A DNA stretch of 64,000 bases, taken from NCBI RefSeq assembly GCF_012027615.1, contig NZ_SNUT01000002.1, positions 186,001-250,000 of the forward strand, read 5' to 3'. Under the pieces are notes generated by a model. That model was given only the letters and a program-made list of their open reading frames with translations, was not told where the DNA came from and ran no database searches. A program made the position numbers and the translations under genes. Positions within the stretch are counted from its first letter, which is position 1; the number at the start of each line of letters is the position of its first letter. This document shows, one piece after another, positions 1 to 64,000 of this stretch. The stretch comes from Thermococcus sp. 21S7. GTDB taxonomy: Archaea > Methanobacteriota_B > Thermococci > Thermococcales > Thermococcaceae.

Positions 1-168
1 TGAGAGAGGATAAAATTCTGCTTTTTGCTCTTATCAGGATTCCGAGCTATTCCCTTTGGGTAGCCAACGACAATCTTAGAAACTCCCAAATCGTAAAGCC
101 TCTAACTGGAAGAGCTTTAGCTCTTGCTCCTTTGAGGGTTGGAGTTTTACCGTTACTGCTCGCTTCAT
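1..168 (-). pseudogene. tnpB: TnpB (IS200/IS605-type) pseudogene, internally deleted and cut by the window edge
   Basis: On the minus strand an ATG at 168 opens a TnpB N-terminus (MKRAVTVKLQPSKEQELKLF) that hits a stop at 76-78. From about position 92 leftward another frame reads an internal TnpB piece (DLGVSKIVVGYPKGIARN) that runs off the window. The simplest reading is an internal deletion that joined the first ~25 codons out of frame to the middle of the gene. TnpB is the RNA-guided nuclease of IS605-type elements; this copy cannot make an intact protein. The family call rests on recognised motifs, not a search. Confidence 0.75.
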
Positions 169-244
169 TTCAAAGTATGGTATGAATTTTAGGCTTTAAA
201 AGAGTATCGCTTCCCTGTTCGAAGGCTGGTTGGGTTGTTCACTT

Positions 245-282
245 CATCCCCGCTGTGAACGGCAAGACTTTCAAAAGAAAAA
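245..282 (+). repeat. Insertion-sequence end with CTTTCAAAAGAAAAA tail
   Basis: A short hairpin-like sequence (CCCCGCTGTGAACGGC) followed by CTTTCAAAAGAAAAA at 268-282. The same end type recurs at 19478-19522 and, in variant form, at 20578-20610 and (inverted) 20651-20692. Here it abuts codons of the dapA-like pseudogene, so it marks the outer edge of the decayed TnpB element. Confidence 0.6.
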
Positions 283-283
283 T

Positions 284-1142
284 GTAACGCCCTTCAACGA
301 GGACTACTCCATCGATATTCCCGCCCTTGAGGAGCACATCGAGTTTCTCCAGAAGGTCGGCGTTCACGGGATATTCATCAACGCGACGACCGGCGAGTTC
401 ACGAGCCTCAGCGTCGAGGAGAGGAAGTTTCTGGCCGAGAGGGGCAGGGAGCTCGTCAACGCCTCATTCTACTTGGTCGGTACGGCCTCCTCGAACACCT
501 TTGAGGTCATTGAGCTTACAAAGCACGCCCAGGACATAGGGGCCGACTACGTCGTGATAGCGCCCCCCCTACTACTGCCCCCTGAACGACGACGCCCTGT
601 TTACGCACTACTCGATGGTCGCCGAGAGAACCGATATTCCTAATTATACTATACAACATCCCCTCCTGCGCCAACCCGCTCAGCGTGCCACTCATCAAAC
701 GCCTCGCCCTAGAGTACCCGAACATCGCCGGTGTGAAGGAGACGATTGACAGTGTAAATCACATCAGGGACGTTATCTTCGAGGTTAAGGGCGAAAGAAA
801 GGACTTCAAGGTATTCACCGGCCTCGACCAGCACTTCTTGAACACGCTCGTTCTCGGCGGGGTTGGGGAATAATGGCCTGTGCTGACTTTGCCCCCGAGG
901 TTCATCTGGCCCTCTACAAGGCCTTTCAGGAAAAGAGGTTCGAAGAAGCATTCGAGCACGCGAGAAGGCTGGCAAAGCTGTCCGGGGTCTACGATGCGGC
1001 ATCATCATTCGGCTCCGCAATAAAGCTCGCCATGTCGCTCCGCGGCTTCTCGATAAAACCCGTCCTCAGACCCCCGTACTTGATGGATGGGGAAGAGGTG
1101 AAGGAAGGAATAAGAAAGCTGCTCGCCGAGGTACTGGGCTGA
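284..1142 (+). pseudogene. dapA-family (dihydrodipicolinate synthase / aldolase) pseudogene
   Basis: The reading frame of a class I lyase of the DapA/N-acetylneuraminate lyase family is recognisable (VTPFNEDYS at the start, GADYVVIAPP, NIAGVKET with the region of the Schiff-base lysine, then GGVG and a typical C-terminus) but is split over three frames. The N-terminal few codons have been replaced by an insertion-sequence end at 282/284. One extra base lies in a run of seven C at 563-569, one extra base near 641-647, and one base is missing in the G run at 865-868. Restoring these gives one uninterrupted protein ending at 1142. Two of the three shifts are in homopolymers and could be sequencing errors, but the IS junction and the middle shift argue for true decay. 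The native substrate cannot be told. Confidence 0.8.
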
Positions 1143-1144
1143 GC

Positions 1145-2392
1145 TCACTGAATCTTGTACCTCAGGAAGGCCCCCAGCCCTCCAAAGGCCTTGTAGAACT
1201 GCTGGCCCTCGTCCGTGTCGAGGGAGATGATCTCCACTTCGGAACCGCTTTCCTCGGCCATTTTTATGAACTCCTCGGCGACGTCCCATTTCTCAAAGCT
1301 TATGTTCTGGCTGCCGCACTTTGGGCAGTGGGTGAGCTTCTTCCTGTAGACGTGGAACTCGCTCTCGCTCATGGTCTTCTCCTCCTGCCAGCCGCAGTTG
1401 TTGCACTTTGCCCTGACGCGAACCTTGTCGTAGCCCTCGCTGATGAGGAGCGTGTCAACGGCGCCAAGCTCAAGGGCCTGCCGCACCTCCCTCTCACCGT
1501 AGGTTATCATTCCCGTGTCCTTAACGAGGTGCCTGAAGAAGTTCTGTATAAGGTGGCGCTCTTTGACCGCCTCGTGGTCCTTGAGTATATCGCTGGCCTT
1601 CTCCACCAGCTCTCTCAGCCCGTACTCGCCGTGGTAGCTGATGTCCACAACGCCGATGACCTTCTTTCGAAGCTCGTGGTGAAGGTAGTCGCCCTCAACG
1701 AACTCCTCCTTGGTCGGGCCCGGGCCGCCGATGATTATCCCTCTCAGCTCGCCCTTCTCAAGGAGCGGAAGGAAGGCCTTGTTGGCGTGCTCGCCGATGC
1801 GCTTCATGAACTCGTGGGTTTCCTGCTCGCGAATCCTCTCGTAACGTCTCGCGGACTGACCACCCGCGCGGGTCTTTCCGGGGACGTTTGAAGTCAGCTC
1901 GTCGATGACGTCAATGCGCTTTCCCCTGAGGAGGCCTATCGTTGCCTCGTTCTTTTCGACTGTGATGAGGCCGTAGGCGTCCTTTACGCGGAGCATCTCC
2001 TCAAGGGGTTCGGTGATAAAGGTCTGGTCACATCGATAGAGCCTGACCTTCAGCGGCTCCGGCGGGACTATCGCCCAGAGCTTTATGTCGCTGACACCCT
2101 CCTGCTCGCTGACGTTTCCGACGAAGAGGGCCAGACCGGTCTCGGGAGTCTTGCGGTAGAGCTTGAGGTGCTGCATGGCCCTCTCAAGGGCCCCAAGAAC
2201 GTTCTTTCGCGTCGATTTTGACTTGATGTTCTGCGCCGTGCCGTACTCCTCCCTCAGCTGCTGCATGACCTTGTTTATGTCGTAGCCCGCGGGAATGTAC
2301 AGGCTCACAAGTTCAGTGGCTCGACCTCGATAACCCTTCAGTTCATCGACCTTTTTCTTGAGTTCGTACATTTCAGCTGATTTGTGAGACAT
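1145..2392 (-). CDS. prf1: Archaeal peptide chain release factor aRF1
   Basis: aRF1/eRF1 recognises all three stop codons in the ribosomal A site and triggers peptide release. The N-domain carries NIKS (stop-codon recognition) and the middle domain carries the GGQ tripeptide in [17 protein letters not shown], the catalytic motif that reaches the peptidyl-transferase centre. Near the C-terminus four cysteines in two pairs (CNNCGW and CPKCG) form the expected zinc minidomain. About 415 residues is the normal archaeal length. The ATG at 2392 is chosen because GGGGAG lies 8 bases upstream; a GTG at 2401 and an ATG at 2398 are in frame but too close to that site. Its stop faces the dapA pseudogene (convergent, 2-base gap). 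Confidence 0.97.
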
Positions 2393-2464
2393 GATCATCA
2401 CTCCCCAGAACCCTCTCTGGACGAAGAAAACGCGAGGAATTTATAAAAGTTTAGGAGGAATGGA

Positions 2465-2701
2465 CTAGAACCAGTAGGCTATTATGAGTGCTATAACCCC
2501 GAGTATGCCACCTATGGCGACCACAAGGATGTTCAGCGCCGTCAGCGGCACGTCCGATATTCCTATCCAGTTCGTGAACCACAGTATTATCAGACCAATT
2601 ACCGCGTTGGCCACGAGGTACCGAAGTATGGCAAAGCCAACCTTGACCACCAGCATGATGGCCAGGAACAAGAAAAACAGCAGCAGCAACTCTTCAAGCA
2701 T
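2465..2701 (-). CDS. Small membrane protein, pro-sigmaK inhibitor BofA-like
   Basis: A 78-residue very hydrophobic protein beginning MLEELLLLFF, with about three membrane segments and the GFAILRYLVANAVIGLIILW stretch typical of the BofA-like family found in many Thermococcales. BofA itself regulates an intramembrane protease during Bacillus sporulation; archaea do not sporulate, so the role here is unknown. Start ATG 2701 follows GGTGAT. A longer in-frame extension upstream lacks a ribosome site and is rejected. Confidence 0.75.
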   Translation of the reverse strand: MLEELLLLFFLFLAIMLVVKVGFAILRYLVANAVIGLIILWFTNWIGISDVPLTALNILVVAIGGILGVIALIIAYWF

Positions 2702-2793
2702 GGTATCACCTGAAGTAGTTAAAACGAACGGGCTTATTAATCTTTCGGAACAGAAATGGGATGAATGAAGAAGAGCATTAATTCGATTTCGGA

Positions 2794-3354
2794 CTACGAA
2801 AGTTTTTCGAGGGTCTCCTTTGCTATCTCCCCCAGCGGTACCCACTTCTTGCCCTCGAACGGGAGTATCACCTTGTCCTCAACGTTAACGAGTTCTTCAA
2901 CGTACCCCCTTGCCTCACCGGCGCCCAGCTCACCCAGAAGCATCAGGGCAAAGCCCTTGGTGTTCTTGTCTCCTGTGTTGAGCTCTTCGAGGAGGTCTTT
3001 GATGACGGTGTCCCCCATGTCCCTGACTTTATCCGGGAACCTGCGGATGAGTTCGTACGAAAGAATCATCGCGTTTTCCTTCACGTAGGGGTTCCTGTTC
3101 CTAGTCAGCTCGATTGCTTTGGGGAACACCTTCCCCACGTGGGGCTCCACCACCTCTCCCCTCTGCTTGACGATCATCCCCAGAATCAGCAGTGCGTCCC
3201 CCCTGATGCCCGGCGCGTTATCGTCGAGGAGCTCTATAAGTGCATCCAGGGCTTTTTTGTCTTTAACCGCCACCGAAACTACCTCATCAAAGCGCTCCCC
3301 CTCTATGAGCTTTTTGACCTTGCCCCTCTTGGAGCCGAAGGAAAAGAATCCCAT
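2794..3354 (-). CDS. HEAT/armadillo-like repeat protein
   Basis: A 186-residue alpha-helical protein starting MGFFSFGSKRGKVKKLIEG. Its repeats (ALIELLDDNAPGIRGDALLI, then AIELTRNRNPYVKENAMIL, then DLLEELNTGDKNTKGFALML) look like successive HEAT-type helical pairs, which usually form protein-protein scaffolds. No enzymatic motif is seen. Start ATG 3354 follows GGTGA; an upstream GTG (3363) is in frame. It reads toward the BofA-like gene on the same strand. Confidence 0.7.
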   Translation of the reverse strand: MGFFSFGSKRGKVKKLIEGERFDEVVSVAVKDKKALDALIELLDDNAPGIRGDALLILGMIVKQRGEVVEPHVGKVFPKAIELTRNRNPYVKENAMILSYELIRRFPDKVRDMGDTVIKDLLEELNTGDKNTKGFALMLLGELGAGEARGYVEELVNVEDKVILPFEGKKWVPLGEIAKETLEKLS

Positions 3355-3472
3355 GGCAGTCACCTTAAGGGAATAGTTGCCGCCGGAACGTTAAAGGTTT
3401 TTCGTCCCGATATCCAAAGATATTTAAACGCGGAAGCACACTTTTCTATAGGCATTAAGATGGTGAGTGGAA

Positions 3473-4195
3473 ATGACGTCCCCCGCACTTCCCGCCCAGC
3501 ATGGTAACCTTGCGAGCCTGGCGTTCCCGTTCGGCAGTATGAATATCCGGCCATTGCTGGATGGGATATCGAGGAATGAAGGTGGATTTCGGGGGGTTTT
3601 AAAGGAGTTCAAAAAGAGTTTGAATGAAAAGGAGGGGCTTCTGTTCTCCCGGTTGATGGAGTTAACCCCCGATGAACCGAGTGAAGAGGCCTACATCATG
3701 GCTATTGAACGGATTTATAAGCTCTTCACCGAGGAGTTCAAAGGGGGCATCTACGCAATTGCTGATGCGGCGATTAACGTGGAGATGACTCCCACCGAGC
3801 TTGAGGAGGAGCTCAAGAACATCATCCTGCCAGAACTCGTTAAACTGAAATCGGATATTGACAGAACTTCCGAGCGACTGCTGGAGAAAGCCCTGGACGG
3901 CCGGCTCCCTGAGGAGGAGCTGGAAGAGATGGATGTCCTGGACAGATTCCTTTTCATTGAATCGAACATCCTCGGAATAATCATAGAGACCGGGAGCCTT
4001 GAAACTGCCGGCGAGCTGTCCCCCTACTTCCTGCTGCTCATGCTTCGGTTGTTGAAACTTCTCCAGAACGGAAAGTCTCTCACCGAACTGCTTGAGGACA
4101 TCAAAATAGTTGCCGGTAAGATAAGGGAAGTTCACCCGACTCCAAGCGCGGTGGATGACTATTTCCTTGATGAACTTCTTGAATTGGATACCTGA
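3473..4195 (+). CDS. Uncharacterised 240-residue helical protein upstream of a MazF-like toxin
   Basis: Not recognised. The protein starts MTSPALPAQHGNLASLAF, is rich in Glu, Leu and Lys and is predicted by eye to be almost wholly helical, with no transmembrane segment and no catalytic motif I can name. GGTGA six bases before the ATG at 3473 sets the start; a promoter-like ATATTTAAACG lies near 3420. It ends 16 bases before the PemK/MazF-like gene, so the two are probably cotranscribed. That position is where an antitoxin would be, but 240 residues is far larger than usual MazE/VapB antitoxins and no DNA-binding motif is visible. Confidence 0.6.
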   Translation: MTSPALPAQHGNLASLAFPFGSMNIRPLLDGISRNEGGFRGVLKEFKKSLNEKEGLLFSRLMELTPDEPSEEAYIMAIERIYKLFTEEFKGGIYAIADAAINVEMTPTELEEELKNIILPELVKLKSDIDRTSERLLEKALDGRLPEEELEEMDVLDRFLFIESNILGIIIETGSLETAGELSPYFLLLMLRLLKLLQNGKSLTELLEDIKIVAGKIREVHPTPSAVDDYFLDELLELDT

Positions 4196-4211
4196 GATCG
4201 GAGGTTGTCCA

Positions 4212-4592
4212 ATGGAGCAGGGTGAAATCTGGACGGCCCCGTTTCCCTATTTTGATGAGAACGGCGGGCTGAAATACAAACATCGGCCGGTTCTTATAAT
4301 CTCCGGCGACACCATGAATAACAACGGGCGGGATGTAATAGTCTGCCAGATTTCGCGGTTTGAGCTGAAGCGTGTCGCCGCCCTGTCCCCCCAGCTCAGG
4401 AAGATGGTGAGGGTGATAAAAAATGATGACCTGGACCCAAACACCAGCAGAGGGCTTAGGAACGTGAGTATGATAAAACCATTCAAGCTGTTCACGATAC
4501 CCAAAACGAAACTCAGAAGCGGTAGATACATAGGGAAGCTCAAGGAGGACGTTATAACGGAGCTGGCAGAAAAGACGCGGGGACTCTTTTAA
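4212..4592 (+). CDS. PemK/MazF-family toxin-like protein
   Basis: A 126-residue protein with the hallmark N-terminus of the PemK/MazF endoribonuclease fold (GEIWTAPFPYFDENG followed by HRPVLIISGD) and the later S-M-I-K-P strand (RNVSMIKPFKLF). Family members cleave mRNA as growth-arresting toxins and are normally neutralised by a partner encoded just upstream. Here the upstream gene is the unrecognised 240-residue protein at 3473. The first strand and the RPVLIIS segment are intact, so the protein could be active, but this is inference. Start ATG 4212 follows GGAGG. Downstream lies a decayed IS607 element. Confidence 0.8.
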   Translation: MEQGEIWTAPFPYFDENGGLKYKHRPVLIISGDTMNNNGRDVIVCQISRFELKRVAALSPQLRKMVRVIKNDDLDPNTSRGLRNVSMIKPFKLFTIPKTKLRSGRYIGKLKEDVITELAEKTRGLF

Positions 4593-4803
4593 GGGCCGGT
4601 GTTAGGTCTCTTATGCATATAACCGCTCTGGCACCTCCCCACTCTTTTCCAATTCAGCTTCGTCAGCTTTGGTGTCGTGATAACAAGGGGACGGCACGCT
4701 GACCTCCTCCGGCTAGGGTTGGCTTTTGGGGCTGTTTCATAGATAGTTAAAAGCGTAAAGTTTAAGTGTTTTTATTTTATAATTCATTTTGGTGGAGTGG
4801 GGT

Positions 4804-5547
4804 ATGAGGCTTTATCGGACGGGCAAGGCCTCACAACTCTTAGGCATCAGCAAGCCGACACTAATTAGGAAAATAAAATCCGGCGAGATTAAAGCATATC
4901 GGATTGGCAAAGAATACCGAGTTCCAGAAAGTGAAATTAAGAGAATTCTTGAGGGTAAAATCCCTGATAAAGTCGTCATTTACGCCAGAGTCTCAAGCCG
5001 AGACCAGAAAGAAGACTTAGAAAGACAGGTCGAATACCTCAAGAACTACTGCTCGTCCAAAGGATACCAAGTGGCCAAAATCATTACGGACATTTCTTCC
5101 GGATTGAACGAGAACAGGAAGGGATTAAAACAGCTCCTCAAACTCGGTGGCCTTGCTTTAGAGGATTTAACGGAAATCAGGGAGTCAATCAGGTATTCTA
5201 CCGAAATGAATGGCCGTCTTCACAGGTGGAGTTTTCGGAAGCTTCAAAGCATTATCGAATACAAGGCTAAACTGAAGGGTGTTAAGGTTGTTTTCGTGAA
5301 TCCTGCTCATACTTCCTCCCTGTGCCCGGTGTGTGGGGGTAAGTTAAGCCCGAATGGGGGCAGGGTTGTGAAGTGTTCGAATTGTGGTTTTGAGGCCGAC
5401 CGTGATGTGGTCGGCTCTTGGAATGTTCGTTTGAGAGCCTTGAAGATGTGGGGAGTCACCGTTCCCCCCGAAAGCCCCACAATGAAGTTGGGAGTGGGGA
5501 AGATTATCCGTAACGACGCTTACGAACTTTACACAAGTTACGGCTAA
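4804..5547 (+). pseudogene. IS607 TnpA serine recombinase fused in frame to the C-terminal part of TnpB
   Basis: Residues 1-50 form a MerR-type helix-turn-helix (GKASQLLGISKPTLIRKIKS). Residues ~55-110 are the start of a serine recombinase domain (VVIYARVSSRDQKEDLERQ with the nucleophilic Ser, then ITDISSGLNENRKGLKQLL). After LLKLGG the sequence switches to TnpB: ALEDLTEIRE (RuvC-II Glu), a CPVC...CSNC zinc ribbon and DRDVVGSWNV (RuvC-III Asp). The rest of the recombinase and the N-terminal half of TnpB including RuvC-I are missing. The simplest cause is a deletion spanning the tnpA-tnpB boundary that happened to keep the frame. Neither activity should survive. GGTGGAG precedes the ATG at 4804. 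Confidence 0.85.
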
Positions 5548-5556
5548 CCAGAACGG
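5525..5556 (+). repeat. 32-base direct repeat, copy 1
   Basis: This block contains the last codons and TAA stop of the TnpA-TnpB fusion. It differs from the copy at 5583-5614 by one base (G/A). The 26 bases between the copies include the GCTGTTTCGTAGAT segment that resembles the upstream flank of the element. Confidence 0.85.
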
Positions 5557-5582
5557 CTGTTTCGTAGATGGCAATTAAGTGA

Positions 5583-5614
5583 AACTTTACACAAGTTACA
5601 GCTAACCAGAACGG
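5583..5614 (+). repeat. 32-base direct repeat, copy 2
   Basis: Near-identical second copy of the block at 5525-5556, probably produced by slippage or by nested insertion or deletion of IS607-type ends. Confidence 0.85.
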
Positions 5615-5645
5615 GACGGTCTAAAAGAGAAAAATGATAAAGGGC

Positions 5646-6179
5646 TCAAATTACCCATCCTCTCTTTTTCAGTTCCTCTAGGAACTCTCTTGGAGTCAAA
5701 ATCTTGATTCTACAAACTTCATTTCCATCTTCGTCCTCAATGATTACTTCCTTGGTTTCAGGATTCCGCAGTGAAAGCAGATCATCTTGATCTTGAGTAA
5801 TGAGATATTCAACACCGGCATCACAAGCCACTGACAAAACTTCATTGTCCTCCTCATCTTCACTAGCATCTACCAAACTCTCTGGACTGATTACTACGGA
5901 CTTTATTTCAAACGCTGTCACAATTGCATAAGGTTTGTACCATAGCAGTTCCCCTGCTGGACCTGAAGATTTATTGGCCAAATACCTCTGGACACGGCGA
6001 CTTCCCAATTTGGCGCGAAGACGCTCAAGCATCAGCTTCGAAGCGAAATTGACTATCCTACCTTCAATCATCAGGCGAATCACTTTTGCCGGCGCCGCTG
6101 CCGGTCCTCCTAACGCGGAGGACACGGCGACGTTCAGGTCTATCACTACGGGAATAGGTTCGAACTTCCTTCTCGACAT
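5646..6179 (-). CDS. PIN-domain toxin-like ribonuclease
   Basis: A 177-residue PIN-domain protein: VVIDLNVAVSSALG holds the first acidic residue, EDNEVLSVACDAGVEYLITQDQDD the later acidic residues and the IT(Q)D signature. PIN proteins of this group are Mg2+-dependent RNases acting as toxins of type II modules. AGGAGGTG lies 7 bases before the ATG at 6179, a strong initiation site. The preceding antitoxin-like gene overlaps it by 116 bases in another frame. The tail (RIKILTPREFLEELKKR) is the usual end of this family. Confidence 0.85.
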   Translation of the reverse strand: MSRRKFEPIPVVIDLNVAVSSALGGPAAAPAKVIRLMIEGRIVNFASKLMLERLRAKLGSRRVQRYLANKSSGPAGELLWYKPYAIVTAFEIKSVVISPESLVDASEDEEDNEVLSVACDAGVEYLITQDQDDLLSLRNPETKEVIIEDEDGNEVCRIKILTPREFLEELKKRGWVI

Positions 6180-6468
6180 CTTTCAACACCTCCTGGATTT
6201 CATCATCACCCGGAGGTGAATCCGGCCCTAGGGCCATCATCTCTAGTAGGGCTTCATCAGAGGCAGGTAACTTAAACGCGGGAAGTTCGAAGAGTGCTTT
6301 TTGGATTGCATAATTAATGAAGTCACTCCTGCTCGGGAAAACCCCCAAGTCCACGAGGGCCTCTATCTGCTCGTATGCAAATATCGGAATCCTCACGCTG
6401 ATCAATTTGGTTTTGGGGCCATCCTTCCTGTTCCCAACCCTCCTGGTTATCTCCAGGGAATATGCCAT
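6064..6468 (-). CDS. Ribbon-helix-helix antitoxin-like protein
   Basis: The body resembles a CopG/RHH antitoxin: KLISVRIPIFAYEQIEALV then FPSRSDFINYAIQKALFEL, that is a beta strand followed by two helices. It should bind its own operator and neutralise the PIN protein encoded downstream. I choose the ATG at 6468 (GGGGGTGG upstream) over an ATG at 6501, because the TATA box at 6514-6522 would place the transcript start near 6495. The last ~38 codons lie inside the PIN gene in another frame and give an arginine-rich tail; whether that tail is functional is unclear. Confidence 0.75.
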   Translation of the reverse strand: MAYSLEITRRVGNRKDGPKTKLISVRIPIFAYEQIEALVDLGVFPSRSDFINYAIQKALFELPAFKLPASDEALLEMMALGPDSPPGDDEIQEVLKDVEKEVRTYSRSDRPERRRVLRVRRTGSGAGKSDSPDD

Positions 6469-6513
6469 CCAAACCACCCCCACAAGTATCTCGTAATACA
6501 TTTGTATTACACC

Positions 6514-6522
6514 TTTTAAAAA
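6514..6522 (-). promoter_or_regulatory. TATA box of the RHH-PIN operon
   Basis: Minus-strand TTTTTAAAA lies about 45 bases upstream of the antitoxin ATG at 6468, at a distance giving a short 5' leader. It decides between the two possible antitoxin starts. Confidence 0.55.
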
Positions 6523-6578
6523 CTTTTTGGTCATGTATCCCTCAAGAAGTCCAAAGTCCAAGAACGCGATTCTTAGAG

Positions 6579-6749
6579 ATGGGGGAAAATGTTACAGGGG
6601 CCATGTCTCGCCAGCCAGAAGGTTCTCACGTTATTCTGATTGAATCCCCCGGGAAAATGATAACGGTTCCACTCCGCAAAATAAAAACGGCCATCCTGGA
6701 AGATCACAAGACACTGCGGCTCAGTCCGCCCCGAGGGCGCAGATTATAA
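6579..6749 (+). CDS. Possible small protein, unknown
   Basis: A 56-codon frame in the gap between two minus-strand operons. The core reads EGSHVILIESPGKMITVPL, which looks more protein-like than a chance frame, but there is no clear ribosome site, no promoter I can point to and its last 29 bases overlap the end of the convergent pilin gene. It may be a real small gene, the remnant of one, or chance. Confidence 0.3.
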   Translation: MGENVTGAMSRQPEGSHVILIESPGKMITVPLRKIKTAILEDHKTLRLSPPRGRRL

Positions 6750-7116
6750 CCTGACACGCGCCGGCACTGCCGCCCATGCACTCGTCGTAGATTTTCTCAA
6801 GGGTCTTGCCGCTGTCGTAGTTTATCTTCTCCGGGTAGGTGCCGGTGTAGGGGGTATCCTGCACCCTGCAGGTGGTCCTGCCGTCTGAAGTCGTAAGGGC
6901 CACCGTTTTGGACTTTATGGTGTCCCACTGATCATTGGCCTTGAGCTGGACGATGATGTACTGGGCGTCGTTCTGGAGCTGGAGGACGTTAACCTGCTCG
7001 CCGGTCTCAATGGTGTGAGGAAGGATACCATTGTTATACGCAAATAGCGTTGCGAGAACGAGAACGAACATGCCGGCGAGCATGAAGAGGTACTCCAGAG
7101 ATGATTGAGCCTTCAT
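6721..7116 (-). CDS. Class III signal-peptide pilin-like protein
   Basis: The N-terminus MKAQSSLEYLFMLAGMFVLV contains the QSSLEYLFM signature of archaeal class III signal peptides, cleaved before the Gln by a prepilin peptidase (EppA/FlaK type), followed by a hydrophobic helix that packs in the pilus core. The ~110-residue remainder has four cysteines (including a C near 75 and CQVIIC at the end) that could form disulfides outside the cell. GGAGGG precedes the ATG at 7116. It follows a second pilin in the same operon. Confidence 0.85.
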   Translation of the reverse strand: MKAQSSLEYLFMLAGMFVLVLATLFAYNNGILPHTIETGEQVNVLQLQNDAQYIIVQLKANDQWDTIKSKTVALTTSDGRTTCRVQDTPYTGTYPEKINYDSGKTLEKIYDECMGGSAGACQVIICALGAD

Positions 7117-7172
7117 ATCAATCCCTCCACAGAATTGTACTGTGGTATAAAATAGGAGAACAAAGAAAAAGC

Positions 7173-7547
7173 TCACTTTCCGATATTGCCATTTACTATT
7201 GCCTTACAGGCAGTTATCTGGTCAATATTCTGGAGGCCAGTATCGGATGGCTTTTTGTTTGTCATACATAGATCATAGAGTTGGGTGAAGTTGCCATTGG
7301 TAATTGATGCTTCAGTATAATTAACCTTGAGTTTATTGAGCTCATTGCTTCCATACTGAGCCACGAGATTACTTTTTACAAGTTCTGCTTGGCTCTGAAA
7401 CATTGCAAGGTCTCCTTGGCTACTTGCCTGCTGACCGCTGTTGCTAACATACCTAACAGCAATCAGTATTATGACCAGGGCCGCCGCGATCATGAACAGG
7501 TACTCAATGGCGCCCTGACCCTTCTTCCGTCTCCTTAACCTCAGCAT
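7173..7547 (-). CDS. Class III signal-peptide pilin-like protein
   Basis: MLRLRRRKKGQGAIEYLFMI is a short basic leader followed by the QGAIEYLFM class III motif and a hydrophobic helix (IAAALVIILIAVRYV). The mature protein would be ~115 residues. It probably forms, with the downstream pilin, a type IV-like surface filament. The start ATG 7547 follows GGGGTGG. Its promoter region (7548-7665) is shared with the divergent HTH gene and contains a palindrome over the TATA sequence. Confidence 0.85.
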   Translation of the reverse strand: MLRLRRRKKGQGAIEYLFMIAAALVIILIAVRYVSNSGQQASSQGDLAMFQSQAELVKSNLVAQYGSNELNKLKVNYTEASITNGNFTQLYDLCMTNKKPSDTGLQNIDQITACKAIVNGNIGK

Positions 7548-7592
7548 ATTATCCACCCCCGAAGGATTACTTCAATACATCAATGAACTGAA

Positions 7593-7609
7593 AAAGCTTA
7601 TATAGCTTT
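7593..7609. promoter_or_regulatory. Inverted repeat AAAGCT-TATAT-AGCTTT over a TATA box
   Basis: A perfect 6-base dyad with a 5-base TATAT spacer lies between the pilin operon (minus) and the HTH gene (plus). A protein bound here would cover the TATA element. The adjacent HTH protein is the obvious candidate ligand, but that is inference. Confidence 0.45.
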
Positions 7610-7665
7610 CTACTCAAATTTAAGTCAAATCTACCCAATATTGCGGAAACCCCAGAGGTGATAAC

Positions 7666-8229
7666 GTGGAATTGCTGAGTTTCCAACATGACTCCGCGAG
7701 CGTTGAAGATTGTACAAAGAACATCGTACTAACCTCGAAGGAAATCCTTTCCCGCCGGCGGGGCGTCATATCATCCGCGAAGATTCAGCTGTCCTTTGGA
7801 GCCTTTATGAACCTCGCCGTTACGGTTCTCATAGACGAAAGGGGGGACATGCTGAAGGGCATAGCCGCGGAGCATTCAACCGGTAAAAACCGGGCCGATG
7901 CGATAGGCAAGGCCGTCGAGAGGCTCAACTCCTCACTCCCGCCCGGTGCCAGGGTGGTCGATTTCGAGATTGGAACCTACATCACCCCCGTGACGAGGAG
8001 AACCTACGCCGTCGCCGTGGCCGTCTACAATGCGCCGCTCGAAATCAAGCCCCTCTCTGAGTACAGCATAGGGGAGCGGCGGGAACTCCTGGCCAGGGTT
8101 CTCAGGGATTTCAACTACAACCCCAGGGTTCTCAACATATCGGAGATAGCGAGGATGTTCGGCGTCTCCAGGGATTCCATATACTACGACATCGAGCAGA
8201 TAATGAAGGAGAGGAAGAAGGGGCGGTGA
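7666..8229 (+). CDS. HTH-domain protein, probable regulator of the adjacent pilins
   Basis: A 187-residue cytoplasmic protein. The N-terminal ~130 residues are an unrecognised alpha/beta domain (SFGAFMNLAVTVLIDERG, VVDFEIGTYITPVTRRTYAV). The last 50 form a helix-turn-helix: LNISEIARMFGVSRDSIYYD. A GTG start at 7666 follows GAGGTGA. It is divergent from the two pilin genes across a 118-base gap with a palindrome, an arrangement typical of a local regulator. No ligand-binding motif is recognised. Confidence 0.65.
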   Translation: MELLSFQHDSASVEDCTKNIVLTSKEILSRRRGVISSAKIQLSFGAFMNLAVTVLIDERGDMLKGIAAEHSTGKNRADAIGKAVERLNSSLPPGARVVDFEIGTYITPVTRRTYAVAVAVYNAPLEIKPLSEYSIGERRELLARVLRDFNYNPRVLNISEIARMFGVSRDSIYYDIEQIMKERKKGR

Positions 8230-8305
8230 TTTTTTCTTCCCATGGGGGGTCAAATCGATCGTGGGAGTATTGGAGGGAGCTTGGCCGTGACAGTCTGGAG
8301 AGTCT

Positions 8306-8815
8306 TCATTTCTTTTTCTGCAATTCTCTCACGAATTCCCTGGCCGTGAAAATGTAGAAGTAGTGGTTCAGGATTTTAGCCCGGCCGGTTTTTGCCCCTT
8401 CATTCATAACAAAGTTGCCGAAGTGTTTGGTATTCTCGGTGATGAGGTATTTGGCCTTTGAGGCAAAGACTGCCTCCAAGAACTTAACATCATTTGGATC
8501 CTGGAGCTTTTCAACTGTCCTCTTATCTTGGAGTGAGTGTTTGGGTTCGATGTTTCGTGAGTTGGAGCGGATTATTCTGAGAATTTCGTGGGCCTTGCCG
8601 ATGAGGTCCCAGTAGGTTTCAGGGGTTGAGAACTCCATGACGATTGAAAAGAGGGTTATCTCAATCTCGTTGAGGATTCCGATGGTCACGTTGTTTTCAA
8701 TTTCCCGGGCCTTTAACATTCCCAGGATTTTCCAGGCCGGACTTCTGGTCTCGTTCTTGGATTTGAGTGCACTGACTAAAACTGACGTGTCGATAACGGT
8801 AGTAGGTTTCGGCAT
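8306..8815 (-). CDS. PIN-domain toxin-like ribonuclease
   Basis: A 169-residue PIN-domain protein with the opening TTVIDTSVLVSALKS (first catalytic Asp plus the Thr/Ser), central Glu residues in ILNEIEITLF, and a late DPNDVKFLEAVFASKAKYLITENTKHFG segment with the conserved acidic positions. The partner gene lies immediately upstream (gap of 3 bases), so the pair is a VapBC-like module. It reads into a 76-base gap toward the HTH gene (convergent). Confidence 0.85.
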   Translation of the reverse strand: MPKPTTVIDTSVLVSALKSKNETRSPAWKILGMLKAREIENNVTIGILNEIEITLFSIVMEFSTPETYWDLIGKAHEILRIIRSNSRNIEPKHSLQDKRTVEKLQDPNDVKFLEAVFASKAKYLITENTKHFGNFVMNEGAKTGRAKILNHYFYIFTAREFVRELQKKK

Positions 8816-8818
8816 CGC

Positions 8819-9094
8819 TCACACCAGGCCGGCCTTTCTGAGCTCCTCCTCAATTCTCCTGTACTTTTCGAGGTTTTTCTTTCCGGCCGTGAGGAGCCTG
8901 TGGAGAGGCAGGTCTATTCCCGCTGGTTTCCTAATGATTTCGGCCTTGTCGAGCCTCCCCGAGCGAGAGGCTTCGATGAGGCTCCTGAGTTCAAAGAACC
9001 AGATAACGTCCTCTGGTTTCTCGCCGATTTTCTTGGCTATGCTCTCGGCCATCAGGCGGGTTACCTCACCGGAGTGTGTGATGGTCTCGCTCAT
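8819..9094 (-). CDS. Antitoxin-like partner of the PIN protein
   Basis: A 91-residue, mostly helical protein (GEVTRLMAESIAKKIGEKPED, then a basic C-terminal half ending RIEEELRKAGLV) directly upstream of the PIN gene. Size, charge and position fit a VapB-type antitoxin; no clear RHH or AbrB signature is visible, so the assignment rests on context. GGTGAGAGT precedes the ATG at 9094. Confidence 0.7.
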   Translation of the reverse strand: MSETITHSGEVTRLMAESIAKKIGEKPEDVIWFFELRSLIEASRSGRLDKAEIIRKPAGIDLPLHRLLTAGKKNLEKYRRIEEELRKAGLV

Positions 9095-9143
9095 ACTCTC
9101 ACCACTTTCAATTTGGCTTTGGGGATAGATTAACTTTTCCCAT

Positions 9144-10394
9144 TCACCCGTTGACCCACATCGGCCGCGGCGTCGCCGAGATGATGAAGATTATCACAGC
9201 GATAACCGCCAGGAGGAGCCGCTTTCTGGACACGGGGGACACCTCGTCCAGCGCCCCTGGGTTCCCAACCGAGCCCATCAGGAGAACCAGCATTCCCCAG
9301 ATGAGCCACCCAATCCAGAGGAAGCTCATTCCTATGAGAACGAGCCCGACGACCATCGTTAGGTATCTGTGGGCCTTCTCCCCGAGGAAGGAGCGCGCTA
9401 TATGCCCTCCGTCAAGCTGGGCCGCGGGGATGAGGTTGAGGAACGTCACCAGAATCCCGACCCACCCTGCGATGGCGACTGGATGAAGGAACACGACGCT
9501 GTTCTCCGGGAACGTCACCACGTACTTCTCGATCAGCATGAAGAAGAGGTTCTCGCCGAAGACTATCCCTCCCCCCGTGGAGGGAAGGAGGTGCTGGGGC
9601 ACCGGTACCGAGAGCTTCAGGCCTATTATGCTCACCGGTATGGCCACGAGAAAGCCCGCTATGGGGCCGCTGACGCCGAGGTCTATGGCGGCGTCCCTCG
9701 TTGGCAGGGGCGACTTGACCCTTATGACAGCCCCGAGGGTTCCAAGCATGCTGGGGAATGGGATGAAGTAAGGCATCGTTGCCCTGACGCCGTGATATGC
9801 CGCCGCAATCTTGTGGCCCAGCTCGTGGGTTCCGAGTATGGCCATGACGCTTACCGAGAAGGCCACGGCGTTGACGTAGGGATTCCTTATCCCGGGAAGG
9901 TTGTAGTAGTCGAGGAGCTGGATGTAGAGGGACGAGAGATAGTAGCCTGCGAACAGCGTCGTAAAGATTGTGGCTATCAGGAAAATCCACGGGAGCCATC
10001 TGTTATCTTCCTTTATTCCCTCAGCGGGGAATACGAACAGCAAAACCTCGCCGCCGCGTTTTTTAAGCGCCGCCCAGTATCCGAGGTCCTCCAGTTCGCC
10101 CAGAACCCTCTCAAAGTTTCTCTCCCGAATCTCGCGGACCTTAAACACGAAAACCCTTCCGTCTATTCTATCAAGCTCCGCATCGTAGAACTCCATTACC
10201 TTCCGTTCAACGGTCTCAGGGAGGGCTGGGACATCCCGGCGGACGGGAAGCACATGTCCCTCTTGCTCCGTCTGAAACTCCACCAGAACCATGTCTCCGC
10301 CGCATCTGGGGCAGCCTTTCTCTATAAGCGGCTCCGTGGAATCCCGCACCTCCCGGTGCCCGCAGCTGATGCATTCGTAGACTCCCTTCGTCAT
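9144..10394 (-). CDS. Site-2 protease-type membrane zinc metalloprotease (M50)
   Basis: The protein has 416 residues. The N-terminus is a four-cysteine zinc ribbon (CISCGHRE ... CPRCGGDM), followed by a cytosolic domain and then ~7 membrane segments. The active site is visible as HELGHK (HExxH) in the second or third segment and LDGGH near the C-terminus, the third metal ligand region of site-2 proteases. Such enzymes cut transmembrane helices of substrates such as anti-sigma-like or signal proteins; the substrate here is unknown. The N-terminal zinc ribbon is an extension beyond the minimal M50 core. No operon partner is evident. Confidence 0.9.
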   Translation of the reverse strand: MTKGVYECISCGHREVRDSTEPLIEKGCPRCGGDMVLVEFQTEQEGHVLPVRRDVPALPETVERKVMEFYDAELDRIDGRVFVFKVREIRERNFERVLGELEDLGYWAALKKRGGEVLLFVFPAEGIKEDNRWLPWIFLIATIFTTLFAGYYLSSLYIQLLDYYNLPGIRNPYVNAVAFSVSVMAILGTHELGHKIAAAYHGVRATMPYFIPFPSMLGTLGAVIRVKSPLPTRDAAIDLGVSGPIAGFLVAIPVSIIGLKLSVPVPQHLLPSTGGGIVFGENLFFMLIEKYVVTFPENSVVFLHPVAIAGWVGILVTFLNLIPAAQLDGGHIARSFLGEKAHRYLTMVVGLVLIGMSFLWIGWLIWGMLVLLMGSVGNPGALDEVSPVSRKRLLLAVIAVIIFIISATPRPMWVNG

Positions 10395-10435
10395 TTTAAC
10401 TCCCTGAAGAGGAATTGATCGGGGGCTTAAAAAGG

Positions 10436-10828
10436 CTATTCCTCAATTTCGACCAGCCCCTCGTCGGCGTTAACGCTGACCCTCATCCCGCTCCTCAGCT
10501 TCGAAACGTCTATCCCGTCCACCATGGGGATACCCGCTATTATTGCCCCCGTCGCGACTATGGTCTCTGCTTCACCTACGATTATGGCTTTCGGTGCCTT
10601 TCCGTTCTTTTTAAGGGCATAGATAACGTAGGAGCCGACCGTCGAGCCCTTCCCCCTTGGAAACGCGAGTATCTTTCCGGCTATGTTCTGCCCTCGTATG
10701 TCGCTCTCCGCGTCCGTCACGATTCCCGTCTCCGGATCGACGCCACCGAGGAACGAGAGGGGCTTCTGGGAGACTATCAGCTCTCCCTCGGCCTTTCCCC
10801 CGACTATTTTTCTTCCACTGAGCCTCAT
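10436..10828 (-). CDS. Phosphomevalonate dehydratase small subunit (aconitase X swivel domain, DUF126)
   Basis: A 130-residue protein of the DUF126 family: the start MRLSGRKIVGGKAEGELIVS, the central GKILAFPRGKGSTVGSYVIY (a glycine/serine loop) and EAETIVATGAIIAGIPMVDG match the swivel domain of aconitase X. In archaea the two-subunit enzyme dehydrates (R)-5-phosphomevalonate in the modified mevalonate pathway to isoprenoid lipids. It is encoded 9 bases downstream of the large subunit. Homologues outside archaea act on hydroxyproline derivatives, but pairing and organism favour phosphomevalonate. Confidence 0.9.
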   Translation of the reverse strand: MRLSGRKIVGGKAEGELIVSQKPLSFLGGVDPETGIVTDAESDIRGQNIAGKILAFPRGKGSTVGSYVIYALKKNGKAPKAIIVGEAETIVATGAIIAGIPMVDGIDVSKLRSGMRVSVNADEGLVEIEE

Positions 10829-10837
10829 GCTCTCACC

Positions 10838-11998
10838 TCACGGCGCCTCCATTATCAGGTTCTCCGCATCGTCGAGCCTCACGCTGAATCCGAATGAGCG
10901 GAAGTAGAACGCGGATTTGCCGCTGTTGGTGGCTATCCCCCTGTACCATCCCCTGATGGGGGACACGACGAAGCAGACGTCCGGGATAATGCGCCCGTTG
11001 TAGCGCTCTATCGTTTCCGTGTACCCGAGTGCATCAGCCAGGGCCTTGACCGCCCTTCCGGCGGTGATGAACAGCGGAACCTTCAGGGGTTTTCCACGGG
11101 TTCTAAGGAGTTCCGCCACCTCTTTTATCTCCGCCAAGGAGGCGTGGGGACAGCCGATGAGTATCATATCTATCTCGCTCCAGTCGTCTGAGAAAGCCTC
11201 CTTTACCGCCCGTATGTCGCTCTCCTCCACGGCTATCGTTTCGAGTTTATCGGCAATGGCCCAGCGATACTCCGGGGTCTCTCCCTCAACGTGGTAGAGC
11301 GCTATCGATCCGCTCGCGGCCATCGCGGCGCCCATCTCCTTGAGGTACTCGGCGTTCGACGGCCTGAGTCCCCTGAAGTACGGGACATCGCTGCCGAGAA
11401 CCTTGCCGAGGTGATAGCCGAGCGCGGAATAGTCAACGAAGGTTTCCACCTCCGCGTCAACGTTGACAATCACCGTCGCTTTCCTGTTCTCGTCCAGATG
11501 GAGTCCGTAGTTCGGGGTTTTTCCAACTATCGCGGCGGCCAGGCTTGAGGGGCCACCTTCCCTGTTTGTCCTCGCACCCAGGACCGAGTTTGCAAAGCTT
11601 ACCGCGGAGCTCTCGCTCCAGGCCAGGTGGTCGCCGAACTTCGGAAGGTTCGCGCCGTAGTACGGGGTGCAGGTGGAGGTAATCTCTATTCCCATCTTCC
11701 TGTAGAGTTCAAGAACCTCCATCTGCTTTTCCATGAACTCATCGTCCCCTATGCCGGCCGGATTGAGCGTTGTGTACACTGAAACCTTTGCCCCGGCGTC
11801 GACGAAATCACGCAAAAACTCCATGCCCGCATCGCCGATGTTCTTGTAGGAAACGCCTGCAATCTGGGCGCTCTTTATCGGGATGAGCTTATCGGCGCCG
11901 TAGATTTCCCCGAGGGCGACGAGTATCTCCATCGCCTTCTGGAGGGCGTAGCCGTACTCCCCCGCCAGAATCAGCTCTTCCTCCTTCGTCAGGTACAT
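10838..11998 (-). CDS. Phosphomevalonate dehydratase large subunit (aconitase X, DUF521)
   Basis: A 386-residue aconitase X catalytic subunit. MYLTKEEELILAGEYGYALQ is the family N-terminus. Cysteine-containing segments expected to hold the Fe-S cluster include EITSTCTPYYGANLP, LIGCPHASLAE and VCFVVSPIRGW. It forms a heterodimer with the following small subunit. Start ATG 11998 follows GGTGG; an upstream GTG frame to 12073 runs into the promoter region of the tRNA and is rejected. Lipid biosynthesis makes this an essential gene in archaea that use this route. Confidence 0.92.
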   Translation of the reverse strand: MYLTKEEELILAGEYGYALQKAMEILVALGEIYGADKLIPIKSAQIAGVSYKNIGDAGMEFLRDFVDAGAKVSVYTTLNPAGIGDDEFMEKQMEVLELYRKMGIEITSTCTPYYGANLPKFGDHLAWSESSAVSFANSVLGARTNREGGPSSLAAAIVGKTPNYGLHLDENRKATVIVNVDAEVETFVDYSALGYHLGKVLGSDVPYFRGLRPSNAEYLKEMGAAMAASGSIALYHVEGETPEYRWAIADKLETIAVEESDIRAVKEAFSDDWSEIDMILIGCPHASLAEIKEVAELLRTRGKPLKVPLFITAGRAVKALADALGYTETIERYNGRIIPDVCFVVSPIRGWYRGIATNSGKSAFYFRSFGFSVRLDDAENLIMEAP

Positions 11999-12089
11999 TC
12001 CACCACCGGAGAATCTGGGGAGGGGAGAGTTATAAACCCCTCCCGTAAAATTTATAAACCCTGCACGGTTCACTAACTACGGGTCGAGC

Positions 12090-12164
12090 AGCGGGGTGGG
12101 GCAGCTAGGAGTGCCCGCCGGGCTCATAACCCGGAGGTCGGAGGTTCAAATCCTCCCCCCGCTA
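12090..12164 (+). tRNA. Initiator tRNA-Met (CAT)
   Basis: A complete cloverleaf can be folded. The acceptor stem AGCGGGG (12090-12096) pairs with CCCCGCT, leaving discriminator A at 12164. The anticodon arm CCGGG-CTCATAA-CCCGG has anticodon CAT, and the T arm is GGAGG-TTCAAAT-CCTCC. The A1:U72 pair and three consecutive G:C pairs at the base of the anticodon loop are the marks of archaeal initiator tRNA. There is no intron. CCA is not encoded. The 3' end overlaps the end of the minus-strand homing endonuclease gene. Confidence 0.96.
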
Positions 12165-13027
12165 TACGACTTAGTTTTGTGGTAATCTCTTTCGGATGTA
12201 TGTGAGTAAAAAGCTTCGAGGAAGGTTTCTAGTTTCTCTTGCTTTCGAGAGATTGAGAAGCCTATCTTCTCCGCGAACCTTGCAACACTAGTTCTTCTGT
12301 GGATACTAATCCTGTAAAGGTCGTTGTTGTACTGATATTCTTGTCCTCGAATCATAACTTTTGTGCCTTTTTTCTTGACCAAATATATTGTCGAGTGAAT
12401 TCCCAGGGTTCCTAATAACTCCTTGCAGAGTTTGAGGACTTCTGTATTATAGTGATCTGCCACAACGGCTGCTCTTCGTGGATCCTTAGTATTCACATAA
12501 ACGCTTCCCTCACTGTCAAAGAACCCTCTCAGAAACTCCCTTGGATACTCCCTACCAACTTCGAAAAGCTTCTCTTTCGGTCCTTTCAGGAACATGAACA
12601 GTTCTTTGTTGGTAACCTCGACCCACCACCTGTTGGCTCTGCTGCGATTGCGCTCAAAGCCCGCTCTCGGATTCGCTCCAATGGCTCTCACAGCTCTTTC
12701 AAAATTCTGGGCGAACTCTCTGTCCACGACCTTCAGGCGGATTCTGTACTGGTAATTCCTCTCGCTGAGGGAGGCATCGCCAAGATAGGCCCCAACGATA
12801 TAGGCCAGCTCTGGGGAGGGTTCTAGATTGACGCGCTTGGTTTTGTTAAACGTGTTGTGGCTTCCTTTGCACCATCTAAGAACTGTCGCCTTTGATACTG
12901 AAACGTTAAACTCCTCGGCCAATTCTTGTGCGATCTTTAGGTAGCTCATTCCAGATTCACGAAGCTGGCGGGCGCGTTCCTGTATTCTCTCCACATCGGA
13001 AGGTGGAAGGTCCCTCAGGGTTCGCAT
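12146..13027 (-). CDS. Free-standing LAGLIDADG homing endonuclease with N-terminal HTH
   Basis: A 293-residue protein. Residues ~15-55 look like a helix-turn-helix (SYLKIAQELAEEFNVSVSKA). Two LAGLIDADG helices follow: LAYIVGAYLGDASL (~75-88) with its acidic residue and LRGFFDSEGSVYV (~172-184), so it should act as a monomeric double-strand nuclease. It is not embedded in an intein or intron. The C-terminal codons (about GGRI and the stop) lie within the 3' end of the initiator tRNA gene on the opposite strand. A minus-strand TATA (TTTATACAAACG) sits just upstream, in the gap shared with the S15 promoter. Confidence 0.85.
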   Translation of the reverse strand: MRTLRDLPPSDVERIQERARQLRESGMSYLKIAQELAEEFNVSVSKATVLRWCKGSHNTFNKTKRVNLEPSPELAYIVGAYLGDASLSERNYQYRIRLKVVDREFAQNFERAVRAIGANPRAGFERNRSRANRWWVEVTNKELFMFLKGPKEKLFEVGREYPREFLRGFFDSEGSVYVNTKDPRRAAVVADHYNTEVLKLCKELLGTLGIHSTIYLVKKKGTKVMIRGQEYQYNNDLYRISIHRRTSVARFAEKIGFSISRKQEKLETFLEAFYSHTSERDYHKTKSYSGGRI

Positions 13028-13086
13028 GTAACTATCTTAATTCGTTTGTATAAAACTTTTTTGTTTCGTAAACATTGGGGCAAACC

Positions 13087-13095
13087 TTTTTAAAC
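13087..13095 (+). promoter_or_regulatory. TATA box of the S15-GAN-Pcc1-S3Ae operon
   Basis: CTTTTTAAACC around 13085-13096 fits an archaeal TATA/BRE and predicts transcription to begin near 13115-13120, leaving a ~45-base leader before the S15 ATG. Confidence 0.6.
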
Positions 13096-13120
13096 CCCAC
13101 CTCAATTCCCAACGCGAAGG

Positions 13121-13144
13121 GGCGGCTGGCGGGAGCTGGCCGTC
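13121..13144 (+). ncRNA. Leader hairpin of the S15 mRNA, possible autoregulatory element
   Basis: Bases 13121-13130 pair with 13135-13144 around a GGGA loop (a GNRA tetraloop): seven Watson-Crick and three G-U pairs. The hairpin sits at the predicted very 5' end of the transcript, just before the GGGAGGTG ribosome site (13148-13154). In bacteria S15 represses its own mRNA through structured leaders containing a G-U/G-C motif like its rRNA site; a comparable archaeal control is a hypothesis here. Confidence 0.4.
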
Positions 13145-13161
13145 ACCGGGAGGTGTACGGT

Positions 13162-13617
13162 ATGGCAAGGATACACGCGAGAAAGAGGGGTAAATCTGGT
13201 TCTAAGAGGCCTCCCAGGACCGCTCCGCCGACCTGGGTTGAGTACACGGCGGAGGAGGTCGAGGGGCTCGTTATCAAGCTTAGGAAAGAAGGCTACAGCG
13301 CGGCGATGATAGGAACCATCCTCAGGGACCAGTATGGCATTCCGAGCGTCAAGCTCATCACGGGCAAGAAGATAACCAAGATACTCGAAGAGAACGGTCT
13401 CGCACCGAACATCCCCGAGGACCTTATGTCCCTCATCAGGAAGGCGGTTAAGCTCAGGAAGCACCTCGAACAGCACCCGAAGGACAAGCACTCCAGGAGG
13501 GGCCTTCAGCTCACCGAGAGCAAGATTAGGCGCCTCGTCAAGTACTACAGGAGGACCGGCAAGCTGCCCGCCAAGTGGCGCTACGATCCGGAGCAGGCCA
13601 AGCTCCTGGTTCGCTGA
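13162..13617 (+). CDS. rps15: 30S ribosomal protein S15 (eukaryotic S13 type)
   Basis: A 151-residue protein with the archaeal/eukaryotic N-terminal extension ([17 protein letters not shown]) and the S15 core ([29 protein letters not shown]). It binds helix 22 of 16S rRNA early in small-subunit assembly. GGGAGGTG precedes the ATG at 13162. First gene of a conserved Thermococcales cluster with GAN, Pcc1 and S3Ae. Confidence 0.98.
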
Positions 13618-13645
13618 TCCCCTTTCCTTCTTATAAGGTGGTAAA

Positions 13646-15073
13646 ATGGACCGGGGCGCTTTCTTGGAGAAGGCCCGCGAGGGAGCAGAGCTAATCAAGA
13701 TGCACATCGAGTTAGGGCACACCATCAGGATAATCTCTCACCGCGATGCCGATGGAATAACCGCCGGTGCCGTTCTAGCTAGGGCCGTTGCCCGCGAGGG
13801 TGGAACCTTCCAGCTCAGCATAGTCAAGCAGCTCAGCGAGGAGCTCATTCAAGAGCTTGCCTCGGAGAAGCACAGGATATACGTCTTCAGCGACCTTGGA
13901 AGCGGGTCAATAAGCCTGATCGAGAGGCACCTCGACTTCGCAACGGTCGTCGTTGCCGACCATCATCCCCCCGAGAAGGACGAGTTCTCCACGGACTCTC
14001 ACGTGCTGGTGAATCCGGTTCCCTTTGGTGCCAACAGCGTTCGAGACCTCAGCGGCTCCGGCGTCGCCTACTTCGTGGCCAGGGAGATGAACGAGAGAAA
14101 CATGGATATGGCGTACGTTGCCGTCGTCGGCGCCGTCGGTGACATGCAGGAGATAGACGGAACGTTCCACGGGCTCAACAACGAGGTACTCGAAGATGGG
14201 AAGAAGCTGGATATCCTGGAGGTCAGAAAGGAGCTGCGCCTCTTTGGAAGGGAGAGCCGGCCGCTCTATCAGATGCTCGCCTACGCCACCCACCCGGAGA
14301 TTCCGGAGGTCACAGGGGACGAGAGGAAGGCAATAGAGTGGCTTCGCACCAGGGGCTTTGACCCCGACATGAGGTACTGGCAGCTCCGCGAGGAGGAGAA
14401 GAGGAAGCTCCACGATGCGCTGGTGATACACCTCATCAAGCACGGTGCCCCCAAGGAGGCGATAGACCGGCTCATCGGCGACGTGGTGATAAGCCCGCTC
14501 TACCCGGAGGGCGACCCCCGGCACGAGGCGAGGGAGTTTGCGACGCTCCTCAACGCCACCGGCCGCTTAAACGCCGGAACGCTGGGAGTTGCCATATGCC
14601 TCGGCGACGAGAATGCCTACAAGAAGGCCAGAAAGATGCTGGAGGACTACAAGAGGGAGCAGATAGAGGCCAGGAGGTTCCTCATCCAGAACTGGAGCAT
14701 GGCCGACGAGGGGGAGCACGCCTACGTCTTCTACGCCGGCAGAAACATCAGGGACACGCTCGTTGGAATAGCCGCCAACATAGCGATAAACGCCGGCCTC
14801 GCCGACCCGGAGAAGCCGGTGGTCGTTATAGCGGACAGCGAGGAAGACGAGAACCTCGTGAAGGGTTCCGCAAGGACAACCGAGAAAGCCCTGGCGAAGG
14901 GCTACCACCTTGGGGAGGCGCTCAGGGAGGTCGCGGAGAAGCTCGGCGGCGAGGGCGGGGGACACGCTATCGCAGCGGGAATCCGCTTCCCGAGGGACAG
15001 GCTGGACGAGTTCATAAGGCTCTTCAACGATGCGCTTGGAAAGCAGGTGGAGGGAACGGGGAGTGAAGATTGA
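13646..15073 (+). CDS. RecJ-like single-strand exonuclease, GINS-associated nuclease (GAN)
   Basis: A 475-residue DHH/DHHA1 phosphoesterase. The DHH motifs are visible: [16 protein letters not shown] (motif I), DLGSGS (II), VADHHPPE (III, DHH), and [11 protein letters not shown] (IV). The DHHA1 glycine motif [15 protein letters not shown] is near the C-terminus. In Thermococcus the homologue next to S15 is GAN, a 5'-3' exonuclease that binds the GINS complex of the replicative CMG helicase and works in Okazaki maturation or repair. The same neighbourhood supports that identity. The gene overlaps pcc1 by 11 bases. Confidence 0.92.
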
Positions 15074-15323
15074 GGCGCGGGCGGAGATGGTCTGGCACTA
15101 CGGCGACACTGGAAGGGCCGAGGCGATAGCCGGGGCACTCGAAGTGGACAACGTGGGCCTTCCTGAGAGCCTAAAGAAAAGTTTAAATGTGCTAACCCGA
15201 TGGGAAGATGGGGACGTCATAACAAAGGTTAAATACTCGGGTGAGATTGAGACACTCATCAAAGCGCTGGATGATTTGGTGTTTTCAATCAAAATCGCCG
15301 AAGATGTTACCGAAAAGGTGTGA
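15063..15323 (+). CDS. pcc1: KEOPS complex subunit Pcc1
   Basis: An 86-residue protein starting at GTG 15063 inside the end of the GAN gene ([20 protein letters not shown]). [17 protein letters not shown] and the two-helix, three-strand pattern fit Pcc1, the dimerisation subunit of KEOPS, which makes N6-threonylcarbamoyladenosine (t6A) at position 37 of ANN-decoding tRNAs. The frame also opens upstream, but family length favours this start. It is translationally linked to GAN by the overlap. Confidence 0.88.
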
Positions 15324-15338
15324 ACTGGAGGTGTTGAG

Positions 15339-15941
15339 ATGGCAAAGGGTAACCCAAGGAAGAGGGCTGCTGCTACCAAGGATAAGTGGAAGATGAAAGA
15401 GTGGTACATAGTTTACGCTCCGGACTTCTTCGGAAGCAAGGAGATAGGCCTCACCCCCGCCGACGACCCCGAGAAGGTCATCGGAAGGGTCATCGAGACC
15501 ACCCTCAAGGACCTCACCGGCGACTTCACCAAAGGCCAGGTCAAGCTCTACTTCCAGATCTACGACGTCAAGGGCCAGAACGCGTACACCAAGTTCAAGG
15601 GCCACACCCTCGCGAGGAGCTACATCCGCTCGCTCGTTAGGAGGAGAACCACCAGGGTTGACGGCATATTCAACGTCACCACCAAGGACGGCTACAAGCT
15701 CCGCGTCATGGGTATGGTCATTGCCTACAGGCGCATCCAGACCAGCCAGGAGAGGGCCATAAGGGAGATCATCAGGGACATCATCTACAAGAAGGCCGAG
15801 GAGCTGGACTACAAGGACTTCATCCTTGAGGCCGTCAGCGGCAAGATGGGCGCCGAGATGGCCAAAGAGGCGCGCAAGATATACCCGATTAAGAGGGCTG
15901 AGATTAGGAAGATCAAGGTTCTCGCCGAGCCGGAGGCCTGA
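15339..15941 (+). CDS. rps3ae: 30S ribosomal protein S3Ae
   Basis: A 200-residue basic protein ([20 protein letters not shown], then [18 protein letters not shown]) matching archaeal S3Ae/eS1, an archaeal-eukaryotic small-subunit protein near the platform. GGAGGTG lies before the ATG at 15339. It closes the S15 operon. The 115 bases after it hold only AT-rich sequence and the promoter of the next gene (CTTTTTAAATTT near 16013). Confidence 0.97.
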
Positions 15942-16056
15942 CGGCCTCATCATTAAATTTCAACCACATCCTCTTTCTGCAATTAATTTGGGGAAATTCA
16001 GTCCCGCCAAATCTTTTTAAATTTCACACCCATATTGCATGTTAGGTGGGGCTGTC

Positions 16057-16317
16057 ATGGAATCTGCCACAAAACATGTGCAAACAGAAATAGATGAAAA
16101 CCTGTACCTCATGTTAAAAATGATAGCCATCCGAAAGGGCGAGCCCTTGAAGAATATCCTGCGAGAGGCCATAGAGCGGTACGTTGAGAGTGAGGAGAAA
16201 AACCTTAGGGAGAATCTGAAGACCGACCCGATATGGAAGCTCGTGGGCGCCGGAGAGCTCGAAGAAAATGCCAGCGAGAGCGAAGACTGGGGGATCGTGG
16301 AATGGGGAGACGAATAA
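16057..16317 (+). CDS. vapB: VapB-type RHH antitoxin
   Basis: An 86-residue protein: QTEIDENLYLMLKMIAIRKG followed by EPLKNILREAIERYV is a beta strand and two helices of a ribbon-helix-helix fold; the acidic C-terminus (ENASESEDWGIVEWGDE) would wrap the toxin. GGTGG sits before the ATG at 16057; an ATG at 16039 is also in frame. Overlaps the PIN gene by 16 bases, a tight translational coupling usual for VapBC. Confidence 0.88.
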   Translation: MESATKHVQTEIDENLYLMLKMIAIRKGEPLKNILREAIERYVESEEKNLRENLKTDPIWKLVGAGELEENASESEDWGIVEWGDE

Positions 16318-16730
16318 AACCTGAGGTCATATACCTCGACACAAGCGCCCTCATAGCACTCTTTAACTCCAGAGACAGAAACCACGGGGCAGCTGTGGAG
16401 TTTCTGAGCCGTTCTCTTGAGGAGGGAAGGGTGTTTCTGCTTTCCAGGCCGGTTCTCCTTGAGTACCTTAACGGACTTGCCAAGAGAGTGGGGAAGGGTA
16501 TCGCGAGGGAACAGTACGAGGCCTTAAAGTCCAGCAGCTTTGTGTACCTGGAGCGGGAAACGGAGGAGGACTGGTCAAGGGCGTGGGAGCTGTTTTTCAA
16601 GTACCACGACCAGCGGGGGATAGACCTCTTCGATTCCCTAAGCTTTGCGATAATGGAAAGGCTCGGCCTCAGAAAGGCCTTTACTTTCGATCACGATTTT
16701 GAAATCCATGGCTTTGAAAAACTACCATAA
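16302..16730 (+). CDS. vapC: VapC-type PIN-domain ribonuclease toxin
   Basis: A 142-residue PIN protein with all expected acidic sites: VIYLDTSALIALFNSRD (Asp plus Ser/Thr), LLEYLNGLAK (Glu), GIDLFDSLSFAIMERLGLRKAFTFDHDFEIHGF (two Asp and the T-F-D-xDF end). Such toxins cleave specific tRNAs or rRNA when freed from VapB. Start ATG 16302 lies in the end of vapB. Confidence 0.9.
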   Translation: MGRRIKPEVIYLDTSALIALFNSRDRNHGAAVEFLSRSLEEGRVFLLSRPVLLEYLNGLAKRVGKGIAREQYEALKSSSFVYLERETEEDWSRAWELFFKYHDQRGIDLFDSLSFAIMERLGLRKAFTFDHDFEIHGFEKLP

Positions 16731-16749
16731 GAACGCAGGAGGTGCATTT

Positions 16750-17805
16750 ATGAAGTTCATAGTCAAGACCCAGCGGGGGATGGAGAGCGTCGCCGCCAAC
16801 TACATCAAGGAATCCCTCCCGGATGCCCGCGTTTGGGCGTCCCCAATGGGCTACTACGGCCTGATCATCGTTGAGACGGACGAGGAAAAGGCCGCTGAGA
16901 CGATACTCCAAATCCCGGAGGTTGAGAGGCTGATTCCGGTCGTTGTTGAGGTTCCGGCCGAGCTTGAGAAAATAGTCGAAAGCGCCGAGGAACTCGCTTC
17001 CATGATCAATGAGAGCGAAACTTTCGCCGTGAAGACCAAGAGGCGCGGAAAGCACAGGTTCACCAGCATGGACGTTAACCGCGAGCTGGGGGCTAGAATA
17101 AGGGAGCTCACAAACGCCGATGTAAACCTCAGCTGGCCGGACAGGGTTGTTCAGGTTGAGATAATCGGCGACAGGGCCTACATCTCAGTGGTTCCGGGTG
17201 AGGAGTTCAGAAAGTTCACGCCCGATAAGATAGACGCGAGAAAACTTTTCCGCAAGGTTACGCTCATTCAGATGCCCTACTGGGGCGATTACAAGGCCTG
17301 TCGCTCCTTCGGTGAGAAGATTGGAAGGGCCGCGCAGGCCTTCGAGGTGAAGGAGTTAATCATCGCCCCCAAGGAGAAGATGGACGCCTTCGAGCTGGCG
17401 GAGTTCATAAACGGGGTTAGGGTTGGCCAGGAGAGCAGGCACAGGATACAGCGCGAGGCATATCCCTGGAAGGTTGAGAAGGTTCCGGTAAGCGTTTGGG
17501 ACATCTACCAGGTCGTCAGGGACAAGAGGCGGAACAAGAGGCTGCTCATCATCACCGACCCCAAGGGACCGACCCTCGCGGAGGTAAAGGAGAACCTCGC
17601 AAGGGACATGTTTCATGCAAAGGAGGTCGTAATCTTCGTCGGCTCCCGTGAGGGCATCCCGCGCGGCCTTTTCAGGTTCGCCGACTACATCGTTGACCTC
17701 GCACCGTACATGACGTTCGCGACTGAGCACGGCATTCCGGCTGCGCTCGTCTCGCTCTGGGAGGTTTACGAAGAATACGCAAGGAAGCGCGAGGAAGGGG
17801 CCTAA
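16750..17805 (+). CDS. THUMP-domain protein with SPOUT-like RNA methylase domain
   Basis: A 351-residue protein. The N-terminal half (KFIVKTQRGMESVAANYIKE, then ETFAVKTKRRGKHRFTSMDV) is a THUMP RNA-binding domain of the kind seen on tRNA-modifying enzymes. The C-terminal half (RLLIITDPKGPTLAEVKENL, VVIFVGSREGIPRGLFRFAD, GIPAALVSLWEVYEEY) matches the knotted SPOUT methyltransferase fold, with the VGSREG loop in the place of the AdoMet site. It probably methylates tRNA; the target base is not predictable. AGGAGGTG lies before the ATG at 16750. Confidence 0.78.
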   Translation: MKFIVKTQRGMESVAANYIKESLPDARVWASPMGYYGLIIVETDEEKAAETILQIPEVERLIPVVVEVPAELEKIVESAEELASMINESETFAVKTKRRGKHRFTSMDVNRELGARIRELTNADVNLSWPDRVVQVEIIGDRAYISVVPGEEFRKFTPDKIDARKLFRKVTLIQMPYWGDYKACRSFGEKIGRAAQAFEVKELIIAPKEKMDAFELAEFINGVRVGQESRHRIQREAYPWKVEKVPVSVWDIYQVVRDKRRNKRLLIITDPKGPTLAEVKENLARDMFHAKEVVIFVGSREGIPRGLFRFADYIVDLAPYMTFATEHGIPAALVSLWEVYEEYARKREEGA

Positions 17806-17849
17806 TTTTTCTTTAATTCTTTAATTCAGGAATTATGTTCTATATTCCT

Positions 17850-17918
17850 CGGAACGGCGTCAGACCCTAAGGTCCTCCTCACCGCTCGGGAATCCGCCGT
17901 ACTCATCATCCGCCGAGA
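17850..17918 (-). ncRNA. Box C/D guide sRNA candidate
   Basis: Read on the minus strand from ~17918: a terminal GGCG (pairing with CGCC at the other end), box C GATGATGA (17909-17903), a ~13-base guide, a CCGA D'-like box (17889-17886), a TGAGGAG C'-like box (17881-17875), the guide GACCTTAGGGT, and a canonical CTGA box D (17863-17860) followed by CGCC. A minus-strand TATA (TTTTAAAAC near 17935-17944) is correctly placed. Archaeal C/D sRNAs direct 2'-O-methylation of rRNA or tRNA. The internal boxes are degenerate. The targets were not determined. Confidence 0.6.
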
Positions 17919-17944
17919 AAAGTTCTCGTGACGGTTTTAAAAGT

Positions 17945-18658
17945 TCACGCGAGGAGGTAGAAGAGCCCAGCGCCGATGAAGCCGCCGAGGAGACTCGCGA
18001 GAAAGTTCGTCGAGTTGTTGTCCGTTATCCCCTCGTTCTCAAGGGTCGCCCCTATGAGGCTGTCCAGGTTGACCCCGATGAATCCACCGATGGTAACCGC
18101 GAGGAGCATGATGCCCTTTTCCTCAGTCAGAGGGAGGGCGAAGAGTGCTATGACCAGCGCGCCGGCGAGGGCGAAGAGCTCCCCTGCCCAGGAGACGGCA
18201 CCGTTGGTTCCGGGTTTGGCCGGTCGTAGGGTGGTGATAAGCTTCGGGCTCTTTCCAAATATCTTGCCGAGTTCACTGGCCAGTGTATCACCGTTTGCGG
18301 TTGCAATTGCAGCAAAGCTGGCGGCCCAGAAAACGTCCATGCGGGAGAAGTACTCAAAGGCCAGAAAGATAACCGCCGCAAGCCCGTTGCCGATGACGTT
18401 GCCCCAGCTTCTTACTCCGTTCCTGCTCTGGGCGGCACCGAGTCGGGCTTTCTCCTTGAATTTGTACTTGGTGGCCAGAACGCCGAGAACCACGAAGGTC
18501 AGAAGCGCGGCGAATGGGTACACTCCGCCCAGCTCGATAACCGAGAGTCCGAGGAGTGCCGCTGCAACGGCCCCTTTCGCGTCCAGTGCCTTGAACTTGT
18601 AGGAGCCGAAGCCGAGTCCTGCAACCACTGCGATGTCTACTGCCGCCCTCTCAAGCAT
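17945..18658 (-). CDS. DUF92 family membrane protein
   Basis: A 237-residue protein with ~6-7 membrane segments. Conserved family stretches are visible: LDAKGAVAAALLGLSVIELGG, KARLGAAQSRNGVRSWGNVIGN, ANGDTLASELGKIFGKSPKLI and RPAKPGTNGAVSWAGE. The family is related to prenyl/phytyl-phosphate kinases of plants and bacteria (VTE6-like), so a role in isoprenoid alcohol salvage is possible but unproven here. Start ATG 18658 follows AGGTGG; the GTG at 18667 is too close to it. Confidence 0.82.
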   Translation of the reverse strand: MLERAAVDIAVVAGLGFGSYKFKALDAKGAVAAALLGLSVIELGGVYPFAALLTFVVLGVLATKYKFKEKARLGAAQSRNGVRSWGNVIGNGLAAVIFLAFEYFSRMDVFWAASFAAIATANGDTLASELGKIFGKSPKLITTLRPAKPGTNGAVSWAGELFALAGALVIALFALPLTEEKGIMLLAVTIGGFIGVNLDSLIGATLENEGITDNNSTNFLASLLGGFIGAGLFYLLA

Positions 18659-18736
18659 CTCTGCCACCTGGGAGAAGTGCAGGTGGAGGCTTTATTATTC
18701 TTTCCCTCGGCGGTTGACGTAATGAAATAAAGGGGA

Positions 18737-19186
18737 TTAAAGAACCTCGAACTTAACGGTCTCGGTTACGAAGGTTATGTCGAGCTTATCAATGCCCGGT
18801 ATCTTCTTGGAAACCTCGTTTATGATCTTCTCAAGCTCCTTCATGTCCTTGGGACCAACGATATGGATGATAAGGCTGTGGGAACCGAGGGCGCGCTCTA
18901 TTATCTTGATGTTATCGTCCTCGACGAGTGCCGGGATGATGTCGTCTATGTCGATTGAGGGCTTAACGGTTATTCCAAGGACGACATGAACGTAACCGAG
19001 GGCGTCGTAGTTGGGTATTACCGTGTACTTCTTTATAATGCCGTTCCTCTCAAGACGGTCCATCCTGCGGGATATCCTCTGCCTAGTGGTGCCGAGAATT
19101 TCGGCAAGCTCCTTGTAGGTAAGGCGGGCGTTCTTGGCGAGGAGCTTCAAAATCCTTACATCTATTCCGTTTATTTTATCAGCCAT
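18737..19186 (-). CDS. Lrp/AsnC family transcriptional regulator
   Basis: A 149-residue regulator. Residues 1-60 form the HTH (NARLTYKELAEILGTTRQRI, SRRMDRLERNGIIKKYTVIP) and residues 65-149 the RAM/AsnC ligand-binding domain (VHVVLGITVKP, IKIIERALGSHSLIIHIVGP). Such proteins form octamers that bind promoters and respond to amino acids. GGAGGTGG lies before the ATG at 19186. No adjacent target operon is evident; the upstream gap contains IS debris. Confidence 0.92.
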   Translation of the reverse strand: MADKINGIDVRILKLLAKNARLTYKELAEILGTTRQRISRRMDRLERNGIIKKYTVIPNYDALGYVHVVLGITVKPSIDIDDIIPALVEDDNIKIIERALGSHSLIIHIVGPKDMKELEKIINEVSKKIPGIDKLDITFVTETVKFEVL

Positions 19187-19309
19187 GTCTCCACCTCCCC
19201 CGAATTATGGTGAAACTTGAGCACCCAATTATAAAAATGTTTCGATAATTTGGAGGATTTCTAATCACTTAGTAACTTGAGCTTCCGTGTCCCCGTATAA
19301 CCCAATTAT

Positions 19310-19522
19310 ATGGTAATCCATTATGTTACAAATCCCTACCCTACTTGGCTTGACTTACCATCAGTTTTGGAGTATGAGGTTCCATCGGGAACCCCTAATC
19401 TAAGTGGTGGTTTGAGGGTCTCACCCGAACTCACTAAAAGGCGGCCTTTGACCCCTGCTCGTCTTCGGACAATACCACTGACCTCCTCCCCGCCGTGAAG
19501 GGCGAAGCTTTCAAAAGAAAAA
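19310..19522 (+). mobile_element. IS605-type remnant: TnpB 3' end plus right end
   Basis: The plus-strand frame from 19310 ends in GGLRVSPELTKRR and LTSSPP, a tail like those of Thermococcales TnpB proteins. It runs into CTGACCTCCTCCCCGCC (19478-19494), a GTGAAGGGC hairpin arm and CTTTCAAAAGAAAAA (19508-19522). No other part of the element is present. In active elements this 3' region also encodes the guide RNA scaffold. The remnant stops 4 bases from the end of the MazG-like gene. The 123 bases before 19310 hold the Lrp promoter and no gene. Confidence 0.55.
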
Positions 19523-19525
19523 GTT

Positions 19526-19822
19526 TCATACGCTGATCCAGCGTTCCCTGTCTCGTTCCCTGTACTTCTCTATGGTCTCCCTGAGGGCGTCCATGAGGTC
19601 TACGCCGTAGTAGTTGGCGATGCATGCGAGGGCAAATGCAACGTCGCCGAGCTCTTCCTTCAAGCGATTTCTGTCCCCCGGGCCTTTAACGCCCTCCACC
19701 TTCAACAGTTCATCTGCAAGCTCTCCCGTCTCCTCCACAAGGGCTGCAAGCATCTCGAACGGCTTCCAGTATCCCCCAAACTCCATGACGATTCTGTCAA
19801 CTTCCCGCTGGAGGTCGTTCAT
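19526..19822 (-). CDS. MazG-like nucleotide pyrophosphohydrolase
   Basis: A 98-residue all-alpha NTP-PPase: EMLAALVEETGELADELLKV (the ExxE metal site) and LKEELGDVAFALACIANYYG (the ExxD site). MazG-fold enzymes hydrolyse non-canonical or excess NTPs. Start ATG 19822 follows GGTGTGA; the ArsR stop is 4 bases upstream, so the two are one transcript. The protein ends abruptly (RERWISV) where the IS end begins, and the stop codon lies at that junction. A few native C-terminal residues may have been lost, though the catalytic helices are complete. Confidence 0.85.
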   Translation of the reverse strand: MNDLQREVDRIVMEFGGYWKPFEMLAALVEETGELADELLKVEGVKGPGDRNRLKEELGDVAFALACIANYYGVDLMDALRETIEKYRERDRERWISV

Positions 19823-19826
19823 GGTG

Positions 19827-20204
19827 TCACACCAGCTCAACGCTGATCATATCGAGGTACCTCTTAAGCGCCTCGGTATTGGTTCTGTAGAAATGCATCT
19901 TGCCCTCCTTGCGCTCCTCTATCAGCCCGAGACCCTTGAGCGTGCGTAGGTGGTGGCTTATGAGGGTCTGATCCTGGTCGAGTATCCTCGAAATGAGGCA
20001 CACGCACAGCCAGTTGTCCTTCAGGAGCTTGAGTATTTTGAGACGGAGTGGATTTGAAATCGCCTTCAGGAACTTTATCGCATCGGTTTCCACCTGGAGG
20101 TCAACTTCCCTGTCCAGGTCAGGGATTCCGCACGTTTCTACGCACTGCAGGACTGTTTTCCTCTGCTTCTCGTTCAGTCCATCCAGAAGGTCCTTAATCC
20201 TCAT
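19827..20204 (-). CDS. ArsR-family winged-helix regulator
   Basis: A 125-residue protein. The core KFLKAISNPLRLKILKLLKD, a VCLISRILDQDQTLISHHLR recognition helix and GLIEERKEGKMHFYRTNTEA wing are an ArsR/SmtB fold. Cysteines in the N-terminal arm (QCVETCGIP) and at WLCVCLIS could bind metal or sense redox, but this is not certain. It is followed directly by the MazG-like gene. Its upstream region is occupied by an IS remnant whose end lies within 12 bases of the ATG. Confidence 0.88.
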   Translation of the reverse strand: MRIKDLLDGLNEKQRKTVLQCVETCGIPDLDREVDLQVETDAIKFLKAISNPLRLKILKLLKDNWLCVCLISRILDQDQTLISHHLRTLKGLGLIEERKEGKMHFYRTNTEALKRYLDMISVELV

Positions 20205-20215
20205 GGGCAACACCT

Positions 20216-20612
20216 CTGACCTCCTCCCCGCCCGGGGAGGGTTTGGCTTAATTCCCTCGCTGACGGGCGGTTCGGTTTACGGGCCCATCACCTACTCCGG
20301 TTGCCCCTTTCGGTTCAGCCCGCAGGCCCGGTCTCGGGCACATTACCCCACCGGCAAGGCCAGATCGCGGTTGTGGCTTAAGGCCACCGTTCAAAGTTTC
20401 GAAGCCGCCCAAGGAGGCTCTTGGAAGACGCCTACCGACATCCCCCTCCAACGCTGGAGGGCACGTGAAACACCTTTATCTCATCGGGTTTGTTTGTGGC
20501 GGCCTCTTTGAGGCCATATTAAACGGAACACTCTTTAAGGGTTTCGGTGATTTAATGGTCGTGAGAGTTCATAGCATCCTGTCCTAAAAGACGGGGCTTT
20601 CAAGAGAAAATG
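20216..20612 (-). mobile_element. Decayed IS/MITE-like element with TnpB tail
   Basis: About 400 bases without a functional gene. The left edge is CTGACCTCCTCCCCGCC (20216-20232), the right edge an ACGGGG-CTTTCAAGAGAAAA end (20591-20610). A minus-strand frame (20451-20248) reads KPQPRSGLAGG and ATGVGDGPVNRT, resembling the tail of other Thermococcales TnpB genes. The interior is GC-rich with several hairpins (for example CCCTCCA-ACGC-TGGAGGG near 20445-20462), as expected for a guide-RNA scaffold region. Orientation and family are tentative. Confidence 0.45.
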
Positions 20613-20650
20613 CTGATCATGCTTGTCTCCTTGAATTTTCAGATGTTACA

Positions 20651-20692
20651 TTTTTCTTTTGAAAGCCTCACCCTCAGCTATGAGGAGGTCAG
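20651..20692 (-). repeat. Truncated insertion-sequence end, inverted
   Basis: Read on the minus strand: CTGACCTCCTCATAGC, GAGGGTGAGG and then CTTTCAAAAGAAAAA (20665-20651). It faces the end at 20578-20610. The TGA of CTGACC supplies the stop codon of the JAMM gene (20691-20689), so the element inserted at or just inside the end of that gene. Confidence 0.55.
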
Positions 20693-21060
20693 TCCACGAC
20701 CTCTATTCTGAGCCTGCTTCCGTCACTGCGGTACGCTCTTACGCTGTCCTCGACGAAGGGGTACGCGATTATCAGGTGAACTCCCCCGAACTTAGAGAAG
20801 AAGTTCAAATCCGCTTGGGATGGCCAGGGGCTCGGTCCCGGATGGGAATGGACGGTGCCCTTAATGCTCTCGTCGTAGGGCAGCATCCATGTGTCGAAGA
20901 ACGCGGAGCTACTCCCAAAATGGGGGTTGGGGGCTATCAAAACCTCCTCGAATACCCCGCCCCTCTCCCGCAGAAAGCCCGCGAATTCGTTGGGATAGAA
21001 GTCGCTGGCGAGCTCCAGCAGGTACTCCAGAAGCTCGCGCCTAATCCTTACCGCTTCCAT
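20689..21060 (-). CDS. JAMM/MPN-domain metallopeptidase-like protein
   Basis: A 123-residue JAB/MPN domain: ELASDFYPNEFAGFLRERG with the catalytic Glu, and GTVHSHPGPSPWPSQADLNFF with the HxHPxxxxxPSxxD zinc motif complete. Archaeal JAMM proteins remove ubiquitin-like SAMP modifiers from proteins or process sulfur carriers. It stands alone; its stop codon is provided by an IS end, so the natural C-terminus may have been a little longer. Confidence 0.88.
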   Translation of the reverse strand: MEAVRIRRELLEYLLELASDFYPNEFAGFLRERGGVFEEVLIAPNPHFGSSSAFFDTWMLPYDESIKGTVHSHPGPSPWPSQADLNFFSKFGGVHLIIAYPFVEDSVRAYRSDGSRLRIEVVD

Positions 21061-21084
21061 TTTCGTCCACCGGAAATATTAAAA

Positions 21085-21468
21085 TTAGAGGACCGCTATG
21101 GCCTCTATCTCCACGTCAACGCCCTTGGGAAGGTTTGAGACCTCAACGACAGCTCTAGCGGGCTTGGACTCGGAGAAATAGCGGTTGTAAACCTCGTTGA
21201 ATTTGGCGTAGCTGCCCATGTCCCTGATGTACACCGTTACCTTCACCACGTTCTCGGCGCTTCCGCCCGCAGCCTCGACGACCGCCAGGAGGTTTTTGAG
21301 CGCCTGCTCGGTCTGCTCCTCAATGCTGCCCCCAACGAGTTCACCCGTTTCGGGGTTTATTGGTATCTGTCCCGAGACGAAGAGGAACTTCCCTTCCGCG
21401 ATTATTCCCTGGCTGTAGGGCCCTATCGGGGCGGGCGCCTTCTCCGTGAGAACAGTCTCCTTTTTCAT
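21085..21468 (-). CDS. ridA: RidA-family enamine/imine deaminase
   Basis: A 127-residue YjgF/RidA protein with [20 protein letters not shown] at the start, [20 protein letters not shown] in the middle and the substrate arginine segment [20 protein letters not shown]. It hydrolyses reactive 2-aminoacrylate and related imines. Trimeric in the family. GGAGGTGAAAGAT precedes the ATG at 21468. Confidence 0.94.
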
Positions 21469-21567
21469 ATCTTTCACCTCCAAATGGAATGGGAATCAGC
21501 GAAGCGAAGACTCCTCATCGGTTTCCCTCGGGTGTCCTCGGCTTCATCACGACGGTTCACTTTTCTC

Positions 21568-22371
21568 TCACTTTTTCTCCAGATACTTCTCAAGGCTCTT
21601 GGCCGGGACGTCCAGCGGGAGGCCTATCTTCTCCAGAGCCTTCCTCAGAGCGTAGACCTTCGCATGTTCCTGGAACGGGCCCGGGGCGTAGTTCTCGGCC
21701 GGGAAGTGTCTGTATTTCTCCACAACGGCGGGGATTTCGGCCTTTTTAACCTTCTTGAACTCGCCGAACCAGGCGTCTATACCCTTAATGTCAATGCTTG
21801 CGTAGACGGGGAGCTTCAGGGTTATGCTCTCGTTTATGCTCGCCAAAAGCCGCGCGACGTCTGCCATCGGTGTTTTGTCGTCGATTATGAGCCTTCTAAC
21901 GGCCCTCCACTTACCGTGCTCTGCGCTGAGGTGGAACGCCGTGAAGTTCACGTGATCCTCGCTGTACGGGAAGACTATCCTGACCTCGCTCAGGGGCTCT
22001 TCTGGGTACTCCACGGGAACTTTCTTCGAGAGCACTTCCCTCACAAGGACCGCCTTGGCCACGTCAACGAGGTGCTTCCTGAGCTTCTTATCCTCTTCAA
22101 AGACGAGGGTACCGAGTTTCCTCGCCGTTCCCGGCGATTTGAGGGCAACGACGGCATCGCTTAGGTCCTTCTTCCCGATTTCTTCCGCGAGGCTCATTAT
22201 CCCTGCCACGTTCATGACCTCGGTTAGGTACTCTGGTATCTTGGCGTTGACCGCGTTGGAGATGCTGGCCAGAAAGTGGGCCACCTTCTCGTCCTCTAGG
22301 TCAATCAGCCTGTCGGCCACCTTCCAGCTCCCGTGATGTGCCGTGAACACAATCTGATCCTCAACCTTCAT
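21568..22371 (-). CDS. DUF2666-like protein with internal duplication
   Basis: A 267-residue protein made of two similar ~120-residue halves. HGSWKVADRLIDLEDEKVAH and FLASISNAVNAKIPEYLTEV in the first half are echoed as HGKWRAVRRLIIDDKTPMAD and LLASINESITLKLPVYASID in the second. I recognise it as the archaeal family DUF2666, of unknown function. There are no membrane segments or catalytic motifs. GGTGG lies before the ATG at 22371. It is divergent from lonB. Confidence 0.7.
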   Translation of the reverse strand: MKVEDQIVFTAHHGSWKVADRLIDLEDEKVAHFLASISNAVNAKIPEYLTEVMNVAGIMSLAEEIGKKDLSDAVVALKSPGTARKLGTLVFEEDKKLRKHLVDVAKAVLVREVLSKKVPVEYPEEPLSEVRIVFPYSEDHVNFTAFHLSAEHGKWRAVRRLIIDDKTPMADVARLLASINESITLKLPVYASIDIKGIDAWFGEFKKVKKAEIPAVVEKYRHFPAENYAPGPFQEHAKVYALRKALEKIGLPLDVPAKSLEKYLEKK

Positions 22372-22488
22372 CGCTTCCACCAAGGGTTATGGATGGCAAG
22401 GCCTATTTAGCTTTTTCTTGACCTTCTCAAAAAAAGTTATAAATCGCCCCGAGCATTCCAGTTTGAGAGAGTGGAAGAGGGAATCAAA

Positions 22489-25400
22489 ATGGGGGAAGAC
22501 GAGAAGGTCAATAGGGAATCCCTGGCCCCCAGGGAATATGGAGAGAGCCTTGAGCTGGGCATGGAGTTCAGCACGACCGAGGAAGTCAAGGTTCCGGAAA
22601 AGCTCATTGACCAGGTCATAGGACAGGAGCACGCTGTGGAAGTCATCAGAACCGCTGCAAATCAGAAGAGACACGTTCTCCTCATAGGCGAGCCAGGAAC
22701 CGGTAAGTCCATGCTCGGTCAGGCAATGGCGGAGCTGTTGCCCACGGAGAACCTTGAGGACATACTCGTCTTTCCGAACCCCGAAGACGAGAACATGCCC
22801 AAGATAAAGATCGTTCCAGCCTGCCAGGGAAGGAGGATAGTTGAGAAGTACCGCGAGAAGGCCAAGGGCCAGGAGAGTATAAAATCATACATCCTTCTGT
22901 TCGTCATGTTCACGGTCATGCTCGCCCTGTTTATAGACTTCAGCGCGACCACGCTCCTCATGGGGCTCTTCGTTGTAATACTCACGATAATGGCACTCTC
23001 GAACATGCGCCTCAAAGGCTCAGTCCTCGTTCCAAAGCTCCTCGTTGACAACTGCGGCAGGAACAAGGCCCCCTTCATAGATGCGACGGGAGCGCACGCA
23101 GGCGCACTACTTGGGGATGTAAGACACGACCCGTTCCAGTGCTTTAGTGGGAACGAGAGCGTCGTTATCAGGGAGAACGGGAAGATAAAGGCTGTAAAAC
23201 TCAAGAACTTCGTCGAGAATGCCCTGGAGAACCCGTCGGGGGAGGGAATGGATGGAGACGTTAGGGTAATCTACCACGACTTCAGGGATGAGAGCGTTGA
23301 GGTCCTAACCAAAGACGGCTTCACAAAGCTCCTCTACGCCAACAAGAGGGTCGGAAAGCAGAGGTTGAGGAGGATAGTTCACCTCGAAAAGGATCACTGG
23401 CTCGCACTAACGCCTGACCACAAAGTTTACACCGCCGGTGGCCTCAAGGAAGTTGGCGAGCTCACCGAAAGGGACGAACTCATCAGCGTTCCGGTTACCG
23501 TGCTCGATGAGTTTGTGATAGCCAAAACTTACGGAGAGGAAGGCAAGCTGAGGGACTACCTCCGCTGGACGGAGCACCGCGAAAAGACCGGCCACGGCTA
23601 CAAGCGGGCCTCGAAGGAGCTCGGTATAAAGGCGAGCACCCTCCGCTGGTGGGAGGAAGGGGCTAAGCCGAAATCGCTTAGAATGGCAGAGGAGCTCAAA
23701 GGACTCGGCCTCCTGCCGCTTAGGAGCGACGACGAAAGGCTTGAGAAGGTCGCTCTCCTGATGGGAGCGCTCTTCAGCGACGGCAACATTGACAAAAACC
23801 TCAACACGCTCAGCTTCGTCTCAGGGGAGAGGGAAGCAGTTGAGAAGTTTGTTGGAGTTCTTAAGGAGCTCTTTGGGGAGTTCAACTATGAGATAAAGGA
23901 GAACCGCGAATCAAAGGGCAGGAGCGTCCTCTTCAGGACGTGGGACAGGAGGGTTATAAGGTTCTTCGTGGCCCTCGGTGCTCCTGTTGGCAACAAGACA
24001 AAGGTCAGGCTTGAGCTCCCGTGGTGGGTTAAACTCAGACCGTCACTGTTTCTGGCCTTCTTCGACGGTTTCTACAGCGGCGACGGTAGCGTTCCGAGGT
24101 TCGCCCACTACAAGGACGGCATAAAGTTCAACGGGACGCTTGAGGTTGCCCAGCTTGCGGAGGAGCTTGACAACAAGCTACCGTTCTTCGAAGAGCTCGC
24201 CTGGCACCTCGGCCTCTTCGGAATAGACGCCAAGGTCAGGGTTGATGAAGCGAAAGGCAAACACAAGGTCAGGCTCATCCTGTCGCAGTCCATAGACAAC
24301 GTTCTGACCTTCCTTGAGTTCGTCCCGATAAGCCTCTCTCCGGCGAAGAGGGAGAAGTTCATCGCCGAAGTTGAAAAGTACCTGGCTGGGGCAGGCGATT
24401 CAAGGCACGCCGACAGGCTCGACGAGCTCAGAAAGTGGCTTGGACGCGTGAAGAGAGGCGAGAGAAGAGCTTTTATCGAAACTTGGGAGGAAGTGGAAGT
24501 AACATACAACCTGACGACGGAGAAGGGCAACTTAATAGCCAACGGCCTCTTCGTCAAGAATTCCGGCGGTCTTGGAACCCCTGCCCACGAGCGCGTTGAG
24601 CCCGGGATGATACACCGCGCCCACAGGGGAGTGCTGTTCATAGACGAGGTGGCGACGCTGAGCCTCAAGATGCAGCAGAGTCTCCTCACCGCGATGCAGG
24701 AGAAGAGGTTCCCGATAACCGGCCAGAGCGAGATGTCGAGCGGTGCGATGGTCAGAACCGAGCCGGTCCCGTGCGACTTCGTCCTCGTCGCGGCCGGAAA
24801 CCTCGACACCGTCGACAAGATGCATCCAGCATTGCGCTCCCGTATCCGGGGCTACGGTTACGAGGTTTACATGCGCACCACGATGCCGGACACCGTGGAG
24901 AACAGGCGCAAGCTCATCCAGTTCGTGGCACAGGAAGTGAAGCGCGACGGCAAGATACCTCACTTCACGCGCGACGCCGTTGAGGAGATAGTCAGGGAGG
25001 CGCAGAAGCGCGCCGGCAGGAAGGGGCACCTGACCCTACGCCTGCGCGACCTCGGTGGTATCGTGAGGGCCGCTGGAGACATAGCGGTCAAGAAGGGCAA
25101 GAAGTACGTGGAGCGTGAGGACGTCCTTGAGGCGGTCAGGATGGCCAAGCCGCTTGAGAAGCAGCTCGCTGACTGGTACATCGAGCGCAAGAAGGAGTAC
25201 CAGGTCATCAAGACGGAGGGAAGCGAGATTGGTCGCGTTAACGGCCTTGCCGTGATAGGCGAGCAGAGCGGTATAGTCCTGCCGATAGAGGCGGTCGTTG
25301 CCCCGGCGGCGAGCAAGGAGGAGGGCAAGATTATAGTCACCGGAAAGCTCGGGGAGATAGCCAAAGAAGCCGTGCAGAACGTCTCGGCAATAATCAAGCG

Positions 25401-25818
25401 CTACAAGGGTGAGGACATCAGCAGGTACGACATCCACGTCCAGTTCCTCCAGACCTACGAGGGCGTGGAGGGTGACTCCGCCAGCATAAGCGTCGCGACA
25501 GCTGTCATCTCCGCCCTTGAGGAGATACCCATACGGCAGGACGTGGCGATGACCGGTTCGCTCAGCGTCCGCGGTGAAGTGCTCCCGATAGGCGGCGCGA
25601 CGCCGAAGATTGAAGCGGCGATAGAGGCCGGCATAAAGACCGTCATAATCCCCAAGAGCAACGAGAAGGACGTCTTCCTCAGCAAGGACAAGGCGGAGAA
25701 GGTGCGGATCTTCCCGGTTGAGACCATAGACGAGGTGCTTGAGATAGCCCTTGAGGAGAGCGAGAAGAAGAGGGAGCTTCTCAGGCGCATAAGGGAGGCT
25801 CTCCCGCTTTCCCTCTGA
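22489..25818 (+). CDS. lonB: Membrane-bound ATP-dependent Lon protease (LonB) with intein
   Basis: After removal of a 474-residue intein the protein is ~635 residues, the usual archaeal LonB length. The AAA+ domain has Walker A GEPGTGKS (before the intein) and Walker B VLFIDEV (after it). Two membrane helices ([18 protein letters not shown] and [17 protein letters not shown]) inserted between them anchor the ring to the membrane. The protease domain shows the Ser of [12 protein letters not shown] and the Lys of [12 protein letters not shown], the Lon catalytic dyad. LonB degrades unfolded and regulatory membrane and cytosolic proteins. ATG 22489 is preferred to the in-frame GTG at 22471 because GAGGGA lies upstream. 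The promoter is near 22435 (AGTTATAAATC). Confidence 0.95.
23140..24561 (+). other. Intein (Lon intein) with LAGLIDADG endonuclease domain
   Basis: Begins at Cys ([13 protein letters not shown]) and ends at Asn (FVKN|SGGLG) with Ser as the first C-extein residue. Block B is visible as LTPDHKVYT. Two LAGLIDADG helices, [11 protein letters not shown] and [12 protein letters not shown], show a homing endonuclease, and an HTH-like segment ([20 protein letters not shown]) precedes them. The penultimate residue is Lys where most inteins have His. The insertion lies between Walker A and B of LonB, so splicing is required for activity. Confidence 0.93.
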
Positions 25819-25922
25819 GTTTTTCCAACTTTTCCTGGGAACATCTGCTTCATAGTCTTCTACACCTTTGTCCAGAAATGCTTAAAAAACGACCAATCGA
25901 GGTAAGGCTGGAGGTGAAGCGA

Positions 25923-26669
25923 GTGCTCAACGTTGAGAACCTCATGGTCACTGTTGGGAACAGGGAGATTCTTAGGGGTGTGAATCTCTCGGTGGGCACT
26001 GGAGAGTTTCACGTCATAATGGGGCCGAACGGCTCCGGGAAGTCCACCCTTGCCCTGACCATAGCGGGTCACCCGAGGTACGAAATCAAAAGCGGAAGGA
26101 TAACCTTCAACGGCGAGGACATAACTCAACTCGCACCGGATGAACGCGTCAAGCGCGGCATAATGCTGGCCTTTCAGCACCCGGAGGAGGTTGAGGGAGT
26201 AAGGATAATGGAGTTCCTCCAGCAGGTTCTGGCGGAGGTCAAGGGTGTGGACATGGTGGAGGCCTACGACCGCATAGTTGAGACGGCCAGGGAGCTCTGG
26301 TTCAAAGAGGAGGACCTGATGAGGTACGTCAACGTCGGCTTCTCCGGCGGCGAGAGGAAAAGGTTTGAAATCCTTCAGGCCCTTCTGCTGGAGCCAAAGC
26401 TTCTCATCCTGGACGAGCCGGACAGCGGGGTTGACGTTGACTCTCTCAGTGTCATCAGCAGGAAGATAGAGGAACTCCACGAGAGGGGAACGGCGGTTCT
26501 CTTGATAACCCACTACGGCAGGATACTCGGACACCTCGACCCGAGCAGATTCCGGGTTCACGTGATGCGCGAGGGAAGGATAGTGCTTGAGAGGGGCGGT
26601 GAGTTCGTTAAGGAAATTGAGGAGAAGGGCTTCCAGAGGATATTCGAGGAGTGTGGCTGTGATGAGTGA
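25923..26669 (+). CDS. sufC: SufC Fe-S cluster assembly ATPase
   Basis: A 248-residue ABC-type ATPase. Walker A is GPNGSGKST, the Q-loop LAFQHPEEV, the signature FSGGERKRFEI, Walker B LLILDEPDSGVD and the switch ITHYGR. SufC partners with SufB/D to build Fe-S clusters, here in large demand for the hydrogenases downstream. GTG 25923 follows GGAGGTGA; the ATG at 25878 overlaps the likely TATA box (CTTAAAAAAC) and is rejected. Overlaps sufB by 8 bases. Confidence 0.95.
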   Translation: MLNVENLMVTVGNREILRGVNLSVGTGEFHVIMGPNGSGKSTLALTIAGHPRYEIKSGRITFNGEDITQLAPDERVKRGIMLAFQHPEEVEGVRIMEFLQQVLAEVKGVDMVEAYDRIVETARELWFKEEDLMRYVNVGFSGGERKRFEILQALLLEPKLLILDEPDSGVDVDSLSVISRKIEELHERGTAVLLITHYGRILGHLDPSRFRVHVMREGRIVLERGGEFVKEIEEKGFQRIFEECGCDE

Positions 26670-27999
26670 GATAACCGTTCAGGAGGCCAAGGAGATAATA
26701 GCGGCGGAGATAGAGAACCTCGCCAGGAGGAACAAAGAGCCGGAGTGGATGACGAGGATAAGGTACAAAGCTCTGGAGGCCTTCGAGAGGGCCCCCCACA
26801 GGGACCCCGTAATCAGCGAAGACGAACTGCTGAGGTTCATAGCCAAGCCCGAGATAGCCGGCGTTCCCGAGAACATCGAGAGTCTCGATGACCTGCCCCC
26901 GGAGATGAAGGCCCTCCTCGACAGACTCGGCATTAGCGAGGTCGAGCAGAAGTACATAGCTGGTCTGGCGGTTCAGACCGACACCGGAGTCATCTACAAC
27001 GAGTTCCTCAAGGAGTGGGAGAAGAAGGGGCTCATCGTTCTGCCTATGGAAGAAGCGGTTAAGAAGTACCCCGATGTTGTTAAACAGCATTTCCTCCAGC
27101 TTTTCCGTGCAGATGAGAGCAAGATGGCCGCGTACCACACGGCGGTATGGAACGGCGGAATCTTCCTCTACGTCAAGGAAGGGTTGAAGGTTCCGTTCCC
27201 GCTTCACCTGTTCTTCCTCATCCAGGAGAGCGCGCTGGCCCAGGCGCCGCACATAATCATAATAGCCGAGCCGAACAGCGAGTTCCACCTCATAGAGGGA
27301 TGCACCGCCCCGGTGCTCGTCAAGCACTCCCTGCACCTCGACATGACCGAGGCGTACATCCGCGACGGCGCTAAGGCCCAGCTGACGGTTCTCCAGAACT
27401 GGCCGGAGTACGTTCACACGAGGCCGATGACTAGGGCGAGAATCGGTAAGGGGGCCCGCTTCATCAACACCACCGTCGGCCTCGGAACGGGCAGGAGCAA
27501 CATAGCCAACCCCAAGTACTGGGTGGACGAAAACGGCTACGTCGAGCTGAACGGCATAATCCTTGGCCAGAAGGACTGGTACGTTGACCTGGGGGGAGAG
27601 ATGTACCTCCAGGGCAGGGGCGCCGCTGGAATAAACGCCAGCAAGGCGGTCATAATGGACGAGAGCACCGTGATAACCCGGGGCATCATAAGGGCGGAAG
27701 CGCCGATGGCCAAGGGACACATAAGCTGCGACGCACTGCTGATGAGCGATAGGGCCACGATGGAGACCTACCCAGGACTCGTCAGCAAGGTTGACGACGC
27801 CGAGCTCAGCCACGAAGCCGCGATAGGCAAGATACGCGAGGAGGAGCTGTTCTACCTGATGTCGCGCGGTCTGAGCGAGGAGAAGGCGACCCAGCTCATA
27901 GTCAAGGGCTTCCTCGAACCGATGCTCAAGGACATCCCGATGGAGTTCCTCGTGGAGATAAGGAAGATTATCGAGCTCGCCGTGAGCGGGGGCATGTGA
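26662..27999 (+). CDS. sufB: SufB/SufD-family Fe-S scaffold protein
   Basis: A 445-residue SufBD protein with the right-handed beta-helix core (GCTAPVLVKHSLHLDMTEAY, VVGLGTGRSN-like strands, GAAGINASKAVIMDESTVI) and the conserved C-terminal SHEAAIGKIREEELFYLMSR with the His and Glu of the cluster-building site. The start ATG 26662 lies within the end of sufC. A single SufBD protein is common in archaea and probably acts as a homodimer with SufC. Confidence 0.93.
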   Translation: MSEITVQEAKEIIAAEIENLARRNKEPEWMTRIRYKALEAFERAPHRDPVISEDELLRFIAKPEIAGVPENIESLDDLPPEMKALLDRLGISEVEQKYIAGLAVQTDTGVIYNEFLKEWEKKGLIVLPMEEAVKKYPDVVKQHFLQLFRADESKMAAYHTAVWNGGIFLYVKEGLKVPFPLHLFFLIQESALAQAPHIIIIAEPNSEFHLIEGCTAPVLVKHSLHLDMTEAYIRDGAKAQLTVLQNWPEYVHTRPMTRARIGKGARFINTTVGLGTGRSNIANPKYWVDENGYVELNGIILGQKDWYVDLGGEMYLQGRGAAGINASKAVIMDESTVITRGIIRAEAPMAKGHISCDALLMSDRATMETYPGLVSKVDDAELSHEAAIGKIREEELFYLMSRGLSEEKATQLIVKGFLEPMLKDIPMEFLVEIRKIIELAVSGGM

Positions 28000-28110
28000 T
28001 TGAAAATTTTTTCTTTTGTTTTGGAGCACTCCTAATTTTTCCCAAGTTCTCGCTGGAAAATCCTAACGAAATGTTATAACCGCTCCTTCCTCTCATTTTA
28101 GGGTGATAAC

Positions 28111-28404
28111 ATGGATCCGATGGCAAAGGCCTTTGAAGAGGCTAAAAAGAATCCCAAAATGAGGAAGAAACTTAAGATAAAGGCCGCTTTTTCAATGCTA
28201 CTGTTCGTGATGTTCCTGGGCGTGGTATTCATAACGGTCGGAACTGTGATCGCCAGCAAAAACGGCAGCTTCCTGGGGATGACCCAGCTCGACTTCCTCA
28301 AGCTCCGCGCCCGCTACGGCATCATCATGATGTTCCTCATAATCGTCCACCTGCTCATGAACAGAAACATAATGAGAAAGGAGCTTGAGATGCTCCTCGG
28401 CTGA
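28111..28404 (+). CDS. Small two-helix membrane protein, unknown
   Basis: A 97-residue protein with a basic helical N-terminus (FEEAKKNPKMRKKLKIKAAF), a membrane segment (MLLFVMFLGVVFITVGTVIA) and a second one (YGIIMMFLIIVHLLM). GGTGATAAC precedes the ATG at 28111 and ATGTTATAACC near 28070 is its TATA. No recognised family. It converges on the hydrogenase maturation protease gene. Confidence 0.7.
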   Translation: MDPMAKAFEEAKKNPKMRKKLKIKAAFSMLLFVMFLGVVFITVGTVIASKNGSFLGMTQLDFLKLRARYGIIMMFLIIVHLLMNRNIMRKELEMLLG

Positions 28405-28422
28405 TTTTATTCAATTCTTTAA

Positions 28423-28878
28423 TTATTTTTTGCAGAGCTCCTCAACCAGCTCGACGACCCTCGGCAGGGCCTTTTTAACTTCCTCGGTGAGCTCCATTCC
28501 AAGGTCTATCTCCTTGGCAACGACGCCGATGAAGTGTATATCCGCTTTGGCAAGGCGCTCGTCCATCGCCATCAGGAGTTTGAGCCCGTCTATGGCCCCC
28601 ATGAAGTGGGCGCTCCTTATCTCGGCCTTCAGCTTCTCGAAGACCTCCTCGCCGCTCAGGTGAATTATCTCGCCAGGCCGGAACTTTTCGCTCAGGATGG
28701 CGTCTATGATTATCAGCCTCTCCTCCCCATTGTAATGGGCGGAGAGCATGAATATGTCCGTGCCAACGTCGAGGACGTTGTACCCCTTTTCCGCGAGTAT
28801 CCTGCCTGCCTTCAGTCCGATTCCATCGTCCTTCATCAGTTCGTTGCCGAGGGCAAGGATGAGGATTTTCGTTTTCAT
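28423..28878 (-). CDS. Hydrogenase maturation endopeptidase (HycI/HyaD family)
   Basis: A 151-residue protein with LALGNELMKDDGIGLKAGRI (Asp/Glu nickel ligand region), a DVGTDIFML strand and SAHFMGAIDGLKLLM (His ligand). These proteases remove the C-terminal tail of [NiFe] large subunits after Ni insertion. Candidate substrates in this window are HydA, FrhA and the Mbh-type large subunit. It lies on the hyd strand but is separated from hydA by the AIPR gene. Start ATG 28878 follows GGTGAGTGATA. Confidence 0.9.
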   Translation of the reverse strand: MKTKILILALGNELMKDDGIGLKAGRILAEKGYNVLDVGTDIFMLSAHYNGEERLIIIDAILSEKFRPGEIIHLSGEEVFEKLKAEIRSAHFMGAIDGLKLLMAMDERLAKADIHFIGVVAKEIDLGMELTEEVKKALPRVVELVEELCKK

Positions 28879-28942
28879 TATCACTCACCTTTGATAATCT
28901 GTAATTATGGAATTGGATTAAAAAACAAGAGATATTGATAAA

Positions 28943-30949
28943 CTATCCAAAGACTTCCAGTGGAGGTCTTAGCGGTTTGAAAGAGTCAATGTTATCTTGG
29001 ACAATTGTTTGTATTTCTCGTAGGAGTGATGCTACTAATGCTGCTTCATTTTTCCACCCTTTTTGTTCTATCAGTTTCTTTATTGCCAAGATATCTTTTC
29101 CTTTTAGGTTGTTTCTTTCAAGCATATTTATGAGCCTGCTACTTCTGCCAGATTCGGGTGATGACGACATTTGTTCTCTGTACATTTTGGCCATGCCGGG
29201 AATCGCTTTTTCTAAATCTGCCTCCAATGTTGAGATAAATCTCTCAAGGGCATTGTATGAAACTGGAACGGGGAGGCCACCAATTTCTTGTTGAAGGAAA
29301 CGTCCAATGAAATACATAATCAACCATCTTGTTCCCTGGAAGAATCGAACATTACCCGTGCTGGAAATGAGGGTTTTCTGCATTTTCTCAGAGGCTTTGT
29401 AAATCATATGTGCCTGTACATAGTACAATAACAAGCTCCTAAGGAACTCTAAATGTCTTTCTAAATAATTTACTGACGATAAGTACGTGTTTGCAATCCT
29501 AAGATCATCAGCTCTGAACACTTTTCTGAGGATCTCTTTATACTCCTCTCCAAACAGCTCCTGATTGTTATGTGTCTTTCTGGTATCCACCCCAGAATAT
29601 GCTGAAGCATAGAAATAGTTTAGCGCTTTTGTTAAATGGTCTGCTCTCATTACGATATCAGCACGCTTGGAGGTTATATAAGGCCTCTTAAAACTGTATA
29701 TTGTTTCCTTGTCAATAATGGTTTTTGAGCGCCTAGCAAGATTATGGAGCCACACATGGTACACCTCAAATGAAAACAGATCTGCTTCTTCAATCTTATT
29801 CTGCCTATTTGATGACTGGCCAATCTTTGCTATTAATTCTCTTAGCTCAACATCCGAAATGTCCATTAATGTTATTATCTTTGCAGGAACTAGGACGTTA
29901 CTTAGACTTTCTTCTCCGACGGCTTCAGGATTAGCTTTGGATATTGATTCAATTGTCTGTGCTCCATTCACGACGCCAAACCCCTGTATCTTTACAGATT
30001 TACGGCTCCATTCAGTTTTTTTGGCAACAATGGTTATTCCATTATTCAGCAGTGGAAATTTAGTTGGTTCTTGTCGAAGTGTAGCTTTGATTGCTCTGTT
30101 TACTTTAGATTTTTTTAGAGGATTTCGTGGATTACTTCGGAATAATCCGTCTTTAAAGCGTTCGTATAACCTCTTGATATCTGATCCCCTTAAAAGGGTT
30201 AATCCAATCTCTACTTTGCCTATTCCCTCCAAAGATATCTCGTGTACTGCATATGTTTCAGTGGGTATTCTGAATGTGAAGTTCCCTTCGACTAAAAGCC
30301 TGTCCTCAAGCTTATTTAATAACTCGTCCCACTTTGTCACATCTACAACCGAGCAAGTAATATCTGGAACGTTTTTTATAGAGCCCATCCATCTTTCTAA
30401 AACTTTGTCATCAATATGTCCAGGAATCTTTGTGTTAGTTACATAAATATATTCAATCTGGTCTATTTTTTCAATATCTATTGTCTTTCCTACTTGGTTG
30501 TTGATCCTATTTACTAGGCGATTGAATCGCTTTTCATCTTCCAGTGTTTTCATCACTTTACTGATATCTTCTTTTATTAGTTCCTCGTTTAATTCAAGTG
30601 GTCCCTTTGCCCTATACGAGCGGTATTTCCCCTGGATAAGATAGAGCGTAGAGTTATCCAAAAAGAAAGCATCTATGCCGAGGTCTCTTGGGCCATCTAC
30701 AATGTATATTGTTGATATGCGCTCTATAATGTCATCTTCGCTGTAATCCGTTTGATCTTCCTTTAGCTGTTTTTCAATGCCCTTTCTTATTTCTGGGTTA
30801 TAATACATATAGAAGACCAATAATGTCTTTGCTTTAATTTTATTGTTCCATCCTTTTCCGTTGGGATCTATCTGATTGTTATATCCCTCGTAGAAGGACC
30901 TGAGTTCTCCTTCAAGCCTTTTCATAGTCTCTTTAAGATTATCTGACAT
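28943..30949 (-). CDS. AIPR-family abortive-infection/phage defence protein
   Basis: A 668-residue protein. Residues ~40-220 hold a nuclease-like block: GPRDLGIDAFFLDNSTLYLI followed by QGKY gives the D...QxK pattern of Mrr-like restriction folds. Residues ~270-480 match the AIPR domain: FRSNPRNPLKKSKVNRAI, FPLLNNGITIVAKKTE and FGVVNGAQTIES. AIPR proteins are linked to phage abortive infection. Codons and base composition are clearly AT-richer than the hydrogenase genes on either side, suggesting recent transfer. It stands alone, with no methylase or partner. The 95 bases upstream contain only promoter-like AT-rich sequence. Confidence 0.85.
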   Translation of the reverse strand: MSDNLKETMKRLEGELRSFYEGYNNQIDPNGKGWNNKIKAKTLLVFYMYYNPEIRKGIEKQLKEDQTDYSEDDIIERISTIYIVDGPRDLGIDAFFLDNSTLYLIQGKYRSYRAKGPLELNEELIKEDISKVMKTLEDEKRFNRLVNRINNQVGKTIDIEKIDQIEYIYVTNTKIPGHIDDKVLERWMGSIKNVPDITCSVVDVTKWDELLNKLEDRLLVEGNFTFRIPTETYAVHEISLEGIGKVEIGLTLLRGSDIKRLYERFKDGLFRSNPRNPLKKSKVNRAIKATLRQEPTKFPLLNNGITIVAKKTEWSRKSVKIQGFGVVNGAQTIESISKANPEAVGEESLSNVLVPAKIITLMDISDVELRELIAKIGQSSNRQNKIEEADLFSFEVYHVWLHNLARRSKTIIDKETIYSFKRPYITSKRADIVMRADHLTKALNYFYASAYSGVDTRKTHNNQELFGEEYKEILRKVFRADDLRIANTYLSSVNYLERHLEFLRSLLLYYVQAHMIYKASEKMQKTLISSTGNVRFFQGTRWLIMYFIGRFLQQEIGGLPVPVSYNALERFISTLEADLEKAIPGMAKMYREQMSSSPESGRSSRLINMLERNNLKGKDILAIKKLIEQKGWKNEAALVASLLREIQTIVQDNIDSFKPLRPPLEVFG

Positions 30950-31045
30950 TTAAATCCCTCCAAGAACTTTACACCTTTAAATGTTAATACTAGAATTCTT
31001 AAGATTTTTGGATAACTAAAAAAGAAAGTCGTAATATTAAGGCCC

Positions 31046-32335
31046 CTAAAGCCTCGCCACGTGCACCGAACAGGAGATGCACGGGTCGTAGGCGCGAACG
31101 ACCATCTCGGTGAGGTACTTGAGCCTCTCCGGGTCGTCGTTGTAGTGCTTCTCCGCCATCATCCTGACGTGGACCTCCATCATGGCGAAGTTGTAGGCCG
31201 TCGGAGTGATTATGTCCGCGTAGGCAACCCTTCCGTTCTTGACTTCGAGGGCGTAGGTGACGATTCCGCGAGGGGCCTCGGTGGAGCTGACACCGAAGCC
31301 GTCCTTCACCTCAACCCTGTCCCTCGGCGCTATCGGCCACTTGGCGAGGGCCTCGTCTATGAGGTCTATGCCGTGCTCGATGAAGTAGACCAGCTCAAGC
31401 GCCTGGGCGAGGTTGTTTGCGAAGGGGTTGGTCGGCCTGAGCAGGTCTCTGTGGCTCTCGTAGAGCTCCCTGGCCCTTCCGTAGAGTGTCTCCGCGTTGT
31501 TGACCAGCCTCGGAAGCGCACCGACCATAAAGGGCTTCTCGCCCTTGTAGAAGCTGTGCTTGGCGAAGCTGTGCTCGACGACCTTTTCGACGATGTGCTT
31601 CTTGTAGTCCTCGACAGGGAATTCGAAGCCGTCGCTCACCTTGATGTAGTCGCCGTAGATGCCGTAGACGTCTCCCCTCGGCTTTACTGCCATGTGGATT
31701 ATCGGCCCCTCGACCTCCTCGTACTGCTCCAGCTTGGAGAACAGCTCGAAGGTGTACTCCGCCTTCGGGAGTGCTTCGCTGAGGCGCTTCTTCATGGTCT
31801 CAAGGGTGGCTTTGTCGGGCAGCTTGCCGAAGCCTCCGAGGACCACGTTCTCCTGGTGTATCGCCCTCGCTCCGAGTTCGTCCATCATCCAGCTTCCGAG
31901 GTTCTTGAGATCGAGGGCTATGCCTATCTCCTTCTTGTACTCGTCCACCATCTTGAGCGGGTTGGAGTAGCCGAGGTAGTCCGGGAGGACGAGGAGGTAC
32001 AGGTGGAGTGCGTGGCTCTCTATCATGTCGCCGATGTAGAGGACCTCTCTGAGTGCCTGGATTTCCTCGCGCGGGGTGAAGCCTATCGCCTTTTCGGCGG
32101 CCTCCACCGCGGTGAGCTTGTGGGCAGCCGAACAGAATGAGCATATCCTCGGGTAGACGGCTAACGCCTCGTCGAGCTTCTTGCCCACCGTTATGGCCTC
32201 GAAGAACCTCGGGCCCTCTATGATGTTGAGCCTGACCTCCTTGACGCCATCGTCGCCGACGACTATCTCAACGCCGCCCTTGCCCTCAACGCGCGCTATG
32301 TGATCAACGGTGATGGGAAGGTAGAGGTTCTTCAT
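31046..32335 (-). CDS. hydA: Cytoplasmic sulfhydrogenase alpha subunit, [NiFe] catalytic
   Basis: A 429-residue group 3b large subunit. Both nickel-binding CxxC motifs are intact: [12 protein letters not shown] (~62-73) and [14 protein letters not shown] at the end. The residues after the His would be removed by the maturation protease. HydA takes up or evolves H2 with electrons passing through HydD and HydB to the flavin of HydG. Overlaps hydD by 4 bases, the last gene of hydBGDA. Confidence 0.96.
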
Positions 32336-33123
32336 TCTTCCACCCCCTGGAATATCTTCTCAACCATCTCTTCGAGCTTCGGGTTGTGGGCGTTGAACAT
32401 CTTCATGCGCTGGAGTATATCCTCCTTGCTGATTCCCTTCTCCTTGAACGTCCTGGCGAGTGAGTCGAACCAGGCAACGTCGTAGCCTATCGCTCCCCTG
32501 CAGCCGATGCACGCCACTCCAAAGCCTGGGCACCTCGCGTCGCAGCCGGCCCTCGTTATCGGGCCGAGGCACGGCTCTCCTTTCTCTATGAGTACGCACG
32601 GGTGTCCCTTCAGCCTGCACTCGACGCAGACCGGGTAATCTATGTCCTCCGGCCACGATCCGACGAGGAAGGTACCGAGGGCGTAGAGGAAGTCCTTCTT
32701 CTCCGGCGGGCAGCCGTAGATGCGGTAGTCAACCTTGATGTAGTTCTCGACCGGCTCGGCCAGCTTCGGCTCGAACTTAACTTTTCCATCGCCGTAGACG
32801 GTCTTCCAGAGCTCCTCAAGGCTCTTGTCCTTCTCCCAGCTCTGCACACCGCCGTGGACTGCACAGGAGCCGACGGCAACCACTATCTTCGCGTTCTCGC
32901 GTATCTTCTTGACGAGCTCGACCTCCTCCCCGGTGGAGACGCTTCCCTCGATGAAGGCTATGTCCACCGGCTCGTCCTCGTAGCTGTCGCGCTCAAGCAT
33001 GAACCAGCAGACGATTTCCGCGTGCGGGAGCAGCTGGAGTATCTCGTCCATCATGGCAAGCTGGAGCTGACAGCCGTAGCATGAGGTGAGAGCGTAAAAT
33101 CCAATTCTGACCTTTCCTTCCAT
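32332..33123 (-). CDS. hydD: Cytoplasmic sulfhydrogenase delta subunit, [NiFe] small
   Basis: A 263-residue small subunit: [12 protein letters not shown] with the first two cysteines of the proximal cluster, VGSCAVHGG with the third and [11 protein letters not shown] with the fourth. The C-terminal region has further cysteine pairs ([29 protein letters not shown]) for medial/distal [4Fe-4S] clusters. Start ATG 33123 follows GAGGTGG; the frame opens three codons earlier. Confidence 0.95.
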
Positions 33124-33133
33124 CTCCACCACC

Positions 33134-34018
33134 TCAGTCCAGTAAGCCAGGCGTTGATACTATGTCGAAGTACGTGAAGACCGGGCCGTCCTTACAGATG
33201 TACTTCCAGCTCGTGCTCGTTCCGACGTTACAGTGGCCGCACTTTCCTATTCCGCACTTCATCTTTCTCTCCAGCGTGACGAATATGTTCTCCGGGCGAT
33301 AGCCATAGTTGATGAGGGACTCGAAGACGGCCTTGTACATCCTCGGCGGACCGCAGATGGCCACTGCCGTGTTCTTCGGGTTGGTGTTGGCCTCGATGAT
33401 GAAGTTCTGCGGCCTTCCGTGGAGTCCGGGCCACTCGGGGTCGCGCGTAACGCTCTGGATTATCTTGACGTTCTCGGCCTCGGCGAGGTCCTTCATGGCC
33501 TCCAGCTCCTTGTAGAACAGGAGGTCCTTTCCGTAGCGGGCCGTGTTGATGAAGGTTATGTTGCCGTACTTCCAGCGGTTGTCCATGGCGTAGAGGAAGA
33601 CACTCCTGAGCGGGGCGGTTCCAAGACCCGCAGCTATAAGGAGCAGGTCCATGCCCTCCCACTCGTCAACGGGGAATCCGTTTCCATAGGGGCCACGAAC
33701 GAGGACAGTGTCACCGGGCTGGAGCTTGTGGATGACCGTGGTGACCCTTCCAGCTTTCCTGATGCACAGCTCGAAGAATCCCTTCCTCATCGCGGAGGAG
33801 CATATGCTTATCGGAACCTCTCCAACTCCCGGAATCGTCAGCTGAACGAACTGGCCGGGCTTGAACGTCCACTTCTCGGCCAGCTCGGGGTCTTCGAACC
33901 TGAAGAGGAACAGCTTCTCCTTTTCGGTGAGTTGATAGACCTTGAGAACCTTAACCTTGTGGAGTGCGTATGGGTTCTCGTCCGGCATCATAATCTCCTT
34001 GGGAACTACCTCGCTCAT
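33134..34018 (-). CDS. hydG: Cytoplasmic sulfhydrogenase gamma subunit, FAD/NAD(P)-binding
   Basis: A 294-residue ferredoxin-reductase-type protein. [12 protein letters not shown] and the following segment bind [18 protein letters not shown] and [13 protein letters not shown] bind the flavin/nucleotide, and [12 protein letters not shown] holds a [2Fe-2S] cluster. It exchanges electrons between NADPH/NADH and the hydrogenase, and gives the complex its sulfur (polysulfide) reductase activity together with HydB. Overlaps hydB by 4 bases. Confidence 0.95.
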
Positions 34019-35121
34019 ATGTCCTCACCCCTTATCTCCGAAGCGTAGGCGAACCCCCTCTTCGGGATCTCCTCACTTATCTCTGATGGGCAGCTCTTTT
34101 CGCCCTCAAGTCCCATGATGGTGCGCAGGTTCTTCACAAAGCTTATACCCGCCGGGCAGAAGTAGGTGCACCTTCCGCAGCCGACGCAGTAGCTTATGCC
34201 GAGCTTCTCGTTGTAGGAGTTCTTACAGAGGTACCTGTTGCGGAAGCGGTCCTTCTTGGTGGGCCTGAAGTTGTGGTTTCCTGCAACGAGACCGTGGCTC
34301 CTGAGCTGGCAGGAGTCCCAGCGCCTCTCGCGGTAGCCGGTTTCACCGTCGAGGTTGACTATGTCCTGAACCTCGTAGCAGCGGCACGTCGGGCAGGTGG
34401 TGTTGCAGTTGCCGCAGGCGAGACAGATGTCGGCCTGCTCGTCCCACATCGGGTGCTCCATCTCAAGCTCAAGGAGGTACCTGAGGTTGCTCCAGTCCTC
34501 ATGGTACCTGAACGACCTGGAGCGCCTGTTTTCGAACTCGCGGAAGTTGCAGATGTCCTCAGTGGTGACCTCCTCGAAGAGCTTGATGTTCTTGTCGACT
34601 ATCCTGTGACCGGTTGGCGTTCCAACGCGGACGAGCCATCCGTCGGGCAACTCGTGCAGGAACAGGTCGAAGCCGTCGTCGGCAAAATCCGTCTCGCGCA
34701 GGTTGCAGAAGCAGTATTCGTCCGGCATACAGCTGATGCCTATGATGATGCCCTTCTCCCTGCGTACCTTGTAGTACTTGTCTGGAAGTTCGTCGAGGTA
34801 TATGGTGTCAAGCACCTTGAGGCCGAAGATGTCGCAGGCGTGGAGACCGAAGAGCACGAAGGGCTCGACGTCCTCTATGACCTCCCTGTACTCGGCTTTG
34901 GTGAGGTTGAACTCGAAGAGCTTCTCCCTTGGAAGGAAGAAGAACTTCTTCGGCGGCATTATCGTCCTGTTGTAGCTGAACTCTACCTTTTTGACGTCGT
35001 CTATTTCCCTGAAGTCGTAGAACTTCTCGGATATCTTAACCGGGGCGTAAAGCTTGCCCCACTCCTTCAACCTTTCAAGGAACGCGTAGGTGTTCTCCTT
35101 CGGGAGTTTAACGTATCTCAA
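34015..35121 (-). CDS. hydB: Cytoplasmic sulfhydrogenase beta subunit, Fe-S
   Basis: A 368-residue protein related to anaerobic sulfite reductase subunit A. Its ferredoxin motifs include [14 protein letters not shown] and [18 protein letters not shown], plus CFCN earlier. It carries electrons between HydG and HydD. I choose a TTG start at 35121 ([18 protein letters not shown]) because GGAGGTGG lies just upstream; a TTG 15 bases earlier is also in frame. A small upstream frame ends across this start. Confidence 0.93.
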
Positions 35122-35161
35122 CCCAACCACCTCCAATGAACATAACTATGCATGTGCTCAT
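35108..35161 (-). CDS. Possible 17-residue leader peptide upstream of and overlapping hydB
   Basis: ATG 35161 opens [17 protein letters not shown], whose stop (35110-35108) lies just inside hydB in another frame. The ATG is ~22 bases after the predicted transcript start. A similar peptide, MATCTPVFIIGGSW, is encoded at the 5' end of the divergent molybdopterin operon (35415-35456), there in frame with the gene. Both coincide with the ribosome site, so part of the resemblance is forced. Translation is not shown. Confidence 0.3.
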
Positions 35162-35203
35162 CTTTGTCCCCTCAATTGAGGCTTCTCCGCAGATTAAAAA
35201 AGC

Positions 35204-35213
35204 GTTTTTAAAC
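35204..35213 (-). promoter_or_regulatory. TATA box of hydBGDA
   Basis: Minus-strand GTTTAAAAAC lies about 85 bases upstream of the hydB start, predicting a transcript start near 35183. The palindrome at 35226-35236 lies 12 bases upstream of it. Confidence 0.6.
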
Positions 35214-35225
35214 CCGAAAATTCTA

Positions 35226-35236
35226 AACCAAAGGTT
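35226..35236. promoter_or_regulatory. AACC-N3-GGTT palindrome, hyd promoter
   Basis: AACCAAAGGTT on the plus strand (AACCTTTGGTT on the hyd strand), directly upstream of the hyd TATA box. The identical 11-mer is found at the frh promoter (52353-52363) and a one-mismatch form at the divergent operon (35343-35353). It contains the AACn5GTT part of the SurR consensus known from Pyrococcus and Thermococcus hydrogenase promoters. Confidence 0.6.
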
Positions 35237-35342
35237 GAAACGGTTTTGTTTTCGTACGACGCATGATATAAAACAAAAGAGTTTATTCTTTTTTCTGGTC
35301 ACGCCGGAATTTAAGTGTGCATTTCTGATTTTAAGGCTCCAG

Positions 35343-35353
35343 AACCTTTAGTT
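35343..35353 (+). promoter_or_regulatory. AACCTTTAGTT operator-like site, molybdopterin/Mbh/Mrp promoter
   Basis: A ten-of-eleven match to the hyd and frh palindrome, about 25 bases upstream of a TATA-like CCTTTAAGA (35377-35385). The placement upstream of TATA suits an activator. The 35162-35414 gap holds the two divergent promoters and no other gene. Confidence 0.5.
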
Positions 35354-35456
35354 TTGGAAATACGGTTTTGGAAAGCCCTTTAAGAGGATGCTCCACACCT
35401 CAGGATGAACATAGATGGCAACATGCACTCCTGTGTTCATCATCGGGGGGAGTTGG

Positions 35457-37328
35457 ATGCGTACTATCGTCACGTGCTTTCACTGTGGCATCGGTTGCCG
35501 GATGGGGGTGAAGAAAAAACATTCACGCCCTCATGAGATACATTATCTTCGAGATTTGGGCGCCCCGAATGGCTCCGGCAAGCTCTGCTCACGGGGGAAT
35601 CTGATGTTCGAACCGAGCGCTGGGAGTAACCGAATAAAACGCCCTATGAGGGCTTTGGAGGAAGGAAAGTTTGTGGAGATTAGCTGGGCGGACGCCCTTC
35701 GCGAAGTTGGTTTTCAGCTATCCAAATACGCCCGCGATGATCCCGAGATGCTTGGTTTCATAGGTGGGGAGATGGTATCAAACGAATCGGCGTATCTATT
35801 TCAGAAGCTTGCCAGGTTGCTCGGCACCAACAACGTCGATACAACCGCCTCCCTTTCCCAGGGGATTTCCACTGGGGCTGTTCTTGAAATGGACGCGTGG
35901 GGCCACTGGGCAGCCTTTACGGATATCGACGAGGCAGACCTGATCATAGTCTGGGGGGCAGACCTGGCGGGAAATTACCCGGTACTGCTCGGAAGGATTG
36001 CCAGGGCAAGAGAGCGTGGGGCAAGGGTAATCCTCGTGGATCCTGTAACCGGGAGAACATCGAAATTTGCCGATTTCCACCTTCGGCCCCTGCCGGGTAC
36101 GGACGTCTTCCTCGCGCTCTCCATTATGAACCGGCTGATAAAAACCGACGAACGCTTCGGGGCAGTCCTTCCGGAGGACGTCCTAGGACTCGTATCGAGG
36201 TTCCCCCCGTCGTATGGGGAGGAGCTGACTGGAGTTCAGGAGAGGGTTATAGACGCCGTTGCAGGGGAAATCCTCAGATCCTCCCATGGAATCATTCTCT
36301 GGGGTTCGGGGGTCACAATGAATGAAAACGGTGCCTCCTGCGTGAGGACTCTGATTACGCTCACCTTCATTTCAGGGATGAAGTTTCTTCCCCTCTCAAG
36401 GTACGGGAACTCCCAGGGTGTCCTCGACATGGGGCTCATCCCCAACCTGCTCCCGGGTTATACTCCCCTCTGTGAAAGCGGAGACTTTCAGAAGGCATGG
36501 CTTGTTGAGGGCCTGAACCCCCACCCTGGGAAATCGCTCCCTGAAATGCTGGATGGGGGTACTGGTGTGTTCTACATCCTCGGGGCGGATTTAACCCGCC
36601 ATATCCCGGGTGCCATCGATGCCCTGAGGAACGCGGAATTCGTTGTTCTGCAGGATTCGTTTATGACCGAGACTGCCAAGTTCGCCGATATAATCCTCCC
36701 AAGTGCCCTTATCTACGAGGAAGGCGGATCGACGACGAACTTCGAACGGAGGGTTCTGTGGTGCGGAAAAGCCAAAAGGCCTCCCGGTGAAGCACGGGGT
36801 GCGGTTTCGATTCTTGGGGAGATTGGAAAGGCCATGGACCTCCCGAGCTTCGGTTATACCTTCCCCGAAGAGGTGCTTAGGGAGATAAGCCTCCTTGTTC
36901 CGGGATACCCTGGGCCGAGGAAGCTGGTGGGGATTCCAGGGGGGACTTTACTCGAAAGACCCTCAAGGGCAAAGCGAAAGTTTGCCCCCATAACTCCATC
37001 CAGGCCCCCTCAAGGGGAGATGCTTCTCATTCGGGGCCATTCAGGTCGATTTATGCCCGGTTTACTGGCCGGGAGAATGGAGGAGACTGATGCCGCCCTC
37101 ATAAGCCCCGAGGATGCATCGCGCCTTGGCGTTTCAAGCGGCGACAGGATTGCGATTGAAGTCGGGGACGGCAGGATAGTTGCGAGGGCTAAAATCTCAA
37201 ACCGCACGCTCACTGGAGTCGTTGTGGTGCACTGGGACCTTGTGAGGGAAGCATTACCGTTAGAGCCCCGGAGGAACTTTTTGGTATCCAAGGCCTGCCC
37301 CTGCAGGATTCGGAGGGATGAACCGTGA
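35457..37328 (+). CDS. Formate-dehydrogenase-like molybdopterin oxidoreductase, catalytic residues replaced
   Basis: A 623-residue protein of the FdhF/NuoG group. Cys7, Cys10, Cys14 (CFHCGIGC) and Cys44 (GKLCSRG) should bind a [4Fe-4S] cluster, and the bis-MGD-binding pattern (VWGADLAGNYPVLLG, DPVTGRTSKFADFHL, ILWGSGVTMNENG) is kept. At the active site, where formate dehydrogenases read C-A-R-(V/L)-(Sec/Cys)-H, this protein reads T-A-S-L-S-Q: Ser134 for Sec/Cys and Gln135 for His. The catalytic Arg (RGQNNVQG in E. coli FdhF) aligns with Ser314, with an Arg beside it. It may not oxidise formate; a Ser-ligated metal (as in DMSO reductase) or a NuoG-like electron conduit are alternatives. First gene of a 19-gene operon. 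ATG 35457 follows GGGGGGAG; 35415 is also in frame. Confidence 0.85.
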   Translation: MRTIVTCFHCGIGCRMGVKKKHSRPHEIHYLRDLGAPNGSGKLCSRGNLMFEPSAGSNRIKRPMRALEEGKFVEISWADALREVGFQLSKYARDDPEMLGFIGGEMVSNESAYLFQKLARLLGTNNVDTTASLSQGISTGAVLEMDAWGHWAAFTDIDEADLIIVWGADLAGNYPVLLGRIARARERGARVILVDPVTGRTSKFADFHLRPLPGTDVFLALSIMNRLIKTDERFGAVLPEDVLGLVSRFPPSYGEELTGVQERVIDAVAGEILRSSHGIILWGSGVTMNENGASCVRTLITLTFISGMKFLPLSRYGNSQGVLDMGLIPNLLPGYTPLCESGDFQKAWLVEGLNPHPGKSLPEMLDGGTGVFYILGADLTRHIPGAIDALRNAEFVVLQDSFMTETAKFADIILPSALIYEEGGSTTNFERRVLWCGKAKRPPGEARGAVSILGEIGKAMDLPSFGYTFPEEVLREISLLVPGYPGPRKLVGIPGGTLLERPSRAKRKFAPITPSRPPQGEMLLIRGHSGRFMPGLLAGRMEETDAALISPEDASRLGVSSGDRIAIEVGDGRIVARAKISNRTLTGVVVVHWDLVREALPLEPRRNFLVSKACPCRIRRDEP

Positions 37329-37819
37329 AAAAGGTGTTCATTGACTTCAGGAGGTGCATAGGTTGCGGCTCCTGCGAGGCGGCCTGCGCGAGGGAGCACA
37401 GCGGGAAGCCGAACATATCCATCGTGCAGACGTCCGAACTAATGATGATGTCCTTCAACTGCCGTCACTGTGAGAACGCCCCCTGCATGCTCATCTGTCC
37501 TGCGAGGGCGCTTTACAGAGACGAAGACGGGGCCGTTCGCGTTAAATACCATGAATGTATTGGCTGCATGCTGTGTTCTATCGCCTGTCCCTTTGGAACA
37601 CCGCGTTTTGACGAACGCCTCAAGGTCATGGTGAAGTGCGACCTCTGCGCCCACAGGAGGGCTGAGGGCAAGCTTCCAGCCTGTGTCGAGACCTGCCCGA
37701 TGGATGCGCTGATTCTGGCCACCGAGGAGGAGATAGTGGGGATGAAGCTGAAGGAGGCCGCCGTCAGGAGGGAGGAGTTCATCAGGAAAGTTGAAGACAT
37801 GATGGGGTGTGGGCCATGA
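37325..37819 (+). CDS. Four-cluster ferredoxin-like electron transfer subunit (HycB/FdhB type)
   Basis: A 164-residue protein with four cysteine groups for [4Fe-4S] clusters: CIGCGSCEAACARE, CRHCENAPCMLICP, CIGCMLCSIACP and CDLCAHRRAEG...CVETCP. It should carry electrons from the molybdopterin subunit to the hydrogenase module. The start GTG 37325 overlaps the previous stop by 4 bases and its own stop overlaps the next ATG by 4, so translation is coupled through the operon. A paralogue closes the operon at 50301. Confidence 0.92.
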   Translation: MKKVFIDFRRCIGCGSCEAACAREHSGKPNISIVQTSELMMMSFNCRHCENAPCMLICPARALYRDEDGAVRVKYHECIGCMLCSIACPFGTPRFDERLKVMVKCDLCAHRRAEGKLPACVETCPMDALILATEEEIVGMKLKEAAVRREEFIRKVEDMMGCGP

Positions 37820-39240
37820 TTGCGCTCGTACTCTCTTCAATAGCGCTCGCCTATCTCGGGGTTGTATGCTTCGTGCTCGATGACAGGAGGGCAGACACGG
37901 TAATGCTCCCCCTGCTCTGGCTGTCTTCCCTGATTCAGGTTCTTGTTGCGGCGGTGTTTTACCGCTCCCCAGACCCGATTCACGCTGTGTTCCTTGACAT
38001 GAATGGATTTGGAGAGGTTTACGGACTCAGGGTAGACGGCACGAGCGTTTTCACGGCGTTCGTCGTTTCCACTGCGGGGGCGGTGTTTCTGACCTATGCC
38101 GTCCGCTATATGGATGAAAAGAACGTCGGCCATCCGCACAGGGGGCAGAAGGGCCGGTTCTACGGCTGGATGATGCTGTTCCTTGGTTCAACGCTGGCTT
38201 TCATATACTCCTCCACGGTGCTCCAGATGCTGATATTCTTTGAGCTTATGAGCCTCGCGTGCTGGGGCGTTGTGGGGTTCTATGGCAGTAAAAGGGCGGA
38301 ACGGGCGGCGCTCAAGGCCCTGCTGATTCCCAACTTCGGGGCCATAATCGGCTTCTACACAGCGGTGGCGTATGGAATCAAATACGGGAACCTCGGGCTT
38401 GACTTCCTGGGAGCACTCCCCGAGAGGGAGAAGATGATACTGTTCCTGTGCTTTATGGTGGCAGCGTTTACCAAGAGCGCCCAGTTTCCGCTCTACTCGT
38501 GGATCCCGGACGCGATGGAGGCCCCGACCCCGGCAAGTGCCTTTCTCCACGGCGCAGCTATGGTAGAGATGGGGGTCTACCTTCTGATAAGGGTCGTCCA
38601 GTTCATGGAGCCCCCGGCCACCGTTTTCTACCCCATGGCGCTGATTCTCGTGGCAACCCTCACCGTTGCAATGCTCCAGTATCCGAGGCAGAGGGATGCC
38701 AAGAAACTGCTGGCGTATTCCACGATAGCGGAGTGTGCCATAATGTACACCGGTGTCGCCATTGCCGTCCTCGGAAACCCCCTCGGAATTAAAGCCGCGC
38801 TCTTTCAGCTGATGAACCACGCTTACCTCAAGGGACTGGCCTTCCTGACGGCTGGATCGTTTACCTACTACTACGGGACGCTGGACATGGGGAGGATAAA
38901 GGGCCTGAAGGAAACCCCCCTCCTGGCGTACTCATGGAGCTTTTCCCTACTTGGACTCGCGGGTCTGCCCCCGTTTGGGGTGTTCTTTAGCAAGCTCTAC
39001 ATATACCTCAACGCCGGGAAGATGTACGATGTCCCGCTCGGAATCCTGCTCCTCCTCGTGGTTCTCGCGGATTCGGTAGTTCTTCTGTACTCAGCACTGA
39101 GGAATATCAACTCCATGATATTCAGTGAAGGGGAGCCGAGAAGGGTGGACGGAATCGTAAGTGTGGCACTGTGTTCGCTTATCCTCCTTTCCCTCACGTC
39201 CGCCTTTATTGGCTACGCCCTTCTGGGGGTGGTAGGATGA
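37816..39240 (+). CDS. Antiporter-like membrane subunit (NuoL/M/N-MrpD family) of the hydrogenase
   Basis: A 474-residue protein with ~13-14 membrane helices. Family signatures include FFELMSLACWGVVGFYGSK (a Glu in a helix), AFTKSAQFPLYSWIPDAMEAPTP with the channel Lys, and HAYLKGLAFLTAGSF with the His/Lys of the second half-channel. It likely moves H+ or Na+ when the hydrogenase turns over. It begins within the end of the preceding Fe-S subunit. Confidence 0.88.
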   Translation: MIALVLSSIALAYLGVVCFVLDDRRADTVMLPLLWLSSLIQVLVAAVFYRSPDPIHAVFLDMNGFGEVYGLRVDGTSVFTAFVVSTAGAVFLTYAVRYMDEKNVGHPHRGQKGRFYGWMMLFLGSTLAFIYSSTVLQMLIFFELMSLACWGVVGFYGSKRAERAALKALLIPNFGAIIGFYTAVAYGIKYGNLGLDFLGALPEREKMILFLCFMVAAFTKSAQFPLYSWIPDAMEAPTPASAFLHGAAMVEMGVYLLIRVVQFMEPPATVFYPMALILVATLTVAMLQYPRQRDAKKLLAYSTIAECAIMYTGVAIAVLGNPLGIKAALFQLMNHAYLKGLAFLTAGSFTYYYGTLDMGRIKGLKETPLLAYSWSFSLLGLAGLPPFGVFFSKLYIYLNAGKMYDVPLGILLLLVVLADSVVLLYSALRNINSMIFSEGEPRRVDGIVSVALCSLILLSLTSAFIGYALLGVVG

Positions 39241-41021
39241 TATTTGCGCTGATGTTTCTCCTGGCTATCATCGTAGGACTGGTGTTCAGAAACTCGAAGG
39301 TAGTGAGCGTTCTTTCGGCGCTCGCGTCCATTTCCCTGGTGGTTGAGGCTACCGGAGGAATCGTCTTCCACACCGCCATCTCAGGAATCACCGTTGCCTT
39401 TGCCACCGATGACCTGTCCAGGTTCTTCGCCATACTCGTGGGGGTGGCGGGCTTTGCCGTCTCCGTGTACTCGCTCTCCTATATGGGCAGGAGGCACCTC
39501 GTGACCGCGGCGTACCCCCTATTTGTGCTTTCTATGGCCTTGATAGTCCTCGCCAGGGACTTCCTCACTCTCCTGATTTTCTGGGAGCTGATGACGGCCG
39601 CTTCCTACGTCCTCATCATGTATAACCACGAGAGGAGGGAAACCCTGAGGGCCAGCGTCGTGTACCTTGTTGCAATGCACGCCCTGAACACTGCACCTCT
39701 GATTATGGGGCTGGGCTACATCTACAGTCATGCGGGAACCCTTGACTATTCGGCGCTAAGCGGTGCTGTAGTTCCCTCATGGGTGATCTGGGCATTGACC
39801 GTGGGGTTCCTAGCAAAGGCGGGCATTTTCCCCCTGCATTTCTGGCTCCCCGAGGCCCATCCCGTTGCACCGAGTAACGTTTCGGCACTCCTCAGTGGGG
39901 TTATGCTCAAAATGGCGGTCTATGGGATGTTAAGAACCTTGGAAACGTTCGGTAGGGCGGGTTCAATAGCAGTCCCGCTTGTGGTGCTCTCAATCGTCAC
40001 AATCGCCCTCGGTTCGTTGCTGGCACTCAACCAGAAGGACATCAAGAGGATGATGGCCTACTCAAGCATCGACAACATGGGATACATATTCCTAGGAATT
40101 GGGGCGTACCTGCTCCTTTCGGGGGAGCTTAGGGAAGTGGCCATAACAGCCGTCCTGCTGCACTCCTTCAACCACATGCTGTTCAAGAACCTCCTTTTCA
40201 TGCTCTCCGGCAACATCCTCCACGCAACGGGAAGGAAGGACACGGGCATCAGGGGGCTCTCAAGAGAGATGCCCATCACTTTCGGACTGTCAATCGTTGG
40301 AATCCTTGCGGTGTCGGGTGTACCCCCTCTGAATGGCTTTGCGAGCAAGTGGCTGATTTACAGGGCGACATTCCTATCGAAGAACCCTCTCCTGGTGGCG
40401 GGCGGTGCAGTTGCACTCCTCGGGAGCGCGCTCACCCTGGCGGCCTACCTCAAGCTTTACCGTGTGTTTACCGGTGAGCCAAACGTCGAGGCCGAGGAGG
40501 CTCCCTTACCAATGCTCCTTGGCGAGGGGATTCTTGCGTTCCTCTGCGTTGTGGGCGGTGTTGTTCCCGGTGTGCTACTGCGTCCGGTGGGCCTTCCATA
40601 CCCGACAACGCTTGACCTCCCGCTCTTTACCCTGATAATAGCTGTGCTCATTGCGTCCCTGCTCGTGGCACTGCCTCCCAGGGCAAGGGAGAGCGGAGTC
40701 TGGACCAACGGGGAACCCGTAGAGGAGTTTGACATAAAGCCGGAGCACATGTACACCGGCGTTTCGGGGGCAGTGCAGAGGATCTCGGCGGCGGGGGAGG
40801 GAATCCAGTCCCTGGCACTATCCGGGAGCAGGTTCTACCGTTCGACTGGAGGGGGCTACATTGACGAGGCGCTGTTCATGCCGCTGATCAGGCTCTCCTG
40901 CGGGTTCGGGGCATGCTTCAAGGAGCTGTCGAAGGAGCTGAACGGGATGCTCGCGACAACTTTCCTCGTGCTCGTGGCGATGGTAATCGCGTTCCTGGCC
41001 TTCGTGGGGGTGATAGGATGA
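39237..41021 (+). CDS. Antiporter-like membrane subunit (HyfB/NuoL type)
   Basis: A 594-residue protein with ~14 helices. FWELMTAASYVLIMYNHE, FLAKAGIFPLHFWLPEAHPVAP and HSFNHMLFKNLLFMLSGNIL are the conserved proton-channel segments with Glu, Lys and His. The C-terminal ~130 residues (WTNGEPVEEFDIKPEHMYTG, then a last helix) form an extension like that of HyfB/HycC and NuoL lateral helices. Second of two such subunits beside the Mrp set. Confidence 0.88.
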   Translation: MIFALMFLLAIIVGLVFRNSKVVSVLSALASISLVVEATGGIVFHTAISGITVAFATDDLSRFFAILVGVAGFAVSVYSLSYMGRRHLVTAAYPLFVLSMALIVLARDFLTLLIFWELMTAASYVLIMYNHERRETLRASVVYLVAMHALNTAPLIMGLGYIYSHAGTLDYSALSGAVVPSWVIWALTVGFLAKAGIFPLHFWLPEAHPVAPSNVSALLSGVMLKMAVYGMLRTLETFGRAGSIAVPLVVLSIVTIALGSLLALNQKDIKRMMAYSSIDNMGYIFLGIGAYLLLSGELREVAITAVLLHSFNHMLFKNLLFMLSGNILHATGRKDTGIRGLSREMPITFGLSIVGILAVSGVPPLNGFASKWLIYRATFLSKNPLLVAGGAVALLGSALTLAAYLKLYRVFTGEPNVEAEEAPLPMLLGEGILAFLCVVGGVVPGVLLRPVGLPYPTTLDLPLFTLIIAVLIASLLVALPPRARESGVWTNGEPVEEFDIKPEHMYTGVSGAVQRISAAGEGIQSLALSGSRFYRSTGGGYIDEALFMPLIRLSCGFGACFKELSKELNGMLATTFLVLVAMVIAFLAFVGVIG

Positions 41022-41896
41022 ACGCTCAGGACGCCGCTCCAATCATCGTGCCCCTAATGGTACCTTTCATTGATGGGGTTGCAAGAAAGGTCCGAGCAGT
41101 GATTCAGAAGCGTGTCGGCCCATCGATTGTCCAGAGCTGGTACGACCTGCTGAGCTTTTTGAGGGTAGAGTGTAACTCTCCCGTGGATTCCCTGACATTC
41201 AGACTGGCCCCCTACATCGCCTTTGCGAGCGCCATAGGGATGCTCCTGTTCCTGCCCTTTGGAGAAAAGGCACCCTTTGGGTTCGAGGGAGACGTCATAG
41301 CCTTTATCTACGTCTTCACGATGTTCTCGGCCGCCGTTGTGATGGGAGCCCTGAGCGTTCCCAGCTCCTACACATCTGCCGGTGCCGGCAGGGAGGTCAC
41401 GATGTCCATAGCTTTCAAACCGCTTTTCGCGGTTGTTATTGGAATATTTGCGATGAAAACCGGTGCTTTAACCATAGAGGACATAGCGCCAGCATTAAAA
41501 CCCTCAATATCAGTACTCGGCGCATACCTTCTGCTGATTTATCTGACGTACGTTGAGGCCGGTTTCGTGCCGTATGACATAGCCGAAGCGGAAACGGAGC
41601 TCCTCGGTGGTCCCCTTGCCGAGTACAGCGGAAGACTGTTTGCAATTATGTTGTGGGCGTTCCAGATAAAGAGGTTCGCCATGATATGGCTGCTGGCGTC
41701 AATGCTCGTCCTTCCATTCGTGAGCGGGGGTGCTGTGTTACTGTTCCAGTGCGGTGCGTTTGCACTCCTTTTCCTTGGGATGGTCGTGTATGAGGCGATG
41801 AGCGCCCGCTACCGCATTGATCAGGCTGTCAGAAATGGGACCCTGGCATTGACCCTCGGAATTTTCCTCCTGCTCGTTGGATGGATGGGGTGGTAA
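41018..41896 (+). CDS. NuoH/HycD-like membrane anchor subunit
   Basis: A 292-residue protein with ~8 helices. RKVRAVIQKRVGPSIVQSWYD is the conserved amphipathic segment at the start, and YVEAGFVPYDIAEAETELLGG is the acidic loop facing the quinone/proton chamber in complex I and Mbh. It anchors the [NiFe] module to the membrane arm. Four-base overlap with the previous gene. Confidence 0.9.
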   Translation: MNAQDAAPIIVPLMVPFIDGVARKVRAVIQKRVGPSIVQSWYDLLSFLRVECNSPVDSLTFRLAPYIAFASAIGMLLFLPFGEKAPFGFEGDVIAFIYVFTMFSAAVVMGALSVPSSYTSAGAGREVTMSIAFKPLFAVVIGIFAMKTGALTIEDIAPALKPSISVLGAYLLLIYLTYVEAGFVPYDIAEAETELLGGPLAEYSGRLFAIMLWAFQIKRFAMIWLLASMLVLPFVSGGAVLLFQCGAFALLFLGMVVYEAMSARYRIDQAVRNGTLALTLGIFLLLVGWMGW

Positions 41897-41897
41897 T

Positions 41898-43532
41898 ATG
41901 ATAGCGGAGTTTGAGACCAGGTTTGGACCGATCCTTGAAAAGAGAGCCCTCGGCGAGAAGAAAGTGCTGTACACGATAATGGCGAGGCCAGAGGACTTTC
42001 AGGATATGGTTAGGTTCCTTTTCGCTGGCCAGAATGTAAGGCTCTTTACAATGGTTGGGACTGACGAAAGGACTGTCGAAGATGCGTTCAGCATAACGTA
42101 CTGGTTCGCGGATACCTCTAAGGGAGAAATCCTGGGCGTGAGGTTATACGTCCCCGAGGACAGGCCGGTGTTTCCGAGCGTGGCTCAGTTCCATAGGGGC
42201 GCCCTATGGTTCGAGAGGGAAGTTCAGGACCTCCTCGGCGTTGAGGCGGAGGGTCTGCCTGATCAGAGGAGGCTGATACTGCCCGACGACTGGCCGGAGG
42301 GTGTTTATCCCCTCAGGGAGGACTTCAAGTACTCGGAAAGCCCGCCGGGTGAGAAGAGGTATCCCTACGTCCGACCCCCCGAAGGCACGAGTGTTCATGC
42401 GATAGGGCCGTACCACATCGCCCTCGACGAGCCGGCGCACTTCAGACTCTTTGTCAGGGGGGAGGAAATCGTAGGCGTCGATTACAGGGGCTTCTACTCC
42501 CACAGGGGAATTGAAAAGCTCGCGAGGGGCAGGCTGAACTACAATCAGGTGTGCTTCATAGCCGAGAGAATCTGCGGGATATGTGGTTTCTGTCACTCAA
42601 CGGCCTACGCCCAGGCAATAGAGGAGGCCGCCGGAATAGAAGTTCCTGAGAGGGCAGAGTACATCAGAACACTGCTTCTTGAACTTGAGCGGCTCCACTC
42701 CCACCTCCTGTGGATTGGTGTTGCGGCACATCTTGTGGGCTTTGACACCGCGTTCATGGAGGTCTGGCGTATAAGGGAGAGGATCATGTGGCTGGCTGAG
42801 AGGCTAACCGGGAACAGAAAGACCTACGGACTCGTCGTCGTTGGAGGCGTGAGGAGAGACCTCCTTGATTACCGGAGGGAGCTTGTGGAGAGGGAACTCG
42901 ATGCGATGAAGAGGGAATTCAACGATGTTGTGGAGTTCCTCCTGTCCTCCAGCGGGTTCATCAAAAGATGTGAAGGGGTTGGAGTGCTGTCAAAAGAAAA
43001 GGCGCGGGCCTGGGACGCGTGTGGGCCGGTTGCAAGGGCGTCTGGTGTGGACTACGACGTCAGGAGGGACTTTCCCTACGCTGCATATGGGGATTTGAGC
43101 TTTGAAGTTCCGGTTGAGAAGGAGGGGGACGTTCTGGCGAGGGCCACTGTTAGGATAGAGGAGGTACGGCAGAGCATCTCATTAATTGAGCAGGTTCTCG
43201 ACGCGATGCCTGGCGGGGGCATCTTAGCGGACTTTGGGGATATCCCGGAGGGAGCGGAAGGCATCTCAGCCGTGGAGGCCCCCAGGGGTGAGAACGTACA
43301 CTACATCCTGGCGGGGGACAGAAATACCATCTACCGCTGGCGCGTGAAGGCCGCCACGTACAACAACCTGCAAACTGTGCCGGACATGCTCGTCGGTTAC
43401 ACGATAGCGGACGCACCTTTGATTATAGCCAGCATCGACCCGTGTTACTCCTGCACCGAGAGGGTTCAGGTGGTTGATATCGAGAGTGGAAAGTCGAGGG
43501 TGGTGCGGCTGGGGGTGGGAATTTGCCGGTAA
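41898..43532 (+). CDS. [NiFe] hydrogenase large subunit with N-terminal NuoC-like domain
   Basis: A 544-residue fusion. Residues ~1-150 are a NuoC/HycE N-domain (RGALWFEREVQDLLGVEAEG). The rest is a group 4 large subunit. Both metal motifs are intact: ERICGICGFCHSTAY and IDPCYSCTERVQVVD, so nickel should bind and H2 chemistry is likely. Unlike HydA and FrhA the sequence continues ~20 residues after the second motif, consistent with a cleaved tail. GGGGTGG precedes the ATG at 41898. Confidence 0.93.
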   Translation: MIAEFETRFGPILEKRALGEKKVLYTIMARPEDFQDMVRFLFAGQNVRLFTMVGTDERTVEDAFSITYWFADTSKGEILGVRLYVPEDRPVFPSVAQFHRGALWFEREVQDLLGVEAEGLPDQRRLILPDDWPEGVYPLREDFKYSESPPGEKRYPYVRPPEGTSVHAIGPYHIALDEPAHFRLFVRGEEIVGVDYRGFYSHRGIEKLARGRLNYNQVCFIAERICGICGFCHSTAYAQAIEEAAGIEVPERAEYIRTLLLELERLHSHLLWIGVAAHLVGFDTAFMEVWRIRERIMWLAERLTGNRKTYGLVVVGGVRRDLLDYRRELVERELDAMKREFNDVVEFLLSSSGFIKRCEGVGVLSKEKARAWDACGPVARASGVDYDVRRDFPYAAYGDLSFEVPVEKEGDVLARATVRIEEVRQSISLIEQVLDAMPGGGILADFGDIPEGAEGISAVEAPRGENVHYILAGDRNTIYRWRVKAATYNNLQTVPDMLVGYTIADAPLIIASIDPCYSCTERVQVVDIESGKSRVVRLGVGICR

Positions 43533-44020
43533 CCAAGGCGTACCCGTTCGAGCCTGAAGAGGCTCCTCCGGAATACAGGGGCATCCCCCGGATCGACCCC
43601 GTGCTCTGTATAGGCTGCGGTGCCTGCGCCAACGCTTGCCCGCCGAACGCGATACTGAGGATAGACGACCCCCAAAACGGGACGAGAAGGATAGTGCTCG
43701 ACGTGGGCAGGTGCATAAGGTGCGCCCGCTGCGAGGAAGTCTGCCCGACGGGTGCGGTCAGGCTCACCACTGAGTTTGAGGCCGCCACCGATGATAGGGG
43801 TGATCACGTGGAGGTCGTTGAGCTGGGACTCGCCAGGTGCAGGGGCTGCGGGAAGTATACCCACTACACTGAACGGCAGGTGGAGAAGGTACTGTCCCTG
43901 ATTCCGAGGGGAATCCTTGACTTTGACAGGGTGAGGGAAAAACTCCCCCTCTGTTCCGAGTGCAAGCTGAAGCTGACGGTACTCAACGCCACCAAATTCG
44001 GGGAGGTGGATGGACTGTGA
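43523..44020 (+). CDS. Polyferredoxin subunit of the membrane hydrogenase (NuoI/HyfH type)
   Basis: A 165-residue protein with two 4Fe-4S motifs: CIGCGACANACPPNA and CIRCARCEEVCPTGA. A C-terminal cysteine set (CRGCGKYTHYTE and CSECKLK) is extra to the usual subunit and might bind metal. The start is TTG 43523 after GGGGGTGGGAA, within the end of the large subunit gene. Its stop overlaps the GTG of the next gene. Confidence 0.88.
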   Translation: MPVTKAYPFEPEEAPPEYRGIPRIDPVLCIGCGACANACPPNAILRIDDPQNGTRRIVLDVGRCIRCARCEEVCPTGAVRLTTEFEAATDDRGDHVEVVELGLARCRGCGKYTHYTERQVEKVLSLIPRGILDFDRVREKLPLCSECKLKLTVLNATKFGEVDGL

Positions 44021-44778
44021 AATCCCTTTGGGTCTTCCACGTGAATACTGGGGCCTGCAACGGCTGCGACATAGAGATACTGGACGTGCTCACCCCGTAC
44101 TATGACATAGAGAGGCTCGGAGTAAAGCTCGTCCCAACGCCGAGGCACGCCCACGCCCTCCTGGTCACCGGGCCCTTGACGAGGCAGGCATACCATGCGG
44201 CCAAGATGGCCTACGAAGCCATGCCGCCGAAGCCGAGGATTGTCATAGCCGTAGGAACCTGTGCGTGTTCCGGGGGGATATTTCACGACAGCTACGCCCT
44301 GAGGCGCGAGTACAGGGAGTCCCTCGAATACCCTCTGAAGGGTGGAACCTCAGAGTTCCTGCCCGTGCACCTCTACATCCCGGGATGCCCTCCGAGACCG
44401 GAGGAAATCCTCTACGGCGTTGCGCTCCTCAAAAACATCGTGGAGAAAAAAATTAGGGGAGAACTGTTCCGTGAGGGCACCTTCGTTCTCCCGAGGGAGA
44501 GCTTCAACGCGTGGGTGGAGGTCCTTCTCCGCGCAAGGATAAGGAAGGAGCTGGGCTATTTTGATGGTTACTCTCTGCTCAAGCGTTTTATGGAACTCGT
44601 TGAAAGCTCAGAAAGCAAAGAAGAGCTGGAAAAACTCGTTGAGAAGGCCATAAATGATGAGGGCGATTCTAGGCTCAGATACGGCCTTGAGAAGCTTTAT
44701 TCCTACTATCTTGAGGTGGTGAGAACCTATGAGGGCATACTTGCTGCGAAGAGGGCGATCATTGGGCTTCCAAAATGA
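44017..44778 (+). CDS. [NiFe] hydrogenase small subunit (NuoB/HycG type)
   Basis: A 253-residue protein. The proximal [4Fe-4S] ligands are GACNGCDIEI (two Cys), VGTCACSGG and PGCPPRPEEIL. The core is followed by a ~100-residue helical C-terminal extension (ELVESSESKEELEKLVEKAI) that is longer than in typical small subunits. The GTG start at 44017 overlaps the previous stop. Confidence 0.92.
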   Translation: MKSLWVFHVNTGACNGCDIEILDVLTPYYDIERLGVKLVPTPRHAHALLVTGPLTRQAYHAAKMAYEAMPPKPRIVIAVGTCACSGGIFHDSYALRREYRESLEYPLKGGTSEFLPVHLYIPGCPPRPEEILYGVALLKNIVEKKIRGELFREGTFVLPRESFNAWVEVLLRARIRKELGYFDGYSLLKRFMELVESSESKEELEKLVEKAINDEGDSRLRYGLEKLYSYYLEVVRTYEGILAAKRAIIGLPK

Positions 44779-44983
44779 GGTGGCGAGGGTACTCGACCAT
44801 TTTGAATCCAGTGCATTGGTTGAGGAGGTAATCTGCGAGATAAGCCCCGAAACCGCGAGTCTGCTGGAGAAAGGTGTCCTTGACATCGAAGCGTTCCCCA
44901 GGGAGGACAGGGAGATTATAGAAAAACATCTGGAGGCCCTCAGGAAAGGAGAAATCACGGTGGGGTGGATTCCCAATGTTTGA
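44729..44983 (+). CDS. Small protein of the hydrogenase-Mrp operon, unknown
   Basis: An 84-residue protein (MRAYLLRRGRSLGFQNEVAR start) with an acidic helical core, EEVICEISPETASLLEKGVL. GAGGTGGTGAGA precedes the ATG at 44729, which lies 50 bases inside the preceding gene; its end overlaps mnhF by 8. Its place between the hydrogenase and Mrp modules suggests a linker or assembly role, without direct evidence. Confidence 0.6.
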   Translation: MRAYLLRRGRSLGFQNEVARVLDHFESSALVEEVICEISPETASLLEKGVLDIEAFPREDREIIEKHLEALRKGEITVGWIPNV

Positions 44984-45245
44984 GCACACAATTCCCGTCC
45001 TGATTGCGCTCTACGGGATTGCAGGGGTAGTCTATTTCATAAGGGTGCTACTGGGCCCCACGGTTCTCGATTCAATACTCGCAGGGGATTGTGTAAGCCT
45101 TGACGTCGCCTTGATTGCACTCCTCGTAGCGGTGTACTACGAAAACAACCTGCTCGCGGGGGGAGCCTTCTTCCTCGTCCTCTGGGCGTTCGTGCTCGAC
45201 GTGTTCGCGTCAAAGTACCTCGTTAAGGGGGAGGTGGGGGTATGA
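44976..45245 (+). CDS. mnhF: Mrp antiporter subunit F
   Basis: An 89-residue, three-helix protein. YFIRVLLGPTVLDSILAGDC is the MrpF signature (R-x-x-x-G-P-T-x-x-D-R/S). First of seven Mrp genes that couple H2 evolution to Na+ export. The Mrp gene order here is F, G, D-like (DUF4040), B, C, E, D. Confidence 0.9.
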   Translation: MFEHTIPVLIALYGIAGVVYFIRVLLGPTVLDSILAGDCVSLDVALIALLVAVYYENNLLAGGAFFLVLWAFVLDVFASKYLVKGEVGV

Positions 45246-45574
45246 TACTCTCGTTCATCGGGGTTGTACTGCTCATCGTAGGGGCAGTCTGTGACATATT
45301 CGGGGCCATCGGGATGCACCGCTTTGGAAACTTCTACCTGAGGCTCCATGCTGCAACCGTTGGTACGGTGGGGGGGAAGTTCTACCCCTTCCTCGGGGCG
45401 GGCCTCATTGCCCTCGACAGGGGACTGCTCCCCGTGGCGGGGGTGGCTTTCCTGAGTGCATTCACCCTGTTGATAACGACATCCGTTGGGAGCCATGCGC
45501 TTGCCTACGCCGCTGAGAGGGCAGGGGTGGTGAAGATTGAGCACAACGAGCTTGGAGGGGATTGGGATGATTGA
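45242..45574 (+). CDS. mnhG: Mrp antiporter subunit G
   Basis: A 110-residue, three-helix protein. VCDIFGAIGMHRFGNFYLRL and HAATVGTVGGKFYPFLGAGL carry the MrpG pattern (GxxRFPDxxxRLHAxTKA/GT). Start overlaps mnhF by 4 bases and the end overlaps the next gene by 8. Confidence 0.9.
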   Translation: MILSFIGVVLLIVGAVCDIFGAIGMHRFGNFYLRLHAATVGTVGGKFYPFLGAGLIALDRGLLPVAGVAFLSAFTLLITTSVGSHALAYAAERAGVVKIEHNELGGDWDD

Positions 45575-45809
45575 GCTTGCGGCCCTTGCCCTGCTCGGCT
45601 GCCTTGGGCTCGCATACCTTGTGGTCACGGAGAGGGATCTGCTGAGGGCCGTCATCTACACCGGGATCTTTGGTGGTCTCGTAATCCTCGTAGCGTACAC
45701 CCTCATGGCACCTGACATAGTACTCGCCTACGTTGCCATTTCCGTCGCTCTATCCACGGGCCTGATGGTGTTTCTCGTTAGCAAAACAACTCGGGAAGAG
45801 GTGGTGTGA
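45567..45809 (+). CDS. MrpA C-terminal-like / MbhD-type subunit (DUF4040)
   Basis: An 80-residue three-helix protein, MIELAALALLGCLGLAYLVV then LLRAVIYTGIFGGLVILVAY. This matches the segment of MrpA that in archaeal Mbh/Mrp systems is a separate subunit. GGAGGGGATTGGG precedes the ATG at 45567. Confidence 0.85.
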   Translation: MIELAALALLGCLGLAYLVVTERDLLRAVIYTGIFGGLVILVAYTLMAPDIVLAYVAISVALSTGLMVFLVSKTTREEVV

Positions 45810-46526
45810 TTGAGGATTGCTGGAATGCTGGTGATCATGCTGATTACACTCTCCGCCGCATACCTGCTCCAGCCCCACGTCGAAGGCATCGTCGGTGTCG
45901 GGGCGCTTGGTGAGTTCTACCTGGGGAACAGCTACCTCGGCGAACGTTCGGCCGGCTCGCCTGAAGTTGTCACGTCAATCCTGTGGGACTACCGCGGCGT
46001 TGACACGTACTTCGAGACGGCAGTACTCTTTCTTGCCATAATAAGTGCGGTTTCGGTGTTCCGGGGCTTTAACGGGCCGAAATTCCGGGGAGACGGGTTC
46101 ACAGAGGTAGTCAAAACTGGGGTCAAGCTCGTGGCCTTCATCACGTTCGTGGCGTCTGCTTCGGTGGCGTTCCACGGGCACCTCACCCCGGGTGGCGGCT
46201 TCCAGGGGGGTTCAATGCTCGCCGCTGGTTCCCTGCTCATCATAGTCGGCTTCTCCAAGAAGGCCCTTGAGAGGAACGGGATAACGAAGGTGAGGGCGCT
46301 CGCGATAAGAACCGCGGGACTCGTGACCATAGCCTGCGTCGCGGCGTACCCCCTGCTGAGGGGACTCCATTTTATGCAGAACCTGCCCGTTTATCCAGTC
46401 AAGGTGGGGGGACTCCTCGTGAGCGGAAGCCTGCTTCTCTATAATCTGGCCGAGTTCTTGGCCGTTGGGGCAGGGTTTACGATAATCTTTCTTCTCCTTG
46501 CGAATCCGGAGGAGGGATGGCAATGA
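45810..46526 (+). CDS. mnhB: Mrp antiporter subunit B with fused MbhE-like segment
   Basis: A 238-residue protein. The N-terminal ~100 residues (one helix, a soluble part with TSILWDYRGVDTYFETAVLF) correspond to the MrpA tail/MbhE. The remainder (FHGHLTPGGGFQGGSMLAAG and following helices) is MrpB. The two are separate genes in several Mbh operons, so this is a fusion. TTG start at 45810 immediately follows the previous stop. Confidence 0.85.
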   Translation: MRIAGMLVIMLITLSAAYLLQPHVEGIVGVGALGEFYLGNSYLGERSAGSPEVVTSILWDYRGVDTYFETAVLFLAIISAVSVFRGFNGPKFRGDGFTEVVKTGVKLVAFITFVASASVAFHGHLTPGGGFQGGSMLAAGSLLIIVGFSKKALERNGITKVRALAIRTAGLVTIACVAAYPLLRGLHFMQNLPVYPVKVGGLLVSGSLLLYNLAEFLAVGAGFTIIFLLLANPEEGWQ

Positions 46527-46900
46527 GCCTCGCAGCGTCTCTGGTGATAACGGCAACGGTAGCCACCATGCTGGTGGCGCTCTACGGAGTGGCGGTTAGG
46601 CCAAACCTCGTTAAGAAGGTGCTCTGCCTGTCCCTGTTTTCAGATATGGTAAACGTCCTTGTCATATTCCTGGGCTACAGGGACGTCAAAAACCCCCTTC
46701 CTCCGGTTTTAACTGAGTACTCGGGTGAAGGCGTGACGAAGCTCGTGGAGAGAAGCGTTGACCCGTTCCCTCAGGCGCTGACGATAACTGCCATAGTTAT
46801 CGGCCTTGCGGTTACCGTCCTCATGGCCTACGGTGTGATACACATCCAGAGAAAATACGGGACGGTGGATGTCCGGAAGCTCGCGGGGTGGGATGAATGA
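46523..46900 (+). CDS. mnhC: Mrp antiporter subunit C (NuoK-like)
   Basis: A 125-residue three-helix protein; VRPNLVKKVLCLSLFSDMVN and PFPQALTITAIVIGLAVTVL are the conserved MrpC/NuoK segments. The ATG at 46523 overlaps the previous stop (ATGA). Confidence 0.9.
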   Translation: MSLAASLVITATVATMLVALYGVAVRPNLVKKVLCLSLFSDMVNVLVIFLGYRDVKNPLPPVLTEYSGEGVTKLVERSVDPFPQALTITAIVIGLAVTVLMAYGVIHIQRKYGTVDVRKLAGWDE

Positions 46901-47391
46901 GGTCTGTCCCTGTGATGATTGCGGCGTTCGTAACTTACATCATCATAACGGGCTCGATAACGGCTTACGATATAATCACCGGTGCGATAACCGCCTTTGC
47001 GGCAGGACTGCTCTTCGGGAAGCACCTCGTTAGTAACCCAGGCAAGGCCCTGAACCCGGCGAGATGGGTGCGCTTTGCGCTCTACTTTCTCAAGTACATC
47101 ACGGTAATCGAGGCGAAGGCCCACGCCGACGTCATCAGGAGGATACTCAGTGGGGATGTCAGGCCGGGCATCGTTAAAGTGCCCCTGAACCTGGGAGACG
47201 AATACGCCCGTTTCCTCGTTGCCGCTTCAATAACCAATACCCCCGGAACCGTGACAGTCCACATGGACGATGGCTGTGTGTACGTGAACTGGATAAGCGT
47301 CTCCACTTCGGACCCTGAAAAACGCAGGGAGGAAATCCTCGGAGAGTTTGAGGAAAACGCAAAGAAAATCTTTGAGGGGGGAGGAGCATGA
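46897..47391 (+). CDS. mnhE: Mrp antiporter subunit E
   Basis: A 164-residue protein with two or three N-terminal helices and a soluble MrpE domain (VKVPLNLGDEYARFLVAASI, NTPGTVTVHMDDGCVYVNWI). Four-base overlaps on both sides. Confidence 0.9.
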   Translation: MRSVPVMIAAFVTYIIITGSITAYDIITGAITAFAAGLLFGKHLVSNPGKALNPARWVRFALYFLKYITVIEAKAHADVIRRILSGDVRPGIVKVPLNLGDEYARFLVAASITNTPGTVTVHMDDGCVYVNWISVSTSDPEKRREEILGEFEENAKKIFEGGGA

Positions 47392-48920
47392 ATCCATTGA
47401 TACTGCCCGCGATTCCAATGGCCTTCGCTTTCGTACTCCCCATACTCTCCACCATAATTAAGAGCAGGCGCTTTATCTTTGGCTACGCCCTGTTCGTTAC
47501 CGGAACAGCGCTCGTGATGGGGGCTGAGCTCTTCAGGGAGGTCTATTCCTCTGAGCTCCCGTTAACCTATTCCTTCGGCGGCTGGAAGGCGCCGGTCGGC
47601 ATAATCTATGAGGTGGACAGGTTCGGGGCGGTTATGGTGCTCGTAACGGCCTCACTGATGTTCCTCACGGCGGTCTACTCGGTCCGCTACCTGGGTCGTG
47701 AGGACGGTGTGGAGTGGTTCTACACCCTTTACCTTGGCCTTGAGGCGGGTCTCCTCGGCATATTCATGACGGGGGACGCGTTCAATCTGTTCGTGATGCT
47801 CGAAGTGACGGCGATAGCATCATACGGCCTAGTGATGTTCTACACGGAGGACGGCTATCCCGCTTACTCTGGCCTCAGGTACGCGATAATAAGCTCCATA
47901 GGAACGACTCTCTACTTCCTTGCCCTAGTGCTGATCTACCGGGGGCTCGGCACGGTGAACTTTGCAGACATCTCCGCGAAGTTGCACGGAATTGGATTCC
48001 CAATATCAACACCCCTGAACGGCACTGTTCCCATCCTAGCCATTTCAATGGCGCTGATAACGTGGGCCTTCACGATAAAGGCCGCGATAATGCCGAACCA
48101 TTTCTGGCTTCCAGGGGCTCATTCCGCGGCTCCAAGTCCGGTCTCAGCCATACTGTCTGGCCTGGTGGTTAACGCTGGAATTTACGGATTCATGAGGTTC
48201 CTCAGCCTGACTTATGTCCCGGAAGTCTCTCACATTGGCGACATCATGTGCATGCTACTCCTCATTCTCGGGGCGGTCTCTGCCCTTTTATCATCCATCG
48301 CAATGACCGTTCAGGACGATGTCAAGAGAATAGTGGCCTACTCAACAATACTCAACATGGGCTACCTGGCGATGGCCGTGGGAGTGAACAGCGAGGCCGG
48401 AACCGCCGGCGCGGTGTTCCACATGGTAAACCACGCGGTAGCGAAAGCCCTCCTCTTCCTCGCGGTGGGAGTCTTCATCCATGCTGCGGGAAGCAGGAAG
48501 CTGAACGAGCTAAAGGGGCTTGGAAAAAGTATGCCCTTCACTACGGTGAGCCTGGCGATAGCCACGATGAGCCTTGTGGGACTGCCCCCTACAAACGTTT
48601 TCTTCAGCAAACTCCTGCTTTACAGGGCCTACGTGGAGAAAAGCCCAGCTCTCGTTGCAGTACTGCTGATATCGAGCCTATTTGCTCTTGTGAGCTATAT
48701 GAGGATGCTCTACTGGCTGTGGATTAAAAAGCCGGATGGAGAGAGTGAGGTCCGTGAATCACGTTCGATGGTGGCGGTACTCCTGATGCTTGCCCTTGCG
48801 TGCCTGGTTCTCGGGGTACTCTCCCCGATTCTGGTGGATAGACTTGTGAACCCTGCCGTGGTTCAGCTGAATGACGTGGAGGGTTACATACGGGCCGCAC
48901 TCACCGCGGGGGTGAAGTAG
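47388..48920 (+). CDS. mnhD: Mrp antiporter subunit D (NuoN/M-like)
   Basis: A 510-residue protein with ~14 helices. FNLFVMLEVTAIASYGLVMF (Glu), TWAFTIKAAIMPNHFWLPGA (Lys and His) and VNHAVAKALLFLAVGVFIHA (Lys) are the ion-channel signatures. Third NuoL/M/N-type subunit in the operon. Confidence 0.92.
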   Translation: MNPLILPAIPMAFAFVLPILSTIIKSRRFIFGYALFVTGTALVMGAELFREVYSSELPLTYSFGGWKAPVGIIYEVDRFGAVMVLVTASLMFLTAVYSVRYLGREDGVEWFYTLYLGLEAGLLGIFMTGDAFNLFVMLEVTAIASYGLVMFYTEDGYPAYSGLRYAIISSIGTTLYFLALVLIYRGLGTVNFADISAKLHGIGFPISTPLNGTVPILAISMALITWAFTIKAAIMPNHFWLPGAHSAAPSPVSAILSGLVVNAGIYGFMRFLSLTYVPEVSHIGDIMCMLLLILGAVSALLSSIAMTVQDDVKRIVAYSTILNMGYLAMAVGVNSEAGTAGAVFHMVNHAVAKALLFLAVGVFIHAAGSRKLNELKGLGKSMPFTTVSLAIATMSLVGLPPTNVFFSKLLLYRAYVEKSPALVAVLLISSLFALVSYMRMLYWLWIKKPDGESEVRESRSMVAVLLMLALACLVLGVLSPILVDRLVNPAVVQLNDVEGYIRAALTAGVK

Positions 48921-49244
48921 ATGATTGGAGAGTTCAGAAAGCACTACGGTGAAAACCTGCTCGGGGTTGCACTCCTGGGCGAGACATGGCTTGTGGTTTT
49001 GAAAGAGGGAGACAAGGCGGAGCTACTCGCCGATGCCGCAGAAAAGTGGGAGGGACTGGACGTGATTGTGGTGCCGGCAGACTCTATCCACAACCTCCAT
49101 CCCGAGCTCTTCGGAGAGGTCAAGATTGTTCATGACCCCACGGGAGTTGTTTCAGAGGTCATGGGGATGGCTCTGGAGATGAAAGGCGCCTACCCGACGG
49201 TGTGGAACCTACGGCTTATTGACGTTACGGAGGTGGAAAGATGA
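48921..49244 (+). CDS. Uncharacterised 107-residue protein of the operon
   Basis: Not recognised. Alpha/beta protein (LLGVALLGETWLVVLKEGDK, LDVIVVPADSIHNLHPELFG) that could bind a nucleotide or act as a chaperone; no membrane segment. ATG 48921 directly follows the mnhD stop and its end overlaps the flavoprotein gene by 4 bases. Confidence 0.65.
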   Translation: MIGEFRKHYGENLLGVALLGETWLVVLKEGDKAELLADAAEKWEGLDVIVVPADSIHNLHPELFGEVKIVHDPTGVVSEVMGMALEMKGAYPTVWNLRLIDVTEVER

Positions 49245-50299
49245 GCGGAATGCGGTTTGCATTTCTGTGCAAGTCCCGGCCGGAGCCCACTGGAAAGAAG
49301 GTGGCCATAGTGGGGGCCGGTCCTGCCGGCTTAAGCGCTGCAGGTTACCTCGTCTGCCAGGGACACGAGGTGCACGTCTACGACAAGCTCCCCGAGCCCG
49401 GGGGTTTGATGCTCTTTGGAATCCCCGAGTTCAGGATTCCGATATACCGCGTTAGGGAGGGCTGCGGTGAGCTCAAGGATCTCTTTGAGGTCAAGTTTTT
49501 CCCCAGGACCAAGGTGGTCTGTGGGGAGTGTGGACAGGAGGCAGGAGACGAGTTCGTTGAGAGGACTGTGCACATAGCGGAGCTTAAGGAGAATTACGAC
49601 GCGGTGCTGATAGCCACGGGGGCATGGGAGCCATGGACGCCCGAACTTGAGGGCGCCGAACTTCAGGGAGTGTATCCCGCGCTGGAATACCTGTTCAGAA
49701 TAAAGAGCGCTAAGCTCGGACACATGGAGTGGACGGACATAATACATCCTGAGAGCAAGAAAATCCTCGTCGTTGGTGCGGGACACACGGCGGTGGACGC
49801 GGCCCTTGAGAGCGTTCTCCTTGGGGCTGATGAAGTATACCTCAGCTATCGGAGAAGCATAAAGGAAGCCCCCGCCGGCCCGTATGAGATAAATCAGCTC
49901 ATCCAGAGGGGGGTTAAGTGGCTCGAAAAAACCATGCCCGTCAGAATCATAGGAGATGGAAAAGTAAGGGCCGTCGAGATGGTCAGGATGGAGCTTGGTG
50001 AGCCCGATGCGAGCGGAAGAAGGAGGCCAGTACCTGTTGAAGGCTCGGAGTTCAGGTTGGAGGTTGACTACGTCATATTTGCCGTGGGGCAGACCCCCAC
50101 ACCACCTGCCGGAGAGGGCGTGGAGATAGCCAGGGACAAAAAGGGCAGAGTGGTCGTGGATGGGAGACACATGACGAGCGTTGAGGGCATATTTGCTGCG
50201 GGAGACGTCGTCACGGGCCCGTCGAAAGTAGGACAGGCTGTTAAAGATGGTCTCTACGCCGCGAGAAGCATGCACATGTGGATGATGGGGGGTGAGTGA
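49241..50299 (+). CDS. GltD-like FAD/NAD(P)H oxidoreductase
   Basis: A 352-residue pyridine nucleotide-disulfide-type flavoprotein. KVAIVGAGPAGLSAAGYL binds FAD, LPEPGGLMLFGIPEFRIP is the GltD signature, KILVVGAGHTAVDAALESVL binds NAD(P)H and GIFAAGDVVTGPSKVGQAV ends the FAD site. The N-terminal Fe-S region of GltD is absent, but CGECGQEAG adds a cysteine pair near 90. With the next gene it could form a NAD(P)H-linked module for the hydrogenase, or a formally separate enzyme. Confidence 0.88.
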   Translation: MSGMRFAFLCKSRPEPTGKKVAIVGAGPAGLSAAGYLVCQGHEVHVYDKLPEPGGLMLFGIPEFRIPIYRVREGCGELKDLFEVKFFPRTKVVCGECGQEAGDEFVERTVHIAELKENYDAVLIATGAWEPWTPELEGAELQGVYPALEYLFRIKSAKLGHMEWTDIIHPESKKILVVGAGHTAVDAALESVLLGADEVYLSYRRSIKEAPAGPYEINQLIQRGVKWLEKTMPVRIIGDGKVRAVEMVRMELGEPDASGRRRPVPVEGSEFRLEVDYVIFAVGQTPTPPAGEGVEIARDKKGRVVVDGRHMTSVEGIFAAGDVVTGPSKVGQAVKDGLYAARSMHMWMMGGE

Positions 50300-50300
50300 T

Positions 50301-50807
50301 GTGGCAAAGAAGATACTCCACGTTGATTATAGCCTCTGCATTGGCTGTGAAACCTGCCAGGGTGTGTGTGATTTTATCCACGATGGGAAGCCCAACATAA
50401 GGATATACTACACTGTTTCGGGCCTTCCGGTGCCCATAAACTGCCGCCACTGTGAGAGGGCCCCTTGCCTTGAGATATGTCCCGTTGGAGCGATATATAA
50501 GGACCACGAGGGGGCGGTGATAATAGACCCCGGGAAGTGCATAGGCTGTCTGATGTGCCTTGCCGTCTGCCCGTTTGGAGTTCCGAGCTTCAACGTCAGA
50601 ATCCGTGTGGTGACCAAGTGCGACATGTGCGCCGCGAGGAGGGCCGAGGGCATGGAGCCAGCGTGCGGGGAAATGTGCCCCGCCGAGGCAATATTCTTCG
50701 GCGAATCTGAGGAGATTGAGGACAGAATAATGAGAAGAACCGCGGAGAAGATAGCAAGAGAAAGGATATCCTCCATGAATCTGGAGGGGGTGGGGAGAAT
50801 GCTCTAG
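50301..50807 (+). CDS. Four-cluster ferredoxin-like electron transfer protein (HycB type)
   Basis: A 168-residue paralogue of the protein at 37325 with CIGCETCQGVCDF, CRHCERAPCLEICP, CIGCLMCLAVCP and CDMCAARRAEG...CGEMCP. Starts at GTG 50301 after GGGGGTGAGTGAT; a GTG 9 bases earlier is in frame. It likely serves the flavoprotein. It is the last gene of the operon, followed by TTTTTTAAT. Confidence 0.9.
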   Translation: MAKKILHVDYSLCIGCETCQGVCDFIHDGKPNIRIYYTVSGLPVPINCRHCERAPCLEICPVGAIYKDHEGAVIIDPGKCIGCLMCLAVCPFGVPSFNVRIRVVTKCDMCAARRAEGMEPACGEMCPAEAIFFGESEEIEDRIMRRTAEKIARERISSMNLEGVGRML

Positions 50808-50882
50808 CGGTCTGTTTTTTAATCTGTTTGATTAAACAATGCAATTTACCAGTCACGGGCCGGGAAAACAAAATATCTTTCT

Positions 50883-50894
50883 GACAATATTGTC
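50883..50894. promoter_or_regulatory. Perfect palindrome GACAATATTGTC upstream of adh
   Basis: A 12-base perfect dyad in the 250-base gap between the operon end and the alcohol dehydrogenase gene. A second dyad, GTTTGATTAAAC, lies at 50826-50837, and CGATTAAAC recurs near 50927. These may be operators; no known factor is assigned. Confidence 0.3.
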
Positions 50895-50981
50895 GTAACA
50901 TTTATAAGTGTTTGTTCCGATTAAACGTTCGAATATTGCGATTATATGTCCAAATATCACACCTTAAGTTACAAACTCATG

Positions 50982-51017
50982 GTTGTATACATTTGGTCCA
51001 AAAAAACCTTTTATTGG
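50982..51017 (+). promoter_or_regulatory. adh promoter with degenerate SurR-like site and frh-like core
   Basis: GTTGTATACATTTGGTC (50982-50998) resembles GTTn3AACn5GTT with two mismatches. The core from 50992 to 51017 matches the frh promoter (52357-52382) in 23 of 26 bases, including the AT-rich TATA stretch CTTTTATTGG. The two promoters probably share a regulator. Confidence 0.5.
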
Positions 51018-51058
51018 GCGTCTACTACATACGAATGAGCACATTTGGAGGGTCCGCG

Positions 51059-52279
51059 ATGGTGTGGGAATCCCACGTTTCGATAAACCAAGTCTTCGAG
51101 ATGAGGTGCAAAACAACCAACTACTTCGGTCTGTGCGCCATACACAAATTTAACGATATTGTCCGGGAGCTTAAGGGAAAGGGCGTGGACAAGGTTATCC
51201 TCGTCACCGGAAGGAGTTCCTACAAGAAGTGCGGCGCATGGGACGTTGTCAGGCCTGCCCTCGAAGAAAATGGCGTTGAGTACGTTCATTACGACAAGGT
51301 GGGAGCCAACCCAACGGTCGACATGATCGATGAGGCGGCTGAGATGGGAAGGGAGTTTGGGGCTCAGGCCGTCATAGGCATAGGTGGCGGCAGCCCTATC
51401 GATAGCGCCAAGAGCGTTGCGATTCTGCTGGAGTACCCGGACAAGACTGCCAGAGACCTCTACGAGTTCAGGTTTACCCCTGTAAAGGCCAAGCCGATAA
51501 TAGCGATAAACACGACCCATGGAACCGGAACCGAGGTTGACAGGTTCGCGGTGGCTTCGATTCCTGAGAAGGAGTACAAGCCGGCCATAGCTTACGACTG
51601 CATCTACCCCCTTTACGCAATCGATGACCCCGCACTAACGACAAAGCTTCCTCCGGAACAGACCCTGTACGTGACCATCGATGCACTCAATCACATCACC
51701 GAAGCCGCCACAACCAAGGTAGCTAATCCATATTCAATACTTCTCGCCAAGGAGGCTGCGAGGCTGATATTTACCTATCTCCCGGAGGCCCTCAATCATC
51801 CGGACAACCTTCAGGCCAGGTACGCACTGCTCTACGCCTCCGCCATAGCTGGAATAAGCTTCGACAATGGTCTGCTTCACTTTACGCACGCCCTTGAGCA
51901 CCCACTGAGCGCAGTCAAACCGGATCTGCCCCACGGCCTTGGTCTTGCAATGCTTCTTCCGGCGGTAATCAGGCAAATCTACCCCGCCACCGCGAAGATA
52001 CTGGCCGAGGTGTACAGGCCGCTCGTCCCAGAGGCCAAAGGTGTCCCGGGAGAGGTGGAACTCGTCGCCAGGAGAGTGGAGGAGTGGCTCTTCAGCATCG
52101 GCATCACTGAAAAGCTCGCGGATGTTGGGTTTACCGAGGGAGATGTTGACAAGCTAACACAGCTGGCCATGACGACCCCGAGCCTTGACCTGCTCCTTTC
52201 TATGGCCCCGGTGGAGGCTACCAAGGAGAGAATAGCGGCCATCTACCGTGATTCGCTTTACCCTATCGGCAGAGGCTGA
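51059..52279 (+). CDS. Iron-containing alcohol dehydrogenase
   Basis: A 406-residue group III alcohol dehydrogenase. VIGIGGGSPIDSAKSVAI binds NADP(H). Iron ligands are expected at Asp in TGTEVDRFAV region, and His in DALNHITEAA, FTHALEHPLS and PDLPHGLGLAM. Thermococcus homologues oxidise or reduce primary alcohols with NADP(H), disposing of reductant. ATG 51059 follows GGAGG; an in-frame ATG at 51035 (MSTFGGSA) sits at the predicted transcript start. Confidence 0.94.
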   Translation: MVWESHVSINQVFEMRCKTTNYFGLCAIHKFNDIVRELKGKGVDKVILVTGRSSYKKCGAWDVVRPALEENGVEYVHYDKVGANPTVDMIDEAAEMGREFGAQAVIGIGGGSPIDSAKSVAILLEYPDKTARDLYEFRFTPVKAKPIIAINTTHGTGTEVDRFAVASIPEKEYKPAIAYDCIYPLYAIDDPALTTKLPPEQTLYVTIDALNHITEAATTKVANPYSILLAKEAARLIFTYLPEALNHPDNLQARYALLYASAIAGISFDNGLLHFTHALEHPLSAVKPDLPHGLGLAMLLPAVIRQIYPATAKILAEVYRPLVPEAKGVPGEVELVARRVEEWLFSIGITEKLADVGFTEGDVDKLTQLAMTTPSLDLLLSMAPVEATKERIAAIYRDSLYPIGRG

Positions 52280-52352
52280 GGAGACGCTTTCTTTTATCCT
52301 TTTTGATTTAATCATTTTTAGGTTCTATATGCATCTTGAGTATTTTATTTTT

Positions 52353-52382
52353 AACCTTTGGTTCAAAAAATCTTTTTATTGG
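52353..52382 (+). promoter_or_regulatory. frh promoter with AACCTTTGGTT palindrome
   Basis: AACCTTTGGTT (52353-52363), identical to the hyd-strand site at 35236-35226, directly precedes a TATA-like TCTTTTTATTGG (52371-52382). Upstream TTT before AAC gives ATTn3AACn5GTT, one mismatch from the extended SurR consensus. Confidence 0.6.
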
Positions 52383-52426
52383 CTTGTTTGCAGGTCGAAT
52401 TGAGAAGGAAATCGGGGGAGATCATT

Positions 52427-53605
52427 TTGGGGGAAATTGAACTCGGCAAAGTCTGTCGAGTATCCGGGGATGCAAAACTTATAATGTACGAGGAGGGGGG
52501 AGAAGTCCAGGACGCCCTTTTCATATCCACCGCCCCAGTCAGGGGATTTGAAAAAATGGTCGTCGGGAAGAGCCCGTTCTTCGTTGTGGAGGCCGTCATG
52601 AGAATATGTGGCCTGTGCCATGCCTCCCATGGCATAGCCGCGGCGGAGGCCATAGAGGATGCAATTGGTGTGAAGCCCCCTAAAAATGGAGTGCTCCTGA
52701 GGGAGGCACTTGGGCTTATCAACAGGATTCAGAGTCATCTACTCGAATTCCTCATGGTGGTTCCTGACTTGGTAGTGCCTGAAGAGCGGGAGAATTTGAT
52801 CCTCAGGCTGATTGATTTCCACGCAAAAATCGGCGATTTTCTGCTAAAACTCGGAGGGGCCATGACCCATCCACCCAATCTCACGGTTGGGGGCATAAAT
52901 CCCGTCCCCAAGTGGAGCGTGTTCAATAACCTCAAGGCCAGACTACCCAGGATGCTCCGCTCGTGGGATGAGCTGGCACACCTGCTGGTTGACGAGGACA
53001 TCCAAACCGATGTCGCGATGGAGTTGAGGGAAAGGAAACTCGATAACCGGTATCTATCCAGCGGACTCTTCTACGGCGATAGATTCAACATCGATGTTCG
53101 TAAGATAAAGCTGATTCCATACTACGAATTTCGGAAAGATAATCCCGGCTCCAAGGAATCGACTACCATGATAGCGATGTACAAGGGAAAACCCGTTGAA
53201 GTTGGCCCCAGGGCCAGGTTGAGTACCTACAGGGAAAAGAGCTATTCAACGCTCTACGGCCTCCACACTGCGAGGGTTGATGACGTCAGCATTGCACTCC
53301 ATAGATTGAGCAGCATCCTGGATTCCCTTGATATGAAGGAGCCGTTCAGGAACCAGAACATTGTTTTTGGACCGGGTAAGGGTGTCGGTGTCTACGAGGC
53401 CCCGAGGGGAACTTTGGTGCATATTGTTGAACTGGGAGATGAGGGAAGAACACTCTATTCGAGGATAGTTGTCCCCACGATGTTCAATATCCCCGTCATG
53501 GAAGAATCCGTAAAGGGGTTAAGTGTTGAAGCTGCTGAGACCGTTGTGAGGCTTTATGACCCCTGCATTCCGTGTACAACACACGTTGCCAGGCTGAGGC
53601 GGTGA
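52427..53605 (+). CDS. frhA: Frh-type [NiFe] hydrogenase alpha subunit
   Basis: A 392-residue group 3 large subunit. RICGLCHASH and YDPCIPCTTHVARLRR keep all four metal cysteines, and the short tail after His is the protease target. The TTG start at 52427 (LGEIELGKVCRVSGDAKL) follows GGGGGAG. Frh enzymes of methanogens reduce F420; Thermococcales are not known to use F420, and in T. onnurineus the enzyme is reported to pass electrons to thioredoxin reductase. Confidence 0.93.
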   Translation: MGEIELGKVCRVSGDAKLIMYEEGGEVQDALFISTAPVRGFEKMVVGKSPFFVVEAVMRICGLCHASHGIAAAEAIEDAIGVKPPKNGVLLREALGLINRIQSHLLEFLMVVPDLVVPEERENLILRLIDFHAKIGDFLLKLGGAMTHPPNLTVGGINPVPKWSVFNNLKARLPRMLRSWDELAHLLVDEDIQTDVAMELRERKLDNRYLSSGLFYGDRFNIDVRKIKLIPYYEFRKDNPGSKESTTMIAMYKGKPVEVGPRARLSTYREKSYSTLYGLHTARVDDVSIALHRLSSILDSLDMKEPFRNQNIVFGPGKGVGVYEAPRGTLVHIVELGDEGRTLYSRIVVPTMFNIPVMEESVKGLSVEAAETVVRLYDPCIPCTTHVARLRR

Positions 53606-53609
53606 GACC

Positions 53610-54302
53610 ATGGAAAAGATTAATGTTCTCCACAGGGATTTTGGTGGATGTGCCGGATGCAGCGTGAGCATCGTGCGCGCATACCCTGAAATCAGGGATA
53701 TCGTTGAACTGGACACTCCGTATATGGTGGACAGGTACCCCCAATCGGACGGCTACAACGTTGCTGTCATCACAGGAGGAGTGTGCGTGAACGAAAGGGG
53801 AATACTGGATAAACTCAAATATATCAGGGAAATCTCCGATGTTGTCGTTGCCTACGGTTCGTGTGCCGCATTCGGCGGAATCCTGCGCTTCTGTCGCGGT
53901 GGCCAAGACCCCCGGCCGGACCACAGGAGCTTTCAGCCAATAAACAGCATTATAAAGGTTGATTACTCCATTCCGGGCTGTCCTCCAGCGCCGCTGATGC
54001 TCCAGTCATTTTTCAGATTTTATCTCAACGAGGACGAACGAAGACTGGAGCTTTTCAGAATCTGCGGAAGTATAAAGAAACTAAGCGGTTTTGACCTTTT
54101 GGATGATGTGGTACTTACCGGCCTCTGCATCGGCTGCGGGGCATGCGAACTATCCTGTCCCACCCATGCCCTCAAGCTGGTAGATAAACGGCCAAATCTT
54201 GTCCAGGAGAGGTGCATACGTTGCGGGACGTGCTATATTCGATGTCCCCGGGCCACTCAGATTTTAACACTTGGGGGTGGTTCTGATGATCAACGTTACT
54301 GA
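53610..54302 (+). CDS. frhG: Frh-type hydrogenase gamma (small) subunit
   Basis: A 230-residue protein. GGCAGCSVSIVRA, YGSCAAFGG and PGCPPAPLML hold the proximal cluster, and two ferredoxin motifs (CIGCGACELSCPTHA and CIRCGTCYIRCPRA) are at the C-terminus, as in FrhG. Overlaps frhB by 17 bases. Confidence 0.93.
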   Translation: MEKINVLHRDFGGCAGCSVSIVRAYPEIRDIVELDTPYMVDRYPQSDGYNVAVITGGVCVNERGILDKLKYIREISDVVVAYGSCAAFGGILRFCRGGQDPRPDHRSFQPINSIIKVDYSIPGCPPAPLMLQSFFRFYLNEDERRLELFRICGSIKKLSGFDLLDDVVLTGLCIGCGACELSCPTHALKLVDKRPNLVQERCIRCGTCYIRCPRATQILTLGGGSDDQRY

Positions 54303-55116
54303 CTCCTTCGTGGGGCACGTACTCAACATTTACCTCGCCAGGGCCACTGATAGGGAAGTCCTCAACACAAAAGTGGCAAGCGGCGGTGCCGTGACCGCCA
54401 TTCTGAACTACGCCCTTGACGAGGGCATTATAGACGGTGTTGTTACTGCAAAGAGAACCAACGGACTTGAGGGTAAAGCCGTGGTTGCAAGAAGCCGGAA
54501 AGAACTCCTGGCAACGGTGGGCAATAAATGGAGCATTGTACCCTTTGCATCCCGGATAAAGACAAAAATAGAGGAGAATAACCTCAACCAAGTTGCCGTG
54601 GTCTGTTTACCCTGCCAGGCACAGTTCTTTGGCCAGATGAGGGACTTTCCAATGCTGGAGACGGACTTCGGCGAGAGGATCAAATACATCATAAGCCTGT
54701 TCTGCATGGGCACCTTCGCCTTTGAGACCTTCATAAACTATCTGTACCTGAATCACGGCATAAAGGGACGAGACGTGAGGGATATAGTCCTCAGAGGAGA
54801 CGTTATAGAGGTCTACCACCCTGAGGGGATTCTGAAGCTCTCGATTGGGGAAATCTACAGGTATCTCCAAGTTGGCTGTTTGGTATGTACTGACTATACA
54901 GGCAGCTGGAGCGATATCTCCGCCGGGGTCATTGAGACGAAACCGGGTTGGACGATACTCCTTGCCAGAAATAAAAAGGCGGATGAGCTTATAAAAAATG
55001 CCAAAAAACGCGGCTATATCGAAGTTAGGGATGGGTCCCCGTTTATTGGGGAGGTGATCAATGGAGCCAGAGAAAAGCTCGCTCGATCTCAGAAGAATAT
55101 GATGTGCATGTTCTAA
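54286..55116 (+). CDS. frhB: Frh-type hydrogenase beta subunit, flavoprotein
   Basis: A 276-residue FrhB/FpoF family protein: VASGGAVTAILNYALDEG, VVCLPCQAQFFGQMRD, LFCMGTFAFETFINYL and CLVCTDYTGSWSDISAG. FAD and one [4Fe-4S] are expected; FrhB is where the external electron acceptor docks. GGGGGTGG precedes ATG 54286. The acceptor in this organism is uncertain. Confidence 0.92.
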   Translation: MINVTDSFVGHVLNIYLARATDREVLNTKVASGGAVTAILNYALDEGIIDGVVTAKRTNGLEGKAVVARSRKELLATVGNKWSIVPFASRIKTKIEENNLNQVAVVCLPCQAQFFGQMRDFPMLETDFGERIKYIISLFCMGTFAFETFINYLYLNHGIKGRDVRDIVLRGDVIEVYHPEGILKLSIGEIYRYLQVGCLVCTDYTGSWSDISAGVIETKPGWTILLARNKKADELIKNAKKRGYIEVRDGSPFIGEVINGAREKLARSQKNMMCMF

Positions 55117-55242
55117 CCCCTGTTCTTGGGTTACTTTCCTTTTTTGGGTAAATCTGTACACCGGTCCATGCATTCAATGGGTAGCTTCAGGAAAAAGATA
55201 ACGTTAAAAGTCTCCCCTTTCGTATCCTCTTCAGGTGGGAGC

Positions 55243-55416
55243 ATGGAGCGAAAGACGTTCTACAGAATCCTGCTCGTCGTGGTTCTTATCCTCACGGTCA
55301 TCTACACCCTCGGGATAATGGGCCTCATACCCTTCCGGTGGAGCTACTACATCACCATCTTTATGATAGCCCTCTTTTTGGCCCTCAGGATAGAGAGGAG
55401 AGCCTCCGGCCATTAG
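55243..55416 (+). CDS. Small two-helix membrane protein
   Basis: A 57-residue protein (FYRILLVVVLILTVIYTLGI, then YYITIFMIALFLALRIERRA). CAGGTGGGAGC precedes the ATG at 55243 and ACGTTAAAAG lies upstream as a possible TATA. Unknown function. Confidence 0.6.
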   Translation: MERKTFYRILLVVVLILTVIYTLGIMGLIPFRWSYYITIFMIALFLALRIERRASGH

Positions 55417-55456
55417 GGATTTAAGCGGATCAGGATGATAAAAAAGAAACCCTAAA

Positions 55457-55517
55457 CCTCTTCGCTGCTGGAGGCGGTTAACTCGCTGGAGCTTAACCAT
55501 CAAGCGCAGGGAAGAGG
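55457..55517. repeat. Nested inverted repeat in a convergent gap
   Basis: CCTCTTC (55457-55463) pairs with GAAGAGG (55511-55517), and inside it GGTTAA (55476-55481) with TTAACC (55493-55498). It lies between two convergent genes. The shape is that of a small RNA hairpin with an internal loop, but no ACA box follows on either strand. Confidence 0.4.
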
Positions 55518-55523
55518 TAAGCG

Positions 55524-56549
55524 CTAGTAAATGTCATCCTCCAGCACTAAGAACGCTGAGGAAACCTTAAACGCCAGTCCCTTGACCCTACCTTCCCTTT
55601 CAGCTGCCGCTATGCTTCTTCCAATCATCTCGGCTATTTCGGTGTCGCTCCACGACCTAGACTTCCTGGAGGCCCCGATGATGACCTTAAATTTACCTCC
55701 TTCCCCCGTAGGAACCCGGATCCAATTTACTTTGACTTTCTCGACCTCTGAAATCCTTTCCAGGAGGAACGCCTCCAGCATCCTTGCTGAAATCTCCTTT
55801 CCACCGCCTTCCTTGAGTTTTTCGGCAAGTCCCCCGATATCTGCCTCGCGGAGTATTTTCTCAACCTCCGCTTCCACCTTCTCCCTGTTTATTGCCGAGG
55901 TTTCCTTCCCACCAAGAGGCACCTTGAGAACCCTTCCTCCCCTAACGTGAGCGTGAGTCCATGGTGCCGAAACTTTCAGCACAGGTTTTCTTGAGGTCCT
56001 GGTCAGGTTGAACTCTCTGATCACAACCCTTGTGTCAAAGCCTGTCTCCCGGGATATGGCTTCAGACAGAAACCGTGCCAGCTCGGTTTTTTCTGCCTTG
56101 TCGGTTGAAAACGCCTCTATGTTGGCCTTAACTAAGAGAATGTACCTGCCGGTTGCGCCGTACCTTCTGGAGGCCTCCAGCTCGGCCTTTCCAACGGCGA
56201 CACCAAGGGCTCGGTATGCCTTTGACACGGCCCTCGGAAGGGCTTCTTCAAGGCGCAGGTAGATGTCGCTCGGGGCGTCGAGGGAGTATGAAAACTCCAC
56301 CGCCGTTGGAGCGTCCTTGGGTTCCTCCCCCTGGAGGTAGTCGAGAAACTCAAACTTACCTAGTTCCACTATCTCGACGTTTCTCAGCTCCTCGGGGGGC
56401 TCGGTGTATCTCTTCACAACCCTGCCGCCCCCGTGGAGGAGGATGTTCTCACCGGACGCTCTAACGAGAAGAAGCCTGTTCCCCATACCCTTGAGCCTCT
56501 CAAGCAGTTCGTCGAATTTAATCGAGTCGAGCGATTCGATCGCCCGCAT
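55524..56549 (-). CDS. Uncharacterised 341-residue protein
   Basis: Not recognised with confidence. The N-terminus (LLLVRASGENILLHGGGRVV) resembles DUF2226-type starts and the C-terminal third (KVKVNWIRVPTGEGGKFKVI, SDTEIAEMIGRSIAAAEREG) recalls the final domain of the protein at 60486, so the two may be distant relatives. No membrane segments or catalytic motif. Its promoter is in the 93 bases before 56643. Confidence 0.6.
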   Translation of the reverse strand: MRAIESLDSIKFDELLERLKGMGNRLLLVRASGENILLHGGGRVVKRYTEPPEELRNVEIVELGKFEFLDYLQGEEPKDAPTAVEFSYSLDAPSDIYLRLEEALPRAVSKAYRALGVAVGKAELEASRRYGATGRYILLVKANIEAFSTDKAEKTELARFLSEAISRETGFDTRVVIREFNLTRTSRKPVLKVSAPWTHAHVRGGRVLKVPLGGKETSAINREKVEAEVEKILREADIGGLAEKLKEGGGKEISARMLEAFLLERISEVEKVKVNWIRVPTGEGGKFKVIIGASRKSRSWSDTEIAEMIGRSIAAAEREGRVKGLAFKVSSAFLVLEDDIY

Positions 56550-56642
56550 GGTATCACCGTCAGTGTTATAGAACTGGAATATAAAACGGTTACCTCGGGA
56601 ATGTGTTGTGCGTTTCCGGGATAAATAATAAAAGTGGGCGAT

Positions 56643-58499
56643 TCAGCCCCCTGCCTCGGCCGTAGCGTTGCAGGCGAGCGGCTGGGGCTGGTAGTTGAAG
56701 ACGTCCGGATGCAGGTATTCGGCTATCTCCTCAAGGCCGTGGACTATCCTCGGGCCGGGCCTGACCACGAGGTTCTCATCGCTTAGGACGTAAACGTGTC
56801 CGTTCTTGACCGCATCAACCTCGGAGAGCGGGCCGGAGCATAGGTCCTCGGGCTTTATTCCTGCGTTCGGTGAGATTATAATGACCTCGGGGTTTCTGGC
56901 GATTATCTGCTCCTCACTCGCCGCTCCCCAGCCGCTTACATCGCCGAAGATGTTCTCTCCGCCGGCGAGGTTTATGAGGTCGTCAACGAAGGTTCCCGCC
57001 CCAGCCGTCCAGTAGCCGTTGTAGTAGCTGAGGATGAAGAAGGTCTCGACTTTCGGCTTTCCGGCGACCATCGCGGAGACATAGCTTACCTTGGCCTTCA
57101 TCCCGGCCACGACCGACTTCGCACCCTCCTCGCGGTTGGTTACCCTGCCGAGCAACTCGATGGCGTTGTAGATATCCGTGATGTTCTTGGGGTCGACTAT
57201 GATAACCGGGGCTATCTTCTCCAGGCTGTCGAGGATGTCCTTGGAAAAGCCGTCCGCCAGTATAAGGTCTGGCTGGAGCGATGCTATGGCTTCCAGGTTG
57301 GCGTATTTGCCGTAACCGCCGATTCTAGTGATGTTCTCCACCGCGGGCGGGAAGTCCTCGTAGTCGGTCACGCCAACGACTTTGTCGCCAGCGCCTATGT
57401 AGAACAGGCTCTCCGTTATGCTGGGTGCTAGTGAGACTATCCTCTCGGGCTCGCCCTCGATGGTGACCTCCCTTCCGGCGAAGTCCGTGACGGTTAGGGG
57501 ATAGCTCACCTGGAACGCATCGGGATGAAGGAGTTTTGCGACGGCCTCAAGTCCCTTAACAACGCGGGGGCTGGGATGTATCAGGTCGTTTTCGTTCTCA
57601 ATCATGTAAACCCTGCCCTCCTTGGCGGCCTTCGTGTTCGCCAGCGGGCCCTTGTAAACGTCCTGAACGCTCATGCCGCAGTGGGGGGTGAGCAGTATTA
57701 CGTCGGGGTCGCGCTCCAGAACCTGTTCGGGGCTTACCGTCGGCCATCCGGTGGTGTCGTTGAAGATGTTCTCTCCGCCGGCCAGCTCGATGACGTCGCC
57801 GATGAAGGTTCCGCCTCCGGCGGTCATGAGCGGGTTGTTCCAGACAACGTAGAAGACTCCAACCCTAGGCTCTCCCGCGACCATCGAGCTTATCGCCTTT
57901 ACCTCCTCCTGAAACTCGGCAGTGACTCTCTTGGCGCTTTCTTCTGCGTTGAAGACCCTCCCGAGGAGCTCAAGCGCCTTCGGGATGTCGTTCATGCCGT
58001 GGGGGTCAACGACCACGACCGGGGCTATCTTTTCAAGGTCGCCAAGAATGGCCGTCGAAAAGCTGTCAACGAGTATCAGGTCGGGGTTCAGCGACGCTAT
58101 GACCTCAAGGTTCGCGTACTTTCCGTAGCCGCCTATTCTCGTAACGTTCGCAACCTCCGGAGGAAAATCGTCGAAGTCGGTGACTCCGGCAACCCTGTCG
58201 AAGAGACCCAGGTAGTAAAGGTCTTCGGTTATGCTTGGGGCTATGGTGACGACGCGCTTGGGTTCTGATTCTATCGTGACGGTTCTATTGGCAAAATCGG
58301 TGATGGTGATGGGGTAGTGGCTCTCTACGGAGGATGTCGTCGTTTCCGGCGAAGCGCTTGAAGTCGTCGTGGTAAGCGGCGAGGGGCTCTTGCTGGGAGT
58401 TCCGCTGCTCGTGGTTGTGGTTGCATTTCCGCCGATACAGCCAGCGGCCACAACGGCTCCCAGCATGAGAATCATGAGCAAAACGGCGGTCTTCTTCAT
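56643..58499 (-). CDS. Lipoprotein with two tandem BtuF/TroA-like binding domains
   Basis: A 618-residue protein. A signal peptide ends in a lipobox (MLGAVVAAGCIGG), followed by a Thr/Ser linker. Two ~270-residue helical-backbone binding domains follow, with matching landmarks: VVTIAPSITEDLYYLGLFDR and IVSLAPSITESLFYIGAGDK; TRIGGYGKYANLE in both. This is the fold that binds vitamin B12, haem or metal-siderophores for ABC importers. No permease or ATPase gene is nearby. ATG 58499 follows AGGTGATG. The duplication may raise capacity or bind two ligands. Confidence 0.88.
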   Translation of the reverse strand: MKKTAVLLMILMLGAVVAAGCIGGNATTTTSSGTPSKSPSPLTTTTSSASPETTTSSVESHYPITITDFANRTVTIESEPKRVVTIAPSITEDLYYLGLFDRVAGVTDFDDFPPEVANVTRIGGYGKYANLEVIASLNPDLILVDSFSTAILGDLEKIAPVVVVDPHGMNDIPKALELLGRVFNAEESAKRVTAEFQEEVKAISSMVAGEPRVGVFYVVWNNPLMTAGGGTFIGDVIELAGGENIFNDTTGWPTVSPEQVLERDPDVILLTPHCGMSVQDVYKGPLANTKAAKEGRVYMIENENDLIHPSPRVVKGLEAVAKLLHPDAFQVSYPLTVTDFAGREVTIEGEPERIVSLAPSITESLFYIGAGDKVVGVTDYEDFPPAVENITRIGGYGKYANLEAIASLQPDLILADGFSKDILDSLEKIAPVIIVDPKNITDIYNAIELLGRVTNREEGAKSVVAGMKAKVSYVSAMVAGKPKVETFFILSYYNGYWTAGAGTFVDDLINLAGGENIFGDVSGWGAASEEQIIARNPEVIIISPNAGIKPEDLCSGPLSEVDAVKNGHVYVLSDENLVVRPGPRIVHGLEEIAEYLHPDVFNYQPQPLACNATAEAGG

Positions 58500-58619
58500 G
58501 CGCATCACCTGGATTATTTGTCCATCACTGATTTGGCCGAGGGTATATAAAGTTGTTGGATATTTTTTCCATCTGGCCCCTCCCAGCCCCTAAGGGCGGA
58601 GCCTGTGGGAAGAAAAAAG

Positions 58620-59192
58620 TCATCCAGCCCCTTTTCCAATTCGGAATATGTCCACACGGGTTATGATGCCCGCTATCTTCCCCTCCTTGTTTTGAACGAG
58701 AACCGCAGGGTGCTCCTCAAGCAGGTACTTAACGACCTCAAGGTCTTCGTCCTCGTTGACTATTGGGAAAGGCTCCTCCATTACCTCCATGACCTTCCGG
58801 TCGTAGATGTCCTCGTACTCAAGGCTCTGCCTGACCAGTGTCCGCTCCGTCACCGAACCAACGACCTTGTTACCCGTGATAACCGGAATCTGGGAGATGT
58901 TGTGCTCGTTCATTATCTTTATGACGTTCTCGACGAGCTCGTAGGGCTTGACCGAAATAACCGGGGAGGACATGACGTCTCTCGCCTTTAGTTGGGCGTT
59001 CTTGCATTCCAGCAGAGCCTGAAGAATTCGATTGAAGGTTGAGAGCCTCGGGTCAACCTTCCCCGCCTCAAGTTTGGCGATGTAAGCCTGGGTCACACCG
59101 GCTTTCTTCGCGAGTTCCTCCTGGGTTATGTCGAGTTCCTTCCTGATTCGTCTTATCTCCCTCGGGTCTATCGGGCGGGGGATTATCACCAT
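58620..59192 (-). CDS. HTH-CBS domain regulator
   Basis: A 190-residue protein. Residues 1-60 are an XRE-type HTH (LDITQEELAKKAGVTQAYIA, KLEAGKVDPRLSTFNRILQA). Two CBS repeats follow (VMSSPVISVKPYELVENVIK and KVMEVMEEPFPIVNEDEDLE), a domain pair that binds adenosyl ligands. It probably senses energy state and controls transcription. TATA (CTTATAACC, ~59226-59234 minus) lies close upstream. Confidence 0.88.
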   Translation of the reverse strand: MVIIPRPIDPREIRRIRKELDITQEELAKKAGVTQAYIAKLEAGKVDPRLSTFNRILQALLECKNAQLKARDVMSSPVISVKPYELVENVIKIMNEHNISQIPVITGNKVVGSVTERTLVRQSLEYEDIYDRKVMEVMEEPFPIVNEDEDLEVVKYLLEEHPAVLVQNKEGKIAGIITRVDIFRIGKGAG

Positions 59193-59260
59193 ACATAACC
59201 ACCAGTTATTTACTTCAGTCTTGAAGGTTATAAGCCTTCCTCAGAAGTGCATCGAATTGT

Positions 59261-59436
59261 GGGCCGGGTACAGAGGCCCGCGTTCATTCGCTCGCGCGGG
59301 TGGATGCTCCCGGCCCTGTGGGCTCGGCGTGAGCACGCTCCGCTCACGGAACCCGATACCTCGCGGAGGCGGGTTGACCGAGCCCATGAGGAGACGCATT
59401 GTCCCCTCACTGTCGGCGGTTTGTTCTATGGCCGAC
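59261..59436 (-). ncRNA. Highly structured RNA candidate, unknown family
   Basis: A GC-rich 176-base intergenic stretch with at least seven helices: 59261-59268 with 59309-59316, enclosing 59277-59282 with 59295-59300; 59320-59327 with 59378-59385, enclosing 59328-59334 with 59342-59348 and 59350-59355 with 59370-59375 (itself capped by CCTC/GAGG at 59359-59369); 59388-59395 with 59401-59408; 59412-59417 with 59431-59436. Nearly all pairs are Watson-Crick. A TATA (GTTTTTAAGG) at 59448-59439 points to the minus strand. No protein frame is convincing. It could be one of the high-GC RNAs (Hgc) found in hyperthermophiles, or new. Confidence 0.65.
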
Positions 59437-59438
59437 CA

Positions 59439-59448
59439 CCTTAAAAAC
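59439..59448 (-). promoter_or_regulatory. TATA box of the structured RNA
   Basis: Minus-strand GTTTTTAAGG at the edge of the structured stretch, overlapping nothing but the last bases before the DMT transporter stop. Predicts a start near 59415-59420. Confidence 0.5.
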
Positions 59449-59455
59449 CTGAGCC

Positions 59456-60325
59456 TCATGCCGTCGAGATGAGTATCACTCCGAGAACCGCCAGGACGAG
59501 GCCCTCCAGTATCTTCTTGTTCGGCGGCTCCCTCAGGAGGGCTATGGCTAGGGCGGAGGCTATTATCGGGTTCACCGCGGATACAGGGGCGGCTATCTGG
59601 GAGCCCACCTGGTTTATTGAGTATACGAAGAGGTACTGGCCGAGCATTAGACCAGTAACTGCCGCGCCGATGAGAAGAAGGGCCTCCTTCAGGGTTATCC
59701 TCCTCACCTCTGCCCCGTACTTGGGCAGGAAGAGGGAGACTCCAACCGCCGCGAACATCATCCTTATCCCTGCTAGGGGAAGGACGTCTATGCTACTCGT
59801 CAGCCAGTCCATAGTCAGGATTGCAAAGCTCCATGAGAGCGGGGCGAGGAGCGCGAATACGAATCCCTTGGGATCAATCCTCTCTTCCTCCTCCGCCCGT
59901 CGGACAACCACTATGGCTGTGACGACGAGAACTGCCCCGATTATCACCTGGGGGCTTATCCTCCTGCCTAGGAAAAGGAACGCCCATAGTATGGCCCAGA
60001 GGGGGTACGTGGAGGTTATTGGGACCGTCCTTGAGACGCCCATCATCTTGAGAGCGTTGAGGTAGAAGTAATCACCGATAACGAAGCCAAAGAGACCCGA
60101 AACGAAGGCGACCGCCAGGAGGGTCGGGGAGAGCTGGGCTATCTGGGAGAAAGTGCCGTTTATCCAGAACACAACGGCGAACATCACCGCAACGGCATAG
60201 AGCCGAAATATGTTGGCAGCGACGGGGCTTTTTTCCCTCATGCCGACTTTTATCAGTATGGTGGAGGCCGCCCATGAAACGGCAGAGCCCAGCGCAGCCA
60301 GAACACCGAGGATTACGCCGTCCAT
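59456..60325 (-). CDS. EamA/DMT-family transporter
   Basis: A 289-residue protein with ten membrane helices in two EamA repeats (ALGSAVSWAASTILIKVGMR and LLAPLSWSFAILTMDWLTSS begin the halves). The DMT superfamily exports or imports small metabolites such as amino acids or nucleotide sugars; the substrate is not predictable. It begins at ATG 60325. Its promoter (GTTTTTAAGCTAAAC on the minus strand, ~60340-60355) is in the gap that also holds a sRNA gene. Confidence 0.88.
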   Translation of the reverse strand: MDGVILGVLAALGSAVSWAASTILIKVGMREKSPVAANIFRLYAVAVMFAVVFWINGTFSQIAQLSPTLLAVAFVSGLFGFVIGDYFYLNALKMMGVSRTVPITSTYPLWAILWAFLFLGRRISPQVIIGAVLVVTAIVVVRRAEEEERIDPKGFVFALLAPLSWSFAILTMDWLTSSIDVLPLAGIRMMFAAVGVSLFLPKYGAEVRRITLKEALLLIGAAVTGLMLGQYLFVYSINQVGSQIAAPVSAVNPIIASALAIALLREPPNKKILEGLVLAVLGVILISTA

Positions 60326-60386
60326 GTGAGAACGGGTGGCGTTTAGCTTAAAAACTTAACGTTTCTATAAATGTCGACATGACAAT

Positions 60387-60396
60387 ATTTTTATAC
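60387..60396 (+). promoter_or_regulatory. TATA box of the box C/D sRNA at 60415
   Basis: ATTTTTATAC lies ~25 bases before the inferred 5' end of the sRNA on the plus strand. Confidence 0.5.
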
Positions 60397-60414
60397 ATCC
60401 GCGACTCTAGTTTG

Positions 60415-60476
60415 GGCAAATGATGACCTCGGCAGAACTGACGTCAGGATGATGACGATCTTGAGTGCTGATTAAT
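60415..60476 (+). ncRNA. Box C/D guide sRNA
   Basis: All four boxes are canonical: C ATGATGA (60420-60426), D' CTGA (60438-60441), C' ATGATGA (60449-60455), D CTGA (60468-60471). The guides are CCTCGGCAGAA and CGATCTTGAGTG, 11-12 bases, and the C'-D' spacer is 7 bases. This is the classic archaeal symmetric sRNP layout, with L7Ae, Nop5 and fibrillarin directing 2'-O-methylation at the fifth base from each D box. Targets were not searched. Confidence 0.9.
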
Positions 60477-60485
60477 AAAAAGAAA

Positions 60486-62243
60486 TCAGCGGATGATAAT
60501 GTTGAGCCTCCTCAGCTCTATCCTTATGCTGTACTCCTTTGAGACTTCCCGTAGAATGCGCCTTATGGTACTCTCGATGTCCCTCTTAATCTTGCTGTCC
60601 GAGACCCCCGAGAACGAACCGAAGAGTCCCCCCGTCTCCTCCCTCAGGAAGCTGGCTTCGATATCGAGCTGAATCGTCGAATCCTTGACCTCGTGGTTCA
60701 TCTTGAGCCACTTAAAGGTGACTCTCGGAATCAGCTTCATCTCCGCGTGTATCCTGTTCTTCAAGGTCTCAATGGCAGGCTGGATGCGGCCCCTCAGCAT
60801 GGCTTCCTCGGCTTCCTTCTTCTTTTCCTCAGTGAACGGGGCGAGTTCATCTATTCCTGCCTGCTTTAGAAGTTGCTCGACCTCCTTTTCGAGGAGCTCC
60901 TTCTTTGCTAAGACCTCCGCGGCTTTGCTGGACGTCACTACCGCCGTTTCCTTGGCAGTCTTGGAAGTGACGGCTGGCGTGAGAACCTCAACGTCAATGT
61001 TGTGCACGGTTATATATCTCTTGAGGGACCTTCCGAGCTCCCTGGCGTGTCTGGTGAGGATATCCCGGAGTATCCTTTCGACCGCCTCCTTGGTCATCCC
61101 GGCCTCCGCAACCATCGAGAGGTTTACCTCAAACTCCCTTCTTCCCTTCACGTCGAAGTAGGCCTTCTTGACTTTGATTCCCGTGCTCTCAACTTCCGTG
61201 ATGACCGTTCTGGCGTACGCGCTGAAGTATGGCCACACGTCCTCCAGAACCGCGAGGCTTATCTTGCCGTCCTTCGTCACGTTGCCGGTCTTCTTTTTGT
61301 CCCTGTTAACGATTTCCTGGGGCTTCACTTCCTGGCCGTCTATGACTATGCTGACGTCCTTGACTATCGGTTTAACCTCCGCCTCCCTCAGGAGAACCGG
61401 CGCGTACTTGCTGACCGCGTGGAGCATCCTCTTCTCTGCTATCTCTATGTCCCTGGCACCGCCATCGGAGTTTCCGTAGATGTGGACGTTGAGGTAGACC
61501 ACGCCCTCGCCAACGTTTGCATCGAACTCTATCCTGCTGATGGTTAGCCCCTTGATCCTTTTGGCCTCCTTGAGCAGGTCTTCGGCGTAGACCTGGAACG
61601 CCTTCTCCGGAACGCTTCCTCCGTTAAGGTTGACAACAACCTCCGGCTTTCCGGCGGGGGCCGGCTTCTCCTTCACGGGCGCCGGAGCGGTTTTTGGTTC
61701 CTCAGGTATTGCCTCCGGTTTCTCCTCAACGGTCTCTTCGACCTTCTCTTCCGCCTTTACCTTTTCGACAACAGGGAGCGTCGCTGGAACCTCGCTCTTG
61801 GCCACCGTTGCGGTTGTCGTTGCCTTCATCTCCTCCGTCTTTGCGGGCGGTCCTTCCCCTGTCGTTTCAAGGAGTTCCTTCAGCGGTGTCTTCGGGGTCC
61901 GGACGTAAACATCAACGTTATCCGCTATGGAGAGCTTGATTTCCAGCTCATCAAGGTCATAAACGTCAACGACCATGGGTTTACCGATGAGTGACTTCAA
62001 CACGCTGATGGCTTCTTCCCCGTTAAGGTCCTGCTTCTTGTCCACAATGAGGCACTCAGCGGCCAGAACTTTGGACCTGTCGAGGAGTACGGTAAAGTAG
62101 TACTTACCGCCCGAATCCTTGGCGAATATCTTTAGAAACGCCCCGTTGCCCTTCGAGATAATCTCTTCAACGAGAGCCCTCAGCTCCCCCGCCGAGGTCA
62201 CTACCACGTTCTCCATGAGCGGTTGCTTGTCCGGCAGCTGCAT
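60486..62243 (-). CDS. DUF2226-like protein with long coiled C-terminal part
   Basis: A ~585-residue protein. Residues ~1-120 (GNGAFLKIFAKDSGGKYYFT, KVLAAECLIVDKKQDLNGEE) resemble DUF2226, an archaeal domain of unknown function. A Glu/Pro/Lys-rich linker (~130-215) follows, then repeated alpha/beta modules with IEFDANVGEGVVYLNVHIYG and KAYFDVKGRREFEVNLSMVA. No membrane segment. The start is uncertain: the TATATATA at 62260-62268 leaves room for only a very short leader, so ATG 62243 or 62216 is likely. Confidence 0.65.
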   Translation of the reverse strand: MQLPDKQPLMENVVVTSAGELRALVEEIISKGNGAFLKIFAKDSGGKYYFTVLLDRSKVLAAECLIVDKKQDLNGEEAISVLKSLIGKPMVVDVYDLDELEIKLSIADNVDVYVRTPKTPLKELLETTGEGPPAKTEEMKATTTATVAKSEVPATLPVVEKVKAEEKVEETVEEKPEAIPEEPKTAPAPVKEKPAPAGKPEVVVNLNGGSVPEKAFQVYAEDLLKEAKRIKGLTISRIEFDANVGEGVVYLNVHIYGNSDGGARDIEIAEKRMLHAVSKYAPVLLREAEVKPIVKDVSIVIDGQEVKPQEIVNRDKKKTGNVTKDGKISLAVLEDVWPYFSAYARTVITEVESTGIKVKKAYFDVKGRREFEVNLSMVAEAGMTKEAVERILRDILTRHARELGRSLKRYITVHNIDVEVLTPAVTSKTAKETAVVTSSKAAEVLAKKELLEKEVEQLLKQAGIDELAPFTEEKKKEAEEAMLRGRIQPAIETLKNRIHAEMKLIPRVTFKWLKMNHEVKDSTIQLDIEASFLREETGGLFGSFSGVSDSKIKRDIESTIRRILREVSKEYSIRIELRRLNIIIR

Positions 62244-62357
62244 TCTCATCACCATTAGCTATATATATCCTTTTCATCAAAGAAATCCCGAAAGGAATCA
62301 CCGTCTTAGTATATCGGCGCTTGTATTTAAACATTATTGTGCAAAAGGGTGAGAAAC

Positions 62358-63821
62358 ATGCGGGTGCTCATACTCGGAGGTGGCGCAATCGGCCGTTCGG
62401 TGGCAGACTCCCTCAGAGGGGAGTTTGAGGTTATAATCATCGAGAAGAATCAACTCCGTGCAAAGGCCCTTGAAGACAGCGGTTTTCAGGTTGTTCAAGG
62501 TGATTTTTCCTACACCGCGACCCTGCTGAAGGCGGGTATTGACAAGGCCGAGCTTGTTATAATTGCCACGATGGACGTTGACACCATAAAGAAGACCGTC
62601 TACGTTATAAGAACCAACAATAAGGAGGTTCCCATTCTAACGGTTCTCCCCGATGAGGTAAGCCTCGATGACCTCGTCTCGCAGATAAACGAGGAGTTTG
62701 AGGCCGATGTCAAGGTTGACTACGCGATTTCTCCGAGGAGCGCCCTTAAGGATGCTATGGTAAAGACCGTTATGATGCTTGGAGAAAAGAAGAACGCCAA
62801 CCTTCTAGTGAGAAAGCTCAAGGAGCTTAAGTCCAAGAACGACTCCCTCCTCATCGTCATGCACGACAATCCCGACCCAGATGCCATAGCCAGCGCAACT
62901 GCCCTCAGCGTCATAGCGCAGGCCCTTGGTTTTAGAACCCAGATCGTCTACGGGGGAGACGTAACCCACCACGAGAACAGGGCCTTCGTCAACCTCCTCG
63001 GCGTTGACATAAGGAAGATTTCTCGCGGCTCCTACGAGCTCAAGCGCTACCCGGTGATAGCCCTCGTGGACTGCCAGCCCAACGGGAACCTGACGGTACT
63101 GGAAGGCAGCGACTACGAGAAAATAAAAATACTCATTGATCACCACCAGATACTTCAGCACCTGCAGGATCTCCTGCCGAAGGATGCGTTTCTTGACATA
63201 CGGCCCGAGGTGAATTCTTCATCCGCCATACTGGCCGAATACCTCCGCACCCTCAACATATCAGTCACACCGGTTCTCGGAACGGCCCTCTTCTACGGCA
63301 TCTACATAGACACCAAGAAGTTCTCCAAGCTGAGCCACGTTGACCTCAAGGCCATCGAGTTCCTGGCGGGCAAGGTTGACTACGAACTCCTTGACAAGAT
63401 AGAGCACCCCGACATAAGCACTGAGACGGCCGAGATACTGGCCAAGGCCATAATGAACCGCCGCATATACAAGAACGTCGTCGTCAGCAACGTCGGCTTC
63501 ATCACGAACCGCGACGCCATAGCCGAGTCTGCTGACTTCCTCCTCCGGCTGGAGGGCATAACGACGGTTCTGGTGTTTGGAATCGTTGACGATAGGATAG
63601 AGATATCCGCGAGAACCCGTGATGTCAGGGTCAACATCGGAACAGTTCTCAGGGAGGCGTTCGGCGACATAGGCAGCGGCGGAGGACACGCGCAATCCGG
63701 CGGCGCCAGAATCCCGCTTGGAATCTTCAAGCTCGCGAAGGACAAGAGCTCGCTGCTGAGACTGGCGGAGGAGGCCATAACAGAAAAGTTCCTTGAGGCT
63801 TTAAAAGTTAAAGAGGGTTGA
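62358..63821 (+). CDS. RCK (TrkA-N)-DHH/DHHA1 phosphoesterase
   Basis: A 487-residue fusion. Residues 1-145 are a Rossmann RCK/TrkA-N domain (VLILGGGAIGRSVADSLRG, GDFSYTATLLKAGIDKAELV). Residues ~160-480 are a DHH phosphodiesterase: MHDNPDPDAIASATALSVIA (motif I), VDCQPNG (II), LIDHHQ (DHH, III) and GSGGGHAQSGGARIPL (DHHA1). This architecture is known in Thermococcales, and related enzymes hydrolyse cyclic di-AMP or oligoribonucleotides; the RCK part could bind a nucleotide signal. GGTGAGAAAC precedes the ATG at 62358. Confidence 0.88.
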   Translation: MRVLILGGGAIGRSVADSLRGEFEVIIIEKNQLRAKALEDSGFQVVQGDFSYTATLLKAGIDKAELVIIATMDVDTIKKTVYVIRTNNKEVPILTVLPDEVSLDDLVSQINEEFEADVKVDYAISPRSALKDAMVKTVMMLGEKKNANLLVRKLKELKSKNDSLLIVMHDNPDPDAIASATALSVIAQALGFRTQIVYGGDVTHHENRAFVNLLGVDIRKISRGSYELKRYPVIALVDCQPNGNLTVLEGSDYEKIKILIDHHQILQHLQDLLPKDAFLDIRPEVNSSSAILAEYLRTLNISVTPVLGTALFYGIYIDTKKFSKLSHVDLKAIEFLAGKVDYELLDKIEHPDISTETAEILAKAIMNRRIYKNVVVSNVGFITNRDAIAESADFLLRLEGITTVLVFGIVDDRIEISARTRDVRVNIGTVLREAFGDIGSGGGHAQSGGARIPLGIFKLAKDKSSLLRLAEEAITEKFLEALKVKEG

Positions 63822-64000
63822 TCATTCTTCCCTGGCCTTTACCAGTATTATATCCCCAATAGCGGTGACCCTGTCGTAGGGCACGCCCACCTTCTCCCCG
63901 GGAAGTCCCAGGGCGAGTATCTTGGCATGTCCCCTGTCAATCTCGATCAGTATCTCGTCAACGTAGCCGATGTAGTAGCCCTTGGTGTTGTATATCTGCT
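63822..64000 (-). CDS. PRC-barrel domain protein, C-terminal part (cut by window edge)
   Basis: The minus strand ends ...GEKVGVPYDRVTAIGDIILV and KAREE before the stop at 63824-63822, and upstream reads KGYYIGYVDEILIEIDRGHA. This is a PRC-barrel (beta-barrel) protein of the small archaeal type; some euryarchaeal members (CdpB) help assemble the SepF/FtsZ division ring, others have no known role. Only the last ~59 residues are in the window. Confidence 0.75.
   Translation of the reverse strand, partial: QIYNTKGYYIGYVDEILIEIDRGHAKILALGLPGEKVGVPYDRVTAIGDIILVKAREE

Follow-up and report, generated by a model that had tools for sequence, protein, structure and literature searches.

Comparative analysis of a 64,000-nucleotide stretch of the Thermococcus sp. 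21S7 genome (hereinafter, the window) confirms, on sequence grounds, that the FdhA-like protein encoded at positions 35457..37328 of the plus strand (hereinafter FdhA*) is a descendant of a formate dehydrogenase (FDH) catalytic subunit from which the formate-handling residues have been lost. With moderate confidence, we propose that FdhA* no longer oxidizes formate and acts as an Fe-S conduit and docking subunit of a membrane [NiFe] hydrogenase-Mrp complex, in the position of NuoG.

The active site of FdhA* and the order of residue loss

The FdhA* open reading frame encodes a protein of 623 amino acids (67.9 kDa) and starts with the ATG at 35457, right after a Shine-Dalgarno-like run GGGGGGAG (35445..35452, plus strand). 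In an alignment with FDHs of solved structure and 41 relatives, both active-site blocks of FdhA* are free of gaps, which rules out misalignment: TTASLSQG aligns with xCARL(U/C)H, and PLSRYGNSQG aligns with PLRGQNNVQG. Accordingly, the Cys/Sec140, His141 and Arg333 of FDH (FdhF numbering) are replaced in FdhA* by Ser134, Gln135 and Ser314, respectively, and the Arg of the CAR motif by Ser132. An initial reading made from the sequence only had described the catalytic string as TASLSQ and the Arg of the RGQNN loop as replaced by Ser; the alignment bears out this description, with Ser134 and Gln135, not a Cys/Sec and a His, in the places of the catalytic pair. Ser134 aligns at the metal-ligand position; the nearest relatives of FdhA* are FDHs. 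That reading had also noted that the Fe-S cysteines are kept, and the Fe-S ligands Cys 7, 10, 14 and 44 are invariant in the alignment of relatives.

The AlphaFold2 model of FdhA* (pLDDT 87) adopts the FdhF fold, and its closest fold match is FdhF (TM 0.88 to FdhF in the E. coli formate hydrogenlyase, 7z0t_A). The formate dehydrogenase alpha profile TIGR01591 scores 338.6 bits, under the cut-off of 666, and the NuoG profile TIGR01973 scores 102 bits, under the cut-off of 470; the protein begins at the FDH-type Fe-S motif and contains none of the N-terminal [2Fe-2S] domains of NuoG. A scan with FdhA* of a genome collection that excludes close records retrieved only distant FDHs and NuoG-like proteins.

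An ortholog of FdhA* is present in 13 of the 94 Thermococcaceae genomes searched, the host included. These proteins occupy one side of a branch with a support of 100, joined to catalytic Fdh2-type FDHs with the CARLCH and RGQNN motifs, and the placement is the same in a FastTree tree of 91 sequences, so that, by phylogeny, the FdhA* clade is derived from catalytic FDHs. A sequencing error or a pseudogene is ruled out by the intact frames in the 13 genomes and by dN/dS well below 1, and chance or error by the identical state in independent genomes, with CARLCH/RGQNN retained in catalytic paralogs of the same family.

Three subclades are distinguished by their active-site motifs. In subclade C (L082-L086), TSH(L/F)CHG is combined with AGQNN, i.e., Cys and His are present and both Arg are gone; subclade B (L080, L081) has TAA(I/V)SHA and GRYGN, i.e., Ser-His; and subclade A has SRYGN combined either with TASLSHG (L076-L078) or with TASLSQG (the host, L075 and L079). 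The Ser at position 134 is present in all eight sequences of A and B, and Arg315, one residue past the lost Arg, is kept across both. The initial suggestion that the three formate-handling residues were replaced together is thus wrong: given these intermediate states among the relatives, the loss is stepwise rather than concerted, and the order read from the sequences is Arg, then Cys, then His.

The changes extend beyond the formate site. Among 178 positions that are near-invariant in catalytic FDHs, subclades A, B and C retain 84, 88 and 110, respectively; the solo FDHs, a group on long branches whose active site is intact, served as a control and retain 136. The TIGR01591 scores fall from 796-939 bits in the catalytic paralogs to 504 in C, 346 in B and 339 in A, and those of Pfam Molydop_binding from about 85-100 bits to 65 in C and 33-36 in B and A. 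The motifs HTxTMTxRS and PWHWxxNxLT, characteristic of the C-terminal domain of catalytic FDHs, are absent from A and B, and the cluster-side Lys (the Lys44 equivalent) is Arg in both. The claim that the molybdopterin pattern is kept therefore holds only in part for the window protein, in which this Lys is Arg46, both motifs are gone and Molydop_binding scores 36 bits. In one subclade A protein (L078, from G023), the Lys between the metal site and the Fe-S cluster is Trp (LCSWG).

Identity between A and B is 26% in domain IV compared to 47% overall. Nevertheless, Ser134 and the RYGNSQG loop are common to the two subclades, which suggests that the old pocket is still under constraint. From these sequence features, it appears probable that A and B no longer hold a normal bis-MGD. 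The host encodes MobA and so probably synthesizes MGD; hence absence of cofactor synthesis is not a decisive explanation. FdhD (PF02634) was not found in 12 of the 13 clade genomes, but this absence had to be dropped as a mark of the clade because two genomes with a catalytic Fdh2 (G019 and G007) also lack FdhD, suggesting that some Thermococcales FDHs may manage without it.

FdhA* evolves faster than its operon partners and is by far the least conserved subunit. The identity of FdhA* from one subclade to another is about 41%, compared to about 70-79% for the first polyferredoxin, the hydrogenase large subunit, the GltD-like protein and the second polyferredoxin (see below), whereas in catalytic Fdh2 operons FdhA is 84-91% identical and, in the few pairs available, not consistently the fastest-evolving member. 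The dN/dS values of FdhA*, 0.08-0.23, indicate purifying selection; dS is saturated in the catalytic pairs, so the contrast with these is rough.

The operon and its GltD-FeS2 module

Gene order and family matches corroborate the initial description of the locus, in which an FDH-like subunit stands first in a hydrogenase-Mrp operon (all genes on the plus strand). FdhA* is followed by a HycB/FdhB-like polyferredoxin with 17 Cys (FeS1; 37325..37819; HycB of the E. coli formate hydrogenlyase, 7z0s_B, is among the matches), an antiporter-like membrane subunit of the HyfD/NuoL type (37807..39240; NF005097 above the cut-off), a second such subunit of the HyfB/NuoN type (39171..41021; assigned by position, relatives and T. 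litoralis MhyD) and a NuoH-like membrane subunit (40913..41896), the true starts of the latter two probably lying inside the respective frames. The [NiFe] hydrogenase large subunit of the NuoC-NuoD type (41877..43532), a NuoI-like 2x[4Fe-4S] subunit (43523..44020) and the small subunit of the NuoB type (44008..44778) come next. Both CxxC nickel motifs of the large subunit (CGICGFC and DPCYSC) are intact, in agreement with the initial observation that the rest of the operon shows no decay, and together with the NuoB/I/H-like partners they identify an energy-converting [NiFe] hydrogenase of the Mfh/Hyc type. A small ORF conserved in relatives (44729..44983) separates this module from the seven ORFs of an Mrp/Mnh cation/proton antiporter module (44976..48920; MnhF, G, DUF4040-type, B, C, E, D, named by position and comparison with the T. 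onnurineus Mnh operons). The operon ends with a fast-evolving 107-amino acid protein without a family match (48921..49244), a GltD/NfnL-like FAD-NAD(P)H oxidoreductase (49241..50299) and an Fdh3G2-like polyferredoxin with 16 Cys (FeS2; 50292..50807). No formate transporter-like ORF was seen in the operon.

The operon is divergent from a four-gene sulfhydrogenase (sh) operon on the minus strand (31046..35136; subunits named by position and resemblance), an arrangement that corresponds to the Group 3 fhl-sh layout of Holden and Sistu 2023 (PMC10025317), defined as an fhl-type operon that lacks a formate transporter and diverges from an sh operon. The operons of the FdhA* clade as a whole are assigned to this group. 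Some variation is apparent around this layout. One orthologous operon (L110, from G054) lacks the Mrp module and retains GltD-FeS2, and its NuoL-like subunit is 39% identical, compared to 75% elsewhere, as if replaced; in another (L113, from G076), an insertion of ~930 bp at about 8231-9159 splits the region that matches the second antiporter-like gene. In the window, FeS2 is followed by genes for an iron-dependent alcohol dehydrogenase-like protein and an FrhAGB-type hydrogenase (50912-55116), which are shared with L139 and L140, both near relatives, and are absent after FeS2 in L133-L136 and L141.

The nearest catalytic relatives in the tree belong to systems such as T. onnurineus Fdh2-Mfh2-Mnh2 (Group 1A), which has the homologous order FdhA-FeS-hydrogenase-Mrp. 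Unlike FdhA*, the T. onnurineus Fdh2 has the CARLCH and RGQNN motifs and is required for growth on formate.

In the window, as in all ortholog regions that were read to the 3' end, the GltD-like and FeS2 genes come last in the operon (the L113 region stops inside the GltD gene, and L115, a short contig, falls short of it). This pair is not unique to the FdhA* clade: certain catalytic Fdh2 operons have it nearby as well, downstream in both G007 and G012, upstream in G019 (presumably T. gammatolerans EJ3), but it was not found around Fdh2 of G026 (which we take to be T. onnurineus NA1). GltD-FeS2 is thus older than the loss of the formate site and was not acquired along with it; the common ancestor probably combined an NADP(H) module with a formate site, of which the FdhA* clade kept only the former. 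The GltD-like and FeS2 proteins are 77% and 75% identical, respectively, to their counterparts in the Fdh3 locus (L121), and Arg204-Arg205 of the GltD-like protein match those of T. onnurineus Fdh3B. Fdh3B and Fdh3G2 constitute the NADP(H) side of the purified NADP-dependent FDH Fdh3 (PMC8965080); Fdh3A, unlike the window system, is catalytic and soluble and comes without a hydrogenase module.

The role of FdhA* and published formate hydrogenlyases

FdhA* would occupy the place of NuoG in complex I, with roles in electron transfer and docking. Electrons from NADPH would pass through the FAD of the GltD-like protein and FeS2 to the [4Fe-4S] cluster of FdhA*, and from there through FeS1 and the NuoI/NuoB-like subunits to the [NiFe] center; the route would be reversible and coupled to H+/Na+ movement. 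The elements of this scheme that we infer are the lack of a functional metal cofactor, the identity of the partner as NADPH and the direction of electron flow. FdhA* and NuoG share the molybdopterin-oxidoreductase fold and, as proposed here, a conduit position that feeds NuoI/NuoB-type subunits; FdhA* differs in lacking the [2Fe-2S] domains and in its independent origin inside the FDHs. A precedent is StnC of the Stn transhydrogenase (8OH5), in which a GltD domain passes electrons of NADPH through a NuoG domain, and the FdhF-like part is catalytically inactive (PMC10482914). StnC is a single fused polypeptide within a soluble bacterial bifurcating complex where its partner is StnAB, whereas the window contains separate genes (35457-37328 and 49241-50299) and the partner is a membrane hydrogenase.

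The sequence-only reading had left a choice between a NuoG-like conduit and an enzyme with a Ser-ligated Mo/W. In the latter case, FdhA* would bind a W/Mo bis-pterin with a Ser ligand (or no protein ligand) and act on a substrate other than formate. Ser-ligated metal occurs in DMSO reductases; the universal presence of Ser134 in A and B, the RYGNSQG loop shared by these divergent subclades, Arg315 adjoining the lost Arg, the strong conservation around residues 101-130 and the presence of MobA in the host all fit such an enzyme. Yet domain IV has lost the motifs seen in catalytic FDHs, the His/Gln position varies within A, the metal-to-cluster Lys is replaced by Arg or even Trp, and FdhA* is far less conserved than the rest of the operon, so we regard an altered Mo/W enzyme as unlikely, albeit the main alternative. 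By our reading of the sequences, the NuoG-like conduit is better supported, given that the erosion reaches the dinucleotide domain, that FdhA* is the fastest-evolving member of the operon, that an NADP(H)-type module is present and that StnC provides a precedent. Less probable still is a vestigial structural plug required for the assembly of FeS1 and the hydrogenase, with no physiological electron flow through it and the hydrogenase fed by ferredoxin or via FeS1 directly: the fast divergence of FdhA* and the loss of the cluster-side Lys in A and B would be expected of a plug, but all four Fe-S Cys are invariant, the gene is under purifying selection and none of the copies in the 13 genomes is broken.

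The remaining alternative, that FdhA* is still an FDH, with an unusual active site, goes back to the proposal made for the formate hydrogenlyase of T. litoralis, encoded by fdhAB-mhyCDEFGH, which shares the operon layout and the divergent sh neighbor with the window. The 13 primers published by Takacs et al. 2008 (PMC2432063) all match L112 without a mismatch, the basis on which we name G077 T. litoralis, and the L112 FdhA (637 amino acids, 71.6 kDa) has the published mass. The FdhA of the T. litoralis 'formate hydrogenlyase' belongs to subclade C; the window protein (Ser, Gln, Ser) is further changed than this FdhA, in which Cys-His is present. Formate-dependent H2 evolution by T. litoralis membranes, as seen by Takacs et al., speaks for retained FDH activity. 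Against it, this evolution was described as 'not fully reproducible', and T. litoralis encodes another FDH besides, the motif of which is intact (L128). Moreover, T. litoralis is listed as negative for H2-formate conversion (PMC10025317, Table 3), although the authors connect negative results of this kind with the lack of a formate transporter. Considering also that subclade A lacks the Cys, the Arg and, in part, the His, we consider a formate-oxidizing FdhA* highly improbable. Both papers call the system a formate hydrogenlyase and, in the text read, contain no remark on lost catalytic residues; neither 'active site' nor 'residue' turned up in a word search of Holden and Sistu 2023.

Because the formate residues are eroded across the lineage, the clusters annotated, and for one species published, as 'formate hydrogenlyase' probably draw their electrons from a different donor, with NADPH the likeliest. 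This corrects the annotation of an archaeal lineage and one published assignment, and the lost formate site offers a direct reason, beside the absence of a transporter, why interconversion of H2 and formate would not occur in species that have Group 3 operons only, a question that the 2023 review (PMC10025317) leaves open. The conduit reading predicts coupling of NADPH and H2 at the membrane. More tentatively, a formate hydrogenlyase may have given rise to an ion-pumping hydrogenase linked to NAD(P)H, its FDH having become a NuoG-like conduit, with the intermediates preserved, in a recent parallel to the origin of NuoG in complex I; such a transition would bear on how complex I acquired NuoG.

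A second altered clade: Group 4

Holden and Sistu 2023 (PMC10025317) designate 'fhl only' operons as Group 4, and we place T. onnurineus Fdh1 there by layout. All 30 Group-4-type FdhA sequences that were read (T. onnurineus Fdh1 and relatives: L122, L125, L129, L130, L156-L180, L191) have the Cys, with the His replaced by Gln and Arg333 by Pro, a loss separate from that in the FdhA* clade. The new pocket is strongly conserved (usually PGRYCQY and VFPGAQCG, the most frequent pair, or VCRMCQS and AIPGAHNG), and the two proteins tested with TIGR01591 score 713 and 668 bits, above the cut-off. By sequence, this looks like a specialized enzyme rather than erosion, and the Group-4-type 'Fdh1' proteins are probably not formate dehydrogenases either; T. 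onnurineus Fdh1 is upregulated on sulfur, unlike the other hydrogenase clusters (PMC4463584).

In the three Group 4 loci examined, a MobA-type guanylyltransferase gene is located 3' of the operon, no more than a few kb away or as far as about 15 kb (L131:14876-15457, directly adjacent; L137:8356-8931, close; and G089:C1:197724), with the MobA identity established by NCBIfam for L131. The small protein encoded after the Mrp module in the Group 4 operon of L131 (15454-15894), which shows a weak nucleotidyltransferase match under the cut-off, and the 107-amino acid protein of the window (48921-49244) resemble each other by eye.
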